The translations under genes were made by a program, and so were the position numbers. From Lichenicola cladoniae (GTDB lineage: Bacteria; Pseudomonadota; Alphaproteobacteria; Acetobacterales; Acetobacteraceae), in the NCBI RefSeq assembly GCF_013201075.1, contig NZ_CP053708.1, positions 2,299,501-2,363,500 of the forward strand: a DNA stretch of 64,000 nucleotides. The letters run 5' to 3'. Below the pieces are notes generated by a model. The model was not told the DNA's origin and ran no database searches. It worked only from the letters and a program-made list of their open reading frames with translations. Position 1 is the first letter of the stretch, and every line of letters begins with the position of its first letter. Shown piece after piece: positions 1 to 64,000 of this stretch.

Positions 1-1212
1 CGACATGAACTGCTGGATGAAGCTCTCGTCGCGATATTCCGCCCATGCGTGCTTCAATGTGCCGAGCGCATCGCCATTGCCGGCGATATCGGGAAACCAG
101 GCACGATCCTCTTCCGTCGGCGCTTCGCAGGTGCGCGCGATGTCAGTCATCATCGCATAGCCGAGCGCATAGGGATTGAAGTTGGGACCGCCGCCGGTGT
201 CGAAGCCGGGCTGGCTGATCACGTTGGTGGTGGAATGGATGGTTTCCATGAACGCAGCGTCGTCGATCCGGCCCTGCTCGTGCAGGCGCGACATGATGCG
301 GTAATGCACCCAGGTGGCACATCCCTCGTTCATCATCTTGGCTTGCGGCTGCGGATAGAAATACTGCGCGATCAGCCGGACGATCCGGATGATTTCCCGC
401 TCCCAGGGTGCCAGCCGCTGACCGTTCTTCTCGATGAAATAAAGCAGGTTTTCCTCAGGCAGGCCGAGCCGCCGCCTCCGTTCGGCTGCATTGTCGAGAC
501 CCTTTTCCGCCTTAGATCCGGGCACTGTTCGCCACAGATCGTTGAACACACGGTCCTCGTGCTCGCGCCGCTCGCGATCGCGCTGTTGCTCGCCCTTGAG
601 GTCCATCGGCCTCGCGCCGCTGTGACGGTGCACGCCCTGGTTCTGCAGCGCATGTGCGGCGTCGAGAATGCGCTCGACCGCGCGAACACCGTGACGTTCC
701 TCACAACGCGCGATATAGCCGCGGGCGAACTCGAGATAGTCGAGGATGCCGGACGGCTCGGTCCACTCCCTGAACAGGCGGTTGTTCTTGAAGAAATGGT
801 TGTGCCCGAATGCTGCGTGCGCAATCACCAGGGCCTGCATCGTGGCGCTGTTTTCCTCCATCAGGTAGCTGATGCAGGGATCGGAGTTGATCACCACCTC
901 GTAGGCTAACCCCATCAGGCCGCGCTTGTAGGCGTTCTCGTGTCCGACGAAGCGCTTGCCGAACGACCAGTGCTTATAGATCAGCGGCATGCCGTGCGAC
1001 GTATAGACGTCCAGCATCTGCTCGGAGGTAATGACCTCGATGCGGTTGGCATAAACATCGAGCTCGAGTTCATCGATGGCGATCCGTTCGATTGCATCGT
1101 AGGAGTTGCGCAGCGTGTCGAAGTTCCAGTCCGAGCCGCTATAGAGCAGTCCCGGGGACGAGCCCCCTCGCCTGCCCGACTGCCCGGTCTCGATCACATC
1201 CAGAGGGCTCAT
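1..1212 (-). CDS. spoVR: SpoVR family protein (3' end cut by the window edge)
   Basis: This is the N-terminal 404 residues of a SpoVR/YcgB-type protein; the C-terminus lies outside the window. The translation begins MSPLDVIETG at an ATG whose first base is 1212. It carries blocks typical of the family, including LYSGSDWNFD near the start, MPLIYKHWSFGK, INSDPCISYLMEEN, FGHNHFFKNN and, near the cut end, NPYAIGYAM. The molecular role of SpoVR is poorly known; in proteobacteria it is expressed in stationary phase or nutrient stress together with PrkA and a DUF444 protein. Here it follows the DUF444 gene by 22 bases on the same strand, so the three are probably one transcript. Confidence 0.93.
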   Translation of the reverse strand, partial: MSPLDVIETGQSGRRGGSSPGLLYSGSDWNFDTLRNSYDAIERIAIDELELDVYANRIEVITSEQMLDVYTSHGMPLIYKHWSFGKRFVGHENAYKRGLMGLAYEVVINSDPCISYLMEENSATMQALVIAHAAFGHNHFFKNNRLFREWTEPSGILDYLEFARGYIARCEERHGVRAVERILDAAHALQNQGVHRHSGARPMDLKGEQQRDRERREHEDRVFNDLWRTVPGSKAEKGLDNAAERRRRLGLPEENLLYFIEKNGQRLAPWEREIIRIVRLIAQYFYPQPQAKMMNEGCATWVHYRIMSRLHEQGRIDDAAFMETIHSTTNVISQPGFDTGGGPNFNPYALGYAMMTDIARTCEAPTEEDRAWFPDIAGNGDALGTLKHAWAEYRDESFIQQFMS

Positions 1213-1234
1213 CCTAGGCTGCTCCTGCTCTGGT

Positions 1235-2536
1235 TCATGCGGTTTCCGGACGTCGCGCGAACAGGTCGCGAAACACCGGGAAGATGTCCCGTTTCTCGGA
1301 GACCTGCCGCATCGTCAGCCGATCGTTGGTCTCCGCCACGGCCTTGTAGCCACGCCACAGATCGGTCTCGCCGCGTATGACCGCACCGGAGCCGACAATC
1401 TCGATGTAGGCGTAATACTGCACCAAGGGCAGGATCTGTTCGCGCAGCAGCACGCAGGATCTCGGCGTATCCACGTTCGAATTGTCGCCGTCCGAGGCCT
1501 GCGCCACGTAGATGTTCCAGGTGTCGGCCGGATGGCGCGCCTTCTGCACCCGGAGCATCTCCACCAAAGCGGACGACACGATGGTACCGCCGGTGCGCGG
1601 ATCGTGAAAGAACGTGTCCTCGTCGACTTCCTCGGCCACTTCGGCATGCCGGATGAACACGAGGTCGACGCGCTTGTAGCGCCGTTCGAGAAACACATGC
1701 AGCAGCAGGAAGAACTGCTTGGCCAAGTCCTTCATGCGCTCGGTCATCGAGCCGGATACGTCCATCAGGCAGAACATGACCGCACGGGTCGAGGGCGTCG
1801 GCGTCGTGGTGAAGCGCCGGTAGCGGAGATCGACCGGATCGATCCATGGCACGCGGTTCATCCGCCGGAGCGACACCTGCAGCTCCAGCTTCAGCTCCGC
1901 CAGGGCGTCGAGGTCGGAAGGCTCGAGAGGCTCGCGCTCCTCGAGTTCGCTTATGAGCGCTTCAAGCTCCAGCACCCGCTCGGTCTTAGGGCGCCGCAGG
2001 CCGATGCGGCGTGCCATCGAATGGCGCATCGTCCGGCCAAGATCCAGTTGCGACGGAGATCCGTCGTTGCTCAACCCGGACCGGGTGATGCTGGTGGTGT
2101 CGGTGGTGGCGATCTGGCGCTTCACCAGGTCCGGAAGCTCGAGGTCGTCGAAGAACACGTCCAGGAACTCGTCACGGCTCAGAACGAACCGGAAGCTGTC
2201 CTCGCCGCCGCCTTCCTCGCCGCCCTCACCCGGCCCGCCGCCGCCACGGCCGGCACCGCCTGGCGGCCGTTGCAGACGGTCACCGGGCGAGAACACCTTG
2301 TTCCCGGACAGCACGATGCTGCGCGCACCGCTGGAAAAGACCCGGTGCAGGCTAGGTTCATGCAAGGCGTCCGAGGGGATCGAGATGGCGCCTCCCTTCC
2401 CGACCTCCCGAAGCTTGCCCGAGGCTACCGCATCGCGTGCGGCACGCTGCACGGCATCACGAGCCCTGATGAGCACGCGTTGCCGGTTTTCGAGGTTCTT
2501 CCCATGCGGGTTGGGACGCCGGTCAATGATATCCAC
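1235..2536 (-). CDS. yeaH: DUF444 (YeaH/YhbH) family protein
   Basis: This is a 433-residue DUF444 protein. It has a basic N-terminus (NPHGKNLENRQR near residues 9-20), a Gly-rich linker at about 92-112, and a C-terminal von Willebrand A-like fold with a MIDAS-like DVSGSM motif at 259-264. The family is genetically tied to the PrkA kinase and SpoVR and is thought to be their partner, possibly a PrkA substrate or adaptor, in starvation responses; that link is family knowledge. The gene starts 21 bases after prkA ends and spoVR follows 22 bases later, so an operon is very likely. Confidence 0.93.
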   Translation of the reverse strand: MDIIDRRPNPHGKNLENRQRVLIRARDAVQRAARDAVASGKLREVGKGGAISIPSDALHEPSLHRVFSSGARSIVLSGNKVFSPGDRLQRPPGGAGRGGGGPGEGGEEGGGEDSFRFVLSRDEFLDVFFDDLELPDLVKRQIATTDTTSITRSGLSNDGSPSQLDLGRTMRHSMARRIGLRRPKTERVLELEALISELEEREPLEPSDLDALAELKLELQVSLRRMNRVPWIDPVDLRYRRFTTTPTPSTRAVMFCLMDVSGSMTERMKDLAKQFFLLLHVFLERRYKRVDLVFIRHAEVAEEVDEDTFFHDPRTGGTIVSSALVEMLRVQKARHPADTWNIYVAQASDGDNSNVDTPRSCVLLREQILPLVQYYAYIEIVGSGAVIRGETDLWRGYKAVAETNDRLTMRQVSEKRDIFPVFRDLFARRPETA

Positions 2537-2557
2537 GCGGTTCAGGCCATCCGATCT

Positions 2558-4504
2558 TCAGGCTGACTGCTTGACGCGCATGTACCACTCCACGAGGCGG
2601 CGAACCTGCCGCTCGGTGTAGCCGCGCGCTACCATGCGCTCGACGAACTGGCCATGCTTGCTCTCGGTATCGCCATCCTTCTTGGACCCGAAACTGATCA
2701 CCGGGAGCAGGTCCTCGACCTGGCTGAACATCCTCTTTTCGATAACGTCGCGAATTTTCTCGTACGAGGTCCACGATGGATTGAGCCCGCCTTTCTGGGC
2801 ACGCGACCGCAGGGAGAATTTCACCACCTCGTTACGGAAATCCTTCGGGTTGGCAATCCCGGCCGGCTTCTCGATCTTCGTGAGTTCGGCGTTGAGCAGG
2901 TCGCGGCTCAGCATCTGCCCTGTGTCCGGGTCTTTGAAGTCCTGGTCCTCGATCCAGGCATCGGCGTAGTCGAGATAACGGTCGAACAGGTTCTGCCCGT
3001 AATCGTGGTAGCTCTCAAGGTAGGCCTTCTGGATCTCGTTGCCGACGAACTCGGCGTAGCGGCCGGCAAGTTCGGATTTCAGGGCCGCAAGATACGATGC
3101 CTCGATTTCCGCGGGAAACTGCTCGCGCTTGATTGCCTGCTCCAGCACATACATCAGATGCACCGGATCGGCGGCGATCTCGGTCGGATCGTGGTTGAAG
3201 GTCGCCGACAGAACCTTGAACGCGAACCGGGTGGAGATCCCGTCCATGCCCTCGTCGACGCCGGCGGCATCGCGATATTCCTGCATGGTCTTCGCTTTCG
3301 GATCGGTCTCGCGAATATTCTCGCCGTCGTAGATGCGCATCTTCGCATATTGCGATGAGTTCGGATGAAGCTTGAGGCGTGACAGCACGGCGAACTTGGC
3401 CAGCATCTCGAACGTGTTCGGGGCGCACGGCGCATCGCCGAGTGCCGAGCCGCTGATCAGTTTTTCATAGATGCGGGCTTCTTCCATTGCGCGCAGGCAA
3501 TAGGGCACCTTGATCACGCAGACGCGGTCGAGGAAGGCCTCGTTGGTCCGGTTATTCCGGAAGGTCTGCCACTCCGCCTCGTTCGAATGCGCCAGGATCA
3601 TGCCGGTGAAGGGGATCGAGCCGATATTCTCGGTGCCGACATAGTTGCCCTCCTGCGTCGCGGTGAGCAGCGGATGCAGCATCTTGATCGGCGCCTTGAA
3701 CATCTCGACGAACTCGAGAATGCCCTGGTTGGCCCGGTTGAGGCCGCCCGAGAAACCGTACGCGTCCGGGTCGTTCTGGCTGTGGCTTTCGAGTTGCCGG
3801 ATATCGACCTTGCCGACGAGAGCTGAAACATCCTGGTTGTTGTCGTCGCCGGGCTCGGTCTTGGCGATCGCGATCTGGCGCAGCTTCGATGGATGCAGCT
3901 TCACCACCCGGAAGCGGGAAATGTCGCCGTCGAACTCTTCGAGCCGCTTCAACGCCCACGGGCTCGCAATGCCGGTCAGCACGCGCTTGGGGATGCCGTA
4001 GCGTTGCAGCAGGCTCGGCCCCATGCGGTCGACATCGAACAGCCCCAGCGGACTCTCGAACACCGGGCTGAGTTGCTTGCCCGCCTTCAGCACAAAGATC
4101 GGCTCCCGTTCCATCAACGATTTCAGCCGTTCACCGAGTGACGATTTTCCGCCGCCGACCGGGCCGAGCAGATAAAGGATCTGCTTGCGCTCCTCGAGTC
4201 CCTGCGCTGCATGCCTGAAAAATCCGACGATGCGCTCGACGGTTTCTTCCATGCCGTGGAAATCCGAGAATGCGGGATAGGTCCTGATCGTGCGGTTCAT
4301 GAACACCCGGGCTAGCCGCGCGTCCTTCGAGGTGTCGATCGTTTCCGGTTCACCGATGGTCTTGAGCATCCGTTCGGCTGCTGTCGCATAGCAGGACGGG
4401 TCGCTCAGGCAGAGTTCGAGATATTCGCCGAGGCTCATCTCGGTTTCACGACGTTCGTCGCGCATCGTTGTCGCCAGGGTGAAGACGTCGTCGAGCGGTG
4501 CCAT
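2558..4504 (-). CDS. prkA: PrkA family serine protein kinase
   Basis: This is a 648-residue PrkA (YeaG-type) protein: an AAA+ ATPase-like N-terminal domain joined to a PrkA C-terminal kinase-like domain. Walker A GPVGGGKSS lies at residues 104-112, and family blocks such as FTGMILAHSNEAEW and IKVPYCLRAMEEARIYEKL are present. The ATG at 4504 is chosen because GAGG sits about 10 bases upstream and the resulting length matches the family (about 640 residues); an in-frame start 15 codons upstream is less likely. It heads the prkA-DUF444-spoVR cluster. The family acts in adaptation to nutrient and stationary-phase stress. Confidence 0.95.
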   Translation of the reverse strand: MAPLDDVFTLATTMRDERRETEMSLGEYLELCLSDPSCYATAAERMLKTIGEPETIDTSKDARLARVFMNRTIRTYPAFSDFHGMEETVERIVGFFRHAAQGLEERKQILYLLGPVGGGKSSLGERLKSLMEREPIFVLKAGKQLSPVFESPLGLFDVDRMGPSLLQRYGIPKRVLTGIASPWALKRLEEFDGDISRFRVVKLHPSKLRQIAIAKTEPGDDNNQDVSALVGKVDIRQLESHSQNDPDAYGFSGGLNRANQGILEFVEMFKAPIKMLHPLLTATQEGNYVGTENIGSIPFTGMILAHSNEAEWQTFRNNRTNEAFLDRVCVIKVPYCLRAMEEARIYEKLISGSALGDAPCAPNTFEMLAKFAVLSRLKLHPNSSQYAKMRIYDGENIRETDPKAKTMQEYRDAAGVDEGMDGISTRFAFKVLSATFNHDPTEIAADPVHLMYVLEQAIKREQFPAEIEASYLAALKSELAGRYAEFVGNEIQKAYLESYHDYGQNLFDRYLDYADAWIEDQDFKDPDTGQMLSRDLLNAELTKIEKPAGIANPKDFRNEVVKFSLRSRAQKGGLNPSWTSYEKIRDVIEKRMFSQVEDLLPVISFGSKKDGDTESKHGQFVERMVARGYTERQVRRLVEWYMRVKQSA

Positions 4505-4851
4505 GGCGATAATCCCTCGGGTAAGCGTGGGTCTGGTCAGTCCGATCACGAAGCGGCGTCAAAAACGGGTTTTGCTGACGACTGCCGGCTTTCGATCAGG
4601 TTCCTCCCTGTTCTAGACCTCGGCGGATGAGGAGCTGGGGCGCCAGCTTCTTCCGTCCAGGGCCTGTTGGTTTGGTATCTTGGCATTCCGGCGAACGGAT
4701 GTGCCGCCGTCCTGATGGAAGGCTATCGCTGCGCAAGCGCGCGATTCAACTAAAATTGCAGAAGTGTTGCGCACAACCTCTGGAAGTGAACCCTTTGGAC
4801 ACACCACCATGCCATGCCGAAAGCGGCATCTCCGGCCTCGCCGGCGAACGG
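4505..4851. other. Intergenic region upstream of prkA
   Basis: This 347-base stretch lies between the start of prkA and the stop of the MBL hydrolase gene, both on the minus strand. It must hold the prkA operon promoter and the end of the preceding transcript. I see no convincing gene, no sigma-54 box and no clean terminator. A GGAAC-containing segment is present, but no CGTT box lies at the spacing expected of an EcfG promoter. Confidence 0.5.
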
Positions 4852-5637
4852 CTAGAGGGTCAGGATCAGTCCGTCGTGAGCGGCTTCGATGCCGGGCGGC
4901 AGGCTGTCACGCATCCATGCCCAGTCCATGTCGGTGCCCATGTGCGTCAGCACCGTCCGCTTGATCCCGAGCTCCTGCGACCAGAGCCTGACCAGGTCGA
5001 GGCTGGCATGGGCGGGATGCGGAGCGCGCTGGAAGCAGTCGACGATCCAGGTCCGGCTGCCGGCGATTACCCGCTTCGCGGCATCGTCCAGCGCCACGAC
5101 GTCGGTCGAGTAGGTGAAGTCGCCGACTCGGAAGCCGAGAGTGGTCCCGCTTCCGTGCACCTGCTCGAACAGGTCCAGCCGCAATCCCTCGATCTCCACC
5201 GCCTGACCGGCGACGATGACGCGCGGAAGCAGGACCGGCCGATAGAAGCTTGGCGGCGTCCAGGGCCTGAAGGCATAGGCGAAGCGGTCGGAGATCTCGG
5301 CGAGCACCGGGGCGGTGCCGAACACCTGCAAAGGGCGGCCCAGGTTCCGGTTCAGGCTGCGGACGTCGTCCAGTCCGGCGACGTGATCCGCATGCGCGTG
5401 CGTATAGAAGATCGCCTCGACCCGTCCGATGCCGTTCGCCAGCAGCTGGTTCCGGAGGTCGGGGGACGTGTCGACCAGCACACGCCGCCCGTCATCGCCC
5501 TCGACGACGATCGAGGACCGGCTGCGACGGTTCCGCGATTCCAGGGGGTCGCACACGCCCCAGTCGCCGCGCCCATCCTCGCCGCCGATCATCGGCACGG
5601 CGGCAGAGCCACCGCATCCGAGCACCACCACGCGCAC
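4852..5637 (-). CDS. MBL-fold metallo-hydrolase (PhnP-like)
   Basis: This is a 261-residue metallo-beta-lactamase-fold hydrolase. The glycine-rich N-terminus VLGCGGSAAVP and the metal motif HAHADH (80-85) are typical of the PhnP / RNase Z-like branch, and THMGTDMDW near the C-terminus supplies another conserved histidine. The substrate is unknown; relatives are cyclic-phosphate phosphodiesterases. A GTG start at 5637 is chosen because it lies just after the tatD stop (5642-5640) and precedes the conserved RVVVLGCGG strand. It is last in a tight metG-tatD-MBL run, an arrangement common in Alphaproteobacteria. Confidence 0.88.
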   Translation of the reverse strand: MRVVVLGCGGSAAVPMIGGEDGRGDWGVCDPLESRNRRSRSSIVVEGDDGRRVLVDTSPDLRNQLLANGIGRVEAIFYTHAHADHVAGLDDVRSLNRNLGRPLQVFGTAPVLAEISDRFAYAFRPWTPPSFYRPVLLPRVIVAGQAVEIEGLRLDLFEQVHGSGTTLGFRVGDFTYSTDVVALDDAAKRVIAGSRTWIVDCFQRAPHPAHASLDLVRLWSQELGIKRTVLTHMGTDMDWAWMRDSLPPGIEAAHDGLILTL

Positions 5638-5639
5638 GA

Positions 5640-6425
5640 CTAGGTTGCCCGGCTGAACAGGCGGCGGAAATTGGCGGTGGTCAGCGCCGCGACGTCTGCC
5701 TCGCTGACGCCGCGCTCCGTGGCCAGCATCGATGCCGTGTGGGCGACGAAGGATGGCTCGTTGCGCTTGCCGCGCCGTGGCACCGGGGCCAGGAACGGCG
5801 CATCGGTCTCGACCAGCAACCGGTCGGCCGGAATCGTGCGGGCGATCACTCGCAGCGCTACGGATTTCGGGAAGGTCAGGATACCCGAGAAGCTGATGAA
5901 GCCGCCCAATGCGATGGCTGCCTCCGCCAAAGCCGCGCCCGAACTGAAGCAATGCAGCACGAACCGGAACGGGCCGCCCGAGGCATGTTCCTCGCGCAGG
6001 ATGGCGGCGACATCCTCGTCCGCATCACGCGCATGAATGACCAGCGGCAGGTCGGCGAGCCGTGCGGCCCGCAGATGCACACGGAAGCTCTCCTGCTGGA
6101 GTGGGCGAACTTCGGGGCCGCCATGGAAGTAGTCGAGGCCGGTCTCGCCGATGCCGACCACCTCGGGCGCCGCGGCCATCGATGCCAGATCATCCGCCGA
6201 CGGAAGAATTTCCTCCGATACATGGTCCGGATGGGTGCCGATGGTACACCAGACGGCAAGGTCCGGACGCGCATGCCGCGCCAGGCCCCGGTTGACCGGT
6301 GCTGCCGACAACCGGGTGCCGATAGTCACCAATCCGGAGAGGCCCGCCGACCGGGCGCGGTCCAGCAGGCCGGGAAGCTCCTCATCGGTGAAATGATCGA
6401 GGTGGCAGTGGCTGTCGATGAGCAT
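5640..6425 (-). CDS. tatD: TatD family metal-dependent hydrolase
   Basis: This 261-residue protein belongs to the TatD metallo-dependent hydrolase family (TIM barrel, 3'-5' exonuclease/DNase activity). Diagnostic features are the N-terminal metal motif DSHCHLD with HxH at residues 6 and 8, GIGETGLDYF, LVIHARDADED, VLHCFSSG and VETDAPFLAP. The start at 6425 places MLIDSHCHLD at the N-terminus, as in homologues. It lies 10 bases downstream of metG and is followed by the MBL hydrolase, so it is likely co-transcribed with both. Confidence 0.94.
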   Translation of the reverse strand: MLIDSHCHLDHFTDEELPGLLDRARSAGLSGLVTIGTRLSAAPVNRGLARHARPDLAVWCTIGTHPDHVSEEILPSADDLASMAAAPEVVGIGETGLDYFHGGPEVRPLQQESFRVHLRAARLADLPLVIHARDADEDVAAILREEHASGGPFRFVLHCFSSGAALAEAAIALGGFISFSGILTFPKSVALRVIARTIPADRLLVETDAPFLAPVPRRGKRNEPSFVAHTASMLATERGVSEADVAALTTANFRRLFSRAT

Positions 6426-6435
6426 CTTCGGTTCC

Positions 6436-7983
6436 TCAGGCGACGGCCGGAACCACGGGCTCGACATGACGTGGAAAGATCCCCTGCGGGGCCGGCAGCT
6501 GCAACCCGGCCGGCAGCGGCGCATCCAGGGCAAGCAGCATCCGTTCCCCCGGCGCCACCCCGAGCTGGTCGAGCAGCCGGCCCATGCTGTCCGGCATGAA
6601 CGGCTGCAGCACGGTGCCGACCTGGCGCAGCACGTCCACCAGCACGCGCAGCACCGAGCCCATCCGGGCCATGTCGGTTTTCTTGAGCGCCCACGGCGCC
6701 TGCCGGTCGATATAGCCATTGGAGGCGCGGACCACCTTCCAGACTTCCTCGAGCGCCTCGTGCAGCGCCTGGCGGTCGATCAGCACACGGACCACCCGGC
6801 GCAGCGCCTCGGCCTGGTTGAGCAGGACCGTGTCGTCGTCGGTGACCGATCCGCGATGCGGCAGCCTGCCGTCGCAGTTGCGGGCGATCTGCGACAGGGT
6901 GCGCTGCGCCAGATTGCCGAGGTCGTTGGCGAGTTCGACGTTGAGGCGCGAGATCAGGGCGCGGCGGCTGAAATCGCCGTCACCACCGAACGGCACCTCA
7001 CGCAGCAGGAAATAGCGGACCGCATCGACGCCGAACTCGTCCGCCAGCGCCCGCGGGTCCACCACGTTACCGATCGACTTGCTCATCTTCTCGCCGTCGA
7101 TGGTCCACCAGCCATGCGAATAGATCCGCTTCGGCAGCGGCAACTCGGCGGCCATCAGGAAGGCCGGCCAGAACACCGCGTGGAACCGCACGATCTCCTT
7201 GCCGACCAGGTGCAGGTCGGCGGGCCAGAAGCGCCAGAGCGGGTTGCTCTCGTCCGGATAGCCGAGTGCGGTGATGTAGTTCACCAGCGCATCCCACCAG
7301 ACATACATGACGTGGGCCGGGTCATTCGGAACCGGCACGCCCCAGCGGAAACTGGTGCGGCTGATCGACAGGTCCTTCAGTCCCTGGCGCACGAAGCTGA
7401 TCACCTCGTTGCGCCGCGCCTGCGGGCCGATGAAGTCAGGATGAGCATCGTAGAACGCCAGAAGGCGGTCCTGCCAATCCGAGAGGCGGAAGAAGTAGGA
7501 CGGCTCCGTCACCCACTCGACCGGCGCGCCGGTCGGCGCCACGCGAACGCCGTCGGCACGCAGGACCAGCTCGTCCTCGCCATAGAAGCTCTCGTCCCTG
7601 GTGGCGTACCAGCCCTCGTAGGCGCCGAGATAAATGTGGCCGGCATCCTGCAGCCGGCGCCACAGCGCCGCACAGGCATCGAGATGACGTGGCTCGGTGG
7701 TGCGGATGAAGTCATCGAACGAGATGTTCATCGCCCGCGCCATGTCGCGGAAGTCCGCGGAGACCCGGTCGGTGAACTCCTGCGGCGCCACGCCGGCGGC
7801 AAGCGCCGCCTGCTCGACCTTCTGGCCGTGCTCATCGGTGCCGGTCAGGAAGAACACCTCATGCCCGTCGAGGCGCTTCCAGCGCGCCATGACGTCGGCC
7901 GCGATCGAGGTGTAGGCGTGCCCGATATGCGGCGCGCCGTTCACGTAATAGATCGGTGTCGTGATGGTATAGCGCTTGGTCAT
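6436..7983 (-). CDS. metG: Methionine--tRNA ligase
   Basis: This 515-residue class I aminoacyl-tRNA synthetase charges tRNA-Met in the cytoplasm. The HIGH signature appears as HIGH at 19-22 and the KMSKS loop at 299-303 (GEKMSKSIGN). The connective region around residues 120-165 shows no paired CxxC knuckles, so it belongs to the shorter form without the zinc cysteines. The C-terminal dimerisation/tRNA-binding extension found in some homologues is absent at this length. It follows holB by 9 bases and precedes tatD. Confidence 0.97.
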   Translation of the reverse strand: MTKRYTITTPIYYVNGAPHIGHAYTSIAADVMARWKRLDGHEVFFLTGTDEHGQKVEQAALAAGVAPQEFTDRVSADFRDMARAMNISFDDFIRTTEPRHLDACAALWRRLQDAGHIYLGAYEGWYATRDESFYGEDELVLRADGVRVAPTGAPVEWVTEPSYFFRLSDWQDRLLAFYDAHPDFIGPQARRNEVISFVRQGLKDLSISRTSFRWGVPVPNDPAHVMYVWWDALVNYITALGYPDESNPLWRFWPADLHLVGKEIVRFHAVFWPAFLMAAELPLPKRIYSHGWWTIDGEKMSKSIGNVVDPRALADEFGVDAVRYFLLREVPFGGDGDFSRRALISRLNVELANDLGNLAQRTLSQIARNCDGRLPHRGSVTDDDTVLLNQAEALRRVVRVLIDRQALHEALEEVWKVVRASNGYIDRQAPWALKKTDMARMGSVLRVLVDVLRQVGTVLQPFMPDSMGRLLDQLGVAPGERMLLALDAPLPAGLQLPAPQGIFPRHVEPVVPAVA

Positions 7984-7992
7984 CGTCCACCG

Positions 7993-8994
7993 TTACGAAA
8001 GGCTGCGCAGCAGGTCCAGGCTCGACAGCAGCGCCTGCCGCTTGTCCAGGTTGAACCGTTCGGTCTCGTCCTGCACGTGACGGATCTGCTGCCAGACCGA
8101 GATGTCGTTGTCGGACGCCCGGTCGGAGGCGGCGTTTCCACGCGCCGCATCGCGGACCTCCCTTGATATGGCATCGCCGAGCAGCGTGAGAAAGGTCGCG
8201 AAACCACCTTCCTGCCGGTTGACGGCATCGACCATCTGGTATGCGCGGCTGCCGGACGTGCGCGAGGCAAGCGCCTCGCGGACCAGTTCGTCGAGTGCGA
8301 TCCCGCCCTCACTGGCCAGCACCAGGGCCTGGCCCGGCGATCCGTGCGCCAGCGATGCCAGCACCTCGCGGTCGGCGTGCTCGCGATCGGGGAGCGTGCG
8401 CCCGAGCACCTTCATCATGCTTGCATCGTCGAGCACGTCCAGGCGCAGCGCGCGGCATCGGCTCCGGATGGTCGGCAGCAACCGGCCCGGCGACGCGCAG
8501 ACAAGCAATAATACGGTGTGCGGCGGCGGCTCCTCGAGCAGCTTGAGCAGCGCGTTGGAGGCATTGCGATTGAGGAACTCGACCCCGTCGATAATCACCA
8601 CGCGCCAGCCGCCTTCGGCCGCAGTGCGGCGCAGCAGGTCGCCGATCGGGCGGACGTCCTCGACGACGATCTCGCCGCGGAACCGCTGCTTTTTTTCGTC
8701 GAAGCTGCGTGCCACGGTGATCAGGTCGGAATGGCTGCCCGCGGCGACGCGGCGGAACACCCGATCGGCCCTGTCCACGAACAGGTCGTCGCCGGCTCGC
8801 CGCTCCGGTCCGGACAGGAGCCAGCGCGCGAACCGGAAGGCCAGCGTCGCCTTGCCGATCCCGACCGGGCCGGTGATCAGCCAGGCATGATGCAGCCGTC
8901 CAGTCCGCGCCGCCGACATCAGCGTGCGTTCGGCCGTCTCGTGGCCGATCAACCAGTCCTGCTCCCTGGGGGGCAACAGGGTTAGTGCGGTCAT
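7993..8994 (-). CDS. holB: DNA polymerase III subunit delta'
   Basis: This 333-residue AAA+ protein of the clamp-loader family has a P-loop GPVGIGKAT at residues 42-50, a sensor-like block ALLKLLEEPPPHT and the SRC motif in TIRSRCRAL. It would be the delta' subunit that helps load the beta sliding clamp. Its ATG overlaps the tmk stop by 4 bases (8991-8994), showing translational coupling. The tmk-holB-metG-tatD order is a widely conserved bacterial cluster, which supports the assignment. Confidence 0.94.
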   Translation of the reverse strand: MTALTLLPPREQDWLIGHETAERTLMSAARTGRLHHAWLITGPVGIGKATLAFRFARWLLSGPERRAGDDLFVDRADRVFRRVAAGSHSDLITVARSFDEKKQRFRGEIVVEDVRPIGDLLRRTAAEGGWRVVIIDGVEFLNRNASNALLKLLEEPPPHTVLLLVCASPGRLLPTIRSRCRALRLDVLDDASMMKVLGRTLPDREHADREVLASLAHGSPGQALVLASEGGIALDELVREALASRTSGSRAYQMVDAVNRQEGGFATFLTLLGDAISREVRDAARGNAASDRASDNDISVWQQIRHVQDETERFNLDKRQALLSSLDLLRSLS

Positions 8995-9620
8995 GCCGGA
9001 AGACGCTGCTCGACCTCGTGCAACATGACCTCGTGGACCTGCTGCGTGCTGCCGGTCGCCGGAATCGTAACCACCCGGGTTCCTGCCTGCCGAGCGATCT
9101 CGTGGAAGCCGCCCGCCACGCGCTGGTGAAACGCTTCATCCAGCCGCTCGTAACGGTCGCTCCGCGTGCCGCGCTGCCGCAGTCGGGCCAGCGCCAGGTC
9201 GCGCGGGAGATCGAGCAGGAGCGTGAGATCCGGCGCCAGCCCGACCAGCCCGATCAGCCGGTCGATAAAGCTGAGGCACCCCGGATCGCCCTGGCCGAGG
9301 CCATAGCCCTGGTAGGCAAGCGTAGAGTCGTAAAAGCGGTCGCAGACGACGACCATGCCGGCATCGAGCGCGGGCCTGATGGTGTTTTCGACATGGTCGA
9401 GCCTCGACGCGAAGTGGACCATCACCTCCGCCCGCAGGCCAAGCGCATGGTTGCCCTCGAGCAGGAGCGTCCGCAGGGTTTCTGCGCCCGGCGATCCACC
9501 GGGCTCTCGGGTACGCAACACCTTGCGGCCGCGCGCCAGCAACGCCTCCGCCAGGAGCACGGCCTGGGTCGATTTGCCTGCGCCCTCGCCGCCCTCGAGC
9601 GTAATGAACAGGCCGCTCAA
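8991..9620 (-). CDS. tmk: Thymidylate kinase
   Basis: This 209-residue dTMP kinase makes dTDP for DNA synthesis. The P-loop GGEGAGKST lies at residues 10-18, followed by TREPGG (dTMP site), the DR motif in VVCDRFYDS and the LID segment RGTRSDRYER. A TTG start at 9620 is chosen because it overlaps the preceding carboxypeptidase stop as TTGA and places the P-loop at its usual distance from the N-terminus; no ATG fits. Its stop overlaps the holB ATG. Confidence 0.94.
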   Translation of the reverse strand: MSGLFITLEGGEGAGKSTQAVLLAEALLARGRKVLRTREPGGSPGAETLRTLLLEGNHALGLRAEVMVHFASRLDHVENTIRPALDAGMVVVCDRFYDSTLAYQGYGLGQGDPGCLSFIDRLIGLVGLAPDLTLLLDLPRDLALARLRQRGTRSDRYERLDEAFHQRVAGGFHEIARQAGTRVVTIPATGSTQQVHEVMLHEVEQRLPA

Positions 9621-10885
9621 CTCCTGCCCAGATAGTGCTTGAGCACAGCGACGGCGCGAGCCGGCAGACCCATGCGTGCGACCGCGTCGACGGCAACCAG
9701 CGGCACCTGGATGTCGGTCACACCGGCACCGGAGATGGTGATCAGCCCAACCTGCTGGCCCTTGGCGATCGGGGCCGTGACCGGCGACTGGTAGTCGAGC
9801 GCCACTTTGACCCGGTTCTGCCAGCCGTGCGGCACGGTAAGCACAAGATCGGCGGCGGCGCAGGCGGTGACGGACGGTAGCAGCCCGAGCCAGACGGGAA
9901 CGGTCTGCAGGACCTGTCCGCGTGACAACACACGCGCATTCTCGAAGTTGGCAAATGCCCAGTTCAGCAGCCTCGCACCCTCGGAGGCCCGGGCTTTTGA
10001 CGAAGGAAGGCCGTTGACGACAAGGGTGATGCGGCGGCCACCCCGATCCGAACTGGCGCACAGACCAAAGCCACCGGCGTCGGTGTGGCCGGTCTTGAGC
10101 CCGTCGGCCAGGCCCTTGTCGACCAGGACGTTTCGGTTACCCTGGTTGATGTTGTTGAACTTGTAATCCTTCTCGGAAAAGAAGTGGTAGTCGTCCGGGA
10201 AGTCGGCGATCAGCCGGTGCGCCAGCGTCGCCACGTCGCGCGCCGACATGAAATGGTCCGGGTCCGGCCAGCCGGTGACGTTGCGGAACTGCGAGTTGGT
10301 CAGTCCGATGGTTTTCGCCTTTGCGTTCATCAACGCGACGAACTGCTCCTCCGAACCGGCAATGCCTTCGGCCAGCACGATGCAGGCATCGTTGCCCGAC
10401 TGGATCAGCATGCCGCGGATCAGGTCGGAGACCGCTATCTGGCTACCGAGCGGCACGAACATCTTCGAGCCCTGCATCCGCCAGGCCTTCTCGCTGACCG
10501 GCAGCATCTGGTCGAGATGCAGCCGACCTTCCTTCAGCATGCCGAAGACGATGTAGGCGGTCATCATCTTGGTCAGCGACGACGGCGGCATGCGCTCGTC
10601 GGCGGCCTTCTGCAGCAGGACCGTGCCGGTCTGGAAATCAACCGCGAACGCCCAGCGAGCCTCGGTATCCAACGGGCCGACGGGCGTTTCCGCCGGTGAG
10701 CCCGCACCGGCCTGTGCGGTGCCATCGGTCGCGGACGAGTCGTCGTCGGAATCGGGCGTCGGCTTGGATGCGGGATGGGCGGGCACCGGGTGGCGCGGTC
10801 GCGCCAGCGCCCCGAAACCGGATGCAAGCGACGACGAGACCACGATGCTTCCGGCACCGCTCAGCAAAATCCTTCTGCTAGGCAC
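9617..10885 (-). CDS. dacC: D-alanyl-D-alanine carboxypeptidase (PBP5/6 family)
   Basis: This 422-residue serine-type D-Ala-D-Ala carboxypeptidase trims peptidoglycan pentapeptides in the periplasm. The active-site motifs are SLTK (103-106), SGN in QSGNDACIV, and KTG in LKTGHTD; a PBP5-type C-terminal beta domain follows. The N-terminus has a signal-like segment that includes an arginine pair (SRRILL). Residues 30-75 form a Pro/Ser/Asp-rich linker before the catalytic domain. It lies 8 bases after rlpA and overlaps tmk, so wall remodelling and replication genes share a transcript here. The dac paralogue letter is a guess. Confidence 0.93.
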   Translation of the reverse strand: MPSRRILLSGAGSIVVSSSLASGFGALARPRHPVPAHPASKPTPDSDDDSSATDGTAQAGAGSPAETPVGPLDTEARWAFAVDFQTGTVLLQKAADERMPPSSLTKMMTAYIVFGMLKEGRLHLDQMLPVSEKAWRMQGSKMFVPLGSQIAVSDLIRGMLIQSGNDACIVLAEGIAGSEEQFVALMNAKAKTIGLTNSQFRNVTGWPDPDHFMSARDVATLAHRLIADFPDDYHFFSEKDYKFNNINQGNRNVLVDKGLADGLKTGHTDAGGFGLCASSDRGGRRITLVVNGLPSSKARASEGARLLNWAFANFENARVLSRGQVLQTVPVWLGLLPSVTACAAADLVLTVPHGWQNRVKVALDYQSPVTAPIAKGQQVGLITISGAGVTDIQVPLVAVDAVARMGLPARAVAVLKHYLGRS

Positions 10886-10893
10886 GTTGATCC

Positions 10894-11775
10894 CTATTCG
10901 ACGATGATGTGCGCACCGGTTACCCCGGCGCGGCGGGCTTGGTCCAGAGCCGCATCCGCATCCGACGTACGCTGGAACGGGCCGACACGCACGCTATAGA
11001 TGATCTGCCGCCCCTGGCCGTCGCTCCGTACAGAGCCGCCGATGCTGGCGCCGATCTGGTCGGCGTAGCTGCGCTGGTTGAACTGCCCGGCGTCGATCCA
11101 CAACGCGCCCGGCTCGGGTCTTGCCTGCTGCAGGCGCGGCGGCAGCTTGTCCGGCACACGCGCCTCATCCGTCGTAGGAGCGTAGCCGTGCCCTGGAACC
11201 GGAGCCTGCATGGCGGGCGCCGACGAGCCCGGAGCACCCAGCATTTGTTCCTGGACGCCCTCGACCGGTGCGGTGGCGATGTCGAGATGCGGGCCGGATG
11301 GAGACTGCTCCGCCAGACGGCGGCTGAGCCCGGCATCCATCTCGAGATCGACGCGGGTCGTGGCTCCGGGCTGGATGTCAAGCAGGCGCGCGGCGCCTTG
11401 GGTCAGGGCCAGCAACCTGCCCTGTGCGCCCGGTCCGCGATCGTTGACCCGGACCAGGATCGACCGGCCGTTCTCCAGGTTGGTCACCCGCAAGACCGAC
11501 GGGAGTTGCAGCGTCTGGTGCGCGGCGGCAACCGCCGAGGCATCGTAGGCTTCGCCGTTCGCGGTCAGAGCCTGCGGACGAGACTGCTCGACGATGGCCA
11601 GGCCGGTGGCGTGGTACTCGAGTTGTTCCTTCGGGTAGAACCAGGTTCCGCCTCCGCCCTGCCAGGGCGAGCCCACCACGTAATGAGGCGCAGGAACCGG
11701 CGCGGCCGGGTTGATCTTGCGCTGGCAGCCGGCGATGGCGAGAACCAAGGCCAGTGCCGCGACGGGCTTTCTCAC
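10894..11775 (-). CDS. rlpA: RlpA-like septal lipoprotein with SPOR domain
   Basis: This is a 293-residue lipoprotein. A GTG start at 11775 gives a short signal peptide with lipobox LAIAGC (Cys17). The double-psi beta-barrel RlpA domain follows (YHATGLAIVEQ, RVNDRGPG), and the last 80 or so residues form a SPOR domain that binds denuded septal glycan. Characterised relatives are lytic transglycosylases acting at the septum. Its GTG overlaps the stop of the MltB gene (GTGA), so the two wall lytic enzymes are translationally coupled. The middle (about residues 160-215) is Pro/Ala-rich linker. Confidence 0.9.
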   Translation of the reverse strand: MRKPVAALALVLAIAGCQRKINPAAPVPAPHYVVGSPWQGGGGTWFYPKEQLEYHATGLAIVEQSRPQALTANGEAYDASAVAAAHQTLQLPSVLRVTNLENGRSILVRVNDRGPGAQGRLLALTQGAARLLDIQPGATTRVDLEMDAGLSRRLAEQSPSGPHLDIATAPVEGVQEQMLGAPGSSAPAMQAPVPGHGYAPTTDEARVPDKLPPRLQQARPEPGALWIDAGQFNQRSYADQIGASIGGSVRSDGQGRQIIYSVRVGPFQRTSDADAALDQARRAGVTGAHIIVE

Positions 11776-12788
11776 GCGGCGGCGTTGCCGATAAGGCCGA
11801 CCGCCAATGCATAGAAATCCGATGGGTTGTAGCGCCTGATCACGTTGAAATTGGCATAGATCATGAACGCGTCGCCGCCCGCACCGTCCGGCAGGAGCAA
11901 GGCGCCATCGACATCCTGCCGCGAAAACCGCGAACCGTCGCTCCGCCGAACGCCGGCCTGATCCCAGCGCGCCAGCGGACGCATCGACTGGCGACCGGCG
12001 CTGGACGGGTCGATCTGCCGGGTCAGGGTGACGGCCTGACCCCATGGCTCGCCGGCGACCCAGCCGCTCTTGCCGAGATAGTTGGCAATCGAGGCGAACA
12101 CGTCGGCGCGGTTGGTCCAGATGTCGCGATGGCCATCGCCGGTATAGTCGACCGCGAACCGGACATAGGAACTCGGCATGAATTGCGGCTGCCCCATCGC
12201 GCCGGCATAGCTTCCGAGCATCCGGGCCGGCGCCACGTCGCCATTGCCCAGGATACGGAGTGCGTTCATCAGCTCGGCGCGGAAGAAGCTGGCCCGGCGC
12301 CCGTCATAGGCCAGCGTCGCGAGTGCATCTACGACATTGAAGGAGCCGATTCGCGTGCCGAAGTTGGACTCCAGCCCCCAGATACCGACGACGATTCGCG
12401 GATCGACCCGGTAGCGCTGCCAGATATCGGTGAGCAGCGTCAGGTTTGCCTGATAGCCGGTGCGCGCCCCTTGCGTCTTCTGGGTTGAGATGACCCGGGT
12501 CCGGTACTGCGCCCAGGTCAAGGTGAACTCGGGCTGATGTCTGTCGAGTTCCAGCACCCGGGCGTTCGGGGCCTGCAACGAGAGCGCCTGGTCGAGAATC
12601 GACGACGGAACGCCATGGCTGCCGGCTTCGGCACGAACGCCTGCCAGGAAGCCCGCGTAGGATCCGGAAGCCTGGCGAACCGGCGCACGGGTGCGTCCGA
12701 AGGCTCCGGAACAGACCGAAACGGCCCCTGCGGAGAACATTGCTGTTGTAAGGGCACGGCGTGTTGTCATCGCTGGAATCTGTGCCAC
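11772..12788 (-). CDS. mltB: MltB-type lytic murein transglycosylase
   Basis: This protein of about 338 residues is an SLT-2 (MltB) family lytic transglycosylase. The catalytic glutamate lies in WGLESNFG, and GAMGQPQFMPSSY is the family signature; DIWTNRADVFASIANYL is also typical. The N-terminus has an arginine pair followed by a hydrophobic stretch (TTRRALTTAMFSAGAVSV), consistent with export, possibly by Tat. A GTG at 12788 or an ATG six codons downstream (12770) could be the start. It is the first gene of the coupled mltB-rlpA-dac series. Confidence 0.92.
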   Translation of the reverse strand: MAQIPAMTTRRALTTAMFSAGAVSVCSGAFGRTRAPVRQASGSYAGFLAGVRAEAGSHGVPSSILDQALSLQAPNARVLELDRHQPEFTLTWAQYRTRVISTQKTQGARTGYQANLTLLTDIWQRYRVDPRIVVGIWGLESNFGTRIGSFNVVDALATLAYDGRRASFFRAELMNALRILGNGDVAPARMLGSYAGAMGQPQFMPSSYVRFAVDYTGDGHRDIWTNRADVFASIANYLGKSGWVAGEPWGQAVTLTRQIDPSSAGRQSMRPLARWDQAGVRRSDGSRFSRQDVDGALLLPDGAGGDAFMIYANFNVIRRYNPSDFYALAVGLIGNAAA

Positions 12789-12848
12789 ACGCGTCGGTGA
12801 TACACAACGATCTCGACCGAAACGGCGCCTGATGACACGGCAATCGCC

Positions 12849-13316
12849 TTAGGGTGCAGGCTGACGGCCTTCCCTCGCTCCGCAGAGCAGATAGTGGAGG
12901 AACGGGCTCATGTTGGAGGCAATGACGTCCGCATTGACCGAGAGATACCAGGTCGTCACGAAGGAGGCGTTGGGGTTGCGGCCTTCCAGTGCGCCATCGT
13001 CGAAGGAATGACGGATCGGATCCGGGCCGGCGACCGCAACGTCAGGATACTCGGCCCGGTACCAGTCGGTATCGAACAGCAACGACATCGGCTCTATGAT
13101 GCTGCCGGTCCGGCTAATAGAGCCGGTGCTGACTGGATCGACGAACGCATTGGGCTGGGGCTTGCCGATGGTCGGGGCCGATGTCGCGACCCGGGTCGGC
13201 GGGAGTGCGGAAACAGGCGCGTGCCTGGTCCGAAAGACATTGGTATCGTCCGGTCTGGCGGCGGTGGTTACGGATGGAGAACCGATCGGCCGACCTGCCG
13301 TCATCGGGGCCCGCAC
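12849..13316 (-). CDS. Small protein with two glycosyltransferase-associated YPDV repeats
   Basis: This is a 155-residue protein of unknown function. Residues 1-75 are Pro/Thr/Arg-rich and probably disordered. The second half holds two copies of a repeat of about 37 residues, with the pattern FDxxWYxxxYPDVA..G.DP..H....G..EGR.P. The first copy is FDTDWYRAEYPDVAVAG... and the second starts TTWYLSVNADV and ends EGRQPAP. In other bacteria such repeats are fused to large glycosyltransferases and capsule-synthesis proteins; here they stand alone. Start choice (GTG 13316 or ATG 13304) is uncertain. It is divergent from the AsmA gene. Confidence 0.7.
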   Translation of the reverse strand: MRAPMTAGRPIGSPSVTTAARPDDTNVFRTRHAPVSALPPTRVATSAPTIGKPQPNAFVDPVSTGSISRTGSIIEPMSLLFDTDWYRAEYPDVAVAGPDPIRHSFDDGALEGRNPNASFVTTWYLSVNADVIASNMSPFLHYLLCGAREGRQPAP

Positions 13317-13512
13317 CGCACGAATCGCTCTTCCGGCGGCTTTTTATTGCCGTGGTCGAGTGATCGTTCTTGTCGGTGGCCAATGGTCGTATTCCGGAAC
13401 CGGTGCTTCCGAAGCTAACCGATCGATGCGGCGGCGTCAGCCCCGATCCACGCCCGGCCCGCAACCAGCTTGATCAGGATGCGTTCCCGGACTTCAAGAG
13501 GTGGAGCAGCCA

Positions 13513-15549
13513 GTGGCGAACGCAGCGCGACGCAAGGGCGGAGTTCGACGGCACAAAGGCCTGATCGCGATCGGGACGTTCGCCGTCCTCCTGATCCTGG
13601 TGATCATCCTCTGGCAGTGGGACTGGTTCATCCCCTTGGTCGACCGCCAGGCATCCGCGGCGATCGGTCGCAAGGTTACGATCGAACATCTGCATGTACG
13701 GCTCGGTCGCGTGACGCGCATTATCGCCGATGACGTCAAGGTGGCCGGCACCGACCAATTTCCCAAGTCGCTGGCGACCGCGCAGCATCTCACTGTCAAT
13801 GTGGAGCTGCTCCCGCTGATCAGGCATCGGCAGATCGTCCTGCCGCTGATCGATCTGGACCATCCCACCATCGACGCGGAGGCGGCGCACGACGGCACCA
13901 ACAACTGGACGACGTCGGACAATTCGAACAGCAAGGCCGACAAGCCGAGTTCGTCACCACCGCTCCTCGGTATACTTCGTATCGAGGATGGTCACGTCCA
14001 TGTCGTGGACGCCAAGTTGAAGGCCAACTTCAATATCCAGGTCGCCACGACCGAAACGCCGGATCCCGACATTCGGCCGATCCCGGTTGATCAGGGCCAT
14101 ATCGTCGCGAATGCGACGGGAACCTATGCAGGCCAGCCGATCACCGGCCGCTTCGTCGGTGGCGCTATCCTGTCCTTGCGGGACAAGACCCGCCCCTACC
14201 CGATCGACCTGCGTGTCGCCAACGGGCCTACCCATGTCTCGCTCGTAGGCACGATAGAGCAGCCGCTGACGTTCGGCGGCGCGAAGGTGAAGCTGCTGTT
14301 CGCGGGTCCCGACATGTCGCTGCTCTATCCGCTGACCGGTGTGCCGATCCCGCAGACGCCTGCATACAAGGTCGCCGGAAACCTCGATTACAGCCGCGAG
14401 CGGATCGCGTTTCGCGAGTTCACGGGACAGGTCGGCTCCAGCGACCTGAACGGCACCATCACGGTCGTTCCCGCCAAGATCCCGACGATCGATGCCAACC
14501 TGAATTCCCACAACGTCGATCTGGAGGATTTGGGCGGGTTCATTGGCGCGGATCCCGGCCACGGAGCGAAAACGCCTGCCTCCACGCCGAAAACACCCGA
14601 TGCGCATCCTGCCTCGACAGGCGATGTACTGCCGAACACCCCGATCAACATGCCAAAGGTGCGCGCGGCCAACATCCACCTCGTCTACAAGGGGGATCAC
14701 ATCAAGAACCGGAGTATCCCACTCGATAATATCGTCGCACGCCTGAATATCGAGAACGGCGTGATCGATCTCAAGCAGCTTGATTTCAAGGTCGGCACCG
14801 GCACGATCTTCAGCAGTGCGACGCTGGATCCGGTCGGATCCTCCCTCAAGACCCGTGCCCATGTCGATTTCCACCGGATCGATCTGTCACGGCTTCTGCA
14901 GGCGACCCACACCTTTCATGGTCAGGGCATTATCGGTGGGCGTGCCGATATCACCACACGCGGCAGCTCGTTCGCGGACATGCTTGGAAACGGCGACGGC
15001 GGCATCTCGCTCGTCATGAGTGGCGGCGGCGACATCAGCGCGTTGCTGCCGGACATCGCCGGCCTCGAATTCGGCAATGCACTGCTGTCGGCACTCGGAA
15101 TGCCAAACCGGGCGCAGGTGCAATGCTTTGTCATGGACATGCCTTTGAAGAACGGAATCCTGTCCACGAACTCGTTCCTGTTGCAGACCACGGAAGCCCG
15201 GTCGATCGGTCGCGGAACAGTGGATTTCAAGAACCAGACACTGGACTACAGCCTGACAACCCGCTCGTCGCATTTCAGCGTCGGCTCCCTGCCCGGCCCG
15301 ATCAACATCACCGGCAAGCTGGGCAAGCCGGCGATCAGGCCGGGCGCCGAGGTTGTCGCCCGGGCCGGCGCCGCGGCCGGGCTGGGTGTGGTGCTGGCTC
15401 CGCTGGCGTTGCTTCCGACGATCCAGTTCGGCGTTGGGGAGACTGGTGCCTGCCAGTCGGCTCTGGAGGACATGAAGACGCATCCCGCGTCGCCGCCGAT
15501 GCGTAATTCGGCCACTCCGCCGACCCGGACCAAACACCGTTCACACTGA
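13513..15549 (+). CDS. AsmA family protein
   Basis: This AsmA-like protein of about 678 residues has a cytoplasmic basic N-terminus, one membrane anchor at about residues 16-35 and a long periplasmic region. AsmA-family signatures include DRQASAAIGRKVTIEHLHV near the anchor and the C-terminal block with DFKNQTLDYSL, where AsmA proteins resemble bridge-like lipid-transfer proteins. The family is linked to outer-membrane phospholipid homeostasis. A GTG at 13513 is preferred because GGAG lies six bases upstream; a GTG at 13501 is possible. The C-terminal tail is Pro/Thr-rich. Confidence 0.85.
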   Translation: MANAARRKGGVRRHKGLIAIGTFAVLLILVIILWQWDWFIPLVDRQASAAIGRKVTIEHLHVRLGRVTRIIADDVKVAGTDQFPKSLATAQHLTVNVELLPLIRHRQIVLPLIDLDHPTIDAEAAHDGTNNWTTSDNSNSKADKPSSSPPLLGILRIEDGHVHVVDAKLKANFNIQVATTETPDPDIRPIPVDQGHIVANATGTYAGQPITGRFVGGAILSLRDKTRPYPIDLRVANGPTHVSLVGTIEQPLTFGGAKVKLLFAGPDMSLLYPLTGVPIPQTPAYKVAGNLDYSRERIAFREFTGQVGSSDLNGTITVVPAKIPTIDANLNSHNVDLEDLGGFIGADPGHGAKTPASTPKTPDAHPASTGDVLPNTPINMPKVRAANIHLVYKGDHIKNRSIPLDNIVARLNIENGVIDLKQLDFKVGTGTIFSSATLDPVGSSLKTRAHVDFHRIDLSRLLQATHTFHGQGIIGGRADITTRGSSFADMLGNGDGGISLVMSGGGDISALLPDIAGLEFGNALLSALGMPNRAQVQCFVMDMPLKNGILSTNSFLLQTTEARSIGRGTVDFKNQTLDYSLTTRSSHFSVGSLPGPINITGKLGKPAIRPGAEVVARAGAAAGLGVVLAPLALLPTIQFGVGETGACQSALEDMKTHPASPPMRNSATPPTRTKHRSH

Positions 15550-15736
15550 TGTCAAGGCGCGCGCGATCGGGTCGCCTCTCTAAATAAGGAGGTGACGCGG
15601 CACGGCACGAGCGATATGCCACCGCACCCGGGGTCGTCCACCGGGCACGGCAGGCTCGTCAACCCGCCACGTGTCGCCGGAGAAACCGCGCTTGCCAACG
15701 CCTCGCCCGCTCACGACCACCCGGATCGACTGAGGC

Positions 15737-16315
15737 GTGTTCTCGCTTTCAGTGACTGCGCTGTTCAAATCGGCTGGCGTTCATCCGCTCCTCCAGGCCC
15801 TGGCCATCATCCTGGGCACGTTCATCCTGGAGGATGCCGCGACCGTCCTGGCGGCGATGCAGGTACAGGATGGCCGGATCAACTGGGTCGTCGCCCTGGG
15901 TGCCCTCTATATGGGCATCATTCTCGGCGATCTCGGGCTTTACGGAATCGGGCGGCTGGCCGCGCGCTGGAGCTGGGCACGGCGCTTCCTGCCAGAGCAG
16001 CGCCGCATCAAGGGACGCGCCTGGATCGAGGAGCGGGTGTTTCGCGTGGTCTTCATCAGCCGGTTCATCCCGGGCGCGCGGTTGCCGACCTACACGACCT
16101 GCGGCTATCTGAAGGCAAGCTTCCGGCGTTTCGCGGTGGCTGCGATCCTGGCGACCTCGGTCTGGACGACGTTGCTGTTCATCGTCTCGCGCCATGTCGG
16201 CCAGTTCCTGATCGACCATCTTGGGGCCTGGCGCTGGGCCGGCGCTGCCGTCTTCGCGGTCGCGATCGTGCTGATCGGTCGCATTGCGGTGCGGCTGCAG
16301 AAAGAGAGTGAATGA
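15737..16315 (+). CDS. DedA family membrane protein
   Basis: This 192-residue DedA/SNARE-associated-like protein is polytopic. It has the acidic membrane motif near FILEDAATV, GDLGLYGIG, and the signature RFIPGARLPTYTTCGYL, which carries the conserved arginines. DedA proteins are undecaprenyl-phosphate or phospholipid flippases needed for envelope homeostasis. The start is a GTG at 15737. The stop overlaps the ATG of the next gene (ATGA at 16312-16315), so the two products are translationally coupled and probably act together. An undecaprenyl-pyrophosphate phosphatase gene lies 1.7 kb downstream. Confidence 0.88.
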   Translation: MFSLSVTALFKSAGVHPLLQALAIILGTFILEDAATVLAAMQVQDGRINWVVALGALYMGIILGDLGLYGIGRLAARWSWARRFLPEQRRIKGRAWIEERVFRVVFISRFIPGARLPTYTTCGYLKASFRRFAVAAILATSVWTTLLFIVSRHVGQFLIDHLGAWRWAGAAVFAVAIVLIGRIAVRLQKESE

Positions 16316-17391
16316 CAGTCCTGGTAGCCACCCGCCCGACCGTCAGGGAGCGATCGATCTCGTCGTTCGAGTTCTGGCCGGGGTGGATCTTCTACACGCC
16401 GGTGGTGCTGTTCTGGATCCTGCTCGGTCTCCGTCATCGCAGCCTCACGCTTCCGACCGCAGCCAATCCGAGGGTCGAGACCGGTGGGTTGTGCGGCGAG
16501 CGCAAGAGCACTGTCCTGGACCAGGCCGGGCCGGAGGCGGCAGCCTGGATCGCACCCTACGTGGTTTTTCGGACGGGAAGCGACGATCTGGCACGAGCGC
16601 GCTCGGCATTGGATGGGAAGAGCCTCCGCCTGCCGCTGGTGGTGAAGCCCGACATCGGCTGCAACGGCACCGGCGTACGGCTAGTCGAAACCAACGAGGC
16701 ACTCGCCGAGAGCCTGGCAGCGTTTCCACGCGACACCGCCCTCGTGTTGCAGGAATTGGTGCCGTTCGATGGCGAGGCTGGGATATTCTACATCCGGCCC
16801 CCGGGCGCCCTGACCGGACATATCAGTTCGCTGACGCTGAAACAGGCGCCCATCCTGCTCGGCGACGGGCAGTCCAGCATTCGCGAGCTGATCATGGCCG
16901 ACGAGCGGTCCGGCCAGATCCCGGAAATCTATATGCCGCGCCTGAACGGGCGCCTTGACGATGTGCTGGCGGCGGGCGAGCGGTTCCGCCTGGTGTTCGC
17001 GGGCAACCACTGCAAGGGGTCGATCTTCAGCGATGGGAGCCGCGACATCACGCGGGCATTGACCACGCGCGTCGATGCGATCATGCGCGACATCCCCGAC
17101 TTCCATTTCGGACGGCTGGATGTGCGGTTCGAGAGCCAGGCCGCCCTGCGGGCCGGCGAAGGGTTCCGGATCATCGAGGTCAACGGCGTCGGATCGGAAG
17201 CAACCCACATCTGGGATCGGGCAACCCGGCTGCGCACCGCCTATCTGGACCAGTTCAGGCATTATAACATGGCGTTCGAGATCGGTGCGGAGATGCGACG
17301 GCGCGGTGCGAAGCCCAGCAGCATCCGCGAGCTTTTCTCCTACTGGAGGCTGCAGCGCCGGCTGATGTCGTCTTATCCGCTGAACGACTGA
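16312..17391 (+). CDS. ATP-grasp-like protein coupled to DedA
   Basis: This 359-residue protein looks like an ATP-grasp ligase of the D-alanine--D-alanine ligase type. Visible elements are PLVVKPDIGCNGTGV (nucleotide-binding loop, near 110-124), LVLQELVPFDGEAGIFYI, and the metal/active-site end FRIIEVNGVGSEATHIWD. The N-terminus has a single hydrophobic segment (about residues 22-40), so it may be membrane associated. Substrate is unknown. The 4-base overlap with the DedA gene suggests a joint task, perhaps modification of a lipid-linked substrate; that is inference. Confidence 0.75.
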   Translation: MTVLVATRPTVRERSISSFEFWPGWIFYTPVVLFWILLGLRHRSLTLPTAANPRVETGGLCGERKSTVLDQAGPEAAAWIAPYVVFRTGSDDLARARSALDGKSLRLPLVVKPDIGCNGTGVRLVETNEALAESLAAFPRDTALVLQELVPFDGEAGIFYIRPPGALTGHISSLTLKQAPILLGDGQSSIRELIMADERSGQIPEIYMPRLNGRLDDVLAAGERFRLVFAGNHCKGSIFSDGSRDITRALTTRVDAIMRDIPDFHFGRLDVRFESQAALRAGEGFRIIEVNGVGSEATHIWDRATRLRTAYLDQFRHYNMAFEIGAEMRRRGAKPSSIRELFSYWRLQRRLMSSYPLND

Positions 17392-17398
17392 GTGGGCT

Positions 17399-17902
17399 TT
17401 AGCCGGGGCAATTGCTCGGCGCTCCACCGGAGCCGAAGATATACTGGCTGACCTGCTGTTCCAGGCTGACCATCTCACAGGTATCGGTGACCACCGCACC
17501 GGGTGCCAGCATGCGGCTCGACTTGCCGGCATCGACCATGAGTGAGTTCCCGGACGTCAGCGTGCTGCTGCCGATGGAGAGCTTGCTGTCGACCGGCAGC
17601 CTCAGGTCCTCGCCGATATGGAAATCCACCCTGGAGGTCATCGAACGGTTGTCGAGGGTGATCGCGGTCACGCTGCCGATCGGCACCCCTGCGAGCACCA
17701 CGTCGGCACCCGAGTGCAGCCCGTTCGAGGACAGGAAAGTGGCCGCCAGATCATAGCCGGCGTCACCCCTGTCGTGGTCGAGCGTCGTCGCAGCATAGCC
17801 GTAGAAGCCGATCGCGACGGCGAGCACGGCGGCACTGGCGGCCACGGACGCAAAGCCGCGTCGGGATATTTGCGGCCTGGCCGTTGTCATGGTCATGCCC
17901 AT
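17399..17902 (-). CDS. MlaD/MCE-domain protein
   Basis: This protein of about 167 residues has an N-terminal anchor preceded by SRRGFASV and one MCE (MlaD) domain, recognisable from GLHSGADVVLAGVPIGSVTAI. MlaD proteins form periplasmic rings that pass phospholipids between membranes together with an MlaEF ABC transporter. No mlaE, mlaF or mlaC gene lies nearby, so this is a solo copy. ATG codons at 17902, 17896 and 17890 are all possible starts. It is convergent with the ATP-grasp gene, with only seven bases between the stops, and divergent from uppP. Confidence 0.8.
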   Translation of the reverse strand: MGMTMTTARPQISRRGFASVAASAAVLAVAIGFYGYAATTLDHDRGDAGYDLAATFLSSNGLHSGADVVLAGVPIGSVTAITLDNRSMTSRVDFHIGEDLRLPVDSKLSIGSSTLTSGNSLMVDAGKSSRMLAPGAVVTDTCEMVSLEQQVSQYIFGSGGAPSNCPG

Positions 17903-18002
17903 GCCATACGAACCGAACGGATGCAGGTCAATCGCCGGTTGCTTGCGGCACGAGTGATTATGCTGCAACACGCTAGGCTTAGCTTCCGGCCAGGACTTTG
18001 AA

Positions 18003-18848
18003 ATGACGACCATCCAGGCGCTCATCATCGCATTGCTGCAAGGACTCACCGAGTTGTTCCCGGTGAGCAGCCTGGGTCATGCAGTGATCCTGCCGGCCCT
18101 GCTGCACTGGACCCTGGACGAGCGCTCGCTCACCTTCCTGCCGTTCCTGGTCATGCTGCATGTCGGCACGGCGGCGGCATTGCTGCTGTTCTTCTGGCGG
18201 GACTGGCTGGCATTGGCGAGGGGGGCGCTAGGCCTTGCGGACCCGCTGCATGTCCGCGAGAGCCGCCATATCCTGATGCTGATCGTGATCGCGACGATCC
18301 CGGCGGTCATTTTGGGCTATGCCTTCGACAGCCTCTTCCGCACCCTGTTCGGTACGCCGATGATTGCCGCGATGTTCCTTATCCTGAACGGCTTGATGCT
18401 GTTCCTGGGTGAACGGCTGCGTGCGCGGTCGAGCATGACGGGCGACCGGGCGATCGCCGATCTGACCATCGTCGATGCGGTGGTGATCGGATGCTGGCAG
18501 TGCGTCGCGTTCCTGCCGGGAATTTCCCGGTCCGGTGCCACGATCACCGGCGGCCTGTTGCGCGGCATCGACCACCAGGCCTCGGCTCGGTTCTCGTTCC
18601 TGATCGCGCTCCCGGTGATCTTCGCCGCAACCGCGTCCCAAGGACTGAAGCTGCATCACGCCCATCTGGGGTTCACCGATCTCCAGCCAGCCATCCTCGG
18701 CGCCATCGTGGCCGGGGTCACGGCATTCGCCAGCCTCGCGTTCCTCATGCGCTATTTCAGGAACCACGATAACTGGGCAATGGGACCGTTCGCGATCTAC
18801 AGCATCGTTGCCGGCGCCGGCAGCCTGTTGGCGCTCACGTTCCTCTGA
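18003..18848 (+). CDS. uppP: Undecaprenyl-diphosphatase
   Basis: This 281-residue polytopic enzyme (BacA/UppP) dephosphorylates undecaprenyl pyrophosphate to recycle the wall-glycan carrier lipid. The two catalytic signatures are present: LQGLTELFPVSSLGHAVI at about 12-29 and LPGISRSGATITGGLLRG around 176-193. AGGA lies nine bases before the ATG. It is divergent from the MlaD-domain gene and near the DedA gene, whose family includes undecaprenyl-phosphate flippases, so this neighbourhood concentrates carrier-lipid functions. Confidence 0.95.
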   Translation: MTTIQALIIALLQGLTELFPVSSLGHAVILPALLHWTLDERSLTFLPFLVMLHVGTAAALLLFFWRDWLALARGALGLADPLHVRESRHILMLIVIATIPAVILGYAFDSLFRTLFGTPMIAAMFLILNGLMLFLGERLRARSSMTGDRAIADLTIVDAVVIGCWQCVAFLPGISRSGATITGGLLRGIDHQASARFSFLIALPVIFAATASQGLKLHHAHLGFTDLQPAILGAIVAGVTAFASLAFLMRYFRNHDNWAMGPFAIYSIVAGAGSLLALTFL

Positions 18849-18897
18849 CGCCGCCACCGGGTTGCGGACGTCGATCCAGCATTGTCAGTGAGCCCGA

Positions 18898-19665
18898 ATG
18901 TTACCGATGAAGATGATTGCGGCAGCCGTGGCCGTCACGCTCCTGTGCGCCGCGGGCCGTCCGAACATCGCGGTGATGCCGGTATCGCGGATGGACCAGG
19001 CCTGGTGGCGCGCCCGCTTCCAGGAAAAGCAGGCAGAGCTCAAGCGCGGGCCGGTCGACCTCCTCTGGATCGGTGACTCGATCACCCAGAACTGGGAACG
19101 CACCGGGCCGGAGCCCTGGCGGAATTTCGAGCCGATCTGGCAGCGGTTCTACGGCGATCGCCATGCGGTCAATCTCGGGTTCAAGGGCGACAGCACGTGT
19201 CACCTCTTGTGGCGGCTCGAACATGGCGAGCTGGACGGGATCTCGCCGCGTGGCGTGGTCCTGCTGATCGGAGCCAACAACTTCGGACACGTCCACACCG
19301 ACGCGGAAGAGACGTTCGCCGGCATCCAGGCCGTGCTGGCCGAGATCCACCGGCGCCTGCCGGCAACGCACATCCTGTTGCTGGGAGTGCTACCGTCGAT
19401 CCGTTCGAGCTGGGTGACCGAGAATACGACCCGCCTGAACAATGAGTTGCGCCAGTTCGCAAGCTCAGGTCCGTCCTACCTGACCTATGTCGATGTCGGC
19501 GGCCTGTTCCGCCATGACGGGGTGGTGGATGCAGGCCGGTTCCTCGACCCGCATCTGACGCCACCGGATCCGCCGCTTCATCCGAGCGCGCAGACGCAGC
19601 AGCAGATCGCCGCAACGATCGAGCCGTATGTCGCCCGCATGCTCGGTGACCACCCGCACTCCTGA
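18898..19665 (+). CDS. SGNH/GDSL-family hydrolase, exported
   Basis: This 255-residue SGNH hydrolase resembles the PAF-acetylhydrolase beta/gamma-type GDSL family. An N-terminal signal peptide (MKMIAAAVAVTLLCAAG) is followed by block I WIGDSITQNW (catalytic Ser), block III LLIGANNFGH (oxyanion Asn) and a late DPPLHPSA His that completes the triad. The likely role is esterase or deacylase activity on an envelope carbohydrate or lipid; the substrate cannot be read from the sequence. It begins 49 bases after uppP, so co-transcription is possible. Confidence 0.85.
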   Translation: MLPMKMIAAAVAVTLLCAAGRPNIAVMPVSRMDQAWWRARFQEKQAELKRGPVDLLWIGDSITQNWERTGPEPWRNFEPIWQRFYGDRHAVNLGFKGDSTCHLLWRLEHGELDGISPRGVVLLIGANNFGHVHTDAEETFAGIQAVLAEIHRRLPATHILLLGVLPSIRSSWVTENTTRLNNELRQFASSGPSYLTYVDVGGLFRHDGVVDAGRFLDPHLTPPDPPLHPSAQTQQQIAATIEPYVARMLGDHPHS

Positions 19666-19726
19666 CGTTAACCGACCGGAAAGCGGCGTGCCGCATGCTG
19701 TAGCGATCCTTGGGGATCGGTACGGC

Positions 19727-20485
19727 ATGCGCCCACATATTTTCGTTGCCACGCCGTGCTACGGCGGCGTCGTCGGCCAGGGCTACATGCAGTCCGTCTG
19801 CGCGCTCATGGCGACCGCGCCCGCTGCTGGCCTCGACCTGACCCTGGCCCTGCTCGGGCAGGATGCGCTGATCACCCGCTGCCGAAACACCCTGGTCGGC
19901 CACTTCGTCGCCCAGCCCGGGGCCACGCACATCCTGTTCGTCGATGCCGACATCTCGTTCGAGCCTGAACAGGTATTCAGGCTGCTCAGGGCCGCGAAGC
20001 CGATTGCCGCCGGCATCTACCCGCTGAAGACCTACCACTGGGATCGAGCCTGCCGGGACCGCGCAGCCGCCGGCGAGGAGGCCGAGAGCGCCGGGCTGCA
20101 TTATGTCGGCGAGCCGGAGCCCGCTGGGACGATGATACGTGATGGCGATTTCGTAACCGGAATTTCTGCGGGAACCGGTTTCATGCTGATAGAGCGTACA
20201 ACGATCGCCGCGCTTTCTGCCGCACATCCGGAAACCCGCTATCGCGGCACCCATGCGTATTCCGCGACAATGCCGGCGGCGACCGACAATCACGCCCTGT
20301 TCGACTGCCAGATAAACCCGCAGACCGGCATCTACATGAGCGAGGACTTCACCTTCTGCCATCGATGGCGAAAGCTCGGCGGCGAGATATGGCTCGATAC
20401 CGGGTCCCGCCTCACACATACCGGCCCGTCCGACTTCCACGGCGTGCCGGACCGTCGTTTCGCGACGACGCGACCCCCGGGTTAA
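19727..20485 (+). CDS. Glycosyltransferase-like protein with VDAD motif
   Basis: This is a 252-residue protein. It begins with RPHIFVATPCYGG and carries FVDADISFEPEQ, a DxD-like metal and nucleotide-sugar site of a GT-A fold, so it resembles family 2 or Anp1-like glycosyltransferases. SEDFTFCHRWRKLGGEIWLD near the C-terminus is typical of such proteins. There is no membrane segment. The ATG at 19727 is preferred because homology-like sequence starts there. The stop overlaps the stop of the convergent lysozyme gene, so the phage-like cassette abuts it with no spacer. Confidence 0.78.
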   Translation: MRPHIFVATPCYGGVVGQGYMQSVCALMATAPAAGLDLTLALLGQDALITRCRNTLVGHFVAQPGATHILFVDADISFEPEQVFRLLRAAKPIAAGIYPLKTYHWDRACRDRAAAGEEAESAGLHYVGEPEPAGTMIRDGDFVTGISAGTGFMLIERTTIAALSAAHPETRYRGTHAYSATMPAATDNHALFDCQINPQTGIYMSEDFTFCHRWRKLGGEIWLDTGSRLTHTGPSDFHGVPDRRFATTRPPG

Positions 20486-21096
20486 AAGCTCGACAACCCG
20501 TCGGCACAGCGCTTGGCCGCCTGGATCTGGCGCCGCCCGGTACGAGCCAGCCAGCCTTCGCCATAGATGCTGAAATTATGCAGGCTGCGATACGATGCCG
20601 CCTGTCCTGCCGCCAGGTCCCGGACCAGGCCTGCTGCAGCGTGCCGATGCGCGGCTCGAATTGTATTCGGTCCGCATAGTCCATCCTGGCCGACGTCGAG
20701 TACGCGCTGCAACAGCCGGACGCTGGTGCCCGTCCCCCGATTCCAGCCGAAATCGAACAGCATCAGGTCGATGCCGTGCGGCATGTCGTCGCACGCCATC
20801 GGGTTCCAGTATTGCGCCTTGGCGATCGCGCTGTACATCGCGAACGATAATTTTTTCATCGTATCGACCGTCAGGCTGGACGTCTTCATCCAGGCTGCGA
20901 GGGCGGGCGCGCCGACCCCCATGTTCGACCCGACCAGGACACCGGACCCGACCGCGCCGCCGGTCCAGTTTCCGGTATCGCGCGGATCGTCGACATAACC
21001 GCCCTCCTCTACACGGGTGAACGCGCTGCAGCCTACGAAATCCGCATCCAGTGCCTGGCCGACGCTATTCAAGCTGGTCTTCAAACCGGTCGCCAT
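20482..21096 (-). CDS. Phage lysozyme, GH108 family
   Basis: This endolysin of about 204 residues belongs to glycoside hydrolase family 108 (N-acetylmuramidase). The catalytic glutamate is in the signature VEEGGYVDDPRDTGNWTGG near the N-terminus. LMLFDFGWNRGTG and LLQRVLDVGQDGLCGPNT match the C-terminal peptidoglycan-binding part. There is no signal peptide, so release would need a holin, which I do not see. The ATG at 21096 (or 21105) overlaps the tail-adhesin stop. It is the last gene of the phage-like transcript and converges on the glycosyltransferase gene. Confidence 0.87.
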   Translation of the reverse strand: MATGLKTSLNSVGQALDADFVGCSAFTRVEEGGYVDDPRDTGNWTGGAVGSGVLVGSNMGVGAPALAAWMKTSSLTVDTMKKLSFAMYSAIAKAQYWNPMACDDMPHGIDLMLFDFGWNRGTGTSVRLLQRVLDVGQDGLCGPNTIRAAHRHAAAGLVRDLAAGQAASYRSLHNFSIYGEGWLARTGRRQIQAAKRCADGLSSF

Positions 21097-21097
21097 G

Positions 21098-22381
21098 TCA
21101 GCCATTCCATTCAATAATCATGAAGCCGTCTGCGCCCACGCCACCGCTTCCGGTGGTGCCTCCGGACCCGCCGCCGCCTGGCCAGTTGCCGGCATTGCCG
21201 GCGCCATCACCGGTGTTAGGCACGGCGCCCTGGACGCCGAAGCTCGCTCCGCCGGCACCACCGATGGCGACGTTGCCGATCTGATAGCCGCCCTGCCCGG
21301 CCCCCACGCCGATCGATGCGACGGAGTTGATGTTGTTGCTGATCGGAACACCCGCGGTGCCGCCGGTGCCGGCCTGCCCGCTCCGGCCTGCCTGGCCATT
21401 GCCGCCGCCGCCGATAATCATCCGGTCGCTGAAGCTGGTGGAGGTCGCTCCAGAGGTGCCTCCGGCAATCTGGATCGCGTAGGTCGAGCCGGCCGCAACA
21501 TCGATCAGCACCTCGATATAGTTGCCGCCGCCGCCGCCGCCGCCAGGTGAGCCCGCGCCGGCATCGCCACCGGTTCCGCCGGCGGCCCACGCTCGCACCA
21601 GCACGATCGAAATGCCCGCTGGACAGGTCCAGCTGTAGGCGCCGGGCGTACCCCATGCGGTGCGGTTGCGGCGGGTCGCCGCGCCGACGAACGCGGTCGT
21701 GGCGAGGGTGACGCTCGCATCACCGGGCGGTGCGGTCGGCGCGGTAGGATTGGCGAGGAAGGCCGGCGATACGATCGGTGCCGCCTGCGGGAGCTTGACC
21801 GGCACGAACGGTGCGCCGGCCGCGAGTGCGATCATGCCCGCCGTGACCGTGGTGGCGGATGCAGGTATCGAGACATGCCAGAGCGGACTGGAACCGGCCG
21901 GGATCGATGCCGGCGAGGTGGCGATCATCGCCACCCGCTGCTGCACGACGGTGCCCTGCGCCTGTCCGTTTCCCTGCACCCCGATCAGGGTCCGGGTCGG
22001 ATCGGCTGCGTCCACGTAGACGATCGCGGCACTTCCCGCCTGGGTCTCGACGACGCTGGCGGAAATGACGAAATCGCCGGTGCCGGGAAGCGAGACGATC
22101 ACCGGGGCGGTGTTGACGCCGATCTTTAGCAGCGGATCGCCGTCCGGTGGCAGCGCGCCGTATGCGCCTGCATCGATGACGGTCGGGAAGCTCAGGCTTC
22201 CCGGACCGATCGATACGGCCAGTCCACCGACCGGCGTACAGCCGAAACCGTCTGCGTAGGCGGCCCCGTCACCGATCGTCATTTTTGCCAGAAATCCAAG
22301 CGCCACCATGGTGTTCCGCGATTGCAGCAACTGATCCGTATCGAGCGGCACAGCGCCGACATAGATGATTTGACGGTCCAA
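21098..22381 (-). CDS. Phage tail fibre/adhesin with polyglycine-rich tip
   Basis: This 427-residue tail protein has an N-terminal half typical of tail fibres: DTDQLLQSRNTMVALGFL, then beta-rich repeats and TAPPGDASVTLATTAFV at about 218-232. From about residue 245 onward it is dominated by glycine runs (SPGGGGGGGNY, GGGGNGQAG, PGGGGSGG) and ends DGFMIIEWNG. Such glycine-rich tips resemble the polyglycine II sandwich adhesins of some myoviruses, so it probably binds the host surface; that comparison is inference. It sits between the baseplate genes and the lysozyme, the usual fibre position. Confidence 0.82.
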   Translation of the reverse strand: MDRQIIYVGAVPLDTDQLLQSRNTMVALGFLAKMTIGDGAAYADGFGCTPVGGLAVSIGPGSLSFPTVIDAGAYGALPPDGDPLLKIGVNTAPVIVSLPGTGDFVISASVVETQAGSAAIVYVDAADPTRTLIGVQGNGQAQGTVVQQRVAMIATSPASIPAGSSPLWHVSIPASATTVTAGMIALAAGAPFVPVKLPQAAPIVSPAFLANPTAPTAPPGDASVTLATTAFVGAATRRNRTAWGTPGAYSWTCPAGISIVLVRAWAAGGTGGDAGAGSPGGGGGGGNYIEVLIDVAAGSTYAIQIAGGTSGATSTSFSDRMIIGGGGNGQAGRSGQAGTGGTAGVPISNNINSVASIGVGAGQGGYQIGNVAIGGAGGASFGVQGAVPNTGDGAGNAGNWPGGGGSGGTTGSGGVGADGFMIIEWNG

Positions 22382-22466
22382 CAGCCCGTACTCCGGTTGC
22401 AGGACATCGACCGCTTGCGCAGCATGTCTCTGATTTGATGGGTCTGGTCGTTCTCGTCTTCGGGAC

Positions 22467-23741
22467 TCAGCCGATAATGGCGGTCCAGGCGATACTTCCG
22501 GCCGGCGCCACGCGCCCGATCGCCTCGTATAGGCCGAGCGTATCGACCGGCAGCGAGCCCTCGGGCCCTCCGGCCGCCACCGGATCGTCGGCCTCGCGGA
22601 TACCCACCTGGAACGAACTCGGGATATAGCTGCTCGCGACCAGACCGGCCTCGATCTGCCAGCACTGCGTCAGCATTGCCTGGTTCGTAGCACCGGATGC
22701 AGTTCCTGCCAGCATGATCGCAATCCGCCGGCCGGCCTCACCCGGGCCCGCAAGCGTGGCTGCGATCCGCTGCCACTGCCCGATCATTGCCAGGTCGACC
22801 ATCTGCGTCACGGCATTCGCGGGATCGGCCACGTCGGTGATCCGAAGTACGAGCGTGGTCAGGCCGTGGTCTGGCGGAAGCATGACCCATGCCGACCCGG
22901 TCACCGGCCCGGCATCCGCCGACGCCGACATCGACGGTCCCGACAAAACTCCCGCGCCGAGAACGGCGATGCTCAACTGCGGCTGGCCGCTCAGCAGCGC
23001 GCCGCGGCCACGGTCATCGACCACCCATCGCATTGCGGCTTCCGACACTGCCGGCAGGCAGTTGCTCCAGCCGGTACTGTCCTTGATCAGGTTGAATCCG
23101 CGCGCCTCCAGCAGGGGCCCCTGCGATATGCCAGCACTGTAGAGTTGCCGCAGGACCTGCCGCTGCGCGATCTGCATCGTCCCCGATGCGTCGATGAAAC
23201 TCGCCTGGGAGGCGCGCGTGCTCCAGCCGGCACCGGACACGACCGTCAACAGATACTGGAATGGCATCCGGTTCGATGCGATCGTGATCGTCGGCGAACC
23301 GTAGCCGCCCGTGTCCGCTGCACGACCCGGTTCGAAGATCATCGGCGCACGGCCCAGAAACGTGAACAGCGCATTCGAGAGTGCCGAACGCGTCGCGCGC
23401 GGGATCAGCAGGCTTGCCTGGATACGGCTGCGGAACGCATCGTCCGTCTCGCCGGCACGCCGTCTCAGCAGCAAGCCAAAGAAATCGACGCAGATCATGT
23501 CGAGCAGGCCGGCGGTCGCCGTTGCGATCCGTGTCTGCTGGAGCACATACTCCATCAATCCATGGCAGTAGGACCATGCCCGGCCCCAGCCTGCCAGCAG
23601 CCCGTCCATGACCGGCGTGGCGCTGGATGTCGCATCCGGCGAGGTCATCGGAAACCAGGCGGCCGGCAGCACGGTGCGCACCCGCCGCACCATGTCGGCC
23701 GTCGAGCCGATGCCGGCCGCATCGTCACCTTGCGTGCTCAT
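22467..23741 (-). CDS. Phage tail protein, P2 gpI-like position
   Basis: This is a 424-residue protein. The N-terminal 120 residues (LPAAWFPMTSP, a helical stretch, LLRRRAGETDDAFRSRIQASLL) resemble the tail protein that follows baseplate J in P2/Mu-like phages (gpI). The C-terminal half is beta-rich and may carry a carbohydrate-binding module (SGPSMSASADAGPVTGSAWV), making it longer than usual gpI. It overlaps the baseplate J gene by 4 bases. An 85-base gap separates it from the adhesin gene. Confidence 0.75.
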   Translation of the reverse strand: MSTQGDDAAGIGSTADMVRRVRTVLPAAWFPMTSPDATSSATPVMDGLLAGWGRAWSYCHGLMEYVLQQTRIATATAGLLDMICVDFFGLLLRRRAGETDDAFRSRIQASLLIPRATRSALSNALFTFLGRAPMIFEPGRAADTGGYGSPTITIASNRMPFQYLLTVVSGAGWSTRASQASFIDASGTMQIAQRQVLRQLYSAGISQGPLLEARGFNLIKDSTGWSNCLPAVSEAAMRWVVDDRGRGALLSGQPQLSIAVLGAGVLSGPSMSASADAGPVTGSAWVMLPPDHGLTTLVLRITDVADPANAVTQMVDLAMIGQWQRIAATLAGPGEAGRRIAIMLAGTASGATNQAMLTQCWQIEAGLVASSYIPSSFQVGIREADDPVAAGGPEGSLPVDTLGLYEAIGRVAPAGSIAWTAIIG

Positions 23742-24844
23742 AACGGCGTCGTCACGATGGCAATCGCACCCGCCCGGACGACGCTGCCTGCCTGGCCGCC
23801 GATATCCGCGGCCGCGCCATTGAGCGAGATGTCCTGCACGTTCGACACACTCGCGTCGGCATCGTAGCAGAGCCCGGCAAGCCTGGAGAAACGCAGCGTC
23901 TGGCCGACACCCAGCGCGTTGATGTAGTCGACCAGAGCCGTATTCACCTCGGCGGTCACCAGATCCACATCGACGGACGCGTCCAGCGCGAGCACAACAT
24001 TCAGCGCTGCAGTCAGCACGATCGGCGCCGCGACCGAGATGGATGTACCGACCGGTCGTGCTGCGTCGAGCGCCGCCGCGACCAGCGCAAGCAGCGACGC
24101 GGGCGGATTACCGCTGCCGTCATCGACGATCACGTGGATATTCCCGGGCATCGGGATCCCTGCAGCGGTCTCGTTTTCCTGGATGGTGTAGGTCAGTTGT
24201 TGCTGGACCGAGGCGATCGCGTAGCCGAGTGCCTGCTTCGTCGCCTGCGACCGCGTGTTGATATAGGTGGTGAACCGCAGTCGCAGCGCGGCATCGGTTT
24301 CCGCCGACTTGCCGCCGCTGAATGCGTTGAGGTTGGTCACGGTGTCGATCCCGGAAATCGCCGTTCCAAGCACGTTCACCGCGCCGCTCTGGATGTTTCC
24401 CGCCAGGCCCGCCGTAGCGGCCTGCACCTGCACGATCACGCTGGCGACGCCGACCGCCCGGAAATAAGGCCCATTCACCACCCCGAAGCTTTGTGATGCG
24501 TCGCTGGTCCGGACAGTAGCGCCATCGGGAATCGTCGCGCCCTGGGATGCGGGGTTGAACGACGACAACGTCACCTCGCCGGACGCCTGGGTCGCCGGCA
24601 GGCGTGCCATGCCGAAATCCTGCACCCAGCTGTCGGCGTCTGCACCGATGCTGGTGGACAGGCGCGTCATGCTGAGAACCTGGAGCAGCAGATACTGCAG
24701 CCAAAGCGCCACCGAGGCGGATGCCTCCAGCATCGCGCGCAACACCGAGCCGACCGTCAGGTCGATCAGGCTCGCGCACGATCCCTGGACGGTCGCCGCC
24801 ATGGTGTTCACGAGCGTCGAGAAGTTCTGGAGAGACAACTGCAT
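23738..24844 (-). CDS. Baseplate J/gp47 family protein
   Basis: This 368-residue baseplate wedge protein of the gpJ/gp47 family contains LTVGSVLRAMLEASAS, NAFSGGKSAETDAALRLRF and GNIHVIVDDGSGNPPASLL, which are family hallmarks. In contractile phages it forms part of the baseplate periphery with gp25/W. The stop overlaps the next tail gene by 4 bases. The W-like gene ends one base before its ATG. Confidence 0.9.
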   Translation of the reverse strand: MQLSLQNFSTLVNTMAATVQGSCASLIDLTVGSVLRAMLEASASVALWLQYLLLQVLSMTRLSTSIGADADSWVQDFGMARLPATQASGEVTLSSFNPASQGATIPDGATVRTSDASQSFGVVNGPYFRAVGVASVIVQVQAATAGLAGNIQSGAVNVLGTAISGIDTVTNLNAFSGGKSAETDAALRLRFTTYINTRSQATKQALGYAIASVQQQLTYTIQENETAAGIPMPGNIHVIVDDGSGNPPASLLALVAAALDAARPVGTSISVAAPIVLTAALNVVLALDASVDVDLVTAEVNTALVDYINALGVGQTLRFSRLAGLCYDADASVSNVQDISLNGAAADIGGQAGSVVRAGAIAIVTTPL

Positions 24845-25213
24845 CTAGCCACCGATCGGTAAGGTGAGGACCTGGCTGTTGCCGGAACCGGCATCCGTGT
24901 AGGTGATGGTCGCGCTGATCGCGCCGATCCGGTTGCCCGCCAGAACGACGGACGGTTCCGGCGCCGCTGCCACCGAGACCTCGTATGCCATCTGCGCGCG
25001 AACGATCGCGGCGATCCGCTGTCGCGACGCGACGCCGCCGACCAGCGCCGGAAGACCGGCCCCGTAGGGCAGTTGCCAGATATAGGTTCCGGGACTGGTC
25101 AGAAGCCGATGCAGCACGCGCTGCCGTGTTTCGTCATCGCCGCCGACCACGGCGAGATCACCGGACGGGCCCAGCTGAAGATCGCCGCCGACGATGTGGG
25201 CGAGGTCAGCCAT
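24845..25213 (-). CDS. Baseplate wedge protein, gp25/W-like
   Basis: This is a 122-residue protein. DLQLGPSGDLAVVGGDDE followed by RLLTSPGTYIWQLPYGAGL and a later beta strand pair matches the short gp25/gpW-type wedge or lysozyme-like baseplate proteins. The ATG at 25213 overlaps the end of the gpV gene. It is encoded between gpV and gpJ, as expected for this family. Confidence 0.75.
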   Translation of the reverse strand: MADLAHIVGGDLQLGPSGDLAVVGGDDETRQRVLHRLLTSPGTYIWQLPYGAGLPALVGGVASRQRIAAIVRAQMAYEVSVAAAPEPSVVLAGNRIGAISATITYTDAGSGNSQVLTLPIGG

Positions 25214-25742
25214 GCGCCTGCACCGGCGCGCCCGACAGGCCCTGGCCGGTCTGTACGCCGCCATGCTTATGGGTTCCGAGACTGATGCCGGCGGAAACCA
25301 CATCGCCGCTGGCCTCGATTCTGCCGTCGATGATCAGCTTTCCGCGTATATATATCCCGGTGTCCGTCATGTGCAGATAGGTCCCGCCATCCAGAAAGAT
25401 GCCGATCTCGCCTGGCTGCACCGGCCGTCCAGTTGCGGGAGCGACCGGCGGCGTGAGCGATACGTCGAACAGCCTGGCAACGACGATCGGATGCTCGGCA
25501 TCGCCTTCGACCGGCACCACCAGAACCTGCGTGCCGATCTCCGCCGGGCAGGCGATCCGCAAGCCGGAGGCGGCAATCGCGGCGTCCGGTATCCAGCCGC
25601 TCTCGATTCCTTCCGGCTGGATCGTCACCTTCACCGAATGCGAGACCGCATCCACGCTGGTGACGAGCGCATGGCGAGGCTGGCCGAGGGCCGCCACCTG
25701 CTTTGCGGCATGGAGCTTGATCGTCTCGAGCCAGTCAGCCAC
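25206..25742 (-). CDS. Baseplate spike protein (gpV-like)
   Basis: This 178-residue baseplate assembly protein V has an OB-fold-like N-terminal part (HALVTSVDAVSHSVKVTIQP), then a beta-helical stem, and ends with THKHGG where histidines 158 and 160 form the HxH motif. In P2 and phi92 spikes this motif coordinates an iron ion at the membrane-piercing tip. It overlaps genes on both sides by a few bases. Confidence 0.85.
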   Translation of the reverse strand: MADWLETIKLHAAKQVAALGQPRHALVTSVDAVSHSVKVTIQPEGIESGWIPDAAIAASGLRIACPAEIGTQVLVVPVEGDAEHPIVVARLFDVSLTPPVAPATGRPVQPGEIGIFLDGGTYLHMTDTGIYIRGKLIIDGRIEASGDVVSAGISLGTHKHGGVQTGQGLSGAPVQAHG

Positions 25743-26829
25743 TTGCCGCTCCTTCGCCTGAGTCGATCCGAGCCGTGATGTGCTGAATGAAGCCGCCGTC
25801 GAGCGACATTTCGCGCTCGATCCGGTCGATCGTGTAGATCCGGTCCCAGCTGGTTCCGGTTCCGGACAGCCTGAGCCGATGTCGCGCAGTCAGATCGAGC
25901 TCGCCCGCCATGCTGCCGCTGATGACCCGCTCATGCGCACGCAGCCGGGAGAAGATGTTCTGTGCGAGCAACTCGGCATCGTCTTGAAGCAGGTTCGGCT
26001 TGATCACCTGGAACTCGCGTATGTCGCCGGTCACGGTCTGTGGATACCGTGCCGTCACCTGCTGCCGCTGCCGGCTGTTCCAGCTCGAGACCTTCACCTG
26101 CACCGATCCGGTCAGCCCGAAACTCCTGTCCATGGTCAGATGCGAGATCGACAATGTCGGAGATGCACTCTGGATGCCCGGCGGCGCATAGTGAACCTCG
26201 AACAGGTCGCTCATGTCCGAGACCGGTTTCTTGAAATGCAGCGTGGTGCCGTCGACCCAGAGCTCGTAGCCCTCGAGATCGGCCAGTTCCGCCAGCAGGT
26301 CCCAGCCGTTCGCATGCCGCGAGAAGCCCGCCAGCGCCGACTTGGTATGCTGGATCTGGTAGTACTGGCCGACGAGTTTCGATGTGGGATCCAGATCGGC
26401 GGTCAGCTGGCAACGCGCCGCGAGCGTGGCCGCGATCTCGGAGGCGGTCTTGTTCAGGTAGCCATCCTGGAGTGCCAGGTCGATCAGTCGCGCCGCATGA
26501 TCCCGGCCATCGAACGATACGGTGCCCGAGGCCTGGTCCAGGCTGATGCGATCCGCGACCCCCGTCACCATGCGCACCCAATCGAGGTCCTCCTCGTCGG
26601 CACCCGACGGCAGCATCCCGAACTCTACGGCGACGTCGAGCTGGTCTGCATCGACCCAGCCGAGCCCGAGGATCCGGGTGATCTCGGTGGCACTGGCATG
26701 GATGCGGAAGCTCGCCGCCCGGGAGCTACGCGGCAGGCCGATTTCCGCCGAGCGGCATCCGTTGACGACCGCTCCATCCACGATGAGCCGCATGCGCGGG
26801 CGCCTGACCTGGCTGCCGGTGCCACTCAC
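25735..26829 (-). CDS. Phage late control D/tail hub protein (gpD-like)
   Basis: This 364-residue protein contains TASEIAATLAARCQLTADL, NGWDLLAELADLEGYELWV and SWNSRQRQQVTARYP, matching the tail hub / late control D family that links the tail tube to the spike. It overlaps the LysM-type tail protein upstream by 4 bases and the spike gene downstream by 8 bases. Confidence 0.8.
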   Translation of the reverse strand: MSGTGSQVRRPRMRLIVDGAVVNGCRSAEIGLPRSSRAASFRIHASATEITRILGLGWVDADQLDVAVEFGMLPSGADEEDLDWVRMVTGVADRISLDQASGTVSFDGRDHAARLIDLALQDGYLNKTASEIAATLAARCQLTADLDPTSKLVGQYYQIQHTKSALAGFSRHANGWDLLAELADLEGYELWVDGTTLHFKKPVSDMSDLFEVHYAPPGIQSASPTLSISHLTMDRSFGLTGSVQVKVSSWNSRQRQQVTARYPQTVTGDIREFQVIKPNLLQDDAELLAQNIFSRLRAHERVISGSMAGELDLTARHRLRLSGTGTSWDRIYTIDRIEREMSLDGGFIQHITARIDSGEGAASG

Positions 26830-27014
26830 GCGCCTGGCAGCCCGTTGCCGGCACTCGCATCAAAGTCCGGAATATGCAGGCTGGTCAGTCCGAATATCAT
26901 CGGGTCCGACACTCCGTTCAGCGCGGCGATCCGGTACCACTGGGTGGCGTCGCCGAGCTCGCGCGACGCTACCGAGAACAGGTCGGTGCCGGCGACCAGG
27001 ATTGTCCGCATCAT
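26826..27014 (-). CDS. Small tail protein with LysM-like fold (gpX-like)
   Basis: This 62-residue protein matches the gpX/LysM-like tail proteins in size and pattern: an N-terminal GTDLFSVASRELGDATQWYRIA block, GVSDPMIFGLTSLHIPD, then a short Gly-rich tail. Start is one of two adjacent ATGs at 27014 and 27011. It lies five bases after the DNA-circulation-like gene and overlaps the gpD-like gene. Confidence 0.8.
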   Translation of the reverse strand: MMRTILVAGTDLFSVASRELGDATQWYRIAALNGVSDPMIFGLTSLHIPDFDASAGNGLPGA

Positions 27015-27019
27015 CGACC

Positions 27020-27925
27020 TCACGCATGGACAAGGGGTTCCGAGACCCGGGTTCCGGCCGTGGCCGCGTTGGCCGTGGCCAGGTTGGCGTTGATCCGGTT
27101 GAGATGCCCGCCGCCGCGAACCGCTGCCGCCAGCATGGCGGCCTCGCCGGTCGCCACCGCCAGGGCGGATGCGGATGCAAAGGACAGGGGCACATCCGGA
27201 GACGCGGCCACACCGATCGCACTGCCGGAAATCACCGCCTGAAGCGCCAGGCCCGGGATGCCGAGGTTGGCCTGTATGGGTCCATATGCGTTGGCTGGGC
27301 CCGTTGAAGCGGCATCCACGGCCTGCGCCGTCGCCTCCAGGCCGGCGGCCACCGTTCCCAGTGTGCCGGCAAGCGCCGCGAGCCGCGCATCTCCCGACCG
27401 GCCGCCGAGCGTTGCGAACGACGATGCCGACGCGATACCCGTCTGCAACACATCGAGGCCGATGCTGAAGTCGCCCTGTAGTGCGAACGCCAGGTCGTTC
27501 GCGCCGGTGCCGTTGCCTGCAGGGTCCGGAACGATCTCGCACCTGATCCGGTAGGAAATGACCGCGCCGCGATTCTCGTAGTCATACTGGTAGTGAACGA
27601 TGACGACGTTGAACGTGTAGTCGCCGAAGCTCACGATCCGCTGGCTGCCCTGCTGGCGCATGAAGTCCAGCGCCCGTGCCCGTCGTGCGGCATCGGGCCC
27701 GGTGAACAGGCCGCGCCAAGCGATGACGCCCTGGTCGCTGCCCATCGCATCGATGATCCTGCCGCCGCCCGGCAGCCTGTGGATCGTGACGGCCTGGGCA
27801 CCGCCGATGCTGATCCTGGCAGGTACTTCGTGACCCTGCAGAAGCAGATCGCCGATGATCAGCGGTGCCGGGCTGCCGACCAGCAGTTCCACCCCGCCAC
27901 CGAGTGAGCCGAGGATGCCGCTCAT
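27020..27925 (-). CDS. Phage tail/DNA circulation-like protein
   Basis: This 301-residue protein has blocks such as LLLQGHEVPARISIGGAQ, RGLFTGPDAARRARALDFM and YQYDYENRGAVISYRI that resemble Mu-like tail/DNA circulation (gp43-type) proteins found just before the LysM tail gene. The C-terminal half is Ala-rich with helical character. Its start overlaps the tape-measure-position gene by 4 bases. The exact structural role is inferred from position. Confidence 0.65.
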   Translation of the reverse strand: MSGILGSLGGGVELLVGSPAPLIIGDLLLQGHEVPARISIGGAQAVTIHRLPGGGRIIDAMGSDQGVIAWRGLFTGPDAARRARALDFMRQQGSQRIVSFGDYTFNVVIVHYQYDYENRGAVISYRIRCEIVPDPAGNGTGANDLAFALQGDFSIGLDVLQTGIASASSFATLGGRSGDARLAALAGTLGTVAAGLEATAQAVDAASTGPANAYGPIQANLGIPGLALQAVISGSAIGVAASPDVPLSFASASALAVATGEAAMLAAAVRGGGHLNRINANLATANAATAGTRVSEPLVHA

Positions 27926-29103
27926 CGCGGAACCTGCGCACCGGAATAGATCGGCACCGCACGCAGATCGACCCGCGACGTGCCATGCGACGGCAACGAT
28001 GCCTGCCGCGCCTGCGACGAAGCAGTAAGCTGGCCGAGTCGTCGTCCATCCAGCATGACGTCTCCCGTGAGATGCACCACCAGTGGCGCGCCAGGGGCCG
28101 TACCCGGCTCGTCCGGCGACTGTCGGCCGGGATCATGCCCGAACGCTCCTGCAGGCCACTGCTGGCCGCCGGGAACCGCGCCCTGCTGCGGCCAGCGGGC
28201 GAGTGCTGCTGGCGGTGGAACCACGCGCCTCTGCAGCTCCATCGTAGCTGCAGCACCGCCGGCGGCTGCCGAGGCCGCACGGCTTGTGCCCGGGATCCTG
28301 CTCGCCGCCGTGATCATCCGGCCCGGCTGCATGATCACGGATGTAGATACGAACGGAGGGGTGGTCGGACTGTCGGGTCGAGCAGGAGCACCGGCATCCG
28401 GCACCGCCTCCGGTGACGGCAGGTGCCGGAATGGGGCATATGCCGACAGCTGGTCGCGCCGGGCCCCCGAACGGAAAAGTGCCGGCAATATGCCGATACT
28501 TTCTCCGGATCGACCGGGCATCTCTGGAGCGCCCTCCGCGTGAAGTATGGTTGTCCGGTCTATCGAGTCATGCCCGGCACGACCTGCCACCCGCGATGAC
28601 ACCGGGGGCGAAGCAGCAATACCGGGCCCGATCGCCGGGCGAGGCAGGCCTGCCGCCGCCAGTGCCCGCAGGATTGATGGCGATCCGGTTGGAACCGGAC
28701 CGGGATTCCGAAGTAGGCGCTGCTGACGGACTTCCGCGACACGCGAACCAACCGCCGGCCCCGACGCAACGCCGGACCGGACGTTCGACCTGCGACTATC
28801 TCCGACGATCGGTTCTTGCCGAGCCTCTATCGGCAGTCCGGGAGCCGGTGGCCGATCCGCTTCCGCCGGCGCAACAGCCTTGGCAACCGCGCCGGACCGA
28901 AACGCAGTCCGGCCAGGCACCCCCGCCCGAACCGCGCGGTCGTTCACGGCATGCGACTGCGAGAACAGCTTCACGACATGCCGCGCCACGCCTGTCGCGG
29001 CCGCGTCCACCGGACGCGATACAAGCTCGAGGTGCGGCGATAACGCCGGGGGCTGGCCGGGCAATGCGAGAAGCGATAGCGCCATGCGGTGCGACAGGAT
29101 CAA
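27922..29103 (-). CDS. Protein in tape-measure position
   Basis: This protein of about 393 residues follows the chaperone frameshift ORF, the place of the tape measure. A TTG at 29103 is preferred because GAGGGGGG lies seven bases upstream; ATG 29085 is the alternative. Unlike usual tape measures it is Pro/Ala/Arg/Ser-rich and low in predicted long helices. The C-terminus carries VHLTGDVMLDGRRLGQL, a block also seen at the ends of some tail length proteins. Length would predict a short tail. Function is assigned by position only. Confidence 0.6.
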   Translation of the reverse strand: MILSHRMALSLLALPGQPPALSPHLELVSRPVDAAATGVARHVVKLFSQSHAVNDRAVRAGVPGRTAFRSGAVAKAVAPAEADRPPAPGLPIEARQEPIVGDSRRSNVRSGVASGPAVGSRVAEVRQQRLLRNPGPVPTGSPSILRALAAAGLPRPAIGPGIAASPPVSSRVAGRAGHDSIDRTTILHAEGAPEMPGRSGESIGILPALFRSGARRDQLSAYAPFRHLPSPEAVPDAGAPARPDSPTTPPFVSTSVIMQPGRMITAASRIPGTSRAASAAAGGAAATMELQRRVVPPPAALARWPQQGAVPGGQQWPAGAFGHDPGRQSPDEPGTAPGAPLVVHLTGDVMLDGRRLGQLTASSQARQASLPSHGTSRVDLRAVPIYSGAQVPR

Positions 29104-29141
29104 GCGTCTACCCCCCTCGGTCCAGTGATACAGCGCGGGCT

Positions 29142-29635
29142 TCAGCGTCCGTCCGACCAGCTCAGCGACACCCAGTCGAACACCTGGCCGTCGAGTTCGC
29201 CGAGCGCTACGCAGCAGGCCAGCCGTCTTCGTTCCGACATCAGCATGACCTCGGACCACGGCACGCCCCCCTTCACCAGAAACAGGATCTGGCGAAGCAG
29301 GGCGTGCCGGCTCAGTTTTTTGCGGTATCGAGCTCGCTGCCGGACTGTGTGTTGTCCGGTTCATCGTCGGGGTAATGGACGCGCGACAGCGCATCCATGC
29401 CGCCGTTGCCGACCCGCCGACCGAGCTCGCGCACGGCTTCCTTGGTGGTCGGCATCATCACCGGCTTGCCGTCGATCGCGCTGACCGAGCAGATCATCAG
29501 CGCATAGCGCATCCAGGCCGCCGAGGATGCCGCAGATCCCGCGGCCTCGATCAGGTCGAGCATGTCCCCCGGGTTGGCCTCGCGCAGTGCGAAACGCCGA
29601 TCGTCGGCGCAGGTGATTTCCGCAGGCAGGACCAT
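29142..29635 (-). CDS. Predicted -1 frameshift tail chaperone (gpGT-like)
   Basis: This is the predicted product of -1 slippage at the heptamer A-AAA-AAC (29321-29315) near the end of the chaperone gene. After the slip, reading continues in the -1 frame for 57 sense codons (CTG AGC CGG...) to a TGA at 29144-29142, adding LSRHALLRQILFLVKGGVP... and ending WVSLSWSDGR. G/GT chaperone pairs made this way are known for many tailed phages and prevent premature tube assembly. The extension lies directly between the chaperone and the tape-measure-position gene. Confidence 0.75.
29312..29635 (-). CDS. Tail assembly chaperone (gpG-like)
   Basis: This 107-residue protein is encoded directly after the tail tube gene; its ATG overlaps the tube TGA. 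DDRRFALREANPGDMLDLIEAAG and TKEAVRELGRRVG are the recognisable blocks, matching short tail assembly chaperones. The last codons read GCA AAA AAC TGA, so the slippery heptamer overlaps the C-terminal codons. The 0-frame stop gives the G form, and the -1 slip gives the GT form. Confidence 0.8.
   Translation of the reverse strand: MVLPAEITCADDRRFALREANPGDMLDLIEAAGSAASSAAWMRYALMICSVSAIDGKPVMMPTTKEAVRELGRRVGNGGMDALSRVHYPDDEPDNTQSGSELDTAKN
29315..29321 (-). promoter_or_regulatory. Programmed -1 ribosomal frameshift site
   Basis: The minus strand reads GC-A-AAA-AAC-TGA, with codons GCA AAA AAC in the 0 frame. A-AAA-AAC is the canonical X-XXY-YYZ heptamer, among the most slippery in bacteria. The 0-frame stop follows immediately, and a 57-codon open -1 frame starts here. 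I did not identify a firm downstream stem-loop by eye. Confidence 0.8.
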
Positions 29636-30066
29636 CAGACCCGGTTCCTCTGGCTGGCGTAGAAACCGATCGTCTGCTTGACGATGTTTTCGGCCTGGTA
29701 GTGCCCCGCGCTGGTCAGGGTCAACGAGACGCCGATGAACTCGTACGTGCTGGTCGATCCATCCGGTTCCGACACGTACTGGTAGATCGTGCCCGACCCG
29801 ATCACGCCTGCGTTCCAGAACGCCGCCTCGATCGCGGCGATCAGGTCGTCGAGCGCCGACGATCCGCGATCGACATGGAAGTGCCCGCGCCATCCCGCCG
29901 GCGTATTGAACTCGATCGGCACGCTGTTGAGCGGATCCGAGCGCTGCCGGCGCACCTCCTGCGCCGCCTGGAAGCCGGTGACGTCACGCAGGTCCAGCCG
30001 TACGCCGTTCCAGAGCAGGACGACCTGGCAGTCGCGGCCGATGCTGTATGGATTACCCAAATTCAT
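29635..30066 (-). CDS. Tail tube protein
   Basis: This 143-residue protein follows the sheath gene and has the size and beta-rich pattern of myovirus tail tube proteins: DCQVVLLWNGVRLDLRDVTG, EFNTPAGWRGHFHVDRGSS and YEFIGVSLTLTSAGHY. GAAGGGA precedes the ATG. Its TGA overlaps the next ATG by one base, coupling tube and chaperone synthesis. Confidence 0.8.
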   Translation of the reverse strand: MNLGNPYSIGRDCQVVLLWNGVRLDLRDVTGFQAAQEVRRQRSDPLNSVPIEFNTPAGWRGHFHVDRGSSALDDLIAAIEAAFWNAGVIGSGTIYQYVSEPDGSTSTYEFIGVSLTLTSAGHYQAENIVKQTIGFYASQRNRV

Positions 30067-30117
30067 GTCCCTTCGTGGCGATCGCGATCAGTCGGAAACC
30101 GGTGGCCGCTCTATCGG

Positions 30118-31686
30118 TCAGCCGCCACCGCCCGCTTGCGTCACCGTCACGCTCTGGCCGCCCTGCAAGTTGACGATGAACTTCTCGTTGATGCCCTGGT
30201 AACGAACCTGGACATCGGCCTGGACGTAGCCCAGCGCGGTGCGGCTCTGCGGATTGTTGCCGGCGCCGCAAGCGACGGCATAGGGCAGGCTGCCATCGAG
30301 GCTTCCAAGAATCCCCTGCCCCAGCAGGTTCGAGAGCGTACCGAGCAATGTCGCGCGGATGTTCGACAACAACGTCGAGTTGATGATCGCGCCGACATAG
30401 CCTCCCATTCCCGCGGCGAGCGTCTCCGCCAGGAAGTTGGTCATGCGGGTATAGCTATCGCTGGCGATGATCGCGTTGCTCGAGCTGTTGTGCCCGCACC
30501 GGACCGCCCAATACGCCCCACCCGGGACCGGATTGCAGATGACGTCTATGCCGGCCGTGAACAGCGCCTGCAGTTCGGCCGACGAATAGGTCAGCGCCTG
30601 TCCACTCGATGCCAGGCCGCTCTTCTGGCTGCCGACGATGCCGGCCAGCCGCTTGTTCAGGCTGGATTGCTCGGGTGACTGGTTCGACAGGCAGCCGGCG
30701 GTAAAGCCCTGCGGACTGACGATCCGGGTCTGTGCATTGGCCTGGTCGTACCAGAACAGCCAGTCGCCGAACATCAGCTTGGTCGTATAGCTGTCGAGAC
30801 CGGATAGCTGCTTGGCCTGGATTGCGTTGGCGATATTGTCGCCGCTCGTCCCGACCAGGATCATGTAGATCCCTTCGGACTGGCCGAACGCACTCTGCAC
30901 CGTCCACTGGGTGGGATCGTCGCAATCGGACAGCATGCCGAGCGCGCAGCCCCGACCGCGCAGCACGTACATGCCGCTCCTGGGAAGGCCATCGACGCCG
31001 ACCAGGGTCGCCGGAACGACACCGTTCGTGCCATCGGTTCCGTTCAGCAGCAGCTGGTTGCTGATCGCGGCAGGTGGAATGCTGCTCCCTGGCCCGATCG
31101 ACCCGATGCACAAATTCGATGGACCGCGGGTGGCACCGGTGCCGTTGTTCACGGCGGCGACGAGCGCGGACCAGAACGCCAGCGTGTCACCCGGCATGCC
31201 GATATTATCGAACACCTCGGCCAGCGACCCCGGCATCTGGAGGGTCAGTTTCCAGGTGGCGGGCTCCGATCCGGCACCGAACGCAATGCTGATCTGGTTT
31301 CCCCTTGAGCCGGTACAGAGGGCGGTCAGCAGCATCGGATAGACACTGCCGGTGAAGTCGAGCGCATAGCTCGCGGCGACATCGGTACCGTCCGTCACAC
31401 GCACGCCGACGAACGAGGCGGCACCCTGCTGCTGCGCGCACGCGATCGGCGTACCCAGGTCGTAGGGGCGTGCCAGGACCGGACCGAACGCCGCGCCGTA
31501 GTCCGCCAGGCTACCCAGCACGACCGGCTGATTGACCGGTCCCCACGAGGCGGTTCCCACGATGCCGATCCGGTCGGTAGGCACCCCGTTGAGGGCGAGG
31601 GTCTGCGGTGATGCGATCTGCACGTAGAGGTCGGGAACGACCAGGGCTGCGGTATTCAATGCCCCGACCTGGGTGATCTGCGCCAT
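30118..31686 (-). CDS. Tail sheath protein
   Basis: This 522-residue sheath protein defines the element as contractile-tailed. The N-terminus contains GVPTDRIGIVGTASWGPVN and FGPVLARPYDLGTPI, and the C-terminus QADVQVRYQGINEKFIVNLQGG, which are hallmarks of sheath families. It forms the outer contractile cylinder on the tube encoded 51 bases downstream. Confidence 0.9.
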   Translation of the reverse strand: MAQITQVGALNTAALVVPDLYVQIASPQTLALNGVPTDRIGIVGTASWGPVNQPVVLGSLADYGAAFGPVLARPYDLGTPIACAQQQGAASFVGVRVTDGTDVAASYALDFTGSVYPMLLTALCTGSRGNQISIAFGAGSEPATWKLTLQMPGSLAEVFDNIGMPGDTLAFWSALVAAVNNGTGATRGPSNLCIGSIGPGSSIPPAAISNQLLLNGTDGTNGVVPATLVGVDGLPRSGMYVLRGRGCALGMLSDCDDPTQWTVQSAFGQSEGIYMILVGTSGDNIANAIQAKQLSGLDSYTTKLMFGDWLFWYDQANAQTRIVSPQGFTAGCLSNQSPEQSSLNKRLAGIVGSQKSGLASSGQALTYSSAELQALFTAGIDVICNPVPGGAYWAVRCGHNSSSNAIIASDSYTRMTNFLAETLAAGMGGYVGAIINSTLLSNIRATLLGTLSNLLGQGILGSLDGSLPYAVACGAGNNPQSRTALGYVQADVQVRYQGINEKFIVNLQGGQSVTVTQAGGGG

Positions 31687-31689
31687 CTG

Positions 31690-31872
31690 TCAGTGCTCCG
31701 CAGTCGCGTCGGGGCTCGCCGTCGCCACGAGCGGCGCAGGGATCACCACGAGCGAGTTGTTGCCGCCATCGAGAATGGCCCGGATCGCCACCGGATCGAC
31801 GACCAGGTCGCCACGCGCGTAGCGACCGAACGCGTGCAGGACGACCAGCATGGAAGGTGTGGGTCTGTTCAT
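31690..31872 (-). CDS. Small hypothetical phage protein
   Basis: This 60-residue protein lies between the GH99-like fusion gene and the sheath gene, three bases before the latter. LVVDPVAIRAILDGGNNSLVVIPAPLV suggests one hydrophobic beta segment. An ATG at 31872 (or 31878) would start it. I do not recognise a family. Confidence 0.6.
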   Translation of the reverse strand: MNRPTPSMLVVLHAFGRYARGDLVVDPVAIRAILDGGNNSLVVIPAPLVATASPDATAEH

Positions 31873-31882
31873 TGGCATCCCG

Positions 31883-33790
31883 CTAGTTGATGAGGTCGAG
31901 GCGGGGAACGACCGACTGTCGTACCGCTTCCGCGAGCGCGTGACCGACGGCGGCAATGCGCTGCGGGTCCGGGCCGGCCGGCGTGTACGTCGGCATCAGC
32001 CAGCCGCCTTCGGCCAGCTCGTTCCAGGCATAGATGAGGCCGATCTGCGCAGGACATGCGACGGGGTCGGCCACGATGCTGTTCACCATGTCCACGACAT
32101 GCGCGCCGAGGGCGAGACTGTCCGCGCGGCCGTAGTAGTTGCCGAGCCCGAGGCCCGCGGGGATCGGATAGAACGGCTGCGGCGTCTCGATCAGCGGCCG
32201 CTGATCCCAACCGCACATCGCAGTCGGGATCATCGCAAAACCGGATGATGCACGCGCCGCCCAATCCTGCCTCGCTGAAGCCGCAAGCGATGCGTAGGGC
32301 TGCTCGTTGCCGTTCAGTCGCGGTGTGGCGTAGGCGCCACACGCATCGGCGCCCGCAACGATCGCCGCATGCACGTTGGAATAATCGAGCAGCGACGCGC
32401 CGGACAGCCAGACTACATAGGGATTGCCGCCGCCCGCCGCCTGCACCTGCTGCCGCACGAACGCGATCGCCGCCGGTACGCCACCGGGCGGCAACCCCTG
32501 CGTCTGGTCCGCAGACGAGTCCAGGACCAGGTAGAGCGGTCGCCCGCCCAGCACGGTCATGTAGCCCGGCTGGGTCATCATCCTGATATCGCGCAGCAAC
32601 GGCGGCTGGTCGGCGCCGTCGCTGCCCCAGTTCGATGTCTGCCCGAGCATGCAGAAACGGAGGCCACCCCGATGCGCGCTGCCGAGATAAAGCTGTAGCG
32701 CCAGGCTGAGCGTGTCGTCCGGCTGGTAACTGTCGAATGCCCAGAACGACAACCCTGCCACGAGTGCCGCGGCGATTTCCGCATCCATCGTCGCCTGGGT
32801 CGCGCGTGGCCAGGATACGATGCCATCCACCACGGCGGCTTCCGGCGGAAGCCGGTCGTGATAAAGCGCGGGTGACAATACCGAGGCGCATTGCCGGTCG
32901 ATGGAATTCGCAGGGTCGTACCACGCATCGAAACGGACCGCCCCGAGCGGTGGCACCACCAGCCTCGGCGGAGGAACCACACAGCCGAACCCGACCTCGG
33001 GACCGGTGCCGCCCAGCGTGCCGACCCCGAACAGCATCTGCGCCCCGGTCATCACGATCGTGGTCGGATACTCGAGCAGGTAGTTCAGGTCCCGCCGGTA
33101 GAGGTTGGCGTTCTGCGAAACATCGGTCTCGAACGTTTCATGATACTGCAGGCGTGCGACCGTTCCGTCCGCCAGGTCGAGCCAGTCGATATTGGACAGG
33201 CCGTTATCGATCGCGGATGCAAGCAGGTCGCGTCCGATCGGGGTCGGACACCAGACCGCGATCATGATCCCCTGTTCCTGCCTGCGTGTTTCCATCATCG
33301 CGGTACCGCTTCCGACGATCCGCGCCGTCACCCGTGCACCGGAAACCGTCAGCGATGTGCCGACGACCGTTGCGCCGGAAATCATGCCGGCGAACGCCAG
33401 CGCCACCGACGCAGGCGTGTCGCCGGCCGCAAGCGTGACGGAATAGGCAACGCCGTCGACGGTCACCCCCGCAGTCTGTCCGGCACCGCCGATACCGCCG
33501 AACGACACCGTGTCCCCCAGCACATCGGCAGTCAGAGTCGGCGATGTCTGGGAAACGGTGTGCCAGGTGCGTGGATACCGCGAGGTATCGCGACTGCCGT
33601 GCTCGCGGCTGAACACGGTCACCGTCATGGTACCGTCGGCAAGATCGCCGTTCAGGCTCTGGTTGGACGGCCACCCCCGGTAGATCTTGACGATCGTGCC
33701 GCTGATGCTCGGCTGCGCCAGGCCAGCCGGGTAGATGATCGTCTCGACCAGACGGCAGAGCGCTGTTTCGACGTCGGAGATATCCGCCAT
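31883..33790 (-). CDS. Tail-completion-like protein fused to a GH99/WbsX-like domain
   Basis: This 635-residue two-part protein occupies the position of the tail completion protein. Residues 1 to about 270 (ADISDVETALCRLVETIIYP, SNQSLNGDLADGTMTVTVFS, then QNANLYRRDLNYLLEY) look like a phage tail or connector domain. From about 280 on it resembles a glycoside hydrolase 99/WbsX-like TIM barrel: VRFDAWYDP, LVAGLSFWAFDSY, YVVWLSGASLLDYS and IYAWNELAEGGWLMPTYTP. The last block matches the WNEWAEG-type motif of that family. Fusion to a virion protein is unusual; it could act on a surface glycan. The ATG at 33790 follows GGAGA. Confidence 0.75.
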   Translation of the reverse strand: MADISDVETALCRLVETIIYPAGLAQPSISGTIVKIYRGWPSNQSLNGDLADGTMTVTVFSREHGSRDTSRYPRTWHTVSQTSPTLTADVLGDTVSFGGIGGAGQTAGVTVDGVAYSVTLAAGDTPASVALAFAGMISGATVVGTSLTVSGARVTARIVGSGTAMMETRRQEQGIMIAVWCPTPIGRDLLASAIDNGLSNIDWLDLADGTVARLQYHETFETDVSQNANLYRRDLNYLLEYPTTIVMTGAQMLFGVGTLGGTGPEVGFGCVVPPPRLVVPPLGAVRFDAWYDPANSIDRQCASVLSPALYHDRLPPEAAVVDGIVSWPRATQATMDAEIAAALVAGLSFWAFDSYQPDDTLSLALQLYLGSAHRGGLRFCMLGQTSNWGSDGADQPPLLRDIRMMTQPGYMTVLGGRPLYLVLDSSADQTQGLPPGGVPAAIAFVRQQVQAAGGGNPYVVWLSGASLLDYSNVHAAIVAGADACGAYATPRLNGNEQPYASLAASARQDWAARASSGFAMIPTAMCGWDQRPLIETPQPFYPIPAGLGLGNYYGRADSLALGAHVVDMVNSIVADPVACPAQIGLIYAWNELAEGGWLMPTYTPAGPDPQRIAAVGHALAEAVRQSVVPRLDLIN

Positions 33791-33836
33791 GTCCGGGCCG
33801 TCTCCTGAGGCATTGCGCTGATGGTCGCGGGCGGCG

Positions 33837-34478
33837 TCAGGTCGTCGCCAATCCGGCCACGAGTTTCCAGCCGAACGGTGACAGCTCAGCGCTGACGATC
33901 TGATAGCTCTGTCCCGCCGGATCGCGCACACGCATCCCGAACGTGAGAACCACGCGCGGAATCGGTGGCGCCAGCACGTCGTAATAGGCCGCGCGTGTAT
34001 CGCTCGGCAGCTTGGTCACGTCCTGGCCTGCCCGGCTTCGCACCGACATGCTGACCGGCCAGCCCTGCGCCACCACCGCGTCCGTATCGCTGGTCCGGCC
34101 ACCGTAGCCATTGGTGCCGGCACTGGTCGCGACCGCGGTGGTCAGGATGTCCAGGGTCTGGTCACACAGGACGCAGAGTGCCGGCCGTAGCGGCTCGATC
34201 CTGGCGATGAAATGGATCTCGTCGCCAACCAGGTAATCGCCTTGCCGGACCAGTGAAGGGTCCGCCAGCAACGCGGCGTAGCTGTGGGTCGGCTGCGCCG
34301 TCGACACGAACCGAAAATCCGGCTTCACATCGAAGGCGCAAAAAATCGTCCCGAACGGTGAGCCGGCTACCGGCCTATCCGCGGTCGTCGGGCGGTAGAG
34401 CATGTGGTCCGCGCCAACGATGGAAGCGGCCCGTGCGAGCCCGTATGCGATCCTCGCGCTGATCGTGGTCTGCAGCAA
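33837..34478 (-). CDS. Hypothetical phage head-tail protein
   Basis: This 213-residue protein starts at a TTG (34478) with TAGGAGA upstream. LADPSLVRQGDYLVGDEIHFI and VLTFGMRVRDPAGQSYQIVSA are beta-rich segments. It is located between connector-type genes and the fusion protein, so a head-tail joining role is likely, but I cannot name the family. Confidence 0.6.
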   Translation of the reverse strand: MLQTTISARIAYGLARAASIVGADHMLYRPTTADRPVAGSPFGTIFCAFDVKPDFRFVSTAQPTHSYAALLADPSLVRQGDYLVGDEIHFIARIEPLRPALCVLCDQTLDILTTAVATSAGTNGYGGRTSDTDAVVAQGWPVSMSVRSRAGQDVTKLPSDTRAAYYDVLAPPIPRVVLTFGMRVRDPAGQSYQIVSAELSPFGWKLVAGLATT

Positions 34479-34495
34479 GTGCGCTGTCTCCTAGG

Positions 34496-35047
34496 TCAGG
34501 AAATTGAAATGACCCCGCCATTGTTCCAGAGCTGGCTGGTGCCGCTCGCCGGCTGCGCGAGCGGCAACGCGGCCATCGTCACCGTGCTGCCGAACGTCAG
34601 CACCTGCGCGGAAAGAAGTCCGCCCGTGCTCTGCAACGGAACGCCTGCCGTCAGCACGCGTCCGTCCGGCGTGCGTGCGACCACGCTTCCGGCCGGCCAC
34701 GTGAAGGTCGCGTTGCGGCCGGCCTGGATGTCGGAAAACAAAAAGCTGCTGCTGCCGCCTGCCATCGTGATCGTGTTGCCGGTCCCGACGACGAGCGGCA
34801 CCGGCAGCGGCAGCCAGAGCAGCATGTTGCCGCCGGCCTGCGCATCGAACAGCGCCATGAAGCCGATCCTGCCCCACGCGGCCGTCGCAGGTCCAACCGT
34901 ACCACCACCGATATTGCGGACGATGCCGTTGTCGACGTCACGGAGCACGAACGGCCGCCTGGCATAGGAGGGGTCGATCGGCTCGGTCAGGATGCCCGCC
35001 TGCACCACCAGGCCGTAGCCCAGCCATCCGCTGAAGAAGATCGCCAT
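34496..35047 (-). CDS. Hypothetical phage structural protein
   Basis: This 183-residue protein (ATG 35047, GGGAGG seven bases upstream) is hydrophobic and beta-rich. It contains NMLLWLPLPVPLVVGTGNTI and ends LWNNGGVISIS, an ending often seen in fibre- or decoration-type phage proteins. Position among the head genes suggests a decoration or connector component; the family is not recognised. Confidence 0.55.
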   Translation of the reverse strand: MAIFFSGWLGYGLVVQAGILTEPIDPSYARRPFVLRDVDNGIVRNIGGGTVGPATAAWGRIGFMALFDAQAGGNMLLWLPLPVPLVVGTGNTITMAGGSSSFLFSDIQAGRNATFTWPAGSVVARTPDGRVLTAGVPLQSTGGLLSAQVLTFGSTVTMAALPLAQPASGTSQLWNNGGVISIS

Positions 35048-35081
35048 CTCCCGTCCTCCCAATCCCCGCTGAAAACGCGAG

Positions 35082-35483
35082 CTAGATGATGATTGCCGAT
35101 ACCGATCGCATGGCCGGACCGGCCGGGATGCCGATGAAGCCGATCAGACGACGCGCCCAGTCGTCGAACAGCCTGGTCCGTTCCGCGACCTCGGAGCTGT
35201 TGTGCTTCCAGACAGCGGCCTGGTCGGTATCGAGATTGACCGACGCGGCCGGAACAGCCTGTTCCAGCCCATACAGCGTTGCCAGGAACTGCCGGACCAC
35301 CTGGAGTTCGCCCGGCGCCAGGTTGGTCAGCCGGAACTCGAGCGTCCCGAACGCCTCGAAGAAACGCCAGGACTGGAAGCCGCTGCTGCCGGCGCCATAG
35401 GCCGGATATCCGCAGAAGCGGCGTACGTCGATCCGCTCCGCATCGGTAAGCGGCGTGGCTGCGAGGCCTGTCGATCCTGACAC
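35082..35483 (-). CDS. Hypothetical head-tail connector protein
   Basis: This 133-residue protein starts with a GTG at 35483 preceded by AAGGAG. DAERIDVRRFCGYPAYGAG and RFFEAFGTLEFRLTNLAPGE suggest the small helical connector proteins encoded after capsid genes. A strong hairpin separates it from the capsid gene. Confidence 0.6.
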   Translation of the reverse strand: MSGSTGLAATPLTDAERIDVRRFCGYPAYGAGSSGFQSWRFFEAFGTLEFRLTNLAPGELQVVRQFLATLYGLEQAVPAASVNLDTDQAAVWKHNSSEVAERTRLFDDWARRLIGFIGIPAGPAMRSVSAIII

Positions 35484-35515
35484 CCCGATCTCCTTGCTGC
35501 ATCGATAATCCGGAT

Positions 35516-35555
35516 GCCGCCCCGGCGTCGCCCGTCACAGCGACGCCGGGGCGGC
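35516..35555 (-). repeat. Perfect 16-bp inverted repeat after the capsid gene
   Basis: The arms at 35516-35531 and 35540-35555 are exactly complementary, with an 8-base loop. It sits directly between the capsid stop and the next gene, and no T-tract follows in the direction of transcription. It may be an mRNA stabiliser or a processing hairpin that limits readthrough from the highly expressed capsid gene. Confidence 0.75.
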
Positions 35556-35563
35556 GTATGGTC

Positions 35564-36937
35564 CTACAGGCTCTCGATCACCACGCCGCGCTTCAGGTAG
35601 CTGTTGGTCGCGGTCGGAATGATCGACGTGCTCGCCGTGGCATCGGTCGGCAGCGCATATCCGCCGATCCAGTACCAGGACTGCGCGATGATCTGCTTCA
35701 GCCGGTCGAGCGGCTCCCGCGTGACCATGACGACGTTGTCGACCCGTTCCAGCAACGACTGTTCCGCATCGGGAATGTCGCTATGGCCGGTATCGGCATA
35801 GTCGCCCTCGATCAGGGCGCCCTTGCCGCAGACGATCGCGCGGTGGATCGCGCCGGCGCCCAGCGAGGTCTGCTGCGGCGCTTCGGTCGTCGGGATGAAG
35901 CGGACCCCGAGCAGCTCGACCACCGAGCCCGCGCTGTAGGTCTCGGTTCCATACGCGCCACGATAGAGATACTTGAAGTCTCCGTCGCGGAACAACCCGA
36001 GCATCTGCTGGTCGTCGAGATAGCAGTGATACGAGCCGTCGACAGTCGGCACGTTGTTCATCCGCAGCGCGGCCACCGCGGACAGCACGGTCTGGATCCC
36101 AAGCGTATCGCCGGGTACGTAGCTGTTCGCGCCGTAGGTCCCGGTCGGCGCCACCAGGCCGGCTGTGCTCAGCCTTCCGTTTGGCCGCAGCACCAGCGGT
36201 GCGGTGGCGGCGACCACCGGCTGGGCATTCGTGCCGTCCGACACACTGATGTTGGTCGAGAAGCTCAGCGTGCCCGACACCCCATTCGGCGCCGTCGACA
36301 CGCTGTTGGCATCGGCCGTGCTGTTGACGAGCGTATAGGCGTTGCTGCCCACCGTGACCGTCATGCCGCTGGTGGCACCGACGCCGATGACCTGGCCGCC
36401 GGTGTTCATGACGTTCTGGAAGCCGCGGATATCGTCGACGATGATCGTCTTGCCCGCCGCCCCGAGCGTCGTAGTGACGCGCGTGTTGCCGCCGAGATAG
36501 CCGCCGACGCCGCCGGCCGCCCCGCCGAACAGCGCATTGCGCGCGATCCGGTCGAGGGACTGCATTGCCTGCACGCCGTTGGTCCGCGCATTGGCCAGGA
36601 ACTGGCTGGCGATACCGACGCCCTCGCTGACCATGTTGAGGTCGATGGTGTCGCCGTACTGGTTGATCGTCAGCGTGTACTGCTCGATCGTCCAGGCCGA
36701 CGGTGTCATGCCGTTGTCGAAGTTGGTGTTCACGCTGGGCGACATCGGCACGCTGACTAGCGCCTTCAGGCCCTTGCGGGTCTTGGTGATCGTCTCGCCG
36801 ATACGGTTGGGAAAGATCTCGCGATCGGCGATCGAGCGAAATCCGAGACGCGACTGCAGCCCGTCCTGAAACTCACGGGCAAGGAAGCCCTGCTGGATGA
36901 TCGGCTGAAGCTGGGACGGGAAGTTCTGGATCGGCAT
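35564..36937 (-). CDS. Phage major capsid protein
   Basis: This 457-residue major capsid protein is of the P22 coat/N4-gp56-like type. The N-terminus (QLQPIIQQGFLAREFQDGLQ), GDTIDLNMVSEGVGIASQFL and the C-terminal VVMVTREPLDRLKQIIAQSW are structural hallmarks. Between about 190 and 255 there is a Ser/Thr/Val-rich insertion likely to form an extra surface domain. It follows the scaffold gene, and hairpins flank it on both sides. Confidence 0.85.
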   Translation of the reverse strand: MPIQNFPSQLQPIIQQGFLAREFQDGLQSRLGFRSIADREIFPNRIGETITKTRKGLKALVSVPMSPSVNTNFDNGMTPSAWTIEQYTLTINQYGDTIDLNMVSEGVGIASQFLANARTNGVQAMQSLDRIARNALFGGAAGGVGGYLGGNTRVTTTLGAAGKTIIVDDIRGFQNVMNTGGQVIGVGATSGMTVTVGSNAYTLVNSTADANSVSTAPNGVSGTLSFSTNISVSDGTNAQPVVAATAPLVLRPNGRLSTAGLVAPTGTYGANSYVPGDTLGIQTVLSAVAALRMNNVPTVDGSYHCYLDDQQMLGLFRDGDFKYLYRGAYGTETYSAGSVVELLGVRFIPTTEAPQQTSLGAGAIHRAIVCGKGALIEGDYADTGHSDIPDAEQSLLERVDNVVMVTREPLDRLKQIIAQSWYWIGGYALPTDATASTSIIPTATNSYLKRGVVIESL

Positions 36938-36960
36938 GCGGTGATGTCACCTTCTGTTGG

Positions 36961-36988
36961 CCCGTGCGCACACTGTCGTGCACACGGG
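36961..36988 (-). repeat. Imperfect hairpin between scaffold and capsid genes
   Basis: The arms CCCGTGCGCAC (36961-36971) and GTGCACACGGG (36978-36988) pair with one mismatch over 11 bp around a 6-base loop. There is no T-tract. It occupies the 88-base gap between scaffold and capsid genes. Confidence 0.6.
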
Positions 36989-37025
36989 TGATCCTTCATG
37001 GGAGCGGTATGGTGTCGCGAATGCT

Positions 37026-37568
37026 TCAGCGCGGAGCGGAAAGAAGGCGATCCCGTTCCGCCTGCCAGGCGTCACGCGACAGGCTGCGCGCGTCGAGGAT
37101 GCTCGGTTGCGCCGGCGATGGTGGCCGCTGCAACTGCGCCGTGGTGCCGGCTGCCACGCCGCCCCGGTCGACGGCGAACAAGTACGGCTTCTGCTGGCGA
37201 AGCGCGGTAATCACCGCCTCTACCCCCTGCACCTCGCCGGCCTCGTTCAGGCTGAGCCCGGCGGTATCGGCGAGCCGCAGCCCGTCGAGATCGACGATCC
37301 CAGAGCGGATGGCGTGCGTCCTCAGTTCCGCATGCATCACCCTCCCGTCCGCATCCGCGCGCGCGGTCGCCACGGTCTGGTCCCGATCGCGTATCGCGGC
37401 CGCGCAGGCAGATTCACGCTCCCCGACTGCGATCCGGGCCTGCTCGCGATAGCGGGCCACCTCCCGGCGCAGCTTCTTCTCGTATTCGGTTATCTCGCGG
37501 GGAAGCTCGCTCGCCTCCACCACTGCTTCGTCGGTCGGTTCGAGCATGTCCGGGCTCTGCTCTGCCAT
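37026..37568 (-). CDS. Phage scaffolding protein
   Basis: This 180-residue protein is acidic at the N-terminus (MAEQSPDMLEPTDEAVVEAS), with a highly charged helical middle (EITEYEKKLRREVARYREQA) and a basic C-terminus that can bind capsid. This layout and its place between portal and capsid genes fit a head scaffolding protein. Confidence 0.75.
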   Translation of the reverse strand: MAEQSPDMLEPTDEAVVEASELPREITEYEKKLRREVARYREQARIAVGERESACAAAIRDRDQTVATARADADGRVMHAELRTHAIRSGIVDLDGLRLADTAGLSLNEAGEVQGVEAVITALRQQKPYLFAVDRGGVAAGTTAQLQRPPSPAQPSILDARSLSRDAWQAERDRLLSAPR

Positions 37569-37591
37569 AGGCTGGACAAGTCCTTCTCAAT

Positions 37592-37635
37592 GCCATCGCC
37601 CGCGCCGTCACATGACGGCGCGGGCCCGCGATGGC
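37592..37635 (-). repeat. Strong hairpin between portal and scaffold genes
   Basis: The inner arms CCCGCGCCGTCA (37599-37610) and TGACGGCGCGGG (37613-37624) form a perfect 12-bp stem, and outer arms around GCCATCG/CGATGGC extend it. There is no downstream T-tract. It fills the 85-base gap after the portal gene. Confidence 0.7.
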
Positions 37636-37653
37636 CGAAAACTTTTGCGGTCG

Positions 37654-39066
37654 TCAGGCGGCATCCGGCGGTTGGACCGGCTCGGCCAGCCCATACAGGG
37701 GAGCCACCACCGCCAGCGCCGCCTGCCGGTCGATCACGCCCGCTTCCAGCAGGGTGACGATGCCGCCAGCCTGTGCCTGCCGGTCCGCCGGGCTTGCCGG
37801 GAACCAGCTCGGCCAGATCAGGCCGAGGCCCGACGCCATGATGGTCTTCTCGAGGTTGCCGCCGATCAGCAGCCCCTCGCCCAGCCGGTCCGACGCCTTG
37901 CACAGCATCTCCATCAGACTGAGCAGGCCGCCGTCGCCGTAGGAGATCCGCAGCCGATCGGCCAGCCAGATCAGCCCCTGGCACATCAGCTCGATCGCCC
38001 GACCGCTCTGTGCGGTGCCGAGCCGGTCGCCGTGGGCCCGGTTGCCATGCATGGCCTCCAGTGCGATCGCCCGAAGCTCCTGCACGTGCGCCAGCACCGC
38101 GGCGGCGGCATTTCCGTTGATCTCCAGCAGCTTGGCATCGCCCTCCGGCGGCAGGGTGAGCGCCGTGGCAGCACCTCCGGACCGCACTGCGCCACCGCCA
38201 TGCTGGCCCGCCGACGGGTCCTTCAGCACCAGCGTCGGGTCCGATCCGTATTTCAGCCCGCGTCCCGCCTGCGAAAGCAGGTAGTCGGCCTCGATCACCG
38301 TATCGATCGAGGCGGCGAAGGTACAGGTGCCGTCCGGCCCATCCGGATCATGGCCGCCGCTACCGGAGATGTTGCGTATCCACACGATCGGCACGAACCC
38401 GAGCTCGTGCACCACCGTGCGGTCCCGATCGAGCTCCATGCGGCCCGGATCGGACGCCACCGAAAGCGGCGCAAACCATTGTTCGGCAGTGTCGTTCCAC
38501 ACCCGCTTGAACCAGTATGGCCCAGAGCCCGGCTCGACATCGTAGCCCTGCGCCCGGAGATCCCGGTCATCGACCTTGTAGCGCTCGGTCACGCTCGACA
38601 ACGCGCGCGGATTATCCTGCCGCCAGACCGGAGTCAGGTACTTCGTGGATAGCACCTCGAAGAACGGGCGTCCCTCGACGATCCGCATTTGGATCGCAAC
38701 CGAACCCACCGAGCCCCGGGTCGCCGCCTCGAGCATGGTCTCGTTCAGCCGTGTTTCCCGGACCACCTGGGACAGCAGGGCTACGGTCCGGCTGTCCGTT
38801 GCCTTGATCGACGGCCAGTGTCCCTCGCTGAACAGCAGGGATACGGAATCCTCCACCACCACCCGGCACAATCCCGTACGAACCGACGGACGCCGCTCGT
38901 CCAGCGGCACGTACTCCCCTGCGTCGCTTCGTTCCTTGGAGAAGGGATAGGACAATACGTCGTACTGCCGTCCCTCCAGGACCGCCTCGAGTGCGGCAAG
39001 CCGCGCACTCCGTCGAGGCATCGACGCGTCGCAGGGCATTCGCGCCTGCAATGCAAGCCAATCCAT
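37654..39066 (-). CDS. Phage portal protein
   Basis: This 470-residue portal protein has the pattern of the SPP1/P22-like group: FSKERSDAGEYVPLDER, TVVHELGFVPIVWIRNISG, then SQAGRGLKYGSDPTLVLKD and GGNLEKTIMASGL. It forms the dodecameric DNA entry ring. It begins four bases after the terminase stop. Confidence 0.88.
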   Translation of the reverse strand: MDWLALQARMPCDASMPRRSARLAALEAVLEGRQYDVLSYPFSKERSDAGEYVPLDERRPSVRTGLCRVVVEDSVSLLFSEGHWPSIKATDSRTVALLSQVVRETRLNETMLEAATRGSVGSVAIQMRIVEGRPFFEVLSTKYLTPVWRQDNPRALSSVTERYKVDDRDLRAQGYDVEPGSGPYWFKRVWNDTAEQWFAPLSVASDPGRMELDRDRTVVHELGFVPIVWIRNISGSGGHDPDGPDGTCTFAASIDTVIEADYLLSQAGRGLKYGSDPTLVLKDPSAGQHGGGAVRSGGAATALTLPPEGDAKLLEINGNAAAAVLAHVQELRAIALEAMHGNRAHGDRLGTAQSGRAIELMCQGLIWLADRLRISYGDGGLLSLMEMLCKASDRLGEGLLIGGNLEKTIMASGLGLIWPSWFPASPADRQAQAGGIVTLLEAGVIDRQAALAVVAPLYGLAEPVQPPDAA

Positions 39067-39070
39067 GCGT

Positions 39071-40858
39071 TCATCGCTCCATGAAGCTGCTGGTCGCCGT
39101 CGCGGCGGAGTTCACGCTTCGCCGGCCGAACAGGTAATATCCGCTTGCATCCACCAGGTGATCGAATCCCAGCCCCTTGTCCGGCTCGTTGGTGCCTTCC
39201 TTGTAGACAAGCCGCTCGTAGGCCTCGATCGATCGCGTGCAGCGTGGATCCACCGTCGCCAGCACGGTACCGTCAGCCGATCTGAAATGCCGGTTCATCA
39301 CGTTCAGCCGGTCCCGCACCGGCGGATGGGCCCGCAGCGCACACACGACGAACCCCTTCTCGCGCAGGATGCCGATATCGGTCTTGCCGCCCGCCGAGCT
39401 ACGTCGTTGCGCACCGGCAGGATCGGGATACACGGTGATGTGGTCGAGCATCTTTCGGCCCGGCTCGAATCCGTCCCGGCCGAACCGCCGTGCGATCTCA
39501 TCGGCCATCTCGTCGGTGTTCGAGGTCGGCAGGATGATCTCGTCGATCTGCCGCGTCGTCTCGCCCTCTTCCTGCCAGACCGTTGCGGACATGGGATTGA
39601 CGTTGAAGTCCATTCCCACATGCAGCGGCCGGTTCGGATCGTGCGCCGAACGCCTGACGTTCTCGGCACGACTGAAGGCGTAGACGACGCGGCCCGCATA
39701 GGTTTCGAAACTGGCCCCGTATTCCTGGCGGAACACCCGTGCGTCCAGTTCCTTTTCTGCCGCTTGCAGCTCCTCCGGCGGCACCTGGCCGCCATCCGCG
39801 GTGGTGAACAGGAACGAGCGGTAGCTGGGATCGCCGCCCGGCTGGCCCATTATGTAGGCGTCCCGGAAATGGTCGAACCCCTTGGGGGTCCCGATGAACA
39901 AGGCGTGCCCGCGCGACGTCGACAGCATCGGCCGGATCACCTCGCGCCATGCGGACGGCCGACAATCCGCCCATTCGTCGCCGCCGAAAAACCAGAGGCC
40001 CGAACCGCGCAGGTTTTCCGAGGCGTCGAGCCCGACCAGGCGGATGACATGCCCCGAACGCAGCCTGATGCTGCAGTTCGTCTCGCTGGGCGCACCATCG
40101 ATCCAGCTTCTCGGAATGGCGCGCTTCACCCGGCCCCACATGACCCGCTTGGCCTGCAGGAAAGTCGGCGCGCCGTACCAGATCTCGTTCTCAGTGCCGA
40201 TATTCTCCCTGACCGCCAGCCGCGCCGCTCGGCGCAGCTCTTCCGCCATCAGGAAGGTGTTGTGCGTCGCGATCAGCGAGCGTCCACACAGATACAGCCG
40301 CGATAGGCTATCGACCTGGATGCAACGCACCGCGGTCGTGTCCACTGGACGTATCGCGCGGATCAGATGGAAGCCGGCCCTTCGCCTGTCGTCGGATCCG
40401 CTCCATCCGGCCGGCAGGAGATCGGGAATGTGAAACTTCAATCCCATCGCGAGCCCGTTCCGGATCAGCCGCGTCGTCAGCAATTTCGTGCCGACCGTCC
40501 CTGCCACGGAGACCGGCCATAGATGCTCGTCGTCGGCAGTGATTTCGCCGCCGTCGCCGAATAGGATCGTGTTGCATGGGCGCCCGAGCATGATGTGCGT
40601 GGCATATGTCACCACGCACACTTGCCCGAGTTCGTCGAACAGGCGCATGCCCGGCTCGACATCGCCCATTCTGGTCCATCCGTCGGGTCCAGGCAGCATC
40701 GTGTCCAGTGCGAGCGCCTTTCCGAACCGGCGGCCGCAGACCGCGACGCGGAACCTCGCGGTCTGGTTCCATCCCGCCTCGTAGATCGCCCATTGCGCCG
40801 GACTGAGAGCGGGCCGCGCCCAGGCGCTACCGGCCTGGATCGGCCCTTGGCGGATCAT
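39071..40858 (-). CDS. terL: Terminase large subunit with a class 3-type mini-intein
   Basis: This is a 595-residue precursor of the packaging ATPase-nuclease. Walker A reads CGRRFGK, and then an intein of 153 residues interrupts before TFLMAEELRRAA; excision would rejoin GRRFGKTFLMAEEL and leave about 442 residues. The Walker B region is LWFFGGDEW. The nuclease-domain acid is in VGMDFNVNP. ATG 40858 has GGAG six bases upstream and overlaps the small terminase gene; a GTG ten codons upstream is less likely. The terminase would be inactive until spliced, because the intein splits the ATP-binding loop. Confidence 0.9.
   Translation of the reverse strand: MIRQGPIQAGSAWARPALSPAQWAIYEAGWNQTARFRVAVCGRRFGKALALDTMLPGPDGWTRMGDVEPGMRLFDELGQVCVVTYATHIMLGRPCNTILFGDGGEITADDEHLWPVSVAGTVGTKLLTTRLIRNGLAMGLKFHIPDLLPAGWSGSDDRRRAGFHLIRAIRPVDTTAVRCIQVDSLSRLYLCGRSLIATHNTFLMAEELRRAARLAVRENIGTENEIWYGAPTFLQAKRVMWGRVKRAIPRSWIDGAPSETNCSIRLRSGHVIRLVGLDASENLRGSGLWFFGGDEWADCRPSAWREVIRPMLSTSRGHALFIGTPKGFDHFRDAYIMGQPGGDPSYRSFLFTTADGGQVPPEELQAAEKELDARVFRQEYGASFETYAGRVVYAFSRAENVRRSAHDPNRPLHVGMDFNVNPMSATVWQEEGETTRQIDEIILPTSNTDEMADEIARRFGRDGFEPGRKMLDHITVYPDPAGAQRRSSAGGKTDIGILREKGFVVCALRAHPPVRDRLNVMNRHFRSADGTVLATVDPRCTRSIEAYERLVYKEGTNEPDKGLGFDHLVDASGYYLFGRRSVNSAATATSSFMER
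40259..40717 (-). other. Mini-intein in terminase (class 3 features)
   Basis: Measured from the first intein residue, this 153-residue segment starts ALALDTMLPGPDGW and ends RSLIATHN, before a Thr at +1. Ala replaces the usual first Cys/Ser. The block B-like segment ITADDEHLWPV holds the Trp two residues after His. The block F-like segment RCIQVDS holds a Cys, and the Thr just before the terminal His-Asn completes the W-C-T set that defines class 3 inteins. No homing endonuclease domain is present, so it is a mini-intein. Confidence 0.88.
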
Positions 40859-41321
40859 CGTCAGCTCCAATCTCCCTGATGGCTGCACCGGAATCGGGTA
40901 TTGCCGGTGCGGTTCCCGATCGGGTCTGGAACTTCCCCGGCTTGAACCCGCGCAGCAGCAGCACCAGCAGCGGATCGCTGTAGCGCCTCACGATCATCGG
41001 TTCGTGCGTGACCGGATCCAGGACCGGCAGACCCGCCTTCAACACCGGCTGTTCAATGCCCTCCAGTGCCCGCCTCCATGCCTCCGCTTCCAGCAGGTCG
41101 GCCGCATCGTCCAGCGCCTCGTCGTAGGCGATCGCGAAAGAGGCATCGCGTTGCTTCATGACGTTGATCTGCCGCCTGGTCAGTCCGCTTTCCTTGCACG
41201 CCGATGAAGGATTGCCGGTACGCCCGAGCACCGACAGAAAACTCTCCTGCGCAACCAGCGCGGCTGCCCCATCCCTGGCGGCGATGATCGGTTCCGGATG
41301 TCCGGAAGACGTGTCGTCCAT
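40827..41321 (-). CDS. terS: Terminase small subunit
   Basis: This 164-residue protein has the helix-turn-helix style N-terminal region of small terminases (LGRTGNPSSACKESGLTRRQ, then INVMKQRDASFAIAYDEAL) and the block RRYSDPLLVLLLRGFKPGKF before an acidic/basic tail. It recognises the packaging start site. It overlaps terL by about 32 bases. Confidence 0.85.
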   Translation of the reverse strand: MDDTSSGHPEPIIAARDGAAALVAQESFLSVLGRTGNPSSACKESGLTRRQINVMKQRDASFAIAYDEALDDAADLLEAEAWRRALEGIEQPVLKAGLPVLDPVTHEPMIVRRYSDPLLVLLLRGFKPGKFQTRSGTAPAIPDSGAAIREIGADDDPPRADPGR

Positions 41322-41328
41322 CGCGCCG

Positions 41329-41736
41329 TCAGGCGTAACGCACCGCGCCGACCCTGCGTCCTCGCGACGAGGTGCAGGCCATCAGGTTGCTCTGCACCGA
41401 CGGTCCGTCCTCGAAACGGCGAACCTGCTGTTCCCGCTTGCATGCAATCGCGATCCTCGCCCTGACCGCATCCGGCAATACGCCCAGCCGCGTCAGGTTC
41501 GCCGTCCCGAAACGCTTGATCGGCACGCACCGGATCACGACGTCCTGCATCGGCAGGCCGCAGAGGGCCATGTCCGACCAGTGCTCCGGCACGATGTCGG
41601 CCCGGTGCCGGGCATCGCTCTGGCTCTCCACCCGTAGCAAGGTCAGTTCCGCGGTATTGATCTCGTGAACGATGTAGACCGATGCTCCAAAGGCAACCAC
41701 GTCCCCACACACGATCTGAGCCGAGTTCGTGAACAT
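41329..41736 (-). CDS. Hypothetical protein, possibly MazF/PemK-like fold
   Basis: This protein of about 135 residues is the first gene after the terminator-like hairpin. The ATG at 41736 has AGGTG six bases upstream; a GTG three codons earlier also exists. The pattern (IVCGDVVAFGASVYIV at the start, then DVVIRCVPIKRFGTANLTRL and GVLPDAVRARIAIACKRE) resembles the arrangement of PemK/MazF toxins. I would treat this only as a fold guess; no antitoxin is visible. It might be a regulator or early late-gene protein. Confidence 0.5.
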   Translation of the reverse strand: MFTNSAQIVCGDVVAFGASVYIVHEINTAELTLLRVESQSDARHRADIVPEHWSDMALCGLPMQDVVIRCVPIKRFGTANLTRLGVLPDAVRARIAIACKREQQVRRFEDGPSVQSNLMACTSSRGRRVGAVRYA

Positions 41737-41760
41737 AGAGATCACCTATCTTCGGAGTTC

Positions 41761-41793
41761 AATAAAAATGCCCGCCGGATTTCTCCGGCGGGC
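41761..41793 (-). terminator. Intrinsic terminator/attenuator ahead of the late genes
   Basis: On the minus strand, the perfect 10-bp stem GCCCGCCGGA/TCCGGCGGGC with a 4-base loop (41770-41793) is followed by ATTTTTATT. It lies between a strong promoter match and the start codon at 41736, so it would end most transcripts before the late operon unless bypassed. It can also end the upstream regulator transcript. Confidence 0.85.
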
Positions 41794-41815
41794 ACAACAA
41801 TTTCAGTATGTAGAA

Positions 41816-41844
41816 TTTATAACCTGACCCGGGTCCACCGTCAA
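41816..41844 (-). promoter_or_regulatory. Sigma-70-like promoter upstream of the late genes
   Basis: On the minus strand, TTGACG (41844-41839) and TATAAA (41821-41816) are separated by exactly 17 bases. The predicted start of transcription lies about 15-20 bases upstream of the hairpin at 41793-41770. The surrounding DNA is clearly AT-richer than its neighbours. Confidence 0.7.
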
Positions 41845-41864
41845 TCATTTGTTAACCGTAACGA

Positions 41865-42431
41865 CTAATCTATCGGATGAGCCTGCCTGCGATTGGTACG
41901 ACGCCGATCGATCGAGGCGTATTGTTCCGCAAGCTGCTCCAGGAGGAACGCCATCTGCGCCGCGATCTTTTTCCGCCCGTTGGAATCGCCGGGCAGCAGT
42001 TTCTCGGCAATCACCGAAAAGGAAAGCTCATCGACCAGAAGCAGCTTCAACCGGATTTCCGAGCACAGTCCTAGTCCTTCGCGAACCGTGCGACAGCGTG
42101 CAATCGCGGCGGCTCGTGCGAGCATCGACGCATGGATATCCGGCGCCCTGCCGGAGCCCCGTGCTTCCGGATCGCGCGCGCCGATGACGCCCATGACATA
42201 GTCGCGATACCAGCGCTCGGCAGCGGATGTGGTTGGCCGAGCCACGTCATCGGATCCCGTCAGGCTGGCAACGCCACCGACCAGGCGCTGAACGTTCTCC
42301 TGTATTCGCGCGTCCTGTCCCTTGCCGAGCCGTTCCGGCGTCGCCCTTTCCGCCCGGGGCGTCTCCAACCTGCGTGCCTGTGACATCAGCAGGTCGGAAG
42401 AATCCGCAAGTGCTCGTCTCTCGATTTTCAT
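41865..42431 (-). CDS. Hypothetical protein of the phage-like regulatory region
   Basis: This protein of about 188 residues starts at ATG 42431, after AGGA. It contains RRALADSSDLLMSQARRLE and ends with a helix-rich part (LGLCSEIRLKLLLVDELSFS, VIAEKLLPGD, MAFLLEQLAEQYAS). It could be a DNA- or protein-binding regulator, but I do not recognise a family. Its transcript appears to end at the hairpin at 41793-41770. Confidence 0.55.
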   Translation of the reverse strand: MKIERRALADSSDLLMSQARRLETPRAERATPERLGKGQDARIQENVQRLVGGVASLTGSDDVARPTTSAAERWYRDYVMGVIGARDPEARGSGRAPDIHASMLARAAAIARCRTVREGLGLCSEIRLKLLLVDELSFSVIAEKLLPGDSNGRKKIAAQMAFLLEQLAEQYASIDRRRTNRRQAHPID

Positions 42432-42500
42432 CATCAGTCCTGGCTGCAACGTCGTACGCATCGGCGCGATCTTCTGCTTGAGCATCGTGATCGATAGCCG

Positions 42501-42776
42501 CTACATCGCGTATCTCGGCAGGATCGGGGTCATGCCGTTGATGGCACTCCAGGTGATCGGATGTCCGGCGCGGAGGGGTGCCGCACCGGCATCCTCGCGG
42601 TCACGGGAGCAGAGGGACCGTGCGGTCCTCTGGTTGAGCATCTTTGCGCGACGTTGCGCGAAACTTCGGCTGACACCGAGTTCGAGCGCGGCCTTTCGCA
42701 ACGTGGCGCCTCGCTTGTCGAGGAATGCCGTTAGGCAGGCGTCTTGATCAGGCGTCCAAGGGAGCGCACGGGGCAT
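42501..42776 (-). CDS. Small DNA-binding protein, SANT/homeodomain-like HTH
   Basis: This protein of about 91 residues has an N-terminal HTH (LPWTPDQDACLTAFLDKRG, then ATLRKAALELGVSRSFAQRR) that looks like a Myb/SANT or GcrA-like recognition fold. The C-terminus (AGHPITWSAINGMTPI) is shared with many alphaproteobacterial phage regulators. The ATG at 42776 has GGAC seven bases upstream; a GTG at 42806 is possible. It is the first gene of the phage-like block and a candidate regulator. Confidence 0.65.
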   Translation of the reverse strand: MPRALPWTPDQDACLTAFLDKRGATLRKAALELGVSRSFAQRRAKMLNQRTARSLCSRDREDAGAAPLRAGHPITWSAINGMTPILPRYAM

Positions 42777-43038
42777 GTTTGGGTCCGCATTTGCTGTGAG
42801 CGACACCAGATGCTGACAAGTCGTTAGTGAGCGTACAAGAAAAATTTGCGCGTAATAACGAGATTTTTACGTAACGTCGTCTTTGGGACAGCACGGCGTG
42901 CTTGATATCGCCAAGTCAACAGACGCTATATACCTTCGCATCCGTACTATAGCCCAAGTACATGTCATTCGTACCACGTTTGACCGCAAAAGCGCCGGCG
43001 GCCCATAATTTACTAACGATTTGGTAGGGACAGCTCGG
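42777..43038. other. AT-rich regulatory gap upstream of the phage-like block
   Basis: This 262-base region is visibly AT-richer than the rest and contains TTACGTAA palindromes and a TATAGT hexamer, but I cannot place a full promoter with confidence. It could hold operators for the HTH protein. No integrase gene or att-like repeat is present. Confidence 0.45.
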
Positions 43039-43431
43039 TTAGCGCTGTGATGGCGCTGGACCATTGCCTTGCAATGCCTTACACGGCCCTGCCATTTCGC
43101 CTGTGGAGCCCGTCCGGCACGCTCTCGCCGCGTCTGCGCCGCATATCTGTGCGCCGTTCTGGTAGTCCGACTCAAGCACGTCCTTGGCGATATCCAGATC
43201 CGGATGTGCGCCGTTGTCGTTGGTGTGAGCTTTCACCTGTTGCTCGCTCTCATGCACGTTGGCCATCGCCGACAGGCAGGCCTTGCCAGCTGCATCGGTC
43301 TGGACCCGCAGCACGGAGAGAACCTTGTCCAACTGCACGCGGCCGATATCGGTCTCGTCCGCCCGGACAGGACCACTCGCCGCAAGAATGGCCAGCGACA
43401 TAAATGCGATAGATGACAATCGTCGGATCAT
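43039..43431 (-). CDS. Exported hypothetical protein
   Basis: This protein of about 130 residues has a signal peptide (IRRLSSIAFMSLAILAASGP, cleavage near VRA-DE) and a small soluble domain with VLSVLRVQTDAAGKACLSA, DVLESDYQNGAQICG and three cysteines. Function is unknown. The ATG at 43431 is preferred because the signal peptide starts there. Confidence 0.6.
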   Translation of the reverse strand: MIRRLSSIAFMSLAILAASGPVRADETDIGRVQLDKVLSVLRVQTDAAGKACLSAMANVHESEQQVKAHTNDNGAHPDLDIAKDVLESDYQNGAQICGADAARACRTGSTGEMAGPCKALQGNGPAPSQR

Positions 43432-43562
43432 CTGGATCTCCCGGATCGGAACCTTGAAACGCACGCCCAGATCCAGGTCGATGCGGCCACCGCCGGTGAG
43501 GAAGATCGGTATGGTCCTACCAGCGACCACACGAGCACGGTATCAAAAGAAGAAGGAGACTT

Positions 43563-43655
43563 TGGCGGAGGGGATGAGATTCGAACTCACGGTACGGGTT
43601 GACCCCGTACAACGGTTTAGCAAACCGCCGCCTTCAGCCACTCGGCCACCCCTCC
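43563..43655 (-). tRNA. tRNA-Ser (anticodon GCT)
   Basis: The minus strand forms a complete serine tRNA with a long variable arm. The acceptor GGAGGGG pairs with CCCCTCC before GCCA. The anticodon loop TTGCTAA gives GCT. The CCA end is encoded. It borders the phage-like cassette, but its 3' end is not repeated at the other edge. Confidence 0.95.
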
Positions 43656-43753
43656 GCCGAAGAGCGTGCTCATCACACGGCGTTTGCAGGGCGGTTCTAG
43701 GCCCTGGTCACCCCGTCGTCAAATGGGCACCGACCCGATTCCTGCCCTTTTTC

Positions 43754-45208
43754 TCAGGTTGCCAGTCGGCATTGCAGCGCCTCGTTCACCAGCCCCGGAT
43801 TGCCCTTGCCGCCCATGCCCTTCATCACCTGGCCGACAAAGAACCCGAACAGCTTGTCCTTGCCGCCAAGATACTCGGCCAGCTTGTCCGGGTTGTTCGC
43901 CAGCACGGTTTCGATCGCTGCGTCGATCGCACCGGTATCGACCACTTGGCGAAGCCCCTTGCGCTCGACGATGTCGGCCGGCGCATCCCCGGTCTCGACC
44001 ATCATCTCGAACACGTCCTTGGCGATCCGGCCGTTGATGGTCCCGTCGCTCATCAGGTCGATCAGGCCGCCGAGATTGGGCGCCGTCACCGGGCTATCCA
44101 GGATCGTGCGGCCGGTCCGGTTCAGGGCTGCAAAGAAATCGCCGATCACCCAGTTCGAGGCCAGCCTTGCATCGCGCCCGGTCGCCACGGTCTCGTAGAA
44201 GTCCGCCGTCGCCTGCTCTGCCACGAGCACCGCTGCATCGTACGGGGGGATGCCGTACTGGCTCACGAACCGCGCCCGCTTGGCATCGGGCAACTCGGGC
44301 AGGTCCGCCTTCAGCGCAGCGACCCAATCCTCGTCGAGCACCAGCGGCAGCAGGTCCGGGTCGGGGAAGTAGCGATAATCGTGTGCGTCTTCCTTGCTCC
44401 GCATCGAGCGCGTCTCGCCGCGCTGCGGGTCGAACAGTCGCGTCTCCTGCTCCACCGTGCCGCCGCTTTCCCACACCTCGACCTGCCGCCTCGCCTCGAC
44501 CTCGACCGCCTGGGTCACGAACCGGATCGAGTTGACGTTCTTGATCTCGCACCGGGTCCGGAACGGCTCGCCATGCCTGCGCACCGAGACGTTCACGTCT
44601 GCACGCATGGAGCCTTCCTCCATGTTGCCGTCGCAGGTGCCGAGATAACGCAGGATGGTCCGCAGCTTCCTGACATAGGCGCCGGCCTCTTCCGGACTGC
44701 GCATATCCGGCTCACTGACGATCTCCATCAGCGCGACGCCGGCTCGGTTCAGGTCGATATACGAGCGCGTCGGGCTCTGGTCATGCATCGACTTGCCGGC
44801 ATCCTGCTCCAGATGCAGCCGCGTCACGCCGATCTCCCGCCGCGACCCATCGCCGAGCTCGATCTCGATCTTGCCCGCGCCGACGATCGGTCGCGTGAAC
44901 TGGCTGATCTGGTAGCCGGCCGGCAGGTCGGCATAGAAATAGTTCTTCCGGTCGAAGCTGCTGACCAGATTGACGTATGCCTCCAGCCCGAGCCCGGTCC
45001 GCACCGCCTGCGCCACGCAGACCCGGTTGATCACCGGCAGCATGCCCGGAAACGCCGCGTCGACCAGGCTCACCTTGCTGTTCGGTGCGCCGCCATACGT
45101 CGCCGACGCGCCGGAGAACAGCTTTGCCTCGCTGACCACCTGGGCATGCACCTCGAGCCCGATCACCAGCTCCCACGGACCGGTCTTGCCCTCGATGATG
45201 TAGCTCAT
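43754..45208 (-). CDS. gatB: Asp-tRNA(Asn)/Glu-tRNA(Gln) amidotransferase subunit B
   Basis: This 484-residue GatB carries the tRNA-recognition and kinase-like domain. [19 protein letters not shown], the block [13 protein letters not shown] and the C-terminal YqeY-like tail ([19 protein letters not shown]) are present. It acts with GatA and GatC to amidate misacylated tRNA. The start overlaps the gatA stop by 4 bases. Confidence 0.97.
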
Positions 45209-46686
45209 GATGCCACCCCCGCCCGGATCGCCGGCAACGTCGTAAACCCTGCCGCCTTCTCCAGAGCCCAGCCGAGCGCGAACAATCCTTCCTCATCGAA
45301 CGGCCGGCCGAGCAGCTGCAGCCCAAGCGGCAGCCCGTTGCTGTCGAGACCCGCCGGCACGGAGATCCCGGGGATCCCCGCCATGCTCGCCGGCACGGTA
45401 AAGATGTCGTTCAGGTACATCGTCACAGGATCGTCCATCTTCTCGCCCTGGGCGAACGCAGCCGACGGCGCCGTCGGTGTCAGCAAGGCGTCGACCTTGC
45501 CGAACGCCTCGGTAAAGTCGCGCAGGATCAGGCTCCGCACCTTCTGCGCCCGCAGGTAGTACGCGTCGTAATAGCCTGATGATAAAACATATGTTCCGAT
45601 CATGATCCGGCGCTTCACCTCCGCGCCGAACCCGGCTGCCCGGGAGAGTTCGTAAAGCTCACCGAGGTTGCTCCCCTCGACCCGTTCGCCGAACCGTACC
45701 CCGTCATACCGCGCCAGGTTGGACGAGCATTCCGCCGGCGCCACGATGTAATACGTCGCAAGCCCATACTTCGTGTGCGGCAGCGACACGTTGACGATCT
45801 CGCACCCGGCGTCCCGCAGCCAGTCGGTCCCCTGCTGCCACATTGCCTCTATCTCGGCCGGCATGCCGGCCGAGTGATACTCCGCGGGAATACCGATCCG
45901 CATTCCCTTGAGGCTGCGCCCGCAGGCCTTGGCGTAATCCGGCACCGCGCGATCGACGCTGGTGCTGTCCTTCGGGTCGAAGCCCGCCATCGAGCGCAAC
46001 AGGATCGCGCAATCCTCGACCGTTCGCGCCATCGGGCCGGCCTGGTCGAGCGAACTCGCGAACGCCACGACGCCCCAGCGGCTACAGCGGCCGTAGGTCG
46101 GCTTGATCCCGGCGATGCCGCAGAACGCCGCCGGCTGCCTGATCGACCCGCCGGTATCGGTCCCGGTCGCGGCGAGTGCCAGCCGGGCCGCGACCGCCGA
46201 AGCCGAACCGCCAGACGATCCGCCGGGCACCAGTGCCGTATCGTCGCCGTGCCGCTTCCAGGGGTTCTCCACCGCGCCGAATGCCGAGGTCATGTTCGAC
46301 GAGCCCATGGCAAATTCGTCGAGGTTGGTCTTGCCGAGGAACACCGCGCCATCGCGCTTGAGCTGCGACGTCACCGTGCTCTCGTACGGCGGCACGAAGT
46401 CGCCCAGGATCCGGCTGGCCGCCGTGGTTCGCACGCCTTCGGTGCAGAACAGGTCCTTGATCGCGATCGGGGCGCCGGCCAGCAGCCCGGCAGCGCCGCG
46501 TCCGCGTGCCGCGTCCGCCGCCCGCGCGGACTCCAGCGCCTGCTCGCCCGTCACCGTGATGAAGGCGTTCAGGCGCGGGTTGAGCGCCTCGATCGCGTCG
46601 AGATGCGCCTGGGTGATCTCCACCGACGAGAAATCGCGGCGTTCCAGGCCTGCCAGAGCAGCGCCCAACGTCAGGTCGGTCAGCAT
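45205..46686 (-). CDS. gatA: Asp-tRNA(Asn)/Glu-tRNA(Gln) amidotransferase subunit A
   Basis: This amidase-family protein of about 493 residues provides ammonia from glutamine. The Lys-cisSer-Ser triad is visible in [22 protein letters not shown] and [12 protein letters not shown]. An ATG at 46686 overlaps the gatC TGA; a GTG one codon upstream is an alternative. Confidence 0.97.
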
Positions 46687-46973
46687 CACTCGATCACCTT
46701 CGGCACCGAATAGAACGGCCCGGCTCGATCAGGCGCGTTCGACAGCACGGTCTCGGTGCTGTCTATCTCTGTAACGATATCCTCGCGCATCCGCAGCGCT
46801 GCCTGGCCGACGCCGGAGATCGGCTCGACCCCCTCGACATCGAGCTCGGACAGCTGCTCCACCCAGCCCATGATTCCGCTGAGCTCGACCTGCAACCGGG
46901 CAAGCTCGGAATCGTCGAAGCCGATCCTGGACAGTTTGGCGATACGTCGGACGGTCGCGGGATCAAGCGACAT
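46686..46973 (-). CDS. gatC: Asp-tRNA(Asn)/Glu-tRNA(Gln) amidotransferase subunit C
   Basis: This 95-residue GatC stabilises GatA and is the first gene of gat[23 protein letters not shown] and [19 protein letters not shown] are typical. It is divergent from ruvX across 149 bases. Confidence 0.93.
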
Positions 46974-47122
46974 TGAGAAGCCTCTGGTGGTTACGGAGGC
47001 ACCCGCGAGCAGTGTCCTGACCAGGATCCGACGCCCGGCCCGGGCACGGATCGCCGGCCAAACATGGTGTGGTCGGCCAAGACCCTGGCAGCCCGGGTGC
47101 GGCGGGACCATAACCCCTCTCG

Positions 47123-47596
47123 ATGGCCCTGTTCAACATGCTGCAGCTGCGCGCCGCACTTGCCCCCAACGCCCGCCTGCTCGGACTCGATCTCGGCACC
47201 CGTACAATTGGGCTCGCCCTGTCCGACGTTTCGCTTATGCTGGCTTCGCCCTACGCCACCCTGAAGCGCGGCAAGCTCGCCGCCGCCGCCGCCGATATCC
47301 TCGGCATCGTCGCCAAGGAACAGGTAGGCGGCCTGGTTGCCGGCCTGCCGCTTTCACTCGACGGCAGCTTCGGACCGGCCGCACAGGCGGCGCGTGACTG
47401 GCTGCGCAGCCTGTCCGAGGCGACCGGCCTGCCGGCGGCACTCTGGGACGAGCGACTCTCCTCGAGCGCCGTCAACCGCATGCTCATCTCCGACATGGAT
47501 ATGACCCGCCGCCGGCGCGCCGAAGTGGTGGATAAACTGGCGGCGTCCTACATCCTGCAGGCGGCACTCGATGCCAGCCGGAGTACAGCATCTTGA
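47123..47596 (+). CDS. ruvX: Putative Holliday junction resolvase RuvX/YqgF
   Basis: This 157-residue RNase H-fold nuclease carries LLGLDLGTRTIGLALSD (acidic first strand), GLPLSLDGSFGPAAQ, WDERLSSSAVN and VVDKLAASYIL. It participates in rRNA processing and recombination. The next gene starts inside its stop codon (TTGA). Confidence 0.93.
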   Translation: MALFNMLQLRAALAPNARLLGLDLGTRTIGLALSDVSLMLASPYATLKRGKLAAAAADILGIVAKEQVGGLVAGLPLSLDGSFGPAAQAARDWLRSLSEATGLPAALWDERLSSSAVNRMLISDMDMTRRRRAEVVDKLAASYILQAALDASRSTAS

Positions 47597-48204
47597 GCAG
47601 CCGGCCCGCCGATCGTCCAAGCGACGTTCGCAGCAATCTCCGTGAGAGGCTCCGCGCCGAAACCCGCCCGGCGCACGACGCCCTCGACCGCTCGCTCGAC
47701 CTGATCGAGCGGCCCCTCACCCGGGGCGAGTACACGCGCCTGCTGGCCCGCTTCTACGGCTTCCACCAGGTCACCGAGCCGGCACTGGAATCGGCGCTCG
47801 ATCCATCCGCGACCAGCGGCCGCAGCAAGCTTCCGTCCCTGCAACACGATCTGCGCGCCTGCGGGATCACCGATCCCGAATTGGGCATGCTCGCCCTGAT
47901 CGACCGGTTACCGCCGTTGACCAGCCTCCCGGCTGCGCTCGGCGCGTTGTATGTCGTTGAAGGAAGCACGCTCGGCGGTCGCCTGATCGGCCGCCACGTC
48001 AAGGCCAACCCGGCCATGCCCGATGATTCCTGCCGCTACTTCAACGTCTATGGGGAACAGACCGGCGAACGCTGGCGTGCCACCTGCGATACGCTGGAAG
48101 CCGCGTCCGATCCACACACCGATGATGAGGCGATAGAGACAGCAAACGCTATCTTCGCACGCTTGCACGGCTGGCTGATGAAGGATTTTCGGCTGGGCGC
48201 CTGA
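47593..48204 (+). CDS. Heme oxygenase (biliverdin-producing)
   Basis: This 203-residue bacterial heme oxygenase has the proximal-histidine region RPAHDALDRSL and the distal helix block LYVVEGSTLGGRLIGRHV. It would open heme to biliverdin and release iron. Start is a TTG at 47593 coupled to the ruvX stop. No bacteriophytochrome or heme-uptake gene lies in the window, so its physiological partner is unknown. Confidence 0.85.
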   Translation: MSSRPADRPSDVRSNLRERLRAETRPAHDALDRSLDLIERPLTRGEYTRLLARFYGFHQVTEPALESALDPSATSGRSKLPSLQHDLRACGITDPELGMLALIDRLPPLTSLPAALGALYVVEGSTLGGRLIGRHVKANPAMPDDSCRYFNVYGEQTGERWRATCDTLEAASDPHTDDEAIETANAIFARLHGWLMKDFRLGA

Positions 48205-48241
48205 CGGGTCAGAACTCCAGTCCACGGGACCGGAAAACGGA

Positions 48242-48317
48242 TGGTGGGCGCGACAGGATTTGAACCTGTGACCCCTACCATGTCAAGGTAGTGCTACTAC
48301 CGCTGAGCTACGCGCCC
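48242..48317 (-). tRNA. tRNA-Val (anticodon GAC)
   Basis: The minus strand forms a standard cloverleaf: acceptor GGGCGCG/CGCGCCC, D-arm with GCTCAGCGGTA, anticodon loop TTGACAT giving GAC, and the T-arm GGTTCAAATCC. The CCA is encoded. It is convergent with the heme oxygenase gene. Confidence 0.96.
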
Positions 48318-48458
48318 ATCCGTCGCTGGCGCTTCTACAAGCGCTTCCGCCGTTCTGCAAGCCGGCTCGTGATGGTGGATCATCTCATTCGAAACACGTT
48401 TGCAACGGACCGGACATGTTCAGCTGACAAGAGCGCCGGGCTGCGCGACAAGGACCTC

Positions 48459-49346
48459 ATGACGAGGCCGAGCCAACTGCGATCCGCCGAGGCGCTCGCC
48501 GATCTTCCATTCCGCATTCTCCGGCCGAACCGCCGCAGGACGCCCCTTCTGCTGTCGTTGCCGCATTCCGGGCGCGTATATCCCCGCGCATTCGTCGAAG
48601 CCTCCCGGCTGGACTTCCAGGGACTGCGGCGCAGCGAGGATTGTTTCGTGGACCAGCTGTTCGAGGATGCGACGGATCATGGCGTTCCGCAGCTGGTCGC
48701 CGATTTCCCCCGCGTCTATTGCGACGTCAACCGCGAGGCCTGGGAACTCGATCCGGCCATGTTCGCCGACAAGCTCCCGCCATGGTGCAACACCCGCACG
48801 GCCAGGGTGACAGCCGGCTTTGGCACGATCGCCAGGCTGGTCTCGTCGGGCGAGCCGATCTATGCCGGGCCGCTGGTGTTCGCCGAGGCCGAGGGTCGCA
48901 TAAAATCATGCTGGCAGCCCTATCACACTGCCCTGGGCGAACTGATCCAGGAGACCCGTGACATCTACGGGTCGTGCGTCCTGCTCGACTGCCATTCGAT
49001 GCCGACGGACAAGCCCGGCCGCCCCGGCGCCAGGCAAGAACCCCAGTTCATTCTCGGCGACGCCCACGGCACGTCCTGTGATCCGGCCCTGCCGAAGACC
49101 GCCCAGGATTTCCTGGAGGGTCACGGGTTCCTCGTCCGTCGCAACGACCCGTATGCCGGTGGCTACGTGACCCGCCACTACGGGCGCCCGCGGCAGGGCG
49201 TGCACACGTTGCAGCTCGAGATCGCCCGCGCGCTCTACATGGACCAGTCACGTTACCAGCCGATCGCGTCGTTCGGTCGTATCCGGCAGTTGATGAGCGG
49301 ACTTGTCGCGTGTCTCGCGGACGCGAGCCGGCTGCTTCCCGCATAG
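48459..49346 (+). CDS. N-formylglutamate amidohydrolase family protein
   Basis: This protein of about 295 residues belongs to the N-formylglutamate amidohydrolase family (histidine utilisation type). LLLSLPHSGRVYPRAF, DVNREAWELDP and LLDCHSMP are the metal-binding blocks. AAGGA precedes the ATG at 48459; an ATG at 48372 is possible. No other hut genes lie nearby, so its substrate could differ. Confidence 0.87.
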   Translation: MTRPSQLRSAEALADLPFRILRPNRRRTPLLLSLPHSGRVYPRAFVEASRLDFQGLRRSEDCFVDQLFEDATDHGVPQLVADFPRVYCDVNREAWELDPAMFADKLPPWCNTRTARVTAGFGTIARLVSSGEPIYAGPLVFAEAEGRIKSCWQPYHTALGELIQETRDIYGSCVLLDCHSMPTDKPGRPGARQEPQFILGDAHGTSCDPALPKTAQDFLEGHGFLVRRNDPYAGGYVTRHYGRPRQGVHTLQLEIARALYMDQSRYQPIASFGRIRQLMSGLVACLADASRLLPA

Positions 49347-49376
49347 CTCCGCCGCCCACGATCGGGCCGCCCAAGC

Positions 49377-49406
49377 AAAAAAAAGGCGGCGCCGTGAGGC
49401 ACCGCC
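49377..49406 (-). terminator. Intrinsic terminator of the candidate sRNA
   Basis: On the minus strand the arms GGCGGTGCC and GGCGCCGCC pair with one mismatch around the loop TCAC (49385-49406) and run into eight Ts (49384-49377). Confidence 0.85.
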
Positions 49407-49456
49407 AAGTTTAGGGAGGAAACGTCCAAGAAGCAGCGCGCCTAAGCAGCGCCGCT
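49377..49456 (-). ncRNA. Candidate small RNA with CCTCCC loop and terminator
   Basis: This is a predicted transcript of about 80 nt. It begins near a TTGACC-17-TACAAA promoter, has two GCGCTGCTT copies, a TTTCCTCCCT (anti-Shine-Dalgarno-like) segment at 49419-49413 in an unpaired context, and ends in a 9-bp GC stem with a 4-base loop and eight Ts. This arrangement matches trans-acting alphaproteobacterial sRNAs in general. The name of the family cannot be fixed by eye. Confidence 0.65.
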
Positions 49457-49462
49457 GAACTC

Positions 49463-49491
49463 TTTGTAGCCACAATTGACACGATGGTCAA
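49463..49491 (-). promoter_or_regulatory. Sigma-70-like promoter of the candidate sRNA
   Basis: On the minus strand TTGACC (49491-49486) and TACAAA (49468-49463) are 17 bases apart. Transcription would begin about 49456, just upstream of the GCGCTGCTT repeats. Confidence 0.65.
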
Positions 49492-49575
49492 CGACTTTTT
49501 GCGTCGCAACATGAGAGCGTTTCTCATCACGAAAACGTTAACGTTTCAGCAAACTCGCTCTGACATCCTAACGCA

Positions 49576-50382
49576 ATGGTTTGTACGAACATGTCCGGCA
49601 TCCTGGTGCTCGGGCTATTGCTGGTCGCGTTCGCATGGACGCCTCCCGCGACAGCCAGCGACGCCGCAGGCACCGGCGATCTGTGCCAGACGGCGACTGC
49701 CAGTGCAGAGCATAGTACGGGCGTTCCCGATCAGCTGCTCGGCGCCATAAGCAGGGTCGAAACCGGCCGCACCGATGCGGAGACCGATACGGTTCGTGCC
49801 TGGCCATGGACGATCAACGCCCAGGGCATCGGGCACTTCTATACCTCGAAGTCGGAAGCGGTAACCGCCGCGCGCGACTTCCAGACTGCCGGCATCCGTT
49901 CGATCGATGTCGGCTGCATGCAGATCAACCTGATGTTTCACCCGGACGGCTTTACCAGCCTGGATCAGGCCTTCGATCCGGGCGCGAACGCCATCTACGC
50001 GGCTCGTTTCCTGACCGATCTGTTTCACCAGACCGGTAGCTGGCCCCATGCCGCGGCGGCCTATCACTCCCAGACGCCCAATCTCGGCAGCGACTACCAG
50101 CGGAAAGTCCTCGAGGCCTGGGCGGAACCAACGGGCGGCGCTACCGCGTCACCGCGCCATGACCATGCAACCGCTGCACCCGCATCGGTCGCCGCCTCGA
50201 GCGGTAGCGGGCCCGGATTCAGCCGTCGGCCGCTCGGCGGCTTCGGCCACATCGTACGCGACCAGGCTTCGGCACCGGTCCGCACGGTATTCACCGCCGG
50301 TGGTGGCGGGCGATCGCTCGCCACCTACCGCTCCGTGCCCGTCTCGCTTGCATCGCTGCCGCCGCACGCCTTGCACGAATGA
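49576..50382 (+). CDS. Lytic transglycosylase, SLT domain
   Basis: This 268-residue exported protein has a signal peptide (LVLGLLLVAFAWTPPATA) and an SLT-type lysozyme-like domain: LLGAISRVETGRTD (catalytic Glu), WPWTINAQGIGHFYTSKSEA, SIDVGCMQINLMFHPDGF and AAAAYHSQTP. The C-terminal 90 residues are an Ala/Ser/Arg-rich tail. It cleaves peptidoglycan in the periplasm. An ATG at 49591 is another possible start. Its promoter region is shared with the divergent candidate sRNA. Confidence 0.85.
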   Translation: MVCTNMSGILVLGLLLVAFAWTPPATASDAAGTGDLCQTATASAEHSTGVPDQLLGAISRVETGRTDAETDTVRAWPWTINAQGIGHFYTSKSEAVTAARDFQTAGIRSIDVGCMQINLMFHPDGFTSLDQAFDPGANAIYAARFLTDLFHQTGSWPHAAAAYHSQTPNLGSDYQRKVLEAWAEPTGGATASPRHDHATAAPASVAASSGSGPGFSRRPLGGFGHIVRDQASAPVRTVFTAGGGGRSLATYRSVPVSLASLPPHALHE

Positions 50383-50511
50383 TCCAACTGCTCGACCGTC
50401 CCGGCGAACCGCCCGGTTGAAGTGCGCCCGATACCCGCGCATATCGCCGGGAGCAGAGGCCACGCCGGATCGGGCGCAGGCTCCACGTCACGTTGCGAAG
50501 GCAGGACCAAG

Positions 50512-52452
50512 ATGAGCGACCATGACCCCGTGCAGGATGCGGCCCCAGCCCCGGCCGGCGAGGAACGCCATGAGTTCGGCGCAGAGGTCGGGCGGCTGCT
50601 CGATCTGGTCGTTCACGCGCTTTATTCCGAGCGCGAGATCTTCCTGCGCGAGTTGGTGGCGAACGCCGCAGATGCGTCTGACCGTCGCCGTTTCGAGGCA
50701 CTGACCGATCCGTCGCGCGCGCTGCCGGATGGTGCCGCGATCCGGATCGTGCCCGACAAGGACACGCGCCTGCTCACCATCAGCGACGATGGCACAGGCA
50801 TGAGCCATGACGAGCTCGGCCGCTATCTCGGCACCATCGCCCGCTCCGGCACCCGCGCATTCGGCAAGGACATCACCGCCAGCCTGGCCGACGCCAAGCC
50901 GGAGGATCGTCCCAGCCTGATCGGCCAGTTCGGCGTCGGCTTCTACGCGGCGTTCATGGTGGCCGAGCGCGTCGAGGTAATCTCCCGCCGCGTCGGAGAG
51001 GAGGATGCATGGCGCTGGTCGTCGGAGGGCCAGGGCAGCTACACCCTCTCCCCCGCCACGCGCGACCTGCCCGGCACCGACATCATCCTGCACATCAAGG
51101 CGGATGCGGACGAGTTCCTGGAGCCCTACCGGCTCGAGACCATCGTGCGCAAATGGGCCGACCACATCACCTGGCCGATCACGATCCAGCGCGATGGCCA
51201 GGCGGTCGCCGCGAACGAGGGCACCGCTCTTTGGCGCAAGTCCAAGAGCGAGATCTCCGAGGAACAATACACCGAGTTCTACCAGCATCTCGGCCACATG
51301 TTCGACAAGCCCTGGGCAACCCTGCACTGGCGCGCAGAGGGTACCCTTGAGTTCACCGCCCTCCTTTTCGTGCCCGGCATGCGCCCGTTCGAGCCGGTCG
51401 AATCCACGCGTGAGAGTCGCGTCCGCCTGCACGTCCGCCGGATGTTCATCACCGACGAAGCGGCACTGCTGCCGCCCTGGCTGCGCTTCGTGCAGGGTGT
51501 GGTCGACACCGAGGACCTGCCGCTCAACGTGTCGCGCGAGATGCTGCAATCGACGCCCGTGCTGGCCCGCATCCGTAAGGCCGTTACCAACCGCGTCATC
51601 ACCGAGCTGCGCAACAAGGCGAAGGATGCCGAGGGCTACGCGAGCTTCTGGGAAAACTTCGGCCCTGTGCTGAAAGAAGGCGTCTGGGAAGACTCCGAGC
51701 ATCGCACCGAGGTTGCCGGACTGATCCGCTTCGTGACGTCGGTCCCGACCGCACCGGACGCTGCACCCGGCCAGAACCTGGTCTCGCTCGCTGAATACGT
51801 CAGCCGGATGAAGCCGGAACAGGAAGCGATCTACTACCTGGTCGGCGACAGCCACGATGCGCTTGCCAGCAGCCCGCAGCTCGAGGGCTTCCGTGCCCGC
51901 GGTATCGAAGTGCTTCTTCTCTCGGACTCGGTCGACGCATTCTGGCCCGAGCGGCTGGACAAGTTCGATGACAAGCCGCTCCGCAGCGTGACCCAGGGCC
52001 TGGCCGACCTCTCCAAGATCCCTCTGGACAGCGAGAACCAGGCCGAAGCCGCCGATGTCGAAGCCCTGCTGCCGGCACTGAAGACCGCGCTCGGCAACGC
52101 CATCACCGATGTCCGCTCGACCGATCGCCTGGTCCAGAGTGCCGTCGTCCTGGCGGCATCGCAGTCGGGTCCCGACCTGCAGCTGCAGCGGATGATGCGC
52201 CGGAGCGGCCAGAAGATGCCGAGCTCGGCGCCGATCCTCGAGATCAACCCGCACCACGCCCTGATCCGCGCCTTGTCGGCGAAGATCGCCCGTGGAGAGT
52301 CGGTCGACGAGGCTGCCCACATCCTGTTCGACCTTGCCCGCGTGCAGGATGGCGAGGTCCCGGCCGAGCCGGCTGCCTTCGCCCGTCGCGTCGCCGATAC
52401 TCTCGTCGCGGCACTGTCCGTTCCGATGGCGTCCCCCGTCCCGGAAGCCTGA
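50512..52452 (+). CDS. htpG: Molecular chaperone HtpG (Hsp90)
   Basis: This 646-residue Hsp90 has a GHKL ATPase N-terminal domain ([32 protein letters not shown] and [17 protein letters not shown]), a middle domain ([20 protein letters not shown]) and a C-terminal dimerisation domain. The start at 50512 is after a weak AGGA-type site. The nicotinamidase gene begins four bases after its stop. Confidence 0.96.
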
Positions 52453-52456
52453 AGCG

Positions 52457-53116
52457 ATGGGAGCCGGGCTGAAGCTGGAGCCGCGCACCGATGTCCTCGG
52501 TGTCGTCGACCTCCAGGCAAGCTTCATGCCCGGCGGCGAGCTACCCGTCGCGGGCGGCCACAATATCATCCCGATCGTCAACGGTCTGCTGCAGAACCAC
52601 TTCCGGCACGCCTTCGCCACCCAGGATTGGCACCCAGCCGGCCACACCTCGTTCGCCAGTGCACATCCCGGCCGCAAACCATACGATGTCGTTTCGATGC
52701 CCTACGGTCCGCAGATCCTCTGGCCCGATCACGCAGTCCAGGGCACGAAGCATGCCGAGCTGCATCACGACCTGGACAGCCACCGGATCGAGCTTATCAT
52801 CCGGAAAGGCTGGCGACCCGAACTCGACAGCTACTCGGCATTCCTCGAAAACGACGGCAGGACCCCGACTGGCCTGAAGGGCTGGCTGATCGACCGGGGT
52901 GTCCGCCGCCTGTTCCTATGCGGCCTTGCGGCGGATTTCTGCGTCGCCTGGTCTGCCGAGGATGCCGCTCGCGCCGGGTTCGAGACCTTCGTCATCGAGG
53001 ATGCGACACGCGGCATCGGACTGGAGCAGCCCGACGGCCACACCAGCCTCGATCATGCGAAAGAGCGGCTGACCGGCCTCGGGGTTACGTTCATCCGGTC
53101 CACCGACCTCGCCTGA
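52457..53116 (+). CDS. pncA: Nicotinamidase/pyrazinamidase
   Basis: This 219-residue isochorismatase-fold hydrolase has the Asp of VVDLQASFMPGG, the metal motif DWHPAGHTSFA, the Lys in IRKGWRPELDSYS, and the catalytic Cys in GLAADFCVAWSAEDA. It deaminates nicotinamide in NAD salvage. It is co-directional with htpG and dgt. Confidence 0.93.
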   Translation: MGAGLKLEPRTDVLGVVDLQASFMPGGELPVAGGHNIIPIVNGLLQNHFRHAFATQDWHPAGHTSFASAHPGRKPYDVVSMPYGPQILWPDHAVQGTKHAELHHDLDSHRIELIIRKGWRPELDSYSAFLENDGRTPTGLKGWLIDRGVRRLFLCGLAADFCVAWSAEDAARAGFETFVIEDATRGIGLEQPDGHTSLDHAKERLTGLGVTFIRSTDLA

Positions 53117-53162
53117 CCCCGCCCCATTTGCGGCGATCGTCTCGCTGACCGACACTCGCGCA

Positions 53163-54539
53163 ATGACCCAAGCCGATTCCGCTTCAGCACCACAGACCAT
53201 GCGCTGGGACCGCCTGCTCGACGACACCCGGCTGGGCAGCGAGCATCGGTCCCGTTCGAGCGCAACCGTGCGATCCACCGAGACGACGCGATCCGAATTC
53301 CAGAAGGATCAGGACCGGCTGATCTTTTCCGAGCCGTTCCGCAAGCTCGGCCGCAAGACCCAGGTCCACCCGTTGCCGCAGAACGACCGGGTCCATAACC
53401 GGCTGACCCACAGCCTGGAAGTGTCCTGTGTCGGACGGTCCCTGGGTGAGTTGGCCGGCAAGCGCCTGCATGCGGAGGGTCATCTTCCCGTCGGCGTCGT
53501 CGCCGCCGACGTCGCCGCGATCGTGCAGGCTGCCTGTCTCGCGCATGACATCGGCAACCCGCCATTCGGCCATGCCGGCGAGTTCGCCATCCGCGACTGG
53601 TACGTGAAGCAGGATCCGGCCTTCTTCGCGGGGATGGACATCCCCTGCATCGAGGATCTGCGGACGTTCGAGGGCAACGCCCAGGGCTTCCGCCTGCTGA
53701 CCAGCCTGGTAGATACGGCTGGCCTCAGGCTGACCTACGCGACGCTCGGCAGCTTCATCAAATATCCCTGGTCGGCTACCCAGGCGCCTCGCTACCGTCC
53801 CGGCAAGTTCAGTTATTTCGACTCCGAGCGCGAGGTCTTCGCCACGATCGCCCGGTCGATGGGCCTGCTCGAAGTCGAGCCCGGTGTGTACTGCCGCCAC
53901 CCGCTGGCCTACTTCGTCGAGGCAGCGGACGACATCTGCTACGCCATCATCGATATCGAGGACGGCATCGAGATGGGCATCCTGCACACCTTCGAGGTGG
54001 AGGAGCTGCTTCTCTCCGTCCTGCAGCCGGCCCTCCGCGACCAGTTCACGCAGTTCCGTGACGGACGCTCCGACCGCCAGCGCGTCCGCTGGCTGCGCGG
54101 CAAGGCCGTCGACCTGCTGATCGAGGGGTGCGCAGCCAGCTTCTTCGACAACGCAGACGCAATCCTCAGCGGACGCTTTCCGTCCACCCTGGTCGAAGTC
54201 GGCAACCCCGACATCGCGCGTGGCGTCGCGGCAGCGAAGACCCTGGCACGCGAGCGGATCTTCACCCACACCCGCAAGATGGAGATCGAGATCGGCGCCT
54301 ATGCCGCAGTCGACACCTTGCTCGACGCCTGTTCCGACGCCGCCCGCGAGCTCCTCGCCGCCGGCAGCGGACATACTCTCTCCTACCGGGCCTCGCGCAT
54401 TCTCGGACTGATGGGCGAGTCTGCGCCCACCGAGAAAACCGGGCTGGAGGACAGCTATCGCCTGATCAACGACTTTCTTTCCAGCCTGACCGACAACCGC
54501 GCCACCGAACTTGCCCAGGTCATTCGCGGCCGCGGCTGA
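53163..54539 (+). CDS. dgt: Deoxyguanosinetriphosphate triphosphohydrolase-like protein
   Basis: This 458-residue HD-domain phosphohydrolase has the HD region in NRLTHSLEVSCVGRS and ACLAHDIGNPPFGHAGEFAI, plus EGNAQGFRLLTSL. These enzymes hydrolyse dNTPs to deoxynucleosides and triphosphate. It lies 46 bases after pncA and ends just before tRNA-Val. Confidence 0.93.
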   Translation: MTQADSASAPQTMRWDRLLDDTRLGSEHRSRSSATVRSTETTRSEFQKDQDRLIFSEPFRKLGRKTQVHPLPQNDRVHNRLTHSLEVSCVGRSLGELAGKRLHAEGHLPVGVVAADVAAIVQAACLAHDIGNPPFGHAGEFAIRDWYVKQDPAFFAGMDIPCIEDLRTFEGNAQGFRLLTSLVDTAGLRLTYATLGSFIKYPWSATQAPRYRPGKFSYFDSEREVFATIARSMGLLEVEPGVYCRHPLAYFVEAADDICYAIIDIEDGIEMGILHTFEVEELLLSVLQPALRDQFTQFRDGRSDRQRVRWLRGKAVDLLIEGCAASFFDNADAILSGRFPSTLVEVGNPDIARGVAAAKTLARERIFTHTRKMEIEIGAYAAVDTLLDACSDAARELLAAGSGHTLSYRASRILGLMGESAPTEKTGLEDSYRLINDFLSSLTDNRATELAQVIRGRG

Positions 54540-54592
54540 GGCACTTGCCCTGACCCCAAAAACCCCATAGAACCCGCGCCATCGCAAGGGAT

Positions 54593-54667
54593 GGGTGCGT
54601 AGCTCAGCGGTAGAGCATCGCCTTCACACGGCGGGGGTCACAGGTTCAATCCCTGTCGCACCCACCA
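54593..54667 (+). tRNA. tRNA-Val (anticodon CAC)
   Basis: This is a complete cloverleaf: acceptor GGGTGCG/CGCACCC, D-arm GCTCAGCGGTAGAGC, anticodon loop TTCACAC giving CAC, and T-arm ACAGG/CCTGT. The CCA is encoded. It marks the left edge of the lower-GC stretch that runs to about 56777. Confidence 0.95.
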
Positions 54668-55192
54668 TCCTTATGTGCTTTCGGTGTCCAACCAGGACGG
54701 TCACAACCGGACGACCGATCATCGCGCCCGCATTATTCCGACCAGATGCACCAACATCCGTGTTGATCCGTGCGGCCTTATGCACCCGTGGTCATGTTCC
54801 ATCCGTATGCTTTCCTGCACTAATGCCGCGTCCATCGACCAACGGCCGATCGATCCAAGCGTCCGAGTCCCGGGACCTCGCCCACCGCCTCCGCGTCGCC
54901 TGTTGCTGGTCTGCTACCCCTCATCTTAACCGATGCTGATCGACCGCCCTACTCTGGCGCCCGTCCCGGTCGGCCGCATCCCCGCCGCACCTGCCGCCAT
55001 GCGCCGATGCGGCTGCTATCGATATGCGCGAGCGCGCAAGGCATGTGCAATCGCGGTAAAGATACGGCCTGAAAGCTGGTGCTGATCGGGAAGGCTTGAG
55101 CCCGCAGCCAGTAGAGCACCCATTCGTGACGACATCGTTCAACATGGCGCGGGATGTGAAAGGAAGCTGATCGGACGCGTGCGACGTTTGCG
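54668..55192. other. Non-coding stretch after tRNA-Val(CAC)
   Basis: No gene convinces me in these 525 bases. Short open frames on both strands lack a recognisable domain and a good start. Arg/Cys-rich translations around 54930-55170 might be the remnant of an inserted sequence, but I cannot name it. Confidence 0.5.
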
Positions 55193-56437
55193 TTGACACA
55201 GTTTGTTACGCTATACGACCTAATGAACTTCTACCCAATATGGCCGATTCTTGCAGTATTTGTTGGGTTGTTCTGGTTGGCCAGATTTAGGCTGTTCGCG
55301 GCGGCTGACACGCCACCGACACAGCAGGTACGGCGCCTGCAAACGATTGACGGGCTGCGCGGCTATCTGGCGCTCAGCGTCATGCTTCATCATGCCGCGA
55401 TATATCATCTCTGGCTTCGCGATGGCGTCTGGAATGTTCCGCCAAGCAGAACCTACACGATCCTTGGAACTGGTGGCGTGGCAGTGTTCTTTATGATCAC
55501 CGGTTATTTGTTCTGGGGTGGGCTCATCGATAAGCGCGGCCGCATGGATTGGGCTCGACTCTATCTGGGGCGGCTATTCAGGATTGCCCCGCTGTATTTG
55601 TTCGCGATCCTGGTGATGGTCGTCCTGGTAATGATGCACGCCGACTGGCATCTCAAAGTTCCGTTTGGGGAGTTTCTAAACGAGTTGGCTCCCTGGTTGG
55701 CGCTAGGGCTTCTCACATCCGGCGATCTCAATGGCCATCCCGCAACCATGATCCTGACGGCCGGAGTCACATGGTCGTTGCGGTATGAATGGATCTTCTA
55801 TCTGTCACTGCCCATACTCGCGGTGGCTGCGGGCCGGGGTGTAGTGAGGACCGCGATTGTCCTGGTAGTCTTGGCTACCACCTTCTACCTGACGTATCTT
55901 GGCAGATTTTATTTTCTTTCGCCTATCGAGCTTACCTTCGTGACGTTGTTCCTGATCGGGATGGCCTGCGCGTCTCTCGATCGCCACGACCGGAAACCCA
56001 GGATCAACGATACCGCGGCTTCGAGCATTGTCGTCGCGATGCTAGCGATACTCTTCTTGACCTGCTCATCCGGCTACTCACCACGGGCGATAGCGTTGCT
56101 TGGGATTAGCTTCTACCTCGTGATCTCGGGGTGCACTCTGTTCGGGATCCTGACCCACCGAGCATCGAGACGCCTCGGCAATATCAGCTACGGCATCTAT
56201 CTCCTGCAGGGCCTGGTGTTGGCGGTTCTGTTCCAGAGCCAGATTGTCCGGAGCTTTGCGCTCGTCTCGCCAGTGCGGCACTGGGCAATCATTCTGCTCG
56301 GTTCCGCCGTCCTGGTCGGCATCGCCACGATCACCCATGCCTGGATCGAACGTCCAGGCGTAGTGCTAGGCAAGCGGCTAGCGAGGCTGTTGCCAACTAC
56401 GGCGCCCGACAAAATTCCAGCTGTAGAGGCGACGTAA
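55193..56437 (+). CDS. Acyltransferase 3 (OafA/YrhL-type) membrane protein
   Basis: This 404-414-residue polytopic protein has ten or so hydrophobic segments. The acyltransferase-3 signature begins RLQTIDGLRGYLALSVMLHHA with the catalytic-type His after TM1; GGVAVFFMITGYLFW and ARLYLGRLFRIAPLYLF follow. Such enzymes O-acetylate cell-surface polysaccharides. Start is TTG 55193 or ATG 55223. The sequence is less GC-biased than neighbours and flanked by gene-poor DNA, which suggests horizontal acquisition. Confidence 0.85.
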   Translation: MTQFVTLYDLMNFYPIWPILAVFVGLFWLARFRLFAAADTPPTQQVRRLQTIDGLRGYLALSVMLHHAAIYHLWLRDGVWNVPPSRTYTILGTGGVAVFFMITGYLFWGGLIDKRGRMDWARLYLGRLFRIAPLYLFAILVMVVLVMMHADWHLKVPFGEFLNELAPWLALGLLTSGDLNGHPATMILTAGVTWSLRYEWIFYLSLPILAVAAGRGVVRTAIVLVVLATTFYLTYLGRFYFLSPIELTFVTLFLIGMACASLDRHDRKPRINDTAASSIVVAMLAILFLTCSSGYSPRAIALLGISFYLVISGCTLFGILTHRASRRLGNISYGIYLLQGLVLAVLFQSQIVRSFALVSPVRHWAIILLGSAVLVGIATITHAWIERPGVVLGKRLARLLPTTAPDKIPAVEAT

Positions 56438-56777
56438 TTCCTGAGATCAAGCCGGACTAAATCAAATTGATCCTCGCTTCAGGGGACGCAATTGGCCGAC
56501 AGCACGTGACAGCCGTTTACACAGAAGCACTTTGGCGATGAGTTAATTGTTGGACACGAGTGGCGGCAGCCCCAAGTTATTAGCAGCACGCCCTGAGAAT
56601 ACTGTCCCAGACTATTAACTTCTGCGCCGTTCAACAGCGGTGCCATCGCCATCGTACGCCGCGTGCGCCCTGGCGGTAAGGCAACTACTCCCCAGATAAT
56701 GCAAGCATGACCGACATCCCGAGAAATACCGGGAAACTGATCGCACCCGCTCAATTACACTCTGTCAATGCTGACCG
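56438..56777. other. Gene-poor region between acyltransferase and the 630-residue protein
   Basis: These 340 bases are less GC-rich than the surrounding genes. They contain a minus-strand open frame (see the entry at 56479) and no clear terminator or promoter. Confidence 0.5.
56479..56652 (-). CDS. Possible small cysteine-rich peptide (uncertain)
   Basis: A minus-strand frame starting at ATG 56652 (ATGGCGATGGCACCG) would encode 57 residues. The last 30 hold six cysteines: WGCRHSCP, KCFCVNGC and ANCVP. Codon use is unlike the strongly GC3-biased host genes, and no good ribosome site precedes it. It may be a chance frame or a small secreted or modified peptide. No modification enzyme is visible nearby. 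Confidence 0.2.
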   Translation of the reverse strand: MAMAPLLNGAEVNSLGQYSQGVLLITWGCRHSCPTINSSPKCFCVNGCHVLSANCVP

Positions 56778-58670
56778 TCAGAATCCGAACATGTGGTCCA
56801 GCGAGAACGATCCTTCGTCATCCATCAACCCGTGATAGCCGAACAGGCGACAGGTCGTGTCACGGATCAGCACGTAGCCACGCGGTCCCGCCAGCCCCAA
56901 TTCCTCGGCGCTGAACAGCTTGTGTGGCCACACCATCATCGAACCCGAACACGCGATTTCTATCGGCCGCTCGGCGACCAGCTCGCCGGCGCTGTCATGC
57001 AGCAACAATTGCGTGTTCGACCGCGGGTGCCACTGCGCCGACGACGGATACATCATCGCCGCGAAACTATGCCGCCGCCGGTCCCCGAGACGCAGGAACA
57101 GTCGCGTCGACAAACCGGGGGGTGGCCCGGAATAGGATTGCGGCTCGTCGAGGTAGGTCATCGCAGTGTTGAAGATGTGGGCCCCGAAACTGGTCTCCGC
57201 GACATGTCCGCTGCTCAGGCTTTCATACCGCACCAGTGCATGCAGCCACCCATCCGCACTTCCACCGTCACGGAAGTCATAGACCAGGTCGGCATGTCCT
57301 TCCGGTGCACCGAGCTCCGCAAGATCGAATGCGACGTCATGATCCCGCGGCAGGCGCCCCAGGAACCGTTCCGCCACCTTGCGGCCCTCGACGTCGAACA
57401 CGTCGAGCCGCAGCGGCAGGTCCACCTGCCGCTCGCCCATCGGCGTCGGCTGCACGATGCTGCGGAACTGGTCCGGCGGCAGGATCGGGAACGGCAGCAG
57501 GTAGCCCCGCCCCAGCGACGGCGGCAGCAACGGAATGCCCGGGTCCGCCCTCAGGTCCGCCCGCTCGACATTCAGGTGCGCGATCCGCTTCCGTCCGGTC
57601 CGCGTCACCTCGTAGCGTGGCCGCACCATGTGCCGGCCGGCGCGCAGCTCGATCTGTGCCGGCCATTCGAGCCCCGGCAGATGCGCCGCCACATCGACCG
57701 CGATGCTCGCATAGGCCGGAACCTCGAACGGCAGCACGACCGGCGCCTCGGCACCCATGCGGTCCAGGCTCAGGGCACCGGCCGGGATCGGCACGGCGTG
57801 GCTGTTCTGCACCCATAGATTGACCGTCTCGTCCGCACGCGGTGCCGGCAGGTTGGCATAGCGGTCCGACGGCCAAGCGTTCGCATCGTGCGTCACGGAA
57901 AGGCTGCGCCCGCCCGCGCCCTGGCCGTTGTCGTAGGTATCGAGCGCATATTTCACGACATCATGGCCGGCGACGCCGATCGCATGGATGAAAAGCTGCC
58001 CCGAAAACTCGGGAAGCTCGAAGCGCCGGCGGACCTCGCCGCTCTCGATCATGATCCCGCCCGGGCCAGACGGAACCGTCTCTTCCCAGGTCGCGAGCGG
58101 CCGTCCGGATCCGTCGAACAGGCGCAGCCACAGCCGGACCTGCCGTGCACCGTAATTGGCCCAATAGTTCGCACTCACCAGCCGGGTCGACAGCCCGTCC
58201 GCATCGCGAAAGAACGCGTAGTTCGTCGCGAAATTCAACCGGTCGAGATACGCGCGCGACCCGGTAAGCATCTCCGGCTTCAGTCTAGCCTCGTCCAGCG
58301 TCACGACCTGCATGCCCTGCGGCACCATCCCACCCATGCGCGCCAGGACCCGGCCGGCGTCGAAACTGGCGATCAGCAGCGTCGCCGCGCGCGACCCGGA
58401 CAGCTCCGTCAGCGGCCGCGCACTCGTCCCGAGCGCATCCCGTCCGACCGACGACACATCCTGCACATACAGTTCGGACACGCGCGGCATGTCCGGATGC
58501 AGCGCGAACAGCATGTCGGCCGCCCCGTCCGGATCGAACACCGCCAGGCTGCCCTGCCGGCGCAAACGGTCCCCGAGTACGGAAAGAGCCTCGGCTGCCA
58601 GCGGATGGGCCAGTGCCTTGTAGAGGACGTTGCCGCCCTGGCGCGCATCGTAGGTCTGGATATCAAGCAT
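56778..58670 (-). CDS. Conserved hypothetical protein, beta-rich, 630 residues
   Basis: This is a large soluble protein with no signal peptide or membrane segment that I can see. It contains many beta-type segments (SANYWANYGARQVRLWLRLF, RPRYEVTRTGRKRIAHLNV). I do not recognise its domain. It ends the transcript that begins with the ELM1-type gene, four bases downstream of it, so the two are probably partners. Confidence 0.7.
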   Translation of the reverse strand: MLDIQTYDARQGGNVLYKALAHPLAAEALSVLGDRLRRQGSLAVFDPDGAADMLFALHPDMPRVSELYVQDVSSVGRDALGTSARPLTELSGSRAATLLIASFDAGRVLARMGGMVPQGMQVVTLDEARLKPEMLTGSRAYLDRLNFATNYAFFRDADGLSTRLVSANYWANYGARQVRLWLRLFDGSGRPLATWEETVPSGPGGIMIESGEVRRRFELPEFSGQLFIHAIGVAGHDVVKYALDTYDNGQGAGGRSLSVTHDANAWPSDRYANLPAPRADETVNLWVQNSHAVPIPAGALSLDRMGAEAPVVLPFEVPAYASIAVDVAAHLPGLEWPAQIELRAGRHMVRPRYEVTRTGRKRIAHLNVERADLRADPGIPLLPPSLGRGYLLPFPILPPDQFRSIVQPTPMGERQVDLPLRLDVFDVEGRKVAERFLGRLPRDHDVAFDLAELGAPEGHADLVYDFRDGGSADGWLHALVRYESLSSGHVAETSFGAHIFNTAMTYLDEPQSYSGPPPGLSTRLFLRLGDRRRHSFAAMMYPSSAQWHPRSNTQLLLHDSAGELVAERPIEIACSGSMMVWPHKLFSAEELGLAGPRGYVLIRDTTCRLFGYHGLMDDEGSFSLDHMFGF

Positions 58671-58674
58671 TCGT

Positions 58675-59712
58675 CTATACTTCCTGCTCGGGATACCGGT
58701 TTGGACCCGTCAGGCCCAGCCTCCGGCACACCTCGTCCGCAATTGCGTCGCTATCGTCCAGGGGCGTCGCGTCCCACGTTTCCAGCCTGCCGTTGAACGG
58801 TCGAACGCGACCGGCGTCAATCAGGTCCCGCAGGAACAACCCGATCCGGCGCGAGCGTCCCGGCAACTCAGCGACCAGAACCGGCGCGTGCGTCGCGGCC
58901 GCTTCCGACACCATCGAGACACTGTCCGACGTGACCACGATCGCGTCCGCGCAAGCGAGCAGCCCGAGATAGGGGTTCTGTCCCTGCATGTCCCAGATCC
59001 AGGCGCCGAGCGGCTGCAATGCGCCCTCCAGGATGCCGCGAACTTCGGTTCCGGTGCGCCGGGATGGCGTCAACGCGATCCCGACCCGATCCGTGCGCAT
59101 CATCGCGGCCAGGCCGGCGGCCAATGCGTGCGCCTCCGGTGCGCCGAGCCTGAACCGCCCGTTCGCGCCGCCGACCAGCACCGCCACCAATGGTCGCGGC
59201 AACCCGGCAAGCCGGTCCTGCCAGACCAGCCGTGCCTCCTCCAGCACCGGGGGCGTCACCCTATGCAGCGCCGTCCGGGTCAGCAGCACGTTCGGCCCGG
59301 TGATCTCGTCATGCCGGTTGGCGACCACGAGATCGAACCGGTCGAGCTTCATGCGCGGGTTCTGGATCTGCACGACGCGGCGGCCACGCTCGCGGCGGAG
59401 CGCGGCCCCGATCGCACCGCCGGTCCCGCCTACCGTCAGCACCAGCCCGTCGGCCAGATCATGCAGACCGCCGACATGATCGAGCGGCTTCGGCCAGAAG
59501 CGCGCCGGCATCCAGGTCCAAGGCCTTTCCGAGCGCAAGGTCCGGGTCGCGGCCGTGACCCCGATCCGTTGTGCCAGCCCGAGCGCCTGCGCCTCCAGCC
59601 CGGCATAGCCTTCGGTCAGGATCACCCCCGGGGTCACCTCTTGCGGTGCCGCAGCCCCGGCACGCGTCTGGTTTTCGCGCTGGTCTGTCGGCTGCACCAT
59701 ATCGTTCTGCAT
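58675..59712 (-). CDS. ELM1 family protein
   Basis: This 345-residue protein is of the family named after the plant mitochondrial fission factor ELM1. Blocks are VILTEGYAGLEAQALGLAQ, VVQIQNPRMKLDRFDLVV, VAVLVGGANGRFRLG and DAIVVTSDSVSMVSEAAATH. The fold resembles GT-B glycosyltransferases (lipid A or nucleotide-sugar binding type), so an envelope-glycan role is plausible. ATG 59712 is taken; 59700 is possible. It is divergent from the DEAD-box gene. Confidence 0.8.
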   Translation of the reverse strand: MQNDMVQPTDQRENQTRAGAAAPQEVTPGVILTEGYAGLEAQALGLAQRIGVTAATRTLRSERPWTWMPARFWPKPLDHVGGLHDLADGLVLTVGGTGGAIGAALRRERGRRVVQIQNPRMKLDRFDLVVANRHDEITGPNVLLTRTALHRVTPPVLEEARLVWQDRLAGLPRPLVAVLVGGANGRFRLGAPEAHALAAGLAAMMRTDRVGIALTPSRRTGTEVRGILEGALQPLGAWIWDMQGQNPYLGLLACADAIVVTSDSVSMVSEAAATHAPVLVAELPGRSRRIGLFLRDLIDAGRVRPFNGRLETWDATPLDDSDAIADEVCRRLGLTGPNRYPEQEV

Positions 59713-59863
59713 GCCGCGCTTGTGGGAGCGCCCCGATCCTGCGTCAATCTGCGGCGCCACGACCCTGCCCGGCCCAATCTGCACATAATCTTGACAGGCG
59801 CCTGACCGCACCGCCAAACATCGCCGTCCGAGGCGGGGCTTCTGCCCGCGGAAGGCCATTTCC

Positions 59864-60997
59864 ATGACAGATTTCCGCTCCCTCGGCCTGGCCGATCCCC
59901 TGCTCGATGCCCTGCAGAGGGCTGGCTACACCGTGCCGACGCCGATCCAGGCCCAGGCGATCCCGCCGATCCTGGCAGGCCGCGACGTCCAGGGCATTGC
60001 CCAGACCGGGACCGGCAAGACCGCCGCCTTTGCGCTGCCGATCCTGCACCGGCTGCTGGCGAACCCGAAGGTCGCCAACCCCCATACCTGCCGCGCCCTG
60101 ATCCTGTCGCCCACCCGCGAGCTCGCGAGCCAGATCTGCGACGCGGTCCGCATCTATGCCCGCCGCACCAAGCTGCACGTCGCCACGATGTATGGCGGCG
60201 TTCCCAAGCCGCCGCAGTCGAAGCACGCCGCTGCCGGCATCGACATCCTGGTCGCCACGCCGGGCCGGCTGCTCGATCACATGTCCGGCGGCACCATCAG
60301 CCTGGACGAGACCGAGATCCTGGTCCTGGACGAGGCCGACCACATGCTCAATCTCGGCTTCTTCGAGGACGTGGAGGACATCGTTTCGCAGGTTCCGCAC
60401 ATGCGCCAGACCCTGCTGTTCTCGGCAACGATGCCGCCCGAGATCGATGCCCTGGCCCGGCGCATGCTGCATAATCCGCTGCATCTGGCGGCGAGCCCCG
60501 AAGCCACCACCGCCGACCGAATCGAGCAGCGCGTCATCTTCGTCGAGGCCGGCGCCAAGCGTGCCACCCTGATCGAACTGCTCAAGCGGGGCCGCATGAC
60601 CCGCACCCTGGTGTTCACCCGCACCAAGCAGTCCGCCGACGAGGTCGTCGAGGCCCTCGACAAGGCCGGCATCCGTGCCGCCTCCATCCATGGCGACAAG
60701 AGCCAGCCGCAGCGTGACCGTACCCTGGCGTCGTTCCGCAAGGGCGGCTTCCCGGTGCTCGTCGCAACCGACGTCGCCGCGCGCGGCATCGACCTCGACG
60801 GCCTGACCCACGTGGTCAATTTCGACCTGCCGGAGGTCCCGCAGGCCTACGTCCATCGTGTCGGGCGCACCGCCCGTGCCGGTGCCGCCGGCATCGCCAT
60901 CACCCTGTGCGCCGCGCCCGAACGGCCGCTGTTGCGGGCCATCGAGAAGCTCCTGGGCACCCGGTTGCGGGTCTACGAAGTCCGTAGCGCCGCCTGA
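59864..60997 (+). CDS. DEAD-box RNA helicase (RhlE-like)
   Basis: This 377-residue helicase core has no long C-terminal extension. The Q motif (PTPIQAQAIP), AQTGTGKT (46-53), PTRELA, DEAD in LVLDEADHML, SAT and HRVGRTARAG are all present. It unwinds structured RNA, for example in ribosome assembly or cold adaptation. The 3' end overlaps the convergent glycosyltransferase gene by 25 bases. Confidence 0.93.
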   Translation: MTDFRSLGLADPLLDALQRAGYTVPTPIQAQAIPPILAGRDVQGIAQTGTGKTAAFALPILHRLLANPKVANPHTCRALILSPTRELASQICDAVRIYARRTKLHVATMYGGVPKPPQSKHAAAGIDILVATPGRLLDHMSGGTISLDETEILVLDEADHMLNLGFFEDVEDIVSQVPHMRQTLLFSATMPPEIDALARRMLHNPLHLAASPEATTADRIEQRVIFVEAGAKRATLIELLKRGRMTRTLVFTRTKQSADEVVEALDKAGIRAASIHGDKSQPQRDRTLASFRKGGFPVLVATDVAARGIDLDGLTHVVNFDLPEVPQAYVHRVGRTARAGAAGIAITLCAAPERPLLRAIEKLLGTRLRVYEVRSAA

Positions 60998-62175
60998 AGC
61001 GCCTGCCCTGGCCGCGCCTCCAAGGGCTCGGCGCCCAACCGATCATCCTGATTCCCCCCGACCCCTCGCCCAAGCACCTGGCTGCCGATCCCGTTCATCA
61101 GTTCGGTCGCCACACCGAGCCATCCCCGGCGCGGGTCGGACGGTGCCGCCTCCAGGGCTGGTGGCCTCGTCAGCAATGTCTCGATCGCCCGCCGCAGGTC
61201 GCTCGCGTCCGGCGCACACATGATCGCCAGATGTTCGTGGCGGAACTGCTCGACCAAGCCGCCCACGCGGGTCGCCACCACCCATCGTCGCGCGGCGATC
61301 GCGGCGGCGGCCACACCGCTCTGGCTGGCCTCCCGGTAGGGGAGGATCACCGCGTCGGACCAGGCGATCAGGTCGGCAATCTCGGTCTCCGGCACCCAAC
61401 GGTTTTCGACCGTCACGCCGGGTAGCCCCGCCAGTCGCGACAGCTCGGCGCTGGCCGGTCCCTGCCCGACCACCCTGACCTCCACCCGACCGACGAGTCC
61501 CGCAGGTGCCAGCGCCTCGGCCAGCAGGTCGAGGCCCTTGTAAGAAAGCAGCCGCCCGAAGCAGAGCAGTCGTACTTTGCCACCATGCGCGAGCGGTGCA
61601 GCGGGCTGCGGCCCGAACACGAACGGCGGCAGGCTCGCCATCAGCAGCGTCCGCGCTCCGATGACACCTTGTTCGGCAAGCCTGTCGGCGACGTGCCTGG
61701 TCAGCGCGATCAGCCCGTTCGACCGGGCCATCAGCTGCCGTTGCAGCAGCATCTGCATCATCGACCCATCGCCCGGATGCCGATCCGCGTCATGCACCAC
61801 TACCAGGAACGGCACGCGGAGCCGCTTCAGCGCGGACGCCATCTCAAGATCGAGCGGCCCCGGCATCGCACAGATCGCCACATCGGGCGCCAGCGCCGCG
61901 ATCCTGCGGAGCAAAGACCGCCGGCGAAACGGCGCCGCCAGCACGCGGGCGACGAACCCGGGAGCATTCCGATAGGTGGAGACCGGCAGCGCCACATCCG
62001 CCGGTGAATGGGCGTTCAGCATCTCCGCCCCTGTCGAAAGCGATAGCATCGCCGTACAGTCGGGAACCCGGGCCAGGCCCAGCACCATTTCCGCGGCAAC
62101 GCGCGGTCCCGCCCCACGGCGTCCCCATTGCCACACCAGCACCCGCGTTCCCGAGCGGATCGGACCGTCGCTCAT
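60973..62175 (-). CDS. Glycosyltransferase (GT-B, group 1-like)
   Basis: This 400-residue GT-B glycosyltransferase carries VRLLCFGRLLSYKGLDLLAEA and the C-terminal nucleotide-sugar binding region VPETEIADLIAWSDAVILPY and REASQSGVAAAAIAA. There is no membrane anchor. Its ATG overlaps the stop of the upstream glycosyltransferase by 4 bases. Acceptor and sugar are unknown. Confidence 0.83.
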   Translation of the reverse strand: MSDGPIRSGTRVLVWQWGRRGAGPRVAAEMVLGLARVPDCTAMLSLSTGAEMLNAHSPADVALPVSTYRNAPGFVARVLAAPFRRRSLLRRIAALAPDVAICAMPGPLDLEMASALKRLRVPFLVVVHDADRHPGDGSMMQMLLQRQLMARSNGLIALTRHVADRLAEQGVIGARTLLMASLPPFVFGPQPAAPLAHGGKVRLLCFGRLLSYKGLDLLAEALAPAGLVGRVEVRVVGQGPASAELSRLAGLPGVTVENRWVPETEIADLIAWSDAVILPYREASQSGVAAAAIAARRWVVATRVGGLVEQFRHEHLAIMCAPDASDLRRAIETLLTRPPALEAAPSDPRRGWLGVATELMNGIGSQVLGRGVGGNQDDRLGAEPLEARPGQALQAALRTS

Positions 62176-63446
62176 GCAGCGCGGTCCCGATCCTGGCGCG
62201 CGTCGCCGTTCCGGTCCCGGACACCGATCGCCGCAAGTGCCGCCAGCAACCCGTCACCGCCCAGGCGGGCCTGGGCGGCCTCCCAGGCAGCGCCACCGAG
62301 GGCCCCGCGACGCGCCGGCGAGTCTGCCAGTTCGCGCAGGTTCATCGCCGCCTGACCGACATCCGCTTCCGCCCAGACCGCTCCAGGCGCCTCGAATACC
62401 CGGCGTGGGTCCTGCGCCGGCACCAGCCGGTATCCGATCGGCACTCCGCACCCCGCGTCCAGGAACTCCGACGTGGCCGACCAGTCGGTCGCGATCACCG
62501 GCCGCCGCAACAGCATCGCCTGCGCAGGCACCAGCCCGAATCCCTCGCTGCGATGCAGCGACAGCACGATGTCGCAGGCCTGCGTCAACGCGTGCATGTC
62601 GGCCTCCGGGAACATCCTCGTCTCCAGCCGAATATTTGGCGCACCGGCGATCGCCTGCTGCAGGAGTGCCAGATCGCCCGGATGATGTTCGGAGTTTCCA
62701 ACCTTCAGCAGCAGCAGCCGGTCCGAACGATCACCGAACGCCTGCTTGAACGCTGCGATCGCTGCCAGCGGGTTCTTGCGCGCGAAACTCGACGCGAGAC
62801 TGAACGACGTCAGCACCACGACCACGTCGTCGGCCAATCCGAATGCCTGTCGGTCGAGCCTGGACGCCACCGGCGGCACCAGGGCCACCGCGTGCGGCAC
62901 GACGCGAATGCGGCCGGGAAGCAGCTTCTCGAATGCGGCCGCCGTGAAGCGCGACGGCACCCAGAGTTCGTGAACATATGCCAGCGCCGGATGCCAGCTG
63001 ACCGGCACGACCGGCAGCTCCCAGGACCAGTTCCCGACGATACGCCTTCCCCGCACGCGACGCCGGCCGAGTCCGGCGAGCGCTGCCGGAAACTGCGGCG
63101 CATTCACATGCAGGATGAGAGCCGCCCGGTCCGGCCATCCGGCAGCGCTGTGTCCGGCTTCGACGGCCCGTTCGGCTCCCGGCAACCGCGGACCGGCCTC
63201 GATCGCGGCATTGGCCACCCCGAGCCGCTCGAGCGCCTGGCTCATGATCCGCGCCCCCTCGCCAAGCCCCGAGGCCCGTCCGATCTCGCCGCCGACCACC
63301 ACGCCATCGCAGGCGGGCGGCGGCACCGCATCCGGCTTCGGAGCAACCCAGGCGGTTGCCCGCGCAAGCCAGAGCCGGCGCGTCGAGGGCGGCAGCATCT
63401 GCCAGGCCCGGTGCAGCGGATGCAGTGCTGAGTTCGGTGTTGTCAT
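62172..63446 (-). CDS. Glycosyltransferase (GT-B, group 1-like)
   Basis: This 424-residue protein has GEGARIMSQALERLGV near the donor loop, ELPVVPVSWHPALAYVHELW, VPSRFTAAAFEKLLPGR and the donor site LSLHRSEGFGLVPAQAMLLR. The ATG at 63446 is chosen because the upstream in-frame codons run into the divergent argE start. It and the downstream gene are translationally coupled. Confidence 0.83.
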   Translation of the reverse strand: MTTPNSALHPLHRAWQMLPPSTRRLWLARATAWVAPKPDAVPPPACDGVVVGGEIGRASGLGEGARIMSQALERLGVANAAIEAGPRLPGAERAVEAGHSAAGWPDRAALILHVNAPQFPAALAGLGRRRVRGRRIVGNWSWELPVVPVSWHPALAYVHELWVPSRFTAAAFEKLLPGRIRVVPHAVALVPPVASRLDRQAFGLADDVVVVLTSFSLASSFARKNPLAAIAAFKQAFGDRSDRLLLLKVGNSEHHPGDLALLQQAIAGAPNIRLETRMFPEADMHALTQACDIVLSLHRSEGFGLVPAQAMLLRRPVIATDWSATSEFLDAGCGVPIGYRLVPAQDPRRVFEAPGAVWAEADVGQAAMNLRELADSPARRGALGGAAWEAAQARLGGDGLLAALAAIGVRDRNGDARQDRDRAA

Positions 63447-63567
63447 GGTGTTCACCCGACACTGGATGCGCCTGCATTTCCCGACAAGAGCGTAAAGGGA
63501 AGCGAACGGTAACAGCAACACCGCGGCGAGCCATTGCCGCACGACCTCTCCCGTATAGACTGCCGCC

Positions 63568-64000
63568 ATGCGAGACACGCCGCCTCAATCGACGACCGGC
63601 ATCCTGGCGAAACTCGTCGGCTTCGACACGACCAGCCGCAACAGCAACCTGCATCTTATCGACTGGATGCGCGGCTATCTCGATGACCATGGCGTCTCGA
63701 CCCGGATCACCCACGACCCGACCGGCACCAAGGCGAACCTGCACGCCGTGATCGGCCCGCCGGTCGCAGGGGGCCTCGCGCTGTCGGGTCATGTGGATAC
63801 CGTGCCGGTCGAGGGGCAGGATTGGAGCAGCGATCCGTTCACCCTGGTCGAGCGGAATGGCCGCCTGTTCGCGCGCGGCGCCGCCGACATGAAGGGCTTC
63901 GTCGCCTCCGCACTCGCCGCGGTGCCCGACCTGCTGGCGATGAAGCTGGTCCGCCCGGTCCACCTGTTCATCAGCTTCAACGAAGAGGTCGACTGCGAAG
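63568..64000 (+). CDS. argE: Acetylornithine deacetylase (5' part)
   Basis: The first 144 residues of an M20-family metallopeptidase are seen, the gene being cut by the window edge. LSGHVDTVPVEGQDW, ARGAADMKGFVASALA and FNEEVDCE are the metal-binding blocks. The family removes the acetyl group in arginine biosynthesis; ArgE is the best fit, but succinyl-diaminopimelate desuccinylase-like relatives are close. Confidence 0.85.
   Translation, partial: MRDTPPQSTTGILAKLVGFDTTSRNSNLHLIDWMRGYLDDHGVSTRITHDPTGTKANLHAVIGPPVAGGLALSGHVDTVPVEGQDWSSDPFTLVERNGRLFARGAADMKGFVASALAAVPDLLAMKLVRPVHLFISFNEEVDCE

Follow-up and report, generated by a model that had tools for sequence, protein, structure and literature searches.

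Class 3 inteins have no nucleophile at position 1 and are defined by Trp at B:12, Cys at F:4 and Thr at G:5, together with His at B:10, a terminal His-Asn pair and a +1 residue that is usually Ser or Thr and rarely Cys (available text of PMC5222942). Solved examples are the mycobacterial DnaB1 mini-inteins (MchDnaB1, PDB entries 6rix and 6riy; MsmDnaB1, 6bs8), whose host is a helicase encoded by a cellular gene. In phages, the TerL1-a inteins of mycobacteriophages lie between the Lys and the Thr of the terminase P-loop; across mycobacteriophages, inteins of both class 1 and class 3 occur (available sections of PMC5050341). Two intein-bearing terminases are also mentioned in the accessible part of PMC7947584. 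Six phage terminases in public records that carry class 3 inteins were read; in three of them, from Escherichia phage ECD7, Synechococcus phage B23 and Vibrio phage 489E54-1, the intein lies at the Lys|Thr site.

Here, we describe an intein in a 64,000-nucleotide stretch of the genome of Lichenicola cladoniae (Acetobacteraceae; NZ_CP053708.1, positions 2,299,501 to 2,363,500), which we call the window and within which all coordinates below are numbered unless another sequence is named. Its host protein type and insertion point are those of the TerL1-a inteins (as far as the available text of PMC5050341 describes them), whereas the hosts of the latter are free phages and the cluster in the window looks chromosomal. 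The inteins of ECD7, B23 and 489E54-1 share with it the class residues and the Lys|Thr site, but their 330-345 aa leave room for an endonuclease, compared with the 153 aa of the window copy. The mycobacterial DnaB1 inteins resemble it in whole-length sequence and fold, with 36-38% identity in fold alignments, and share the His65/Trp67/Cys/Thr-His-Asn layout, Cys48 and the absence of an endonuclease (parts of PMC6195587 and PMC7664689), whereas the host in the window is a phage terminase. A mini-intein of about 140 aa in the terminase of the Marinobacter phage-plasmid phiTHAF39 is 35.9% identical over the whole 153 residues; its host differs, being a GpA-type terminase on a plasmid. This intein, class 3-like and located at L205:1501-1920, is in a record whose annotation makes no mention of an intein. 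Inteins at the Lys|Thr site of phage terminases are already known, so that the window copy adds a member. Among open-licence PMC papers, we found no recognisable report that combines inteins with gene transfer agents, with Acetobacteraceae or with PBSX.

The interrupted gene encodes a terminase large subunit (39071..40888, minus strand, as are all terminase, intein and cluster features of the window given below). It has 605 codons when read from a GTG and 595 from the ATG at codon 11, and the PHROG terminase large subunit family covers residues 211-593 of the open reading frame (profile search, E 8.1e-30). The 153-residue intein (40259..40717) corresponds to residues 58-210 of the 605-aa frame and lies in frame exactly between the Lys and the Thr of the Walker A motif. 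It follows an N-extein that ends in CGRRFGK (40718..40888) and precedes a C-extein that starts with TFLMAEEL and includes the stop codon (39071..40258). The junction codons are GGA-AAG|GCG-CTC on the N side and CAC-AAC|ACC-TTC on the C side, and reading through 39071-40888 revealed neither a stop nor a frameshift. We thus reproduced the insert and its ends as the initial annotation had given them. Its predicted mature product of 442 residues holds if translation starts at the ATG of codon 11, and fails from the GTG of codon 1, which gives 452.

That excision would restore an intact ATP-binding loop, as had also been proposed, is borne out by insert-free related terminases, which read CGRRFGKTF with nothing missing. 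We collected 161 related terminase loci (of 355 viral and 113 genome loci, the best 80 each, plus the window). An insert is present in 9 of them, and in 150 the GK(T/S) loop runs through without a break (146 GRRxGKT and 4 GRRxGKS); the remaining two consist of one locus with an undetermined residue there and one that is truncated. Because L002 and L106 seem to come from a single genome, the nine occupied loci count as eight distinct copies; the intein alignment and the extein tree were made without L002. The segment could have turned out to be a normal domain of homologous terminases; this is not so, as 150 of the 161 loci lack it. Some PHROG terminase models also match the insert, and these models probably include inteins.

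Several lines of evidence bear on the class of the element. Searched against PDB sequences with phmmer, the insert matches three class 3 DnaB1 inteins along its length (E 2.2e-22, 5.8e-22 and 1.2e-21; entries 6rix, 6bs8 and 6riy). An AlphaFold model built with 12 aligned inteins as input (mean pLDDT 92.0, pTM 0.85) has a predicted Hint fold resembling that of solved class 3 inteins, and the top seven Foldseek matches of this model are all chains of the class 3 entries 6rix, 6riy and 6bs8. The class residues are all in place. The insert begins with Ala1, so that Cys, Ser and Thr are absent from position 1, and is followed by Thr at +1. His65 is the block B histidine (40523..40525), Trp67 is the first residue of the WCT triplet and stands in EHLWP (40517..40519), Cys132 is its cysteine and the presumed first nucleophile, in RCIQVDS (40322..40324), and Thr151-His152-Asn153 supply the threonine of the triplet, the penultimate His and the terminal Asn (40259..40267). 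These residues (His65, Trp67, Cys132 and the final three) are invariant in the 12 aligned inteins, the window copy included. We ruled out a chance origin of the layout: shuffling the 153 residues 200,000 times gave no match to a class 3 layout pattern, which was written after the sequence had been seen.

A class 1 or class 2 intein, or another Hint domain that merely resembles class 3, is hardly credible given these data. It is true that the class 1 intein gp41-1 is also among the Foldseek matches and that it carries Thr where class 3 inteins have the threonine of the WCT triplet (available part of PMC7664689). However, the seven class 3 chains, each with E 1.9e-11 or better, all score ahead of gp41-1 (6qaz, E 8.8e-8), and Trp67, Cys132 and Thr151 are all present and invariant.

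The curated profiles are silent on the insert: Intein_splicing of Pfam (in a whole-genome scan), Pfam-A and NCBIfam gave no intein match. The initial annotation had proposed that a search without an intein-HMM hit would speak against the element, and to the letter this is what Pfam and NCBIfam returned. We do not count this miss as a negative, because such a match does not define the class and two full-length class 3 relatives also lack one to Intein_splicing; the modelled fold and the matches obtained directly with solved class 3 inteins outweigh it. Judged by its sequence matches and predicted fold, the insert is a class 3 mini-intein. The earlier reading of a class 3-type mini-intein splitting Walker A thus stands, on sequence matches, modelled fold, class residues and empty-site relatives, and so does its account of the residues (Ala1, a THN end followed by Thr, Trp in EHLWP, Cys in RCIQVDS). 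Its remark that class 3 is a small class understates the matter, as one query gave 369 related loci in viral contigs.

The same site is occupied in seven other distinct copies, found in four genomes of the same genus, in Endobacter medicaginis, in Lichenicoccus roseus and in one metagenome contig. These copies also have the class residues, and their inteins are 204-224 aa long, compared with 153 in the window. The extra linker of the longer copies aligns with the second LAGLIDADG half of full-length class 3 inteins, LIRGLMDSDG lying, for example, opposite LLRRLCRRYG. In a profile comparison, this remnant matches the endonuclease with E 5.2e-7 and a probability of 92%, a score reached by none of 100 column-shuffled controls; when 20 residues of shared splicing tail are removed, the match falls to E 2.2e-4 and a probability of 45%, again with 0 of 100 shuffles. 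The LAGLIDADG_3 profile matches two full-length members (L097 and L098) and gave no match on four remnant-bearing inteins. In the window intein, a 62-residue linker without a LAGLIDADG match in Pfam stands in place of the endonuclease between blocks B and F. For comparison, 73 of the best 80 of 369 viral-contig relatives have a recognisable intein end, set by a simple pattern so that a few may be wrong: 15 are at most 190 aa long, 56 exceed 260 aa, and the two in between are both already-counted copies of the window lineage.

These lengths and remnants would fit a history in which a LAGLIDADG-bearing intein entered the terminase lineage, the endonuclease was then lost, leaving its decayed second half in the seven other copies, and the window copy shed what remained. 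The window copy is best read, from these alignments, as the last step of a stepwise endonuclease loss. Since the larger copies of the relatives carry a decayed mobility part, the intein appears to have a long history of inheritance, without a recent jump.

Full-length inteins occur elsewhere in the family. The genome of L. cladoniae itself has a second, class 3-type intein of 350 aa with a LAGLIDADG_3 match (G000:C1:1476938-1477987, i.e. L097:1579-2628), which follows the NGK of a P-loop in a 962-aa open frame resembling another terminase. Three other genera of Acetobacteraceae have full-length class 3 inteins of about 365 aa (L088, L090 and L091, in genomes G024, G019 and G051, respectively), placed at the QVG of the P-loop in terminase-like open frames of 1030-1106 aa.

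By analogy with the chemistry described for class 3 (parts of PMC5222942, PMC7664689 and PMC6195587), we infer that the window intein splices. Once translated, it would adopt the Hint fold within the Walker A loop. Cys132 would attack the Lys57-Ala1 bond and take over the N-extein, which would then be received by Thr+1; cyclisation of Asn153 would release the intein, and an acyl shift would link the two extein parts and restore the ATP-binding loop. From the position of the insert, a terminase that has not spliced would be unable to use ATP and could not package DNA. The initial annotation had drawn the same conclusion about packaging and had raised a possible control point, for which the sequence speaks neither way, although a cysteine known as a redox partner in a mycobacterial class 3 intein is conserved (see below). 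Selection on the gene was assessed by dN/dS, whose values are rough because most dS exceed 1: the C-extein gave 0.09-0.16 in four comparisons and the intein 0.15, 0.35 and 0.41 in three (the fourth was saturated), both consistent with purifying selection, which also acts on the genes adjoining the terminase. Purifying selection on the C-extein and the intein suggests that the cell makes use of the terminase product and, by extension, that the intein splices.

A less favourable reading holds that the intein is dead for splicing, or capable of cleavage only, within the terminase of a decaying prophage, so that the joined terminase is never made. The window copy has indeed lost linker sequence that the seven other distinct copies keep, and its intein reaches a higher dN/dS (up to 0.41) than the C-extein. 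However, the class residues are all retained, the 153 aa are close to the 145 aa of the splicing-active MchDnaB1, purifying selection acts on the exteins and the adjoining genes, and the open reading frame has neither a stop nor a frameshift. We regard loss of splicing as very improbable.

The terminase is part of a phage-derived cluster of endolysin-like, tail fibre, baseplate, tail, head and packaging genes (20482..42806). Among these are the terminase small subunit (40827..41321; phrog_4044, E 1.2e-24), the portal protein (37654..39066; phrog_145, E 5.5e-9), the major head protein (35564..36937; phrog_1357, E 1.4e-53) and a contractile tail sheath (30118..31686; phrog_23, E 2.9e-41). No integrase or replication gene was found among the cluster proteins scanned. 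The endolysin-like gene has a relative only in Lichenicoccus among the stretches fetched. An Rfam scan of 20-44 kb gave nothing beyond a tRNA-Ser gene (43563-43655), which lies between the cluster and gatB and is a possible old attachment site.

Of 299 Acetobacteraceae genomes, 132 (from 54 of 102 genera) have a relative of the major head protein, and nine of these genomes have more than one match; loci L215-L229 are among these relatives. The order of the tail and portal genes is kept in several distant genera, where the terminases differ. We do not claim one family-wide element of the gene transfer agent type: in G259 and G029, the two genomes whose neighbourhood we read, the terminase beside the head protein is of another type and has no insert. 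Gene transfer agents are fully endogenised, without replication or integration genes of their own, and form particles that deliver packaged host DNA but are too small for the genome that encodes them. They are inherited vertically and co-diversify with the host (available text of PMC9662315). Judged by sequence, the cluster could be a long-resident prophage, a PBSX-like particle or a gene transfer agent.

The surroundings of the cluster are partly conserved. Its left flank (methionyl-tRNA synthetase to BacA) is common to the window, G003, Endobacter (G005) and Lichenicoccus (G100), and its right flank (gatB, gatA, Hsp90) to the window, G001, G002 and G003. Only G003 has both flanks together with the window; the stretches fetched for G001 and G002 lack the left one, and gatB of Endobacter and of Lichenicoccus is on another contig. 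Small trees were built for gatB, the head protein, the portal, the C-extein and the intein (seven genomes each) and for the sheath (six). All six, gatB included, group G001 with G002 and G100 with G005. Within the genus, the gatB, portal and C-extein trees conflict, with branch support of 0.88-0.97. In a tree of 18 inteins, the window lineage forms one clade (support 0.89), with the Endobacter intein falling among those of the window genus (0.84-0.86). The extein tree, made of the 8 occupied terminases and the 40 best non-identical of 148 empty ones, places the occupied terminases in one clade (0.996) that also contains the uninterrupted L107. The position of L107 inside this clade implies either loss of the intein or a second gain. 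This terminase, which reads GRRFGKSFL, comes from a 3,556-base contig of a metagenome-assembled genome labelled Granulicella and sits beside Endobacter in the tree.

Since the flanks are partly shared and the trees largely match that of gatB, descent looks mainly vertical, and the simplest reading of these comparisons is mainly vertical descent of cluster and intein, with some exchange possible. As part of a phage-derived cluster with a contractile tail, the intein would thus have been passed on mainly by chromosomal inheritance. The comparison of flanks and trees lowered the likelihood of a recent prophage, which we keep as a rival. Alternatively, a working class 3 intein could be merely carried by an infecting phage, in an ordinary, long-resident and still mobile prophage. 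Related uninterrupted terminases do sit in phages and prophages, the cluster has an endolysin-like gene, one flank differs in every relative except G003, and some trees conflict. This has to be weighed against the flanks shared on the left by four genomes (window, G003, Endobacter, Lichenicoccus) and on the right by four (window, G001, G002, G003), against the two groupings that recur in all six small trees including gatB, and against the lack of an integrase among the scanned cluster proteins. We find a mobile prophage unlikely, if still worth serious consideration. The account as a whole, namely a class 3 mini-intein with the corresponding splicing chemistry, a history of endonuclease loss and mainly chromosomal inheritance, is in our opinion very likely the best explanation. 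Since the host cluster looks chromosomally fixed, spread of the intein by infection is less likely, and the residence of an intein in such a seemingly fixed cluster may be new.

One more residue deserves attention. Oxidation of the M. smegmatis DnaB1 intein links its Cys48 to the catalytic cysteine by a disulfide; this Cys48 is required for splicing and is termed non-conserved in the available text of PMC6195587. The equivalent Cys48 of the window intein (40574..40576) is found in all 12 aligned inteins and in all 80 of the best 80 of 369 viral-contig loci, one of whose two search patterns itself contained Cys48. Among the loci retrieved with the other pattern, 67 of 67 have it, 62 of them lacking the Cys48-containing pattern. 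Such conservation may reflect the need for splicing alone. By analogy with M. smegmatis, we hypothesise that the terminase may be redox-gated through Cys48. A stronger proposal is that usefulness explains why three genera have retained the intein although its endonuclease no longer works: under oxidative stress, a Cys48-Cys132 disulfide would keep the terminase of a chromosomal GTA-like particle unspliced until reducing conditions return, and Cys48 would be general to P-loop class 3 inteins. We consider this doubtful.

Taken together, three stages of endonuclease decay are on view: inteins of other terminases, one of which this genome also has, retain the full endonuclease, seven other copies of the window lineage keep a decayed remnant, and the window copy has lost it completely; such a visible series may be new. 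Because all relatives examined have Cys48, the redox idea can be put to the test beyond mycobacteria. The value of the locus is as a test case for how an intein that no longer homes can persist, whether because clean deletion from so essential a loop is not feasible or because splicing under certain conditions brings a benefit.
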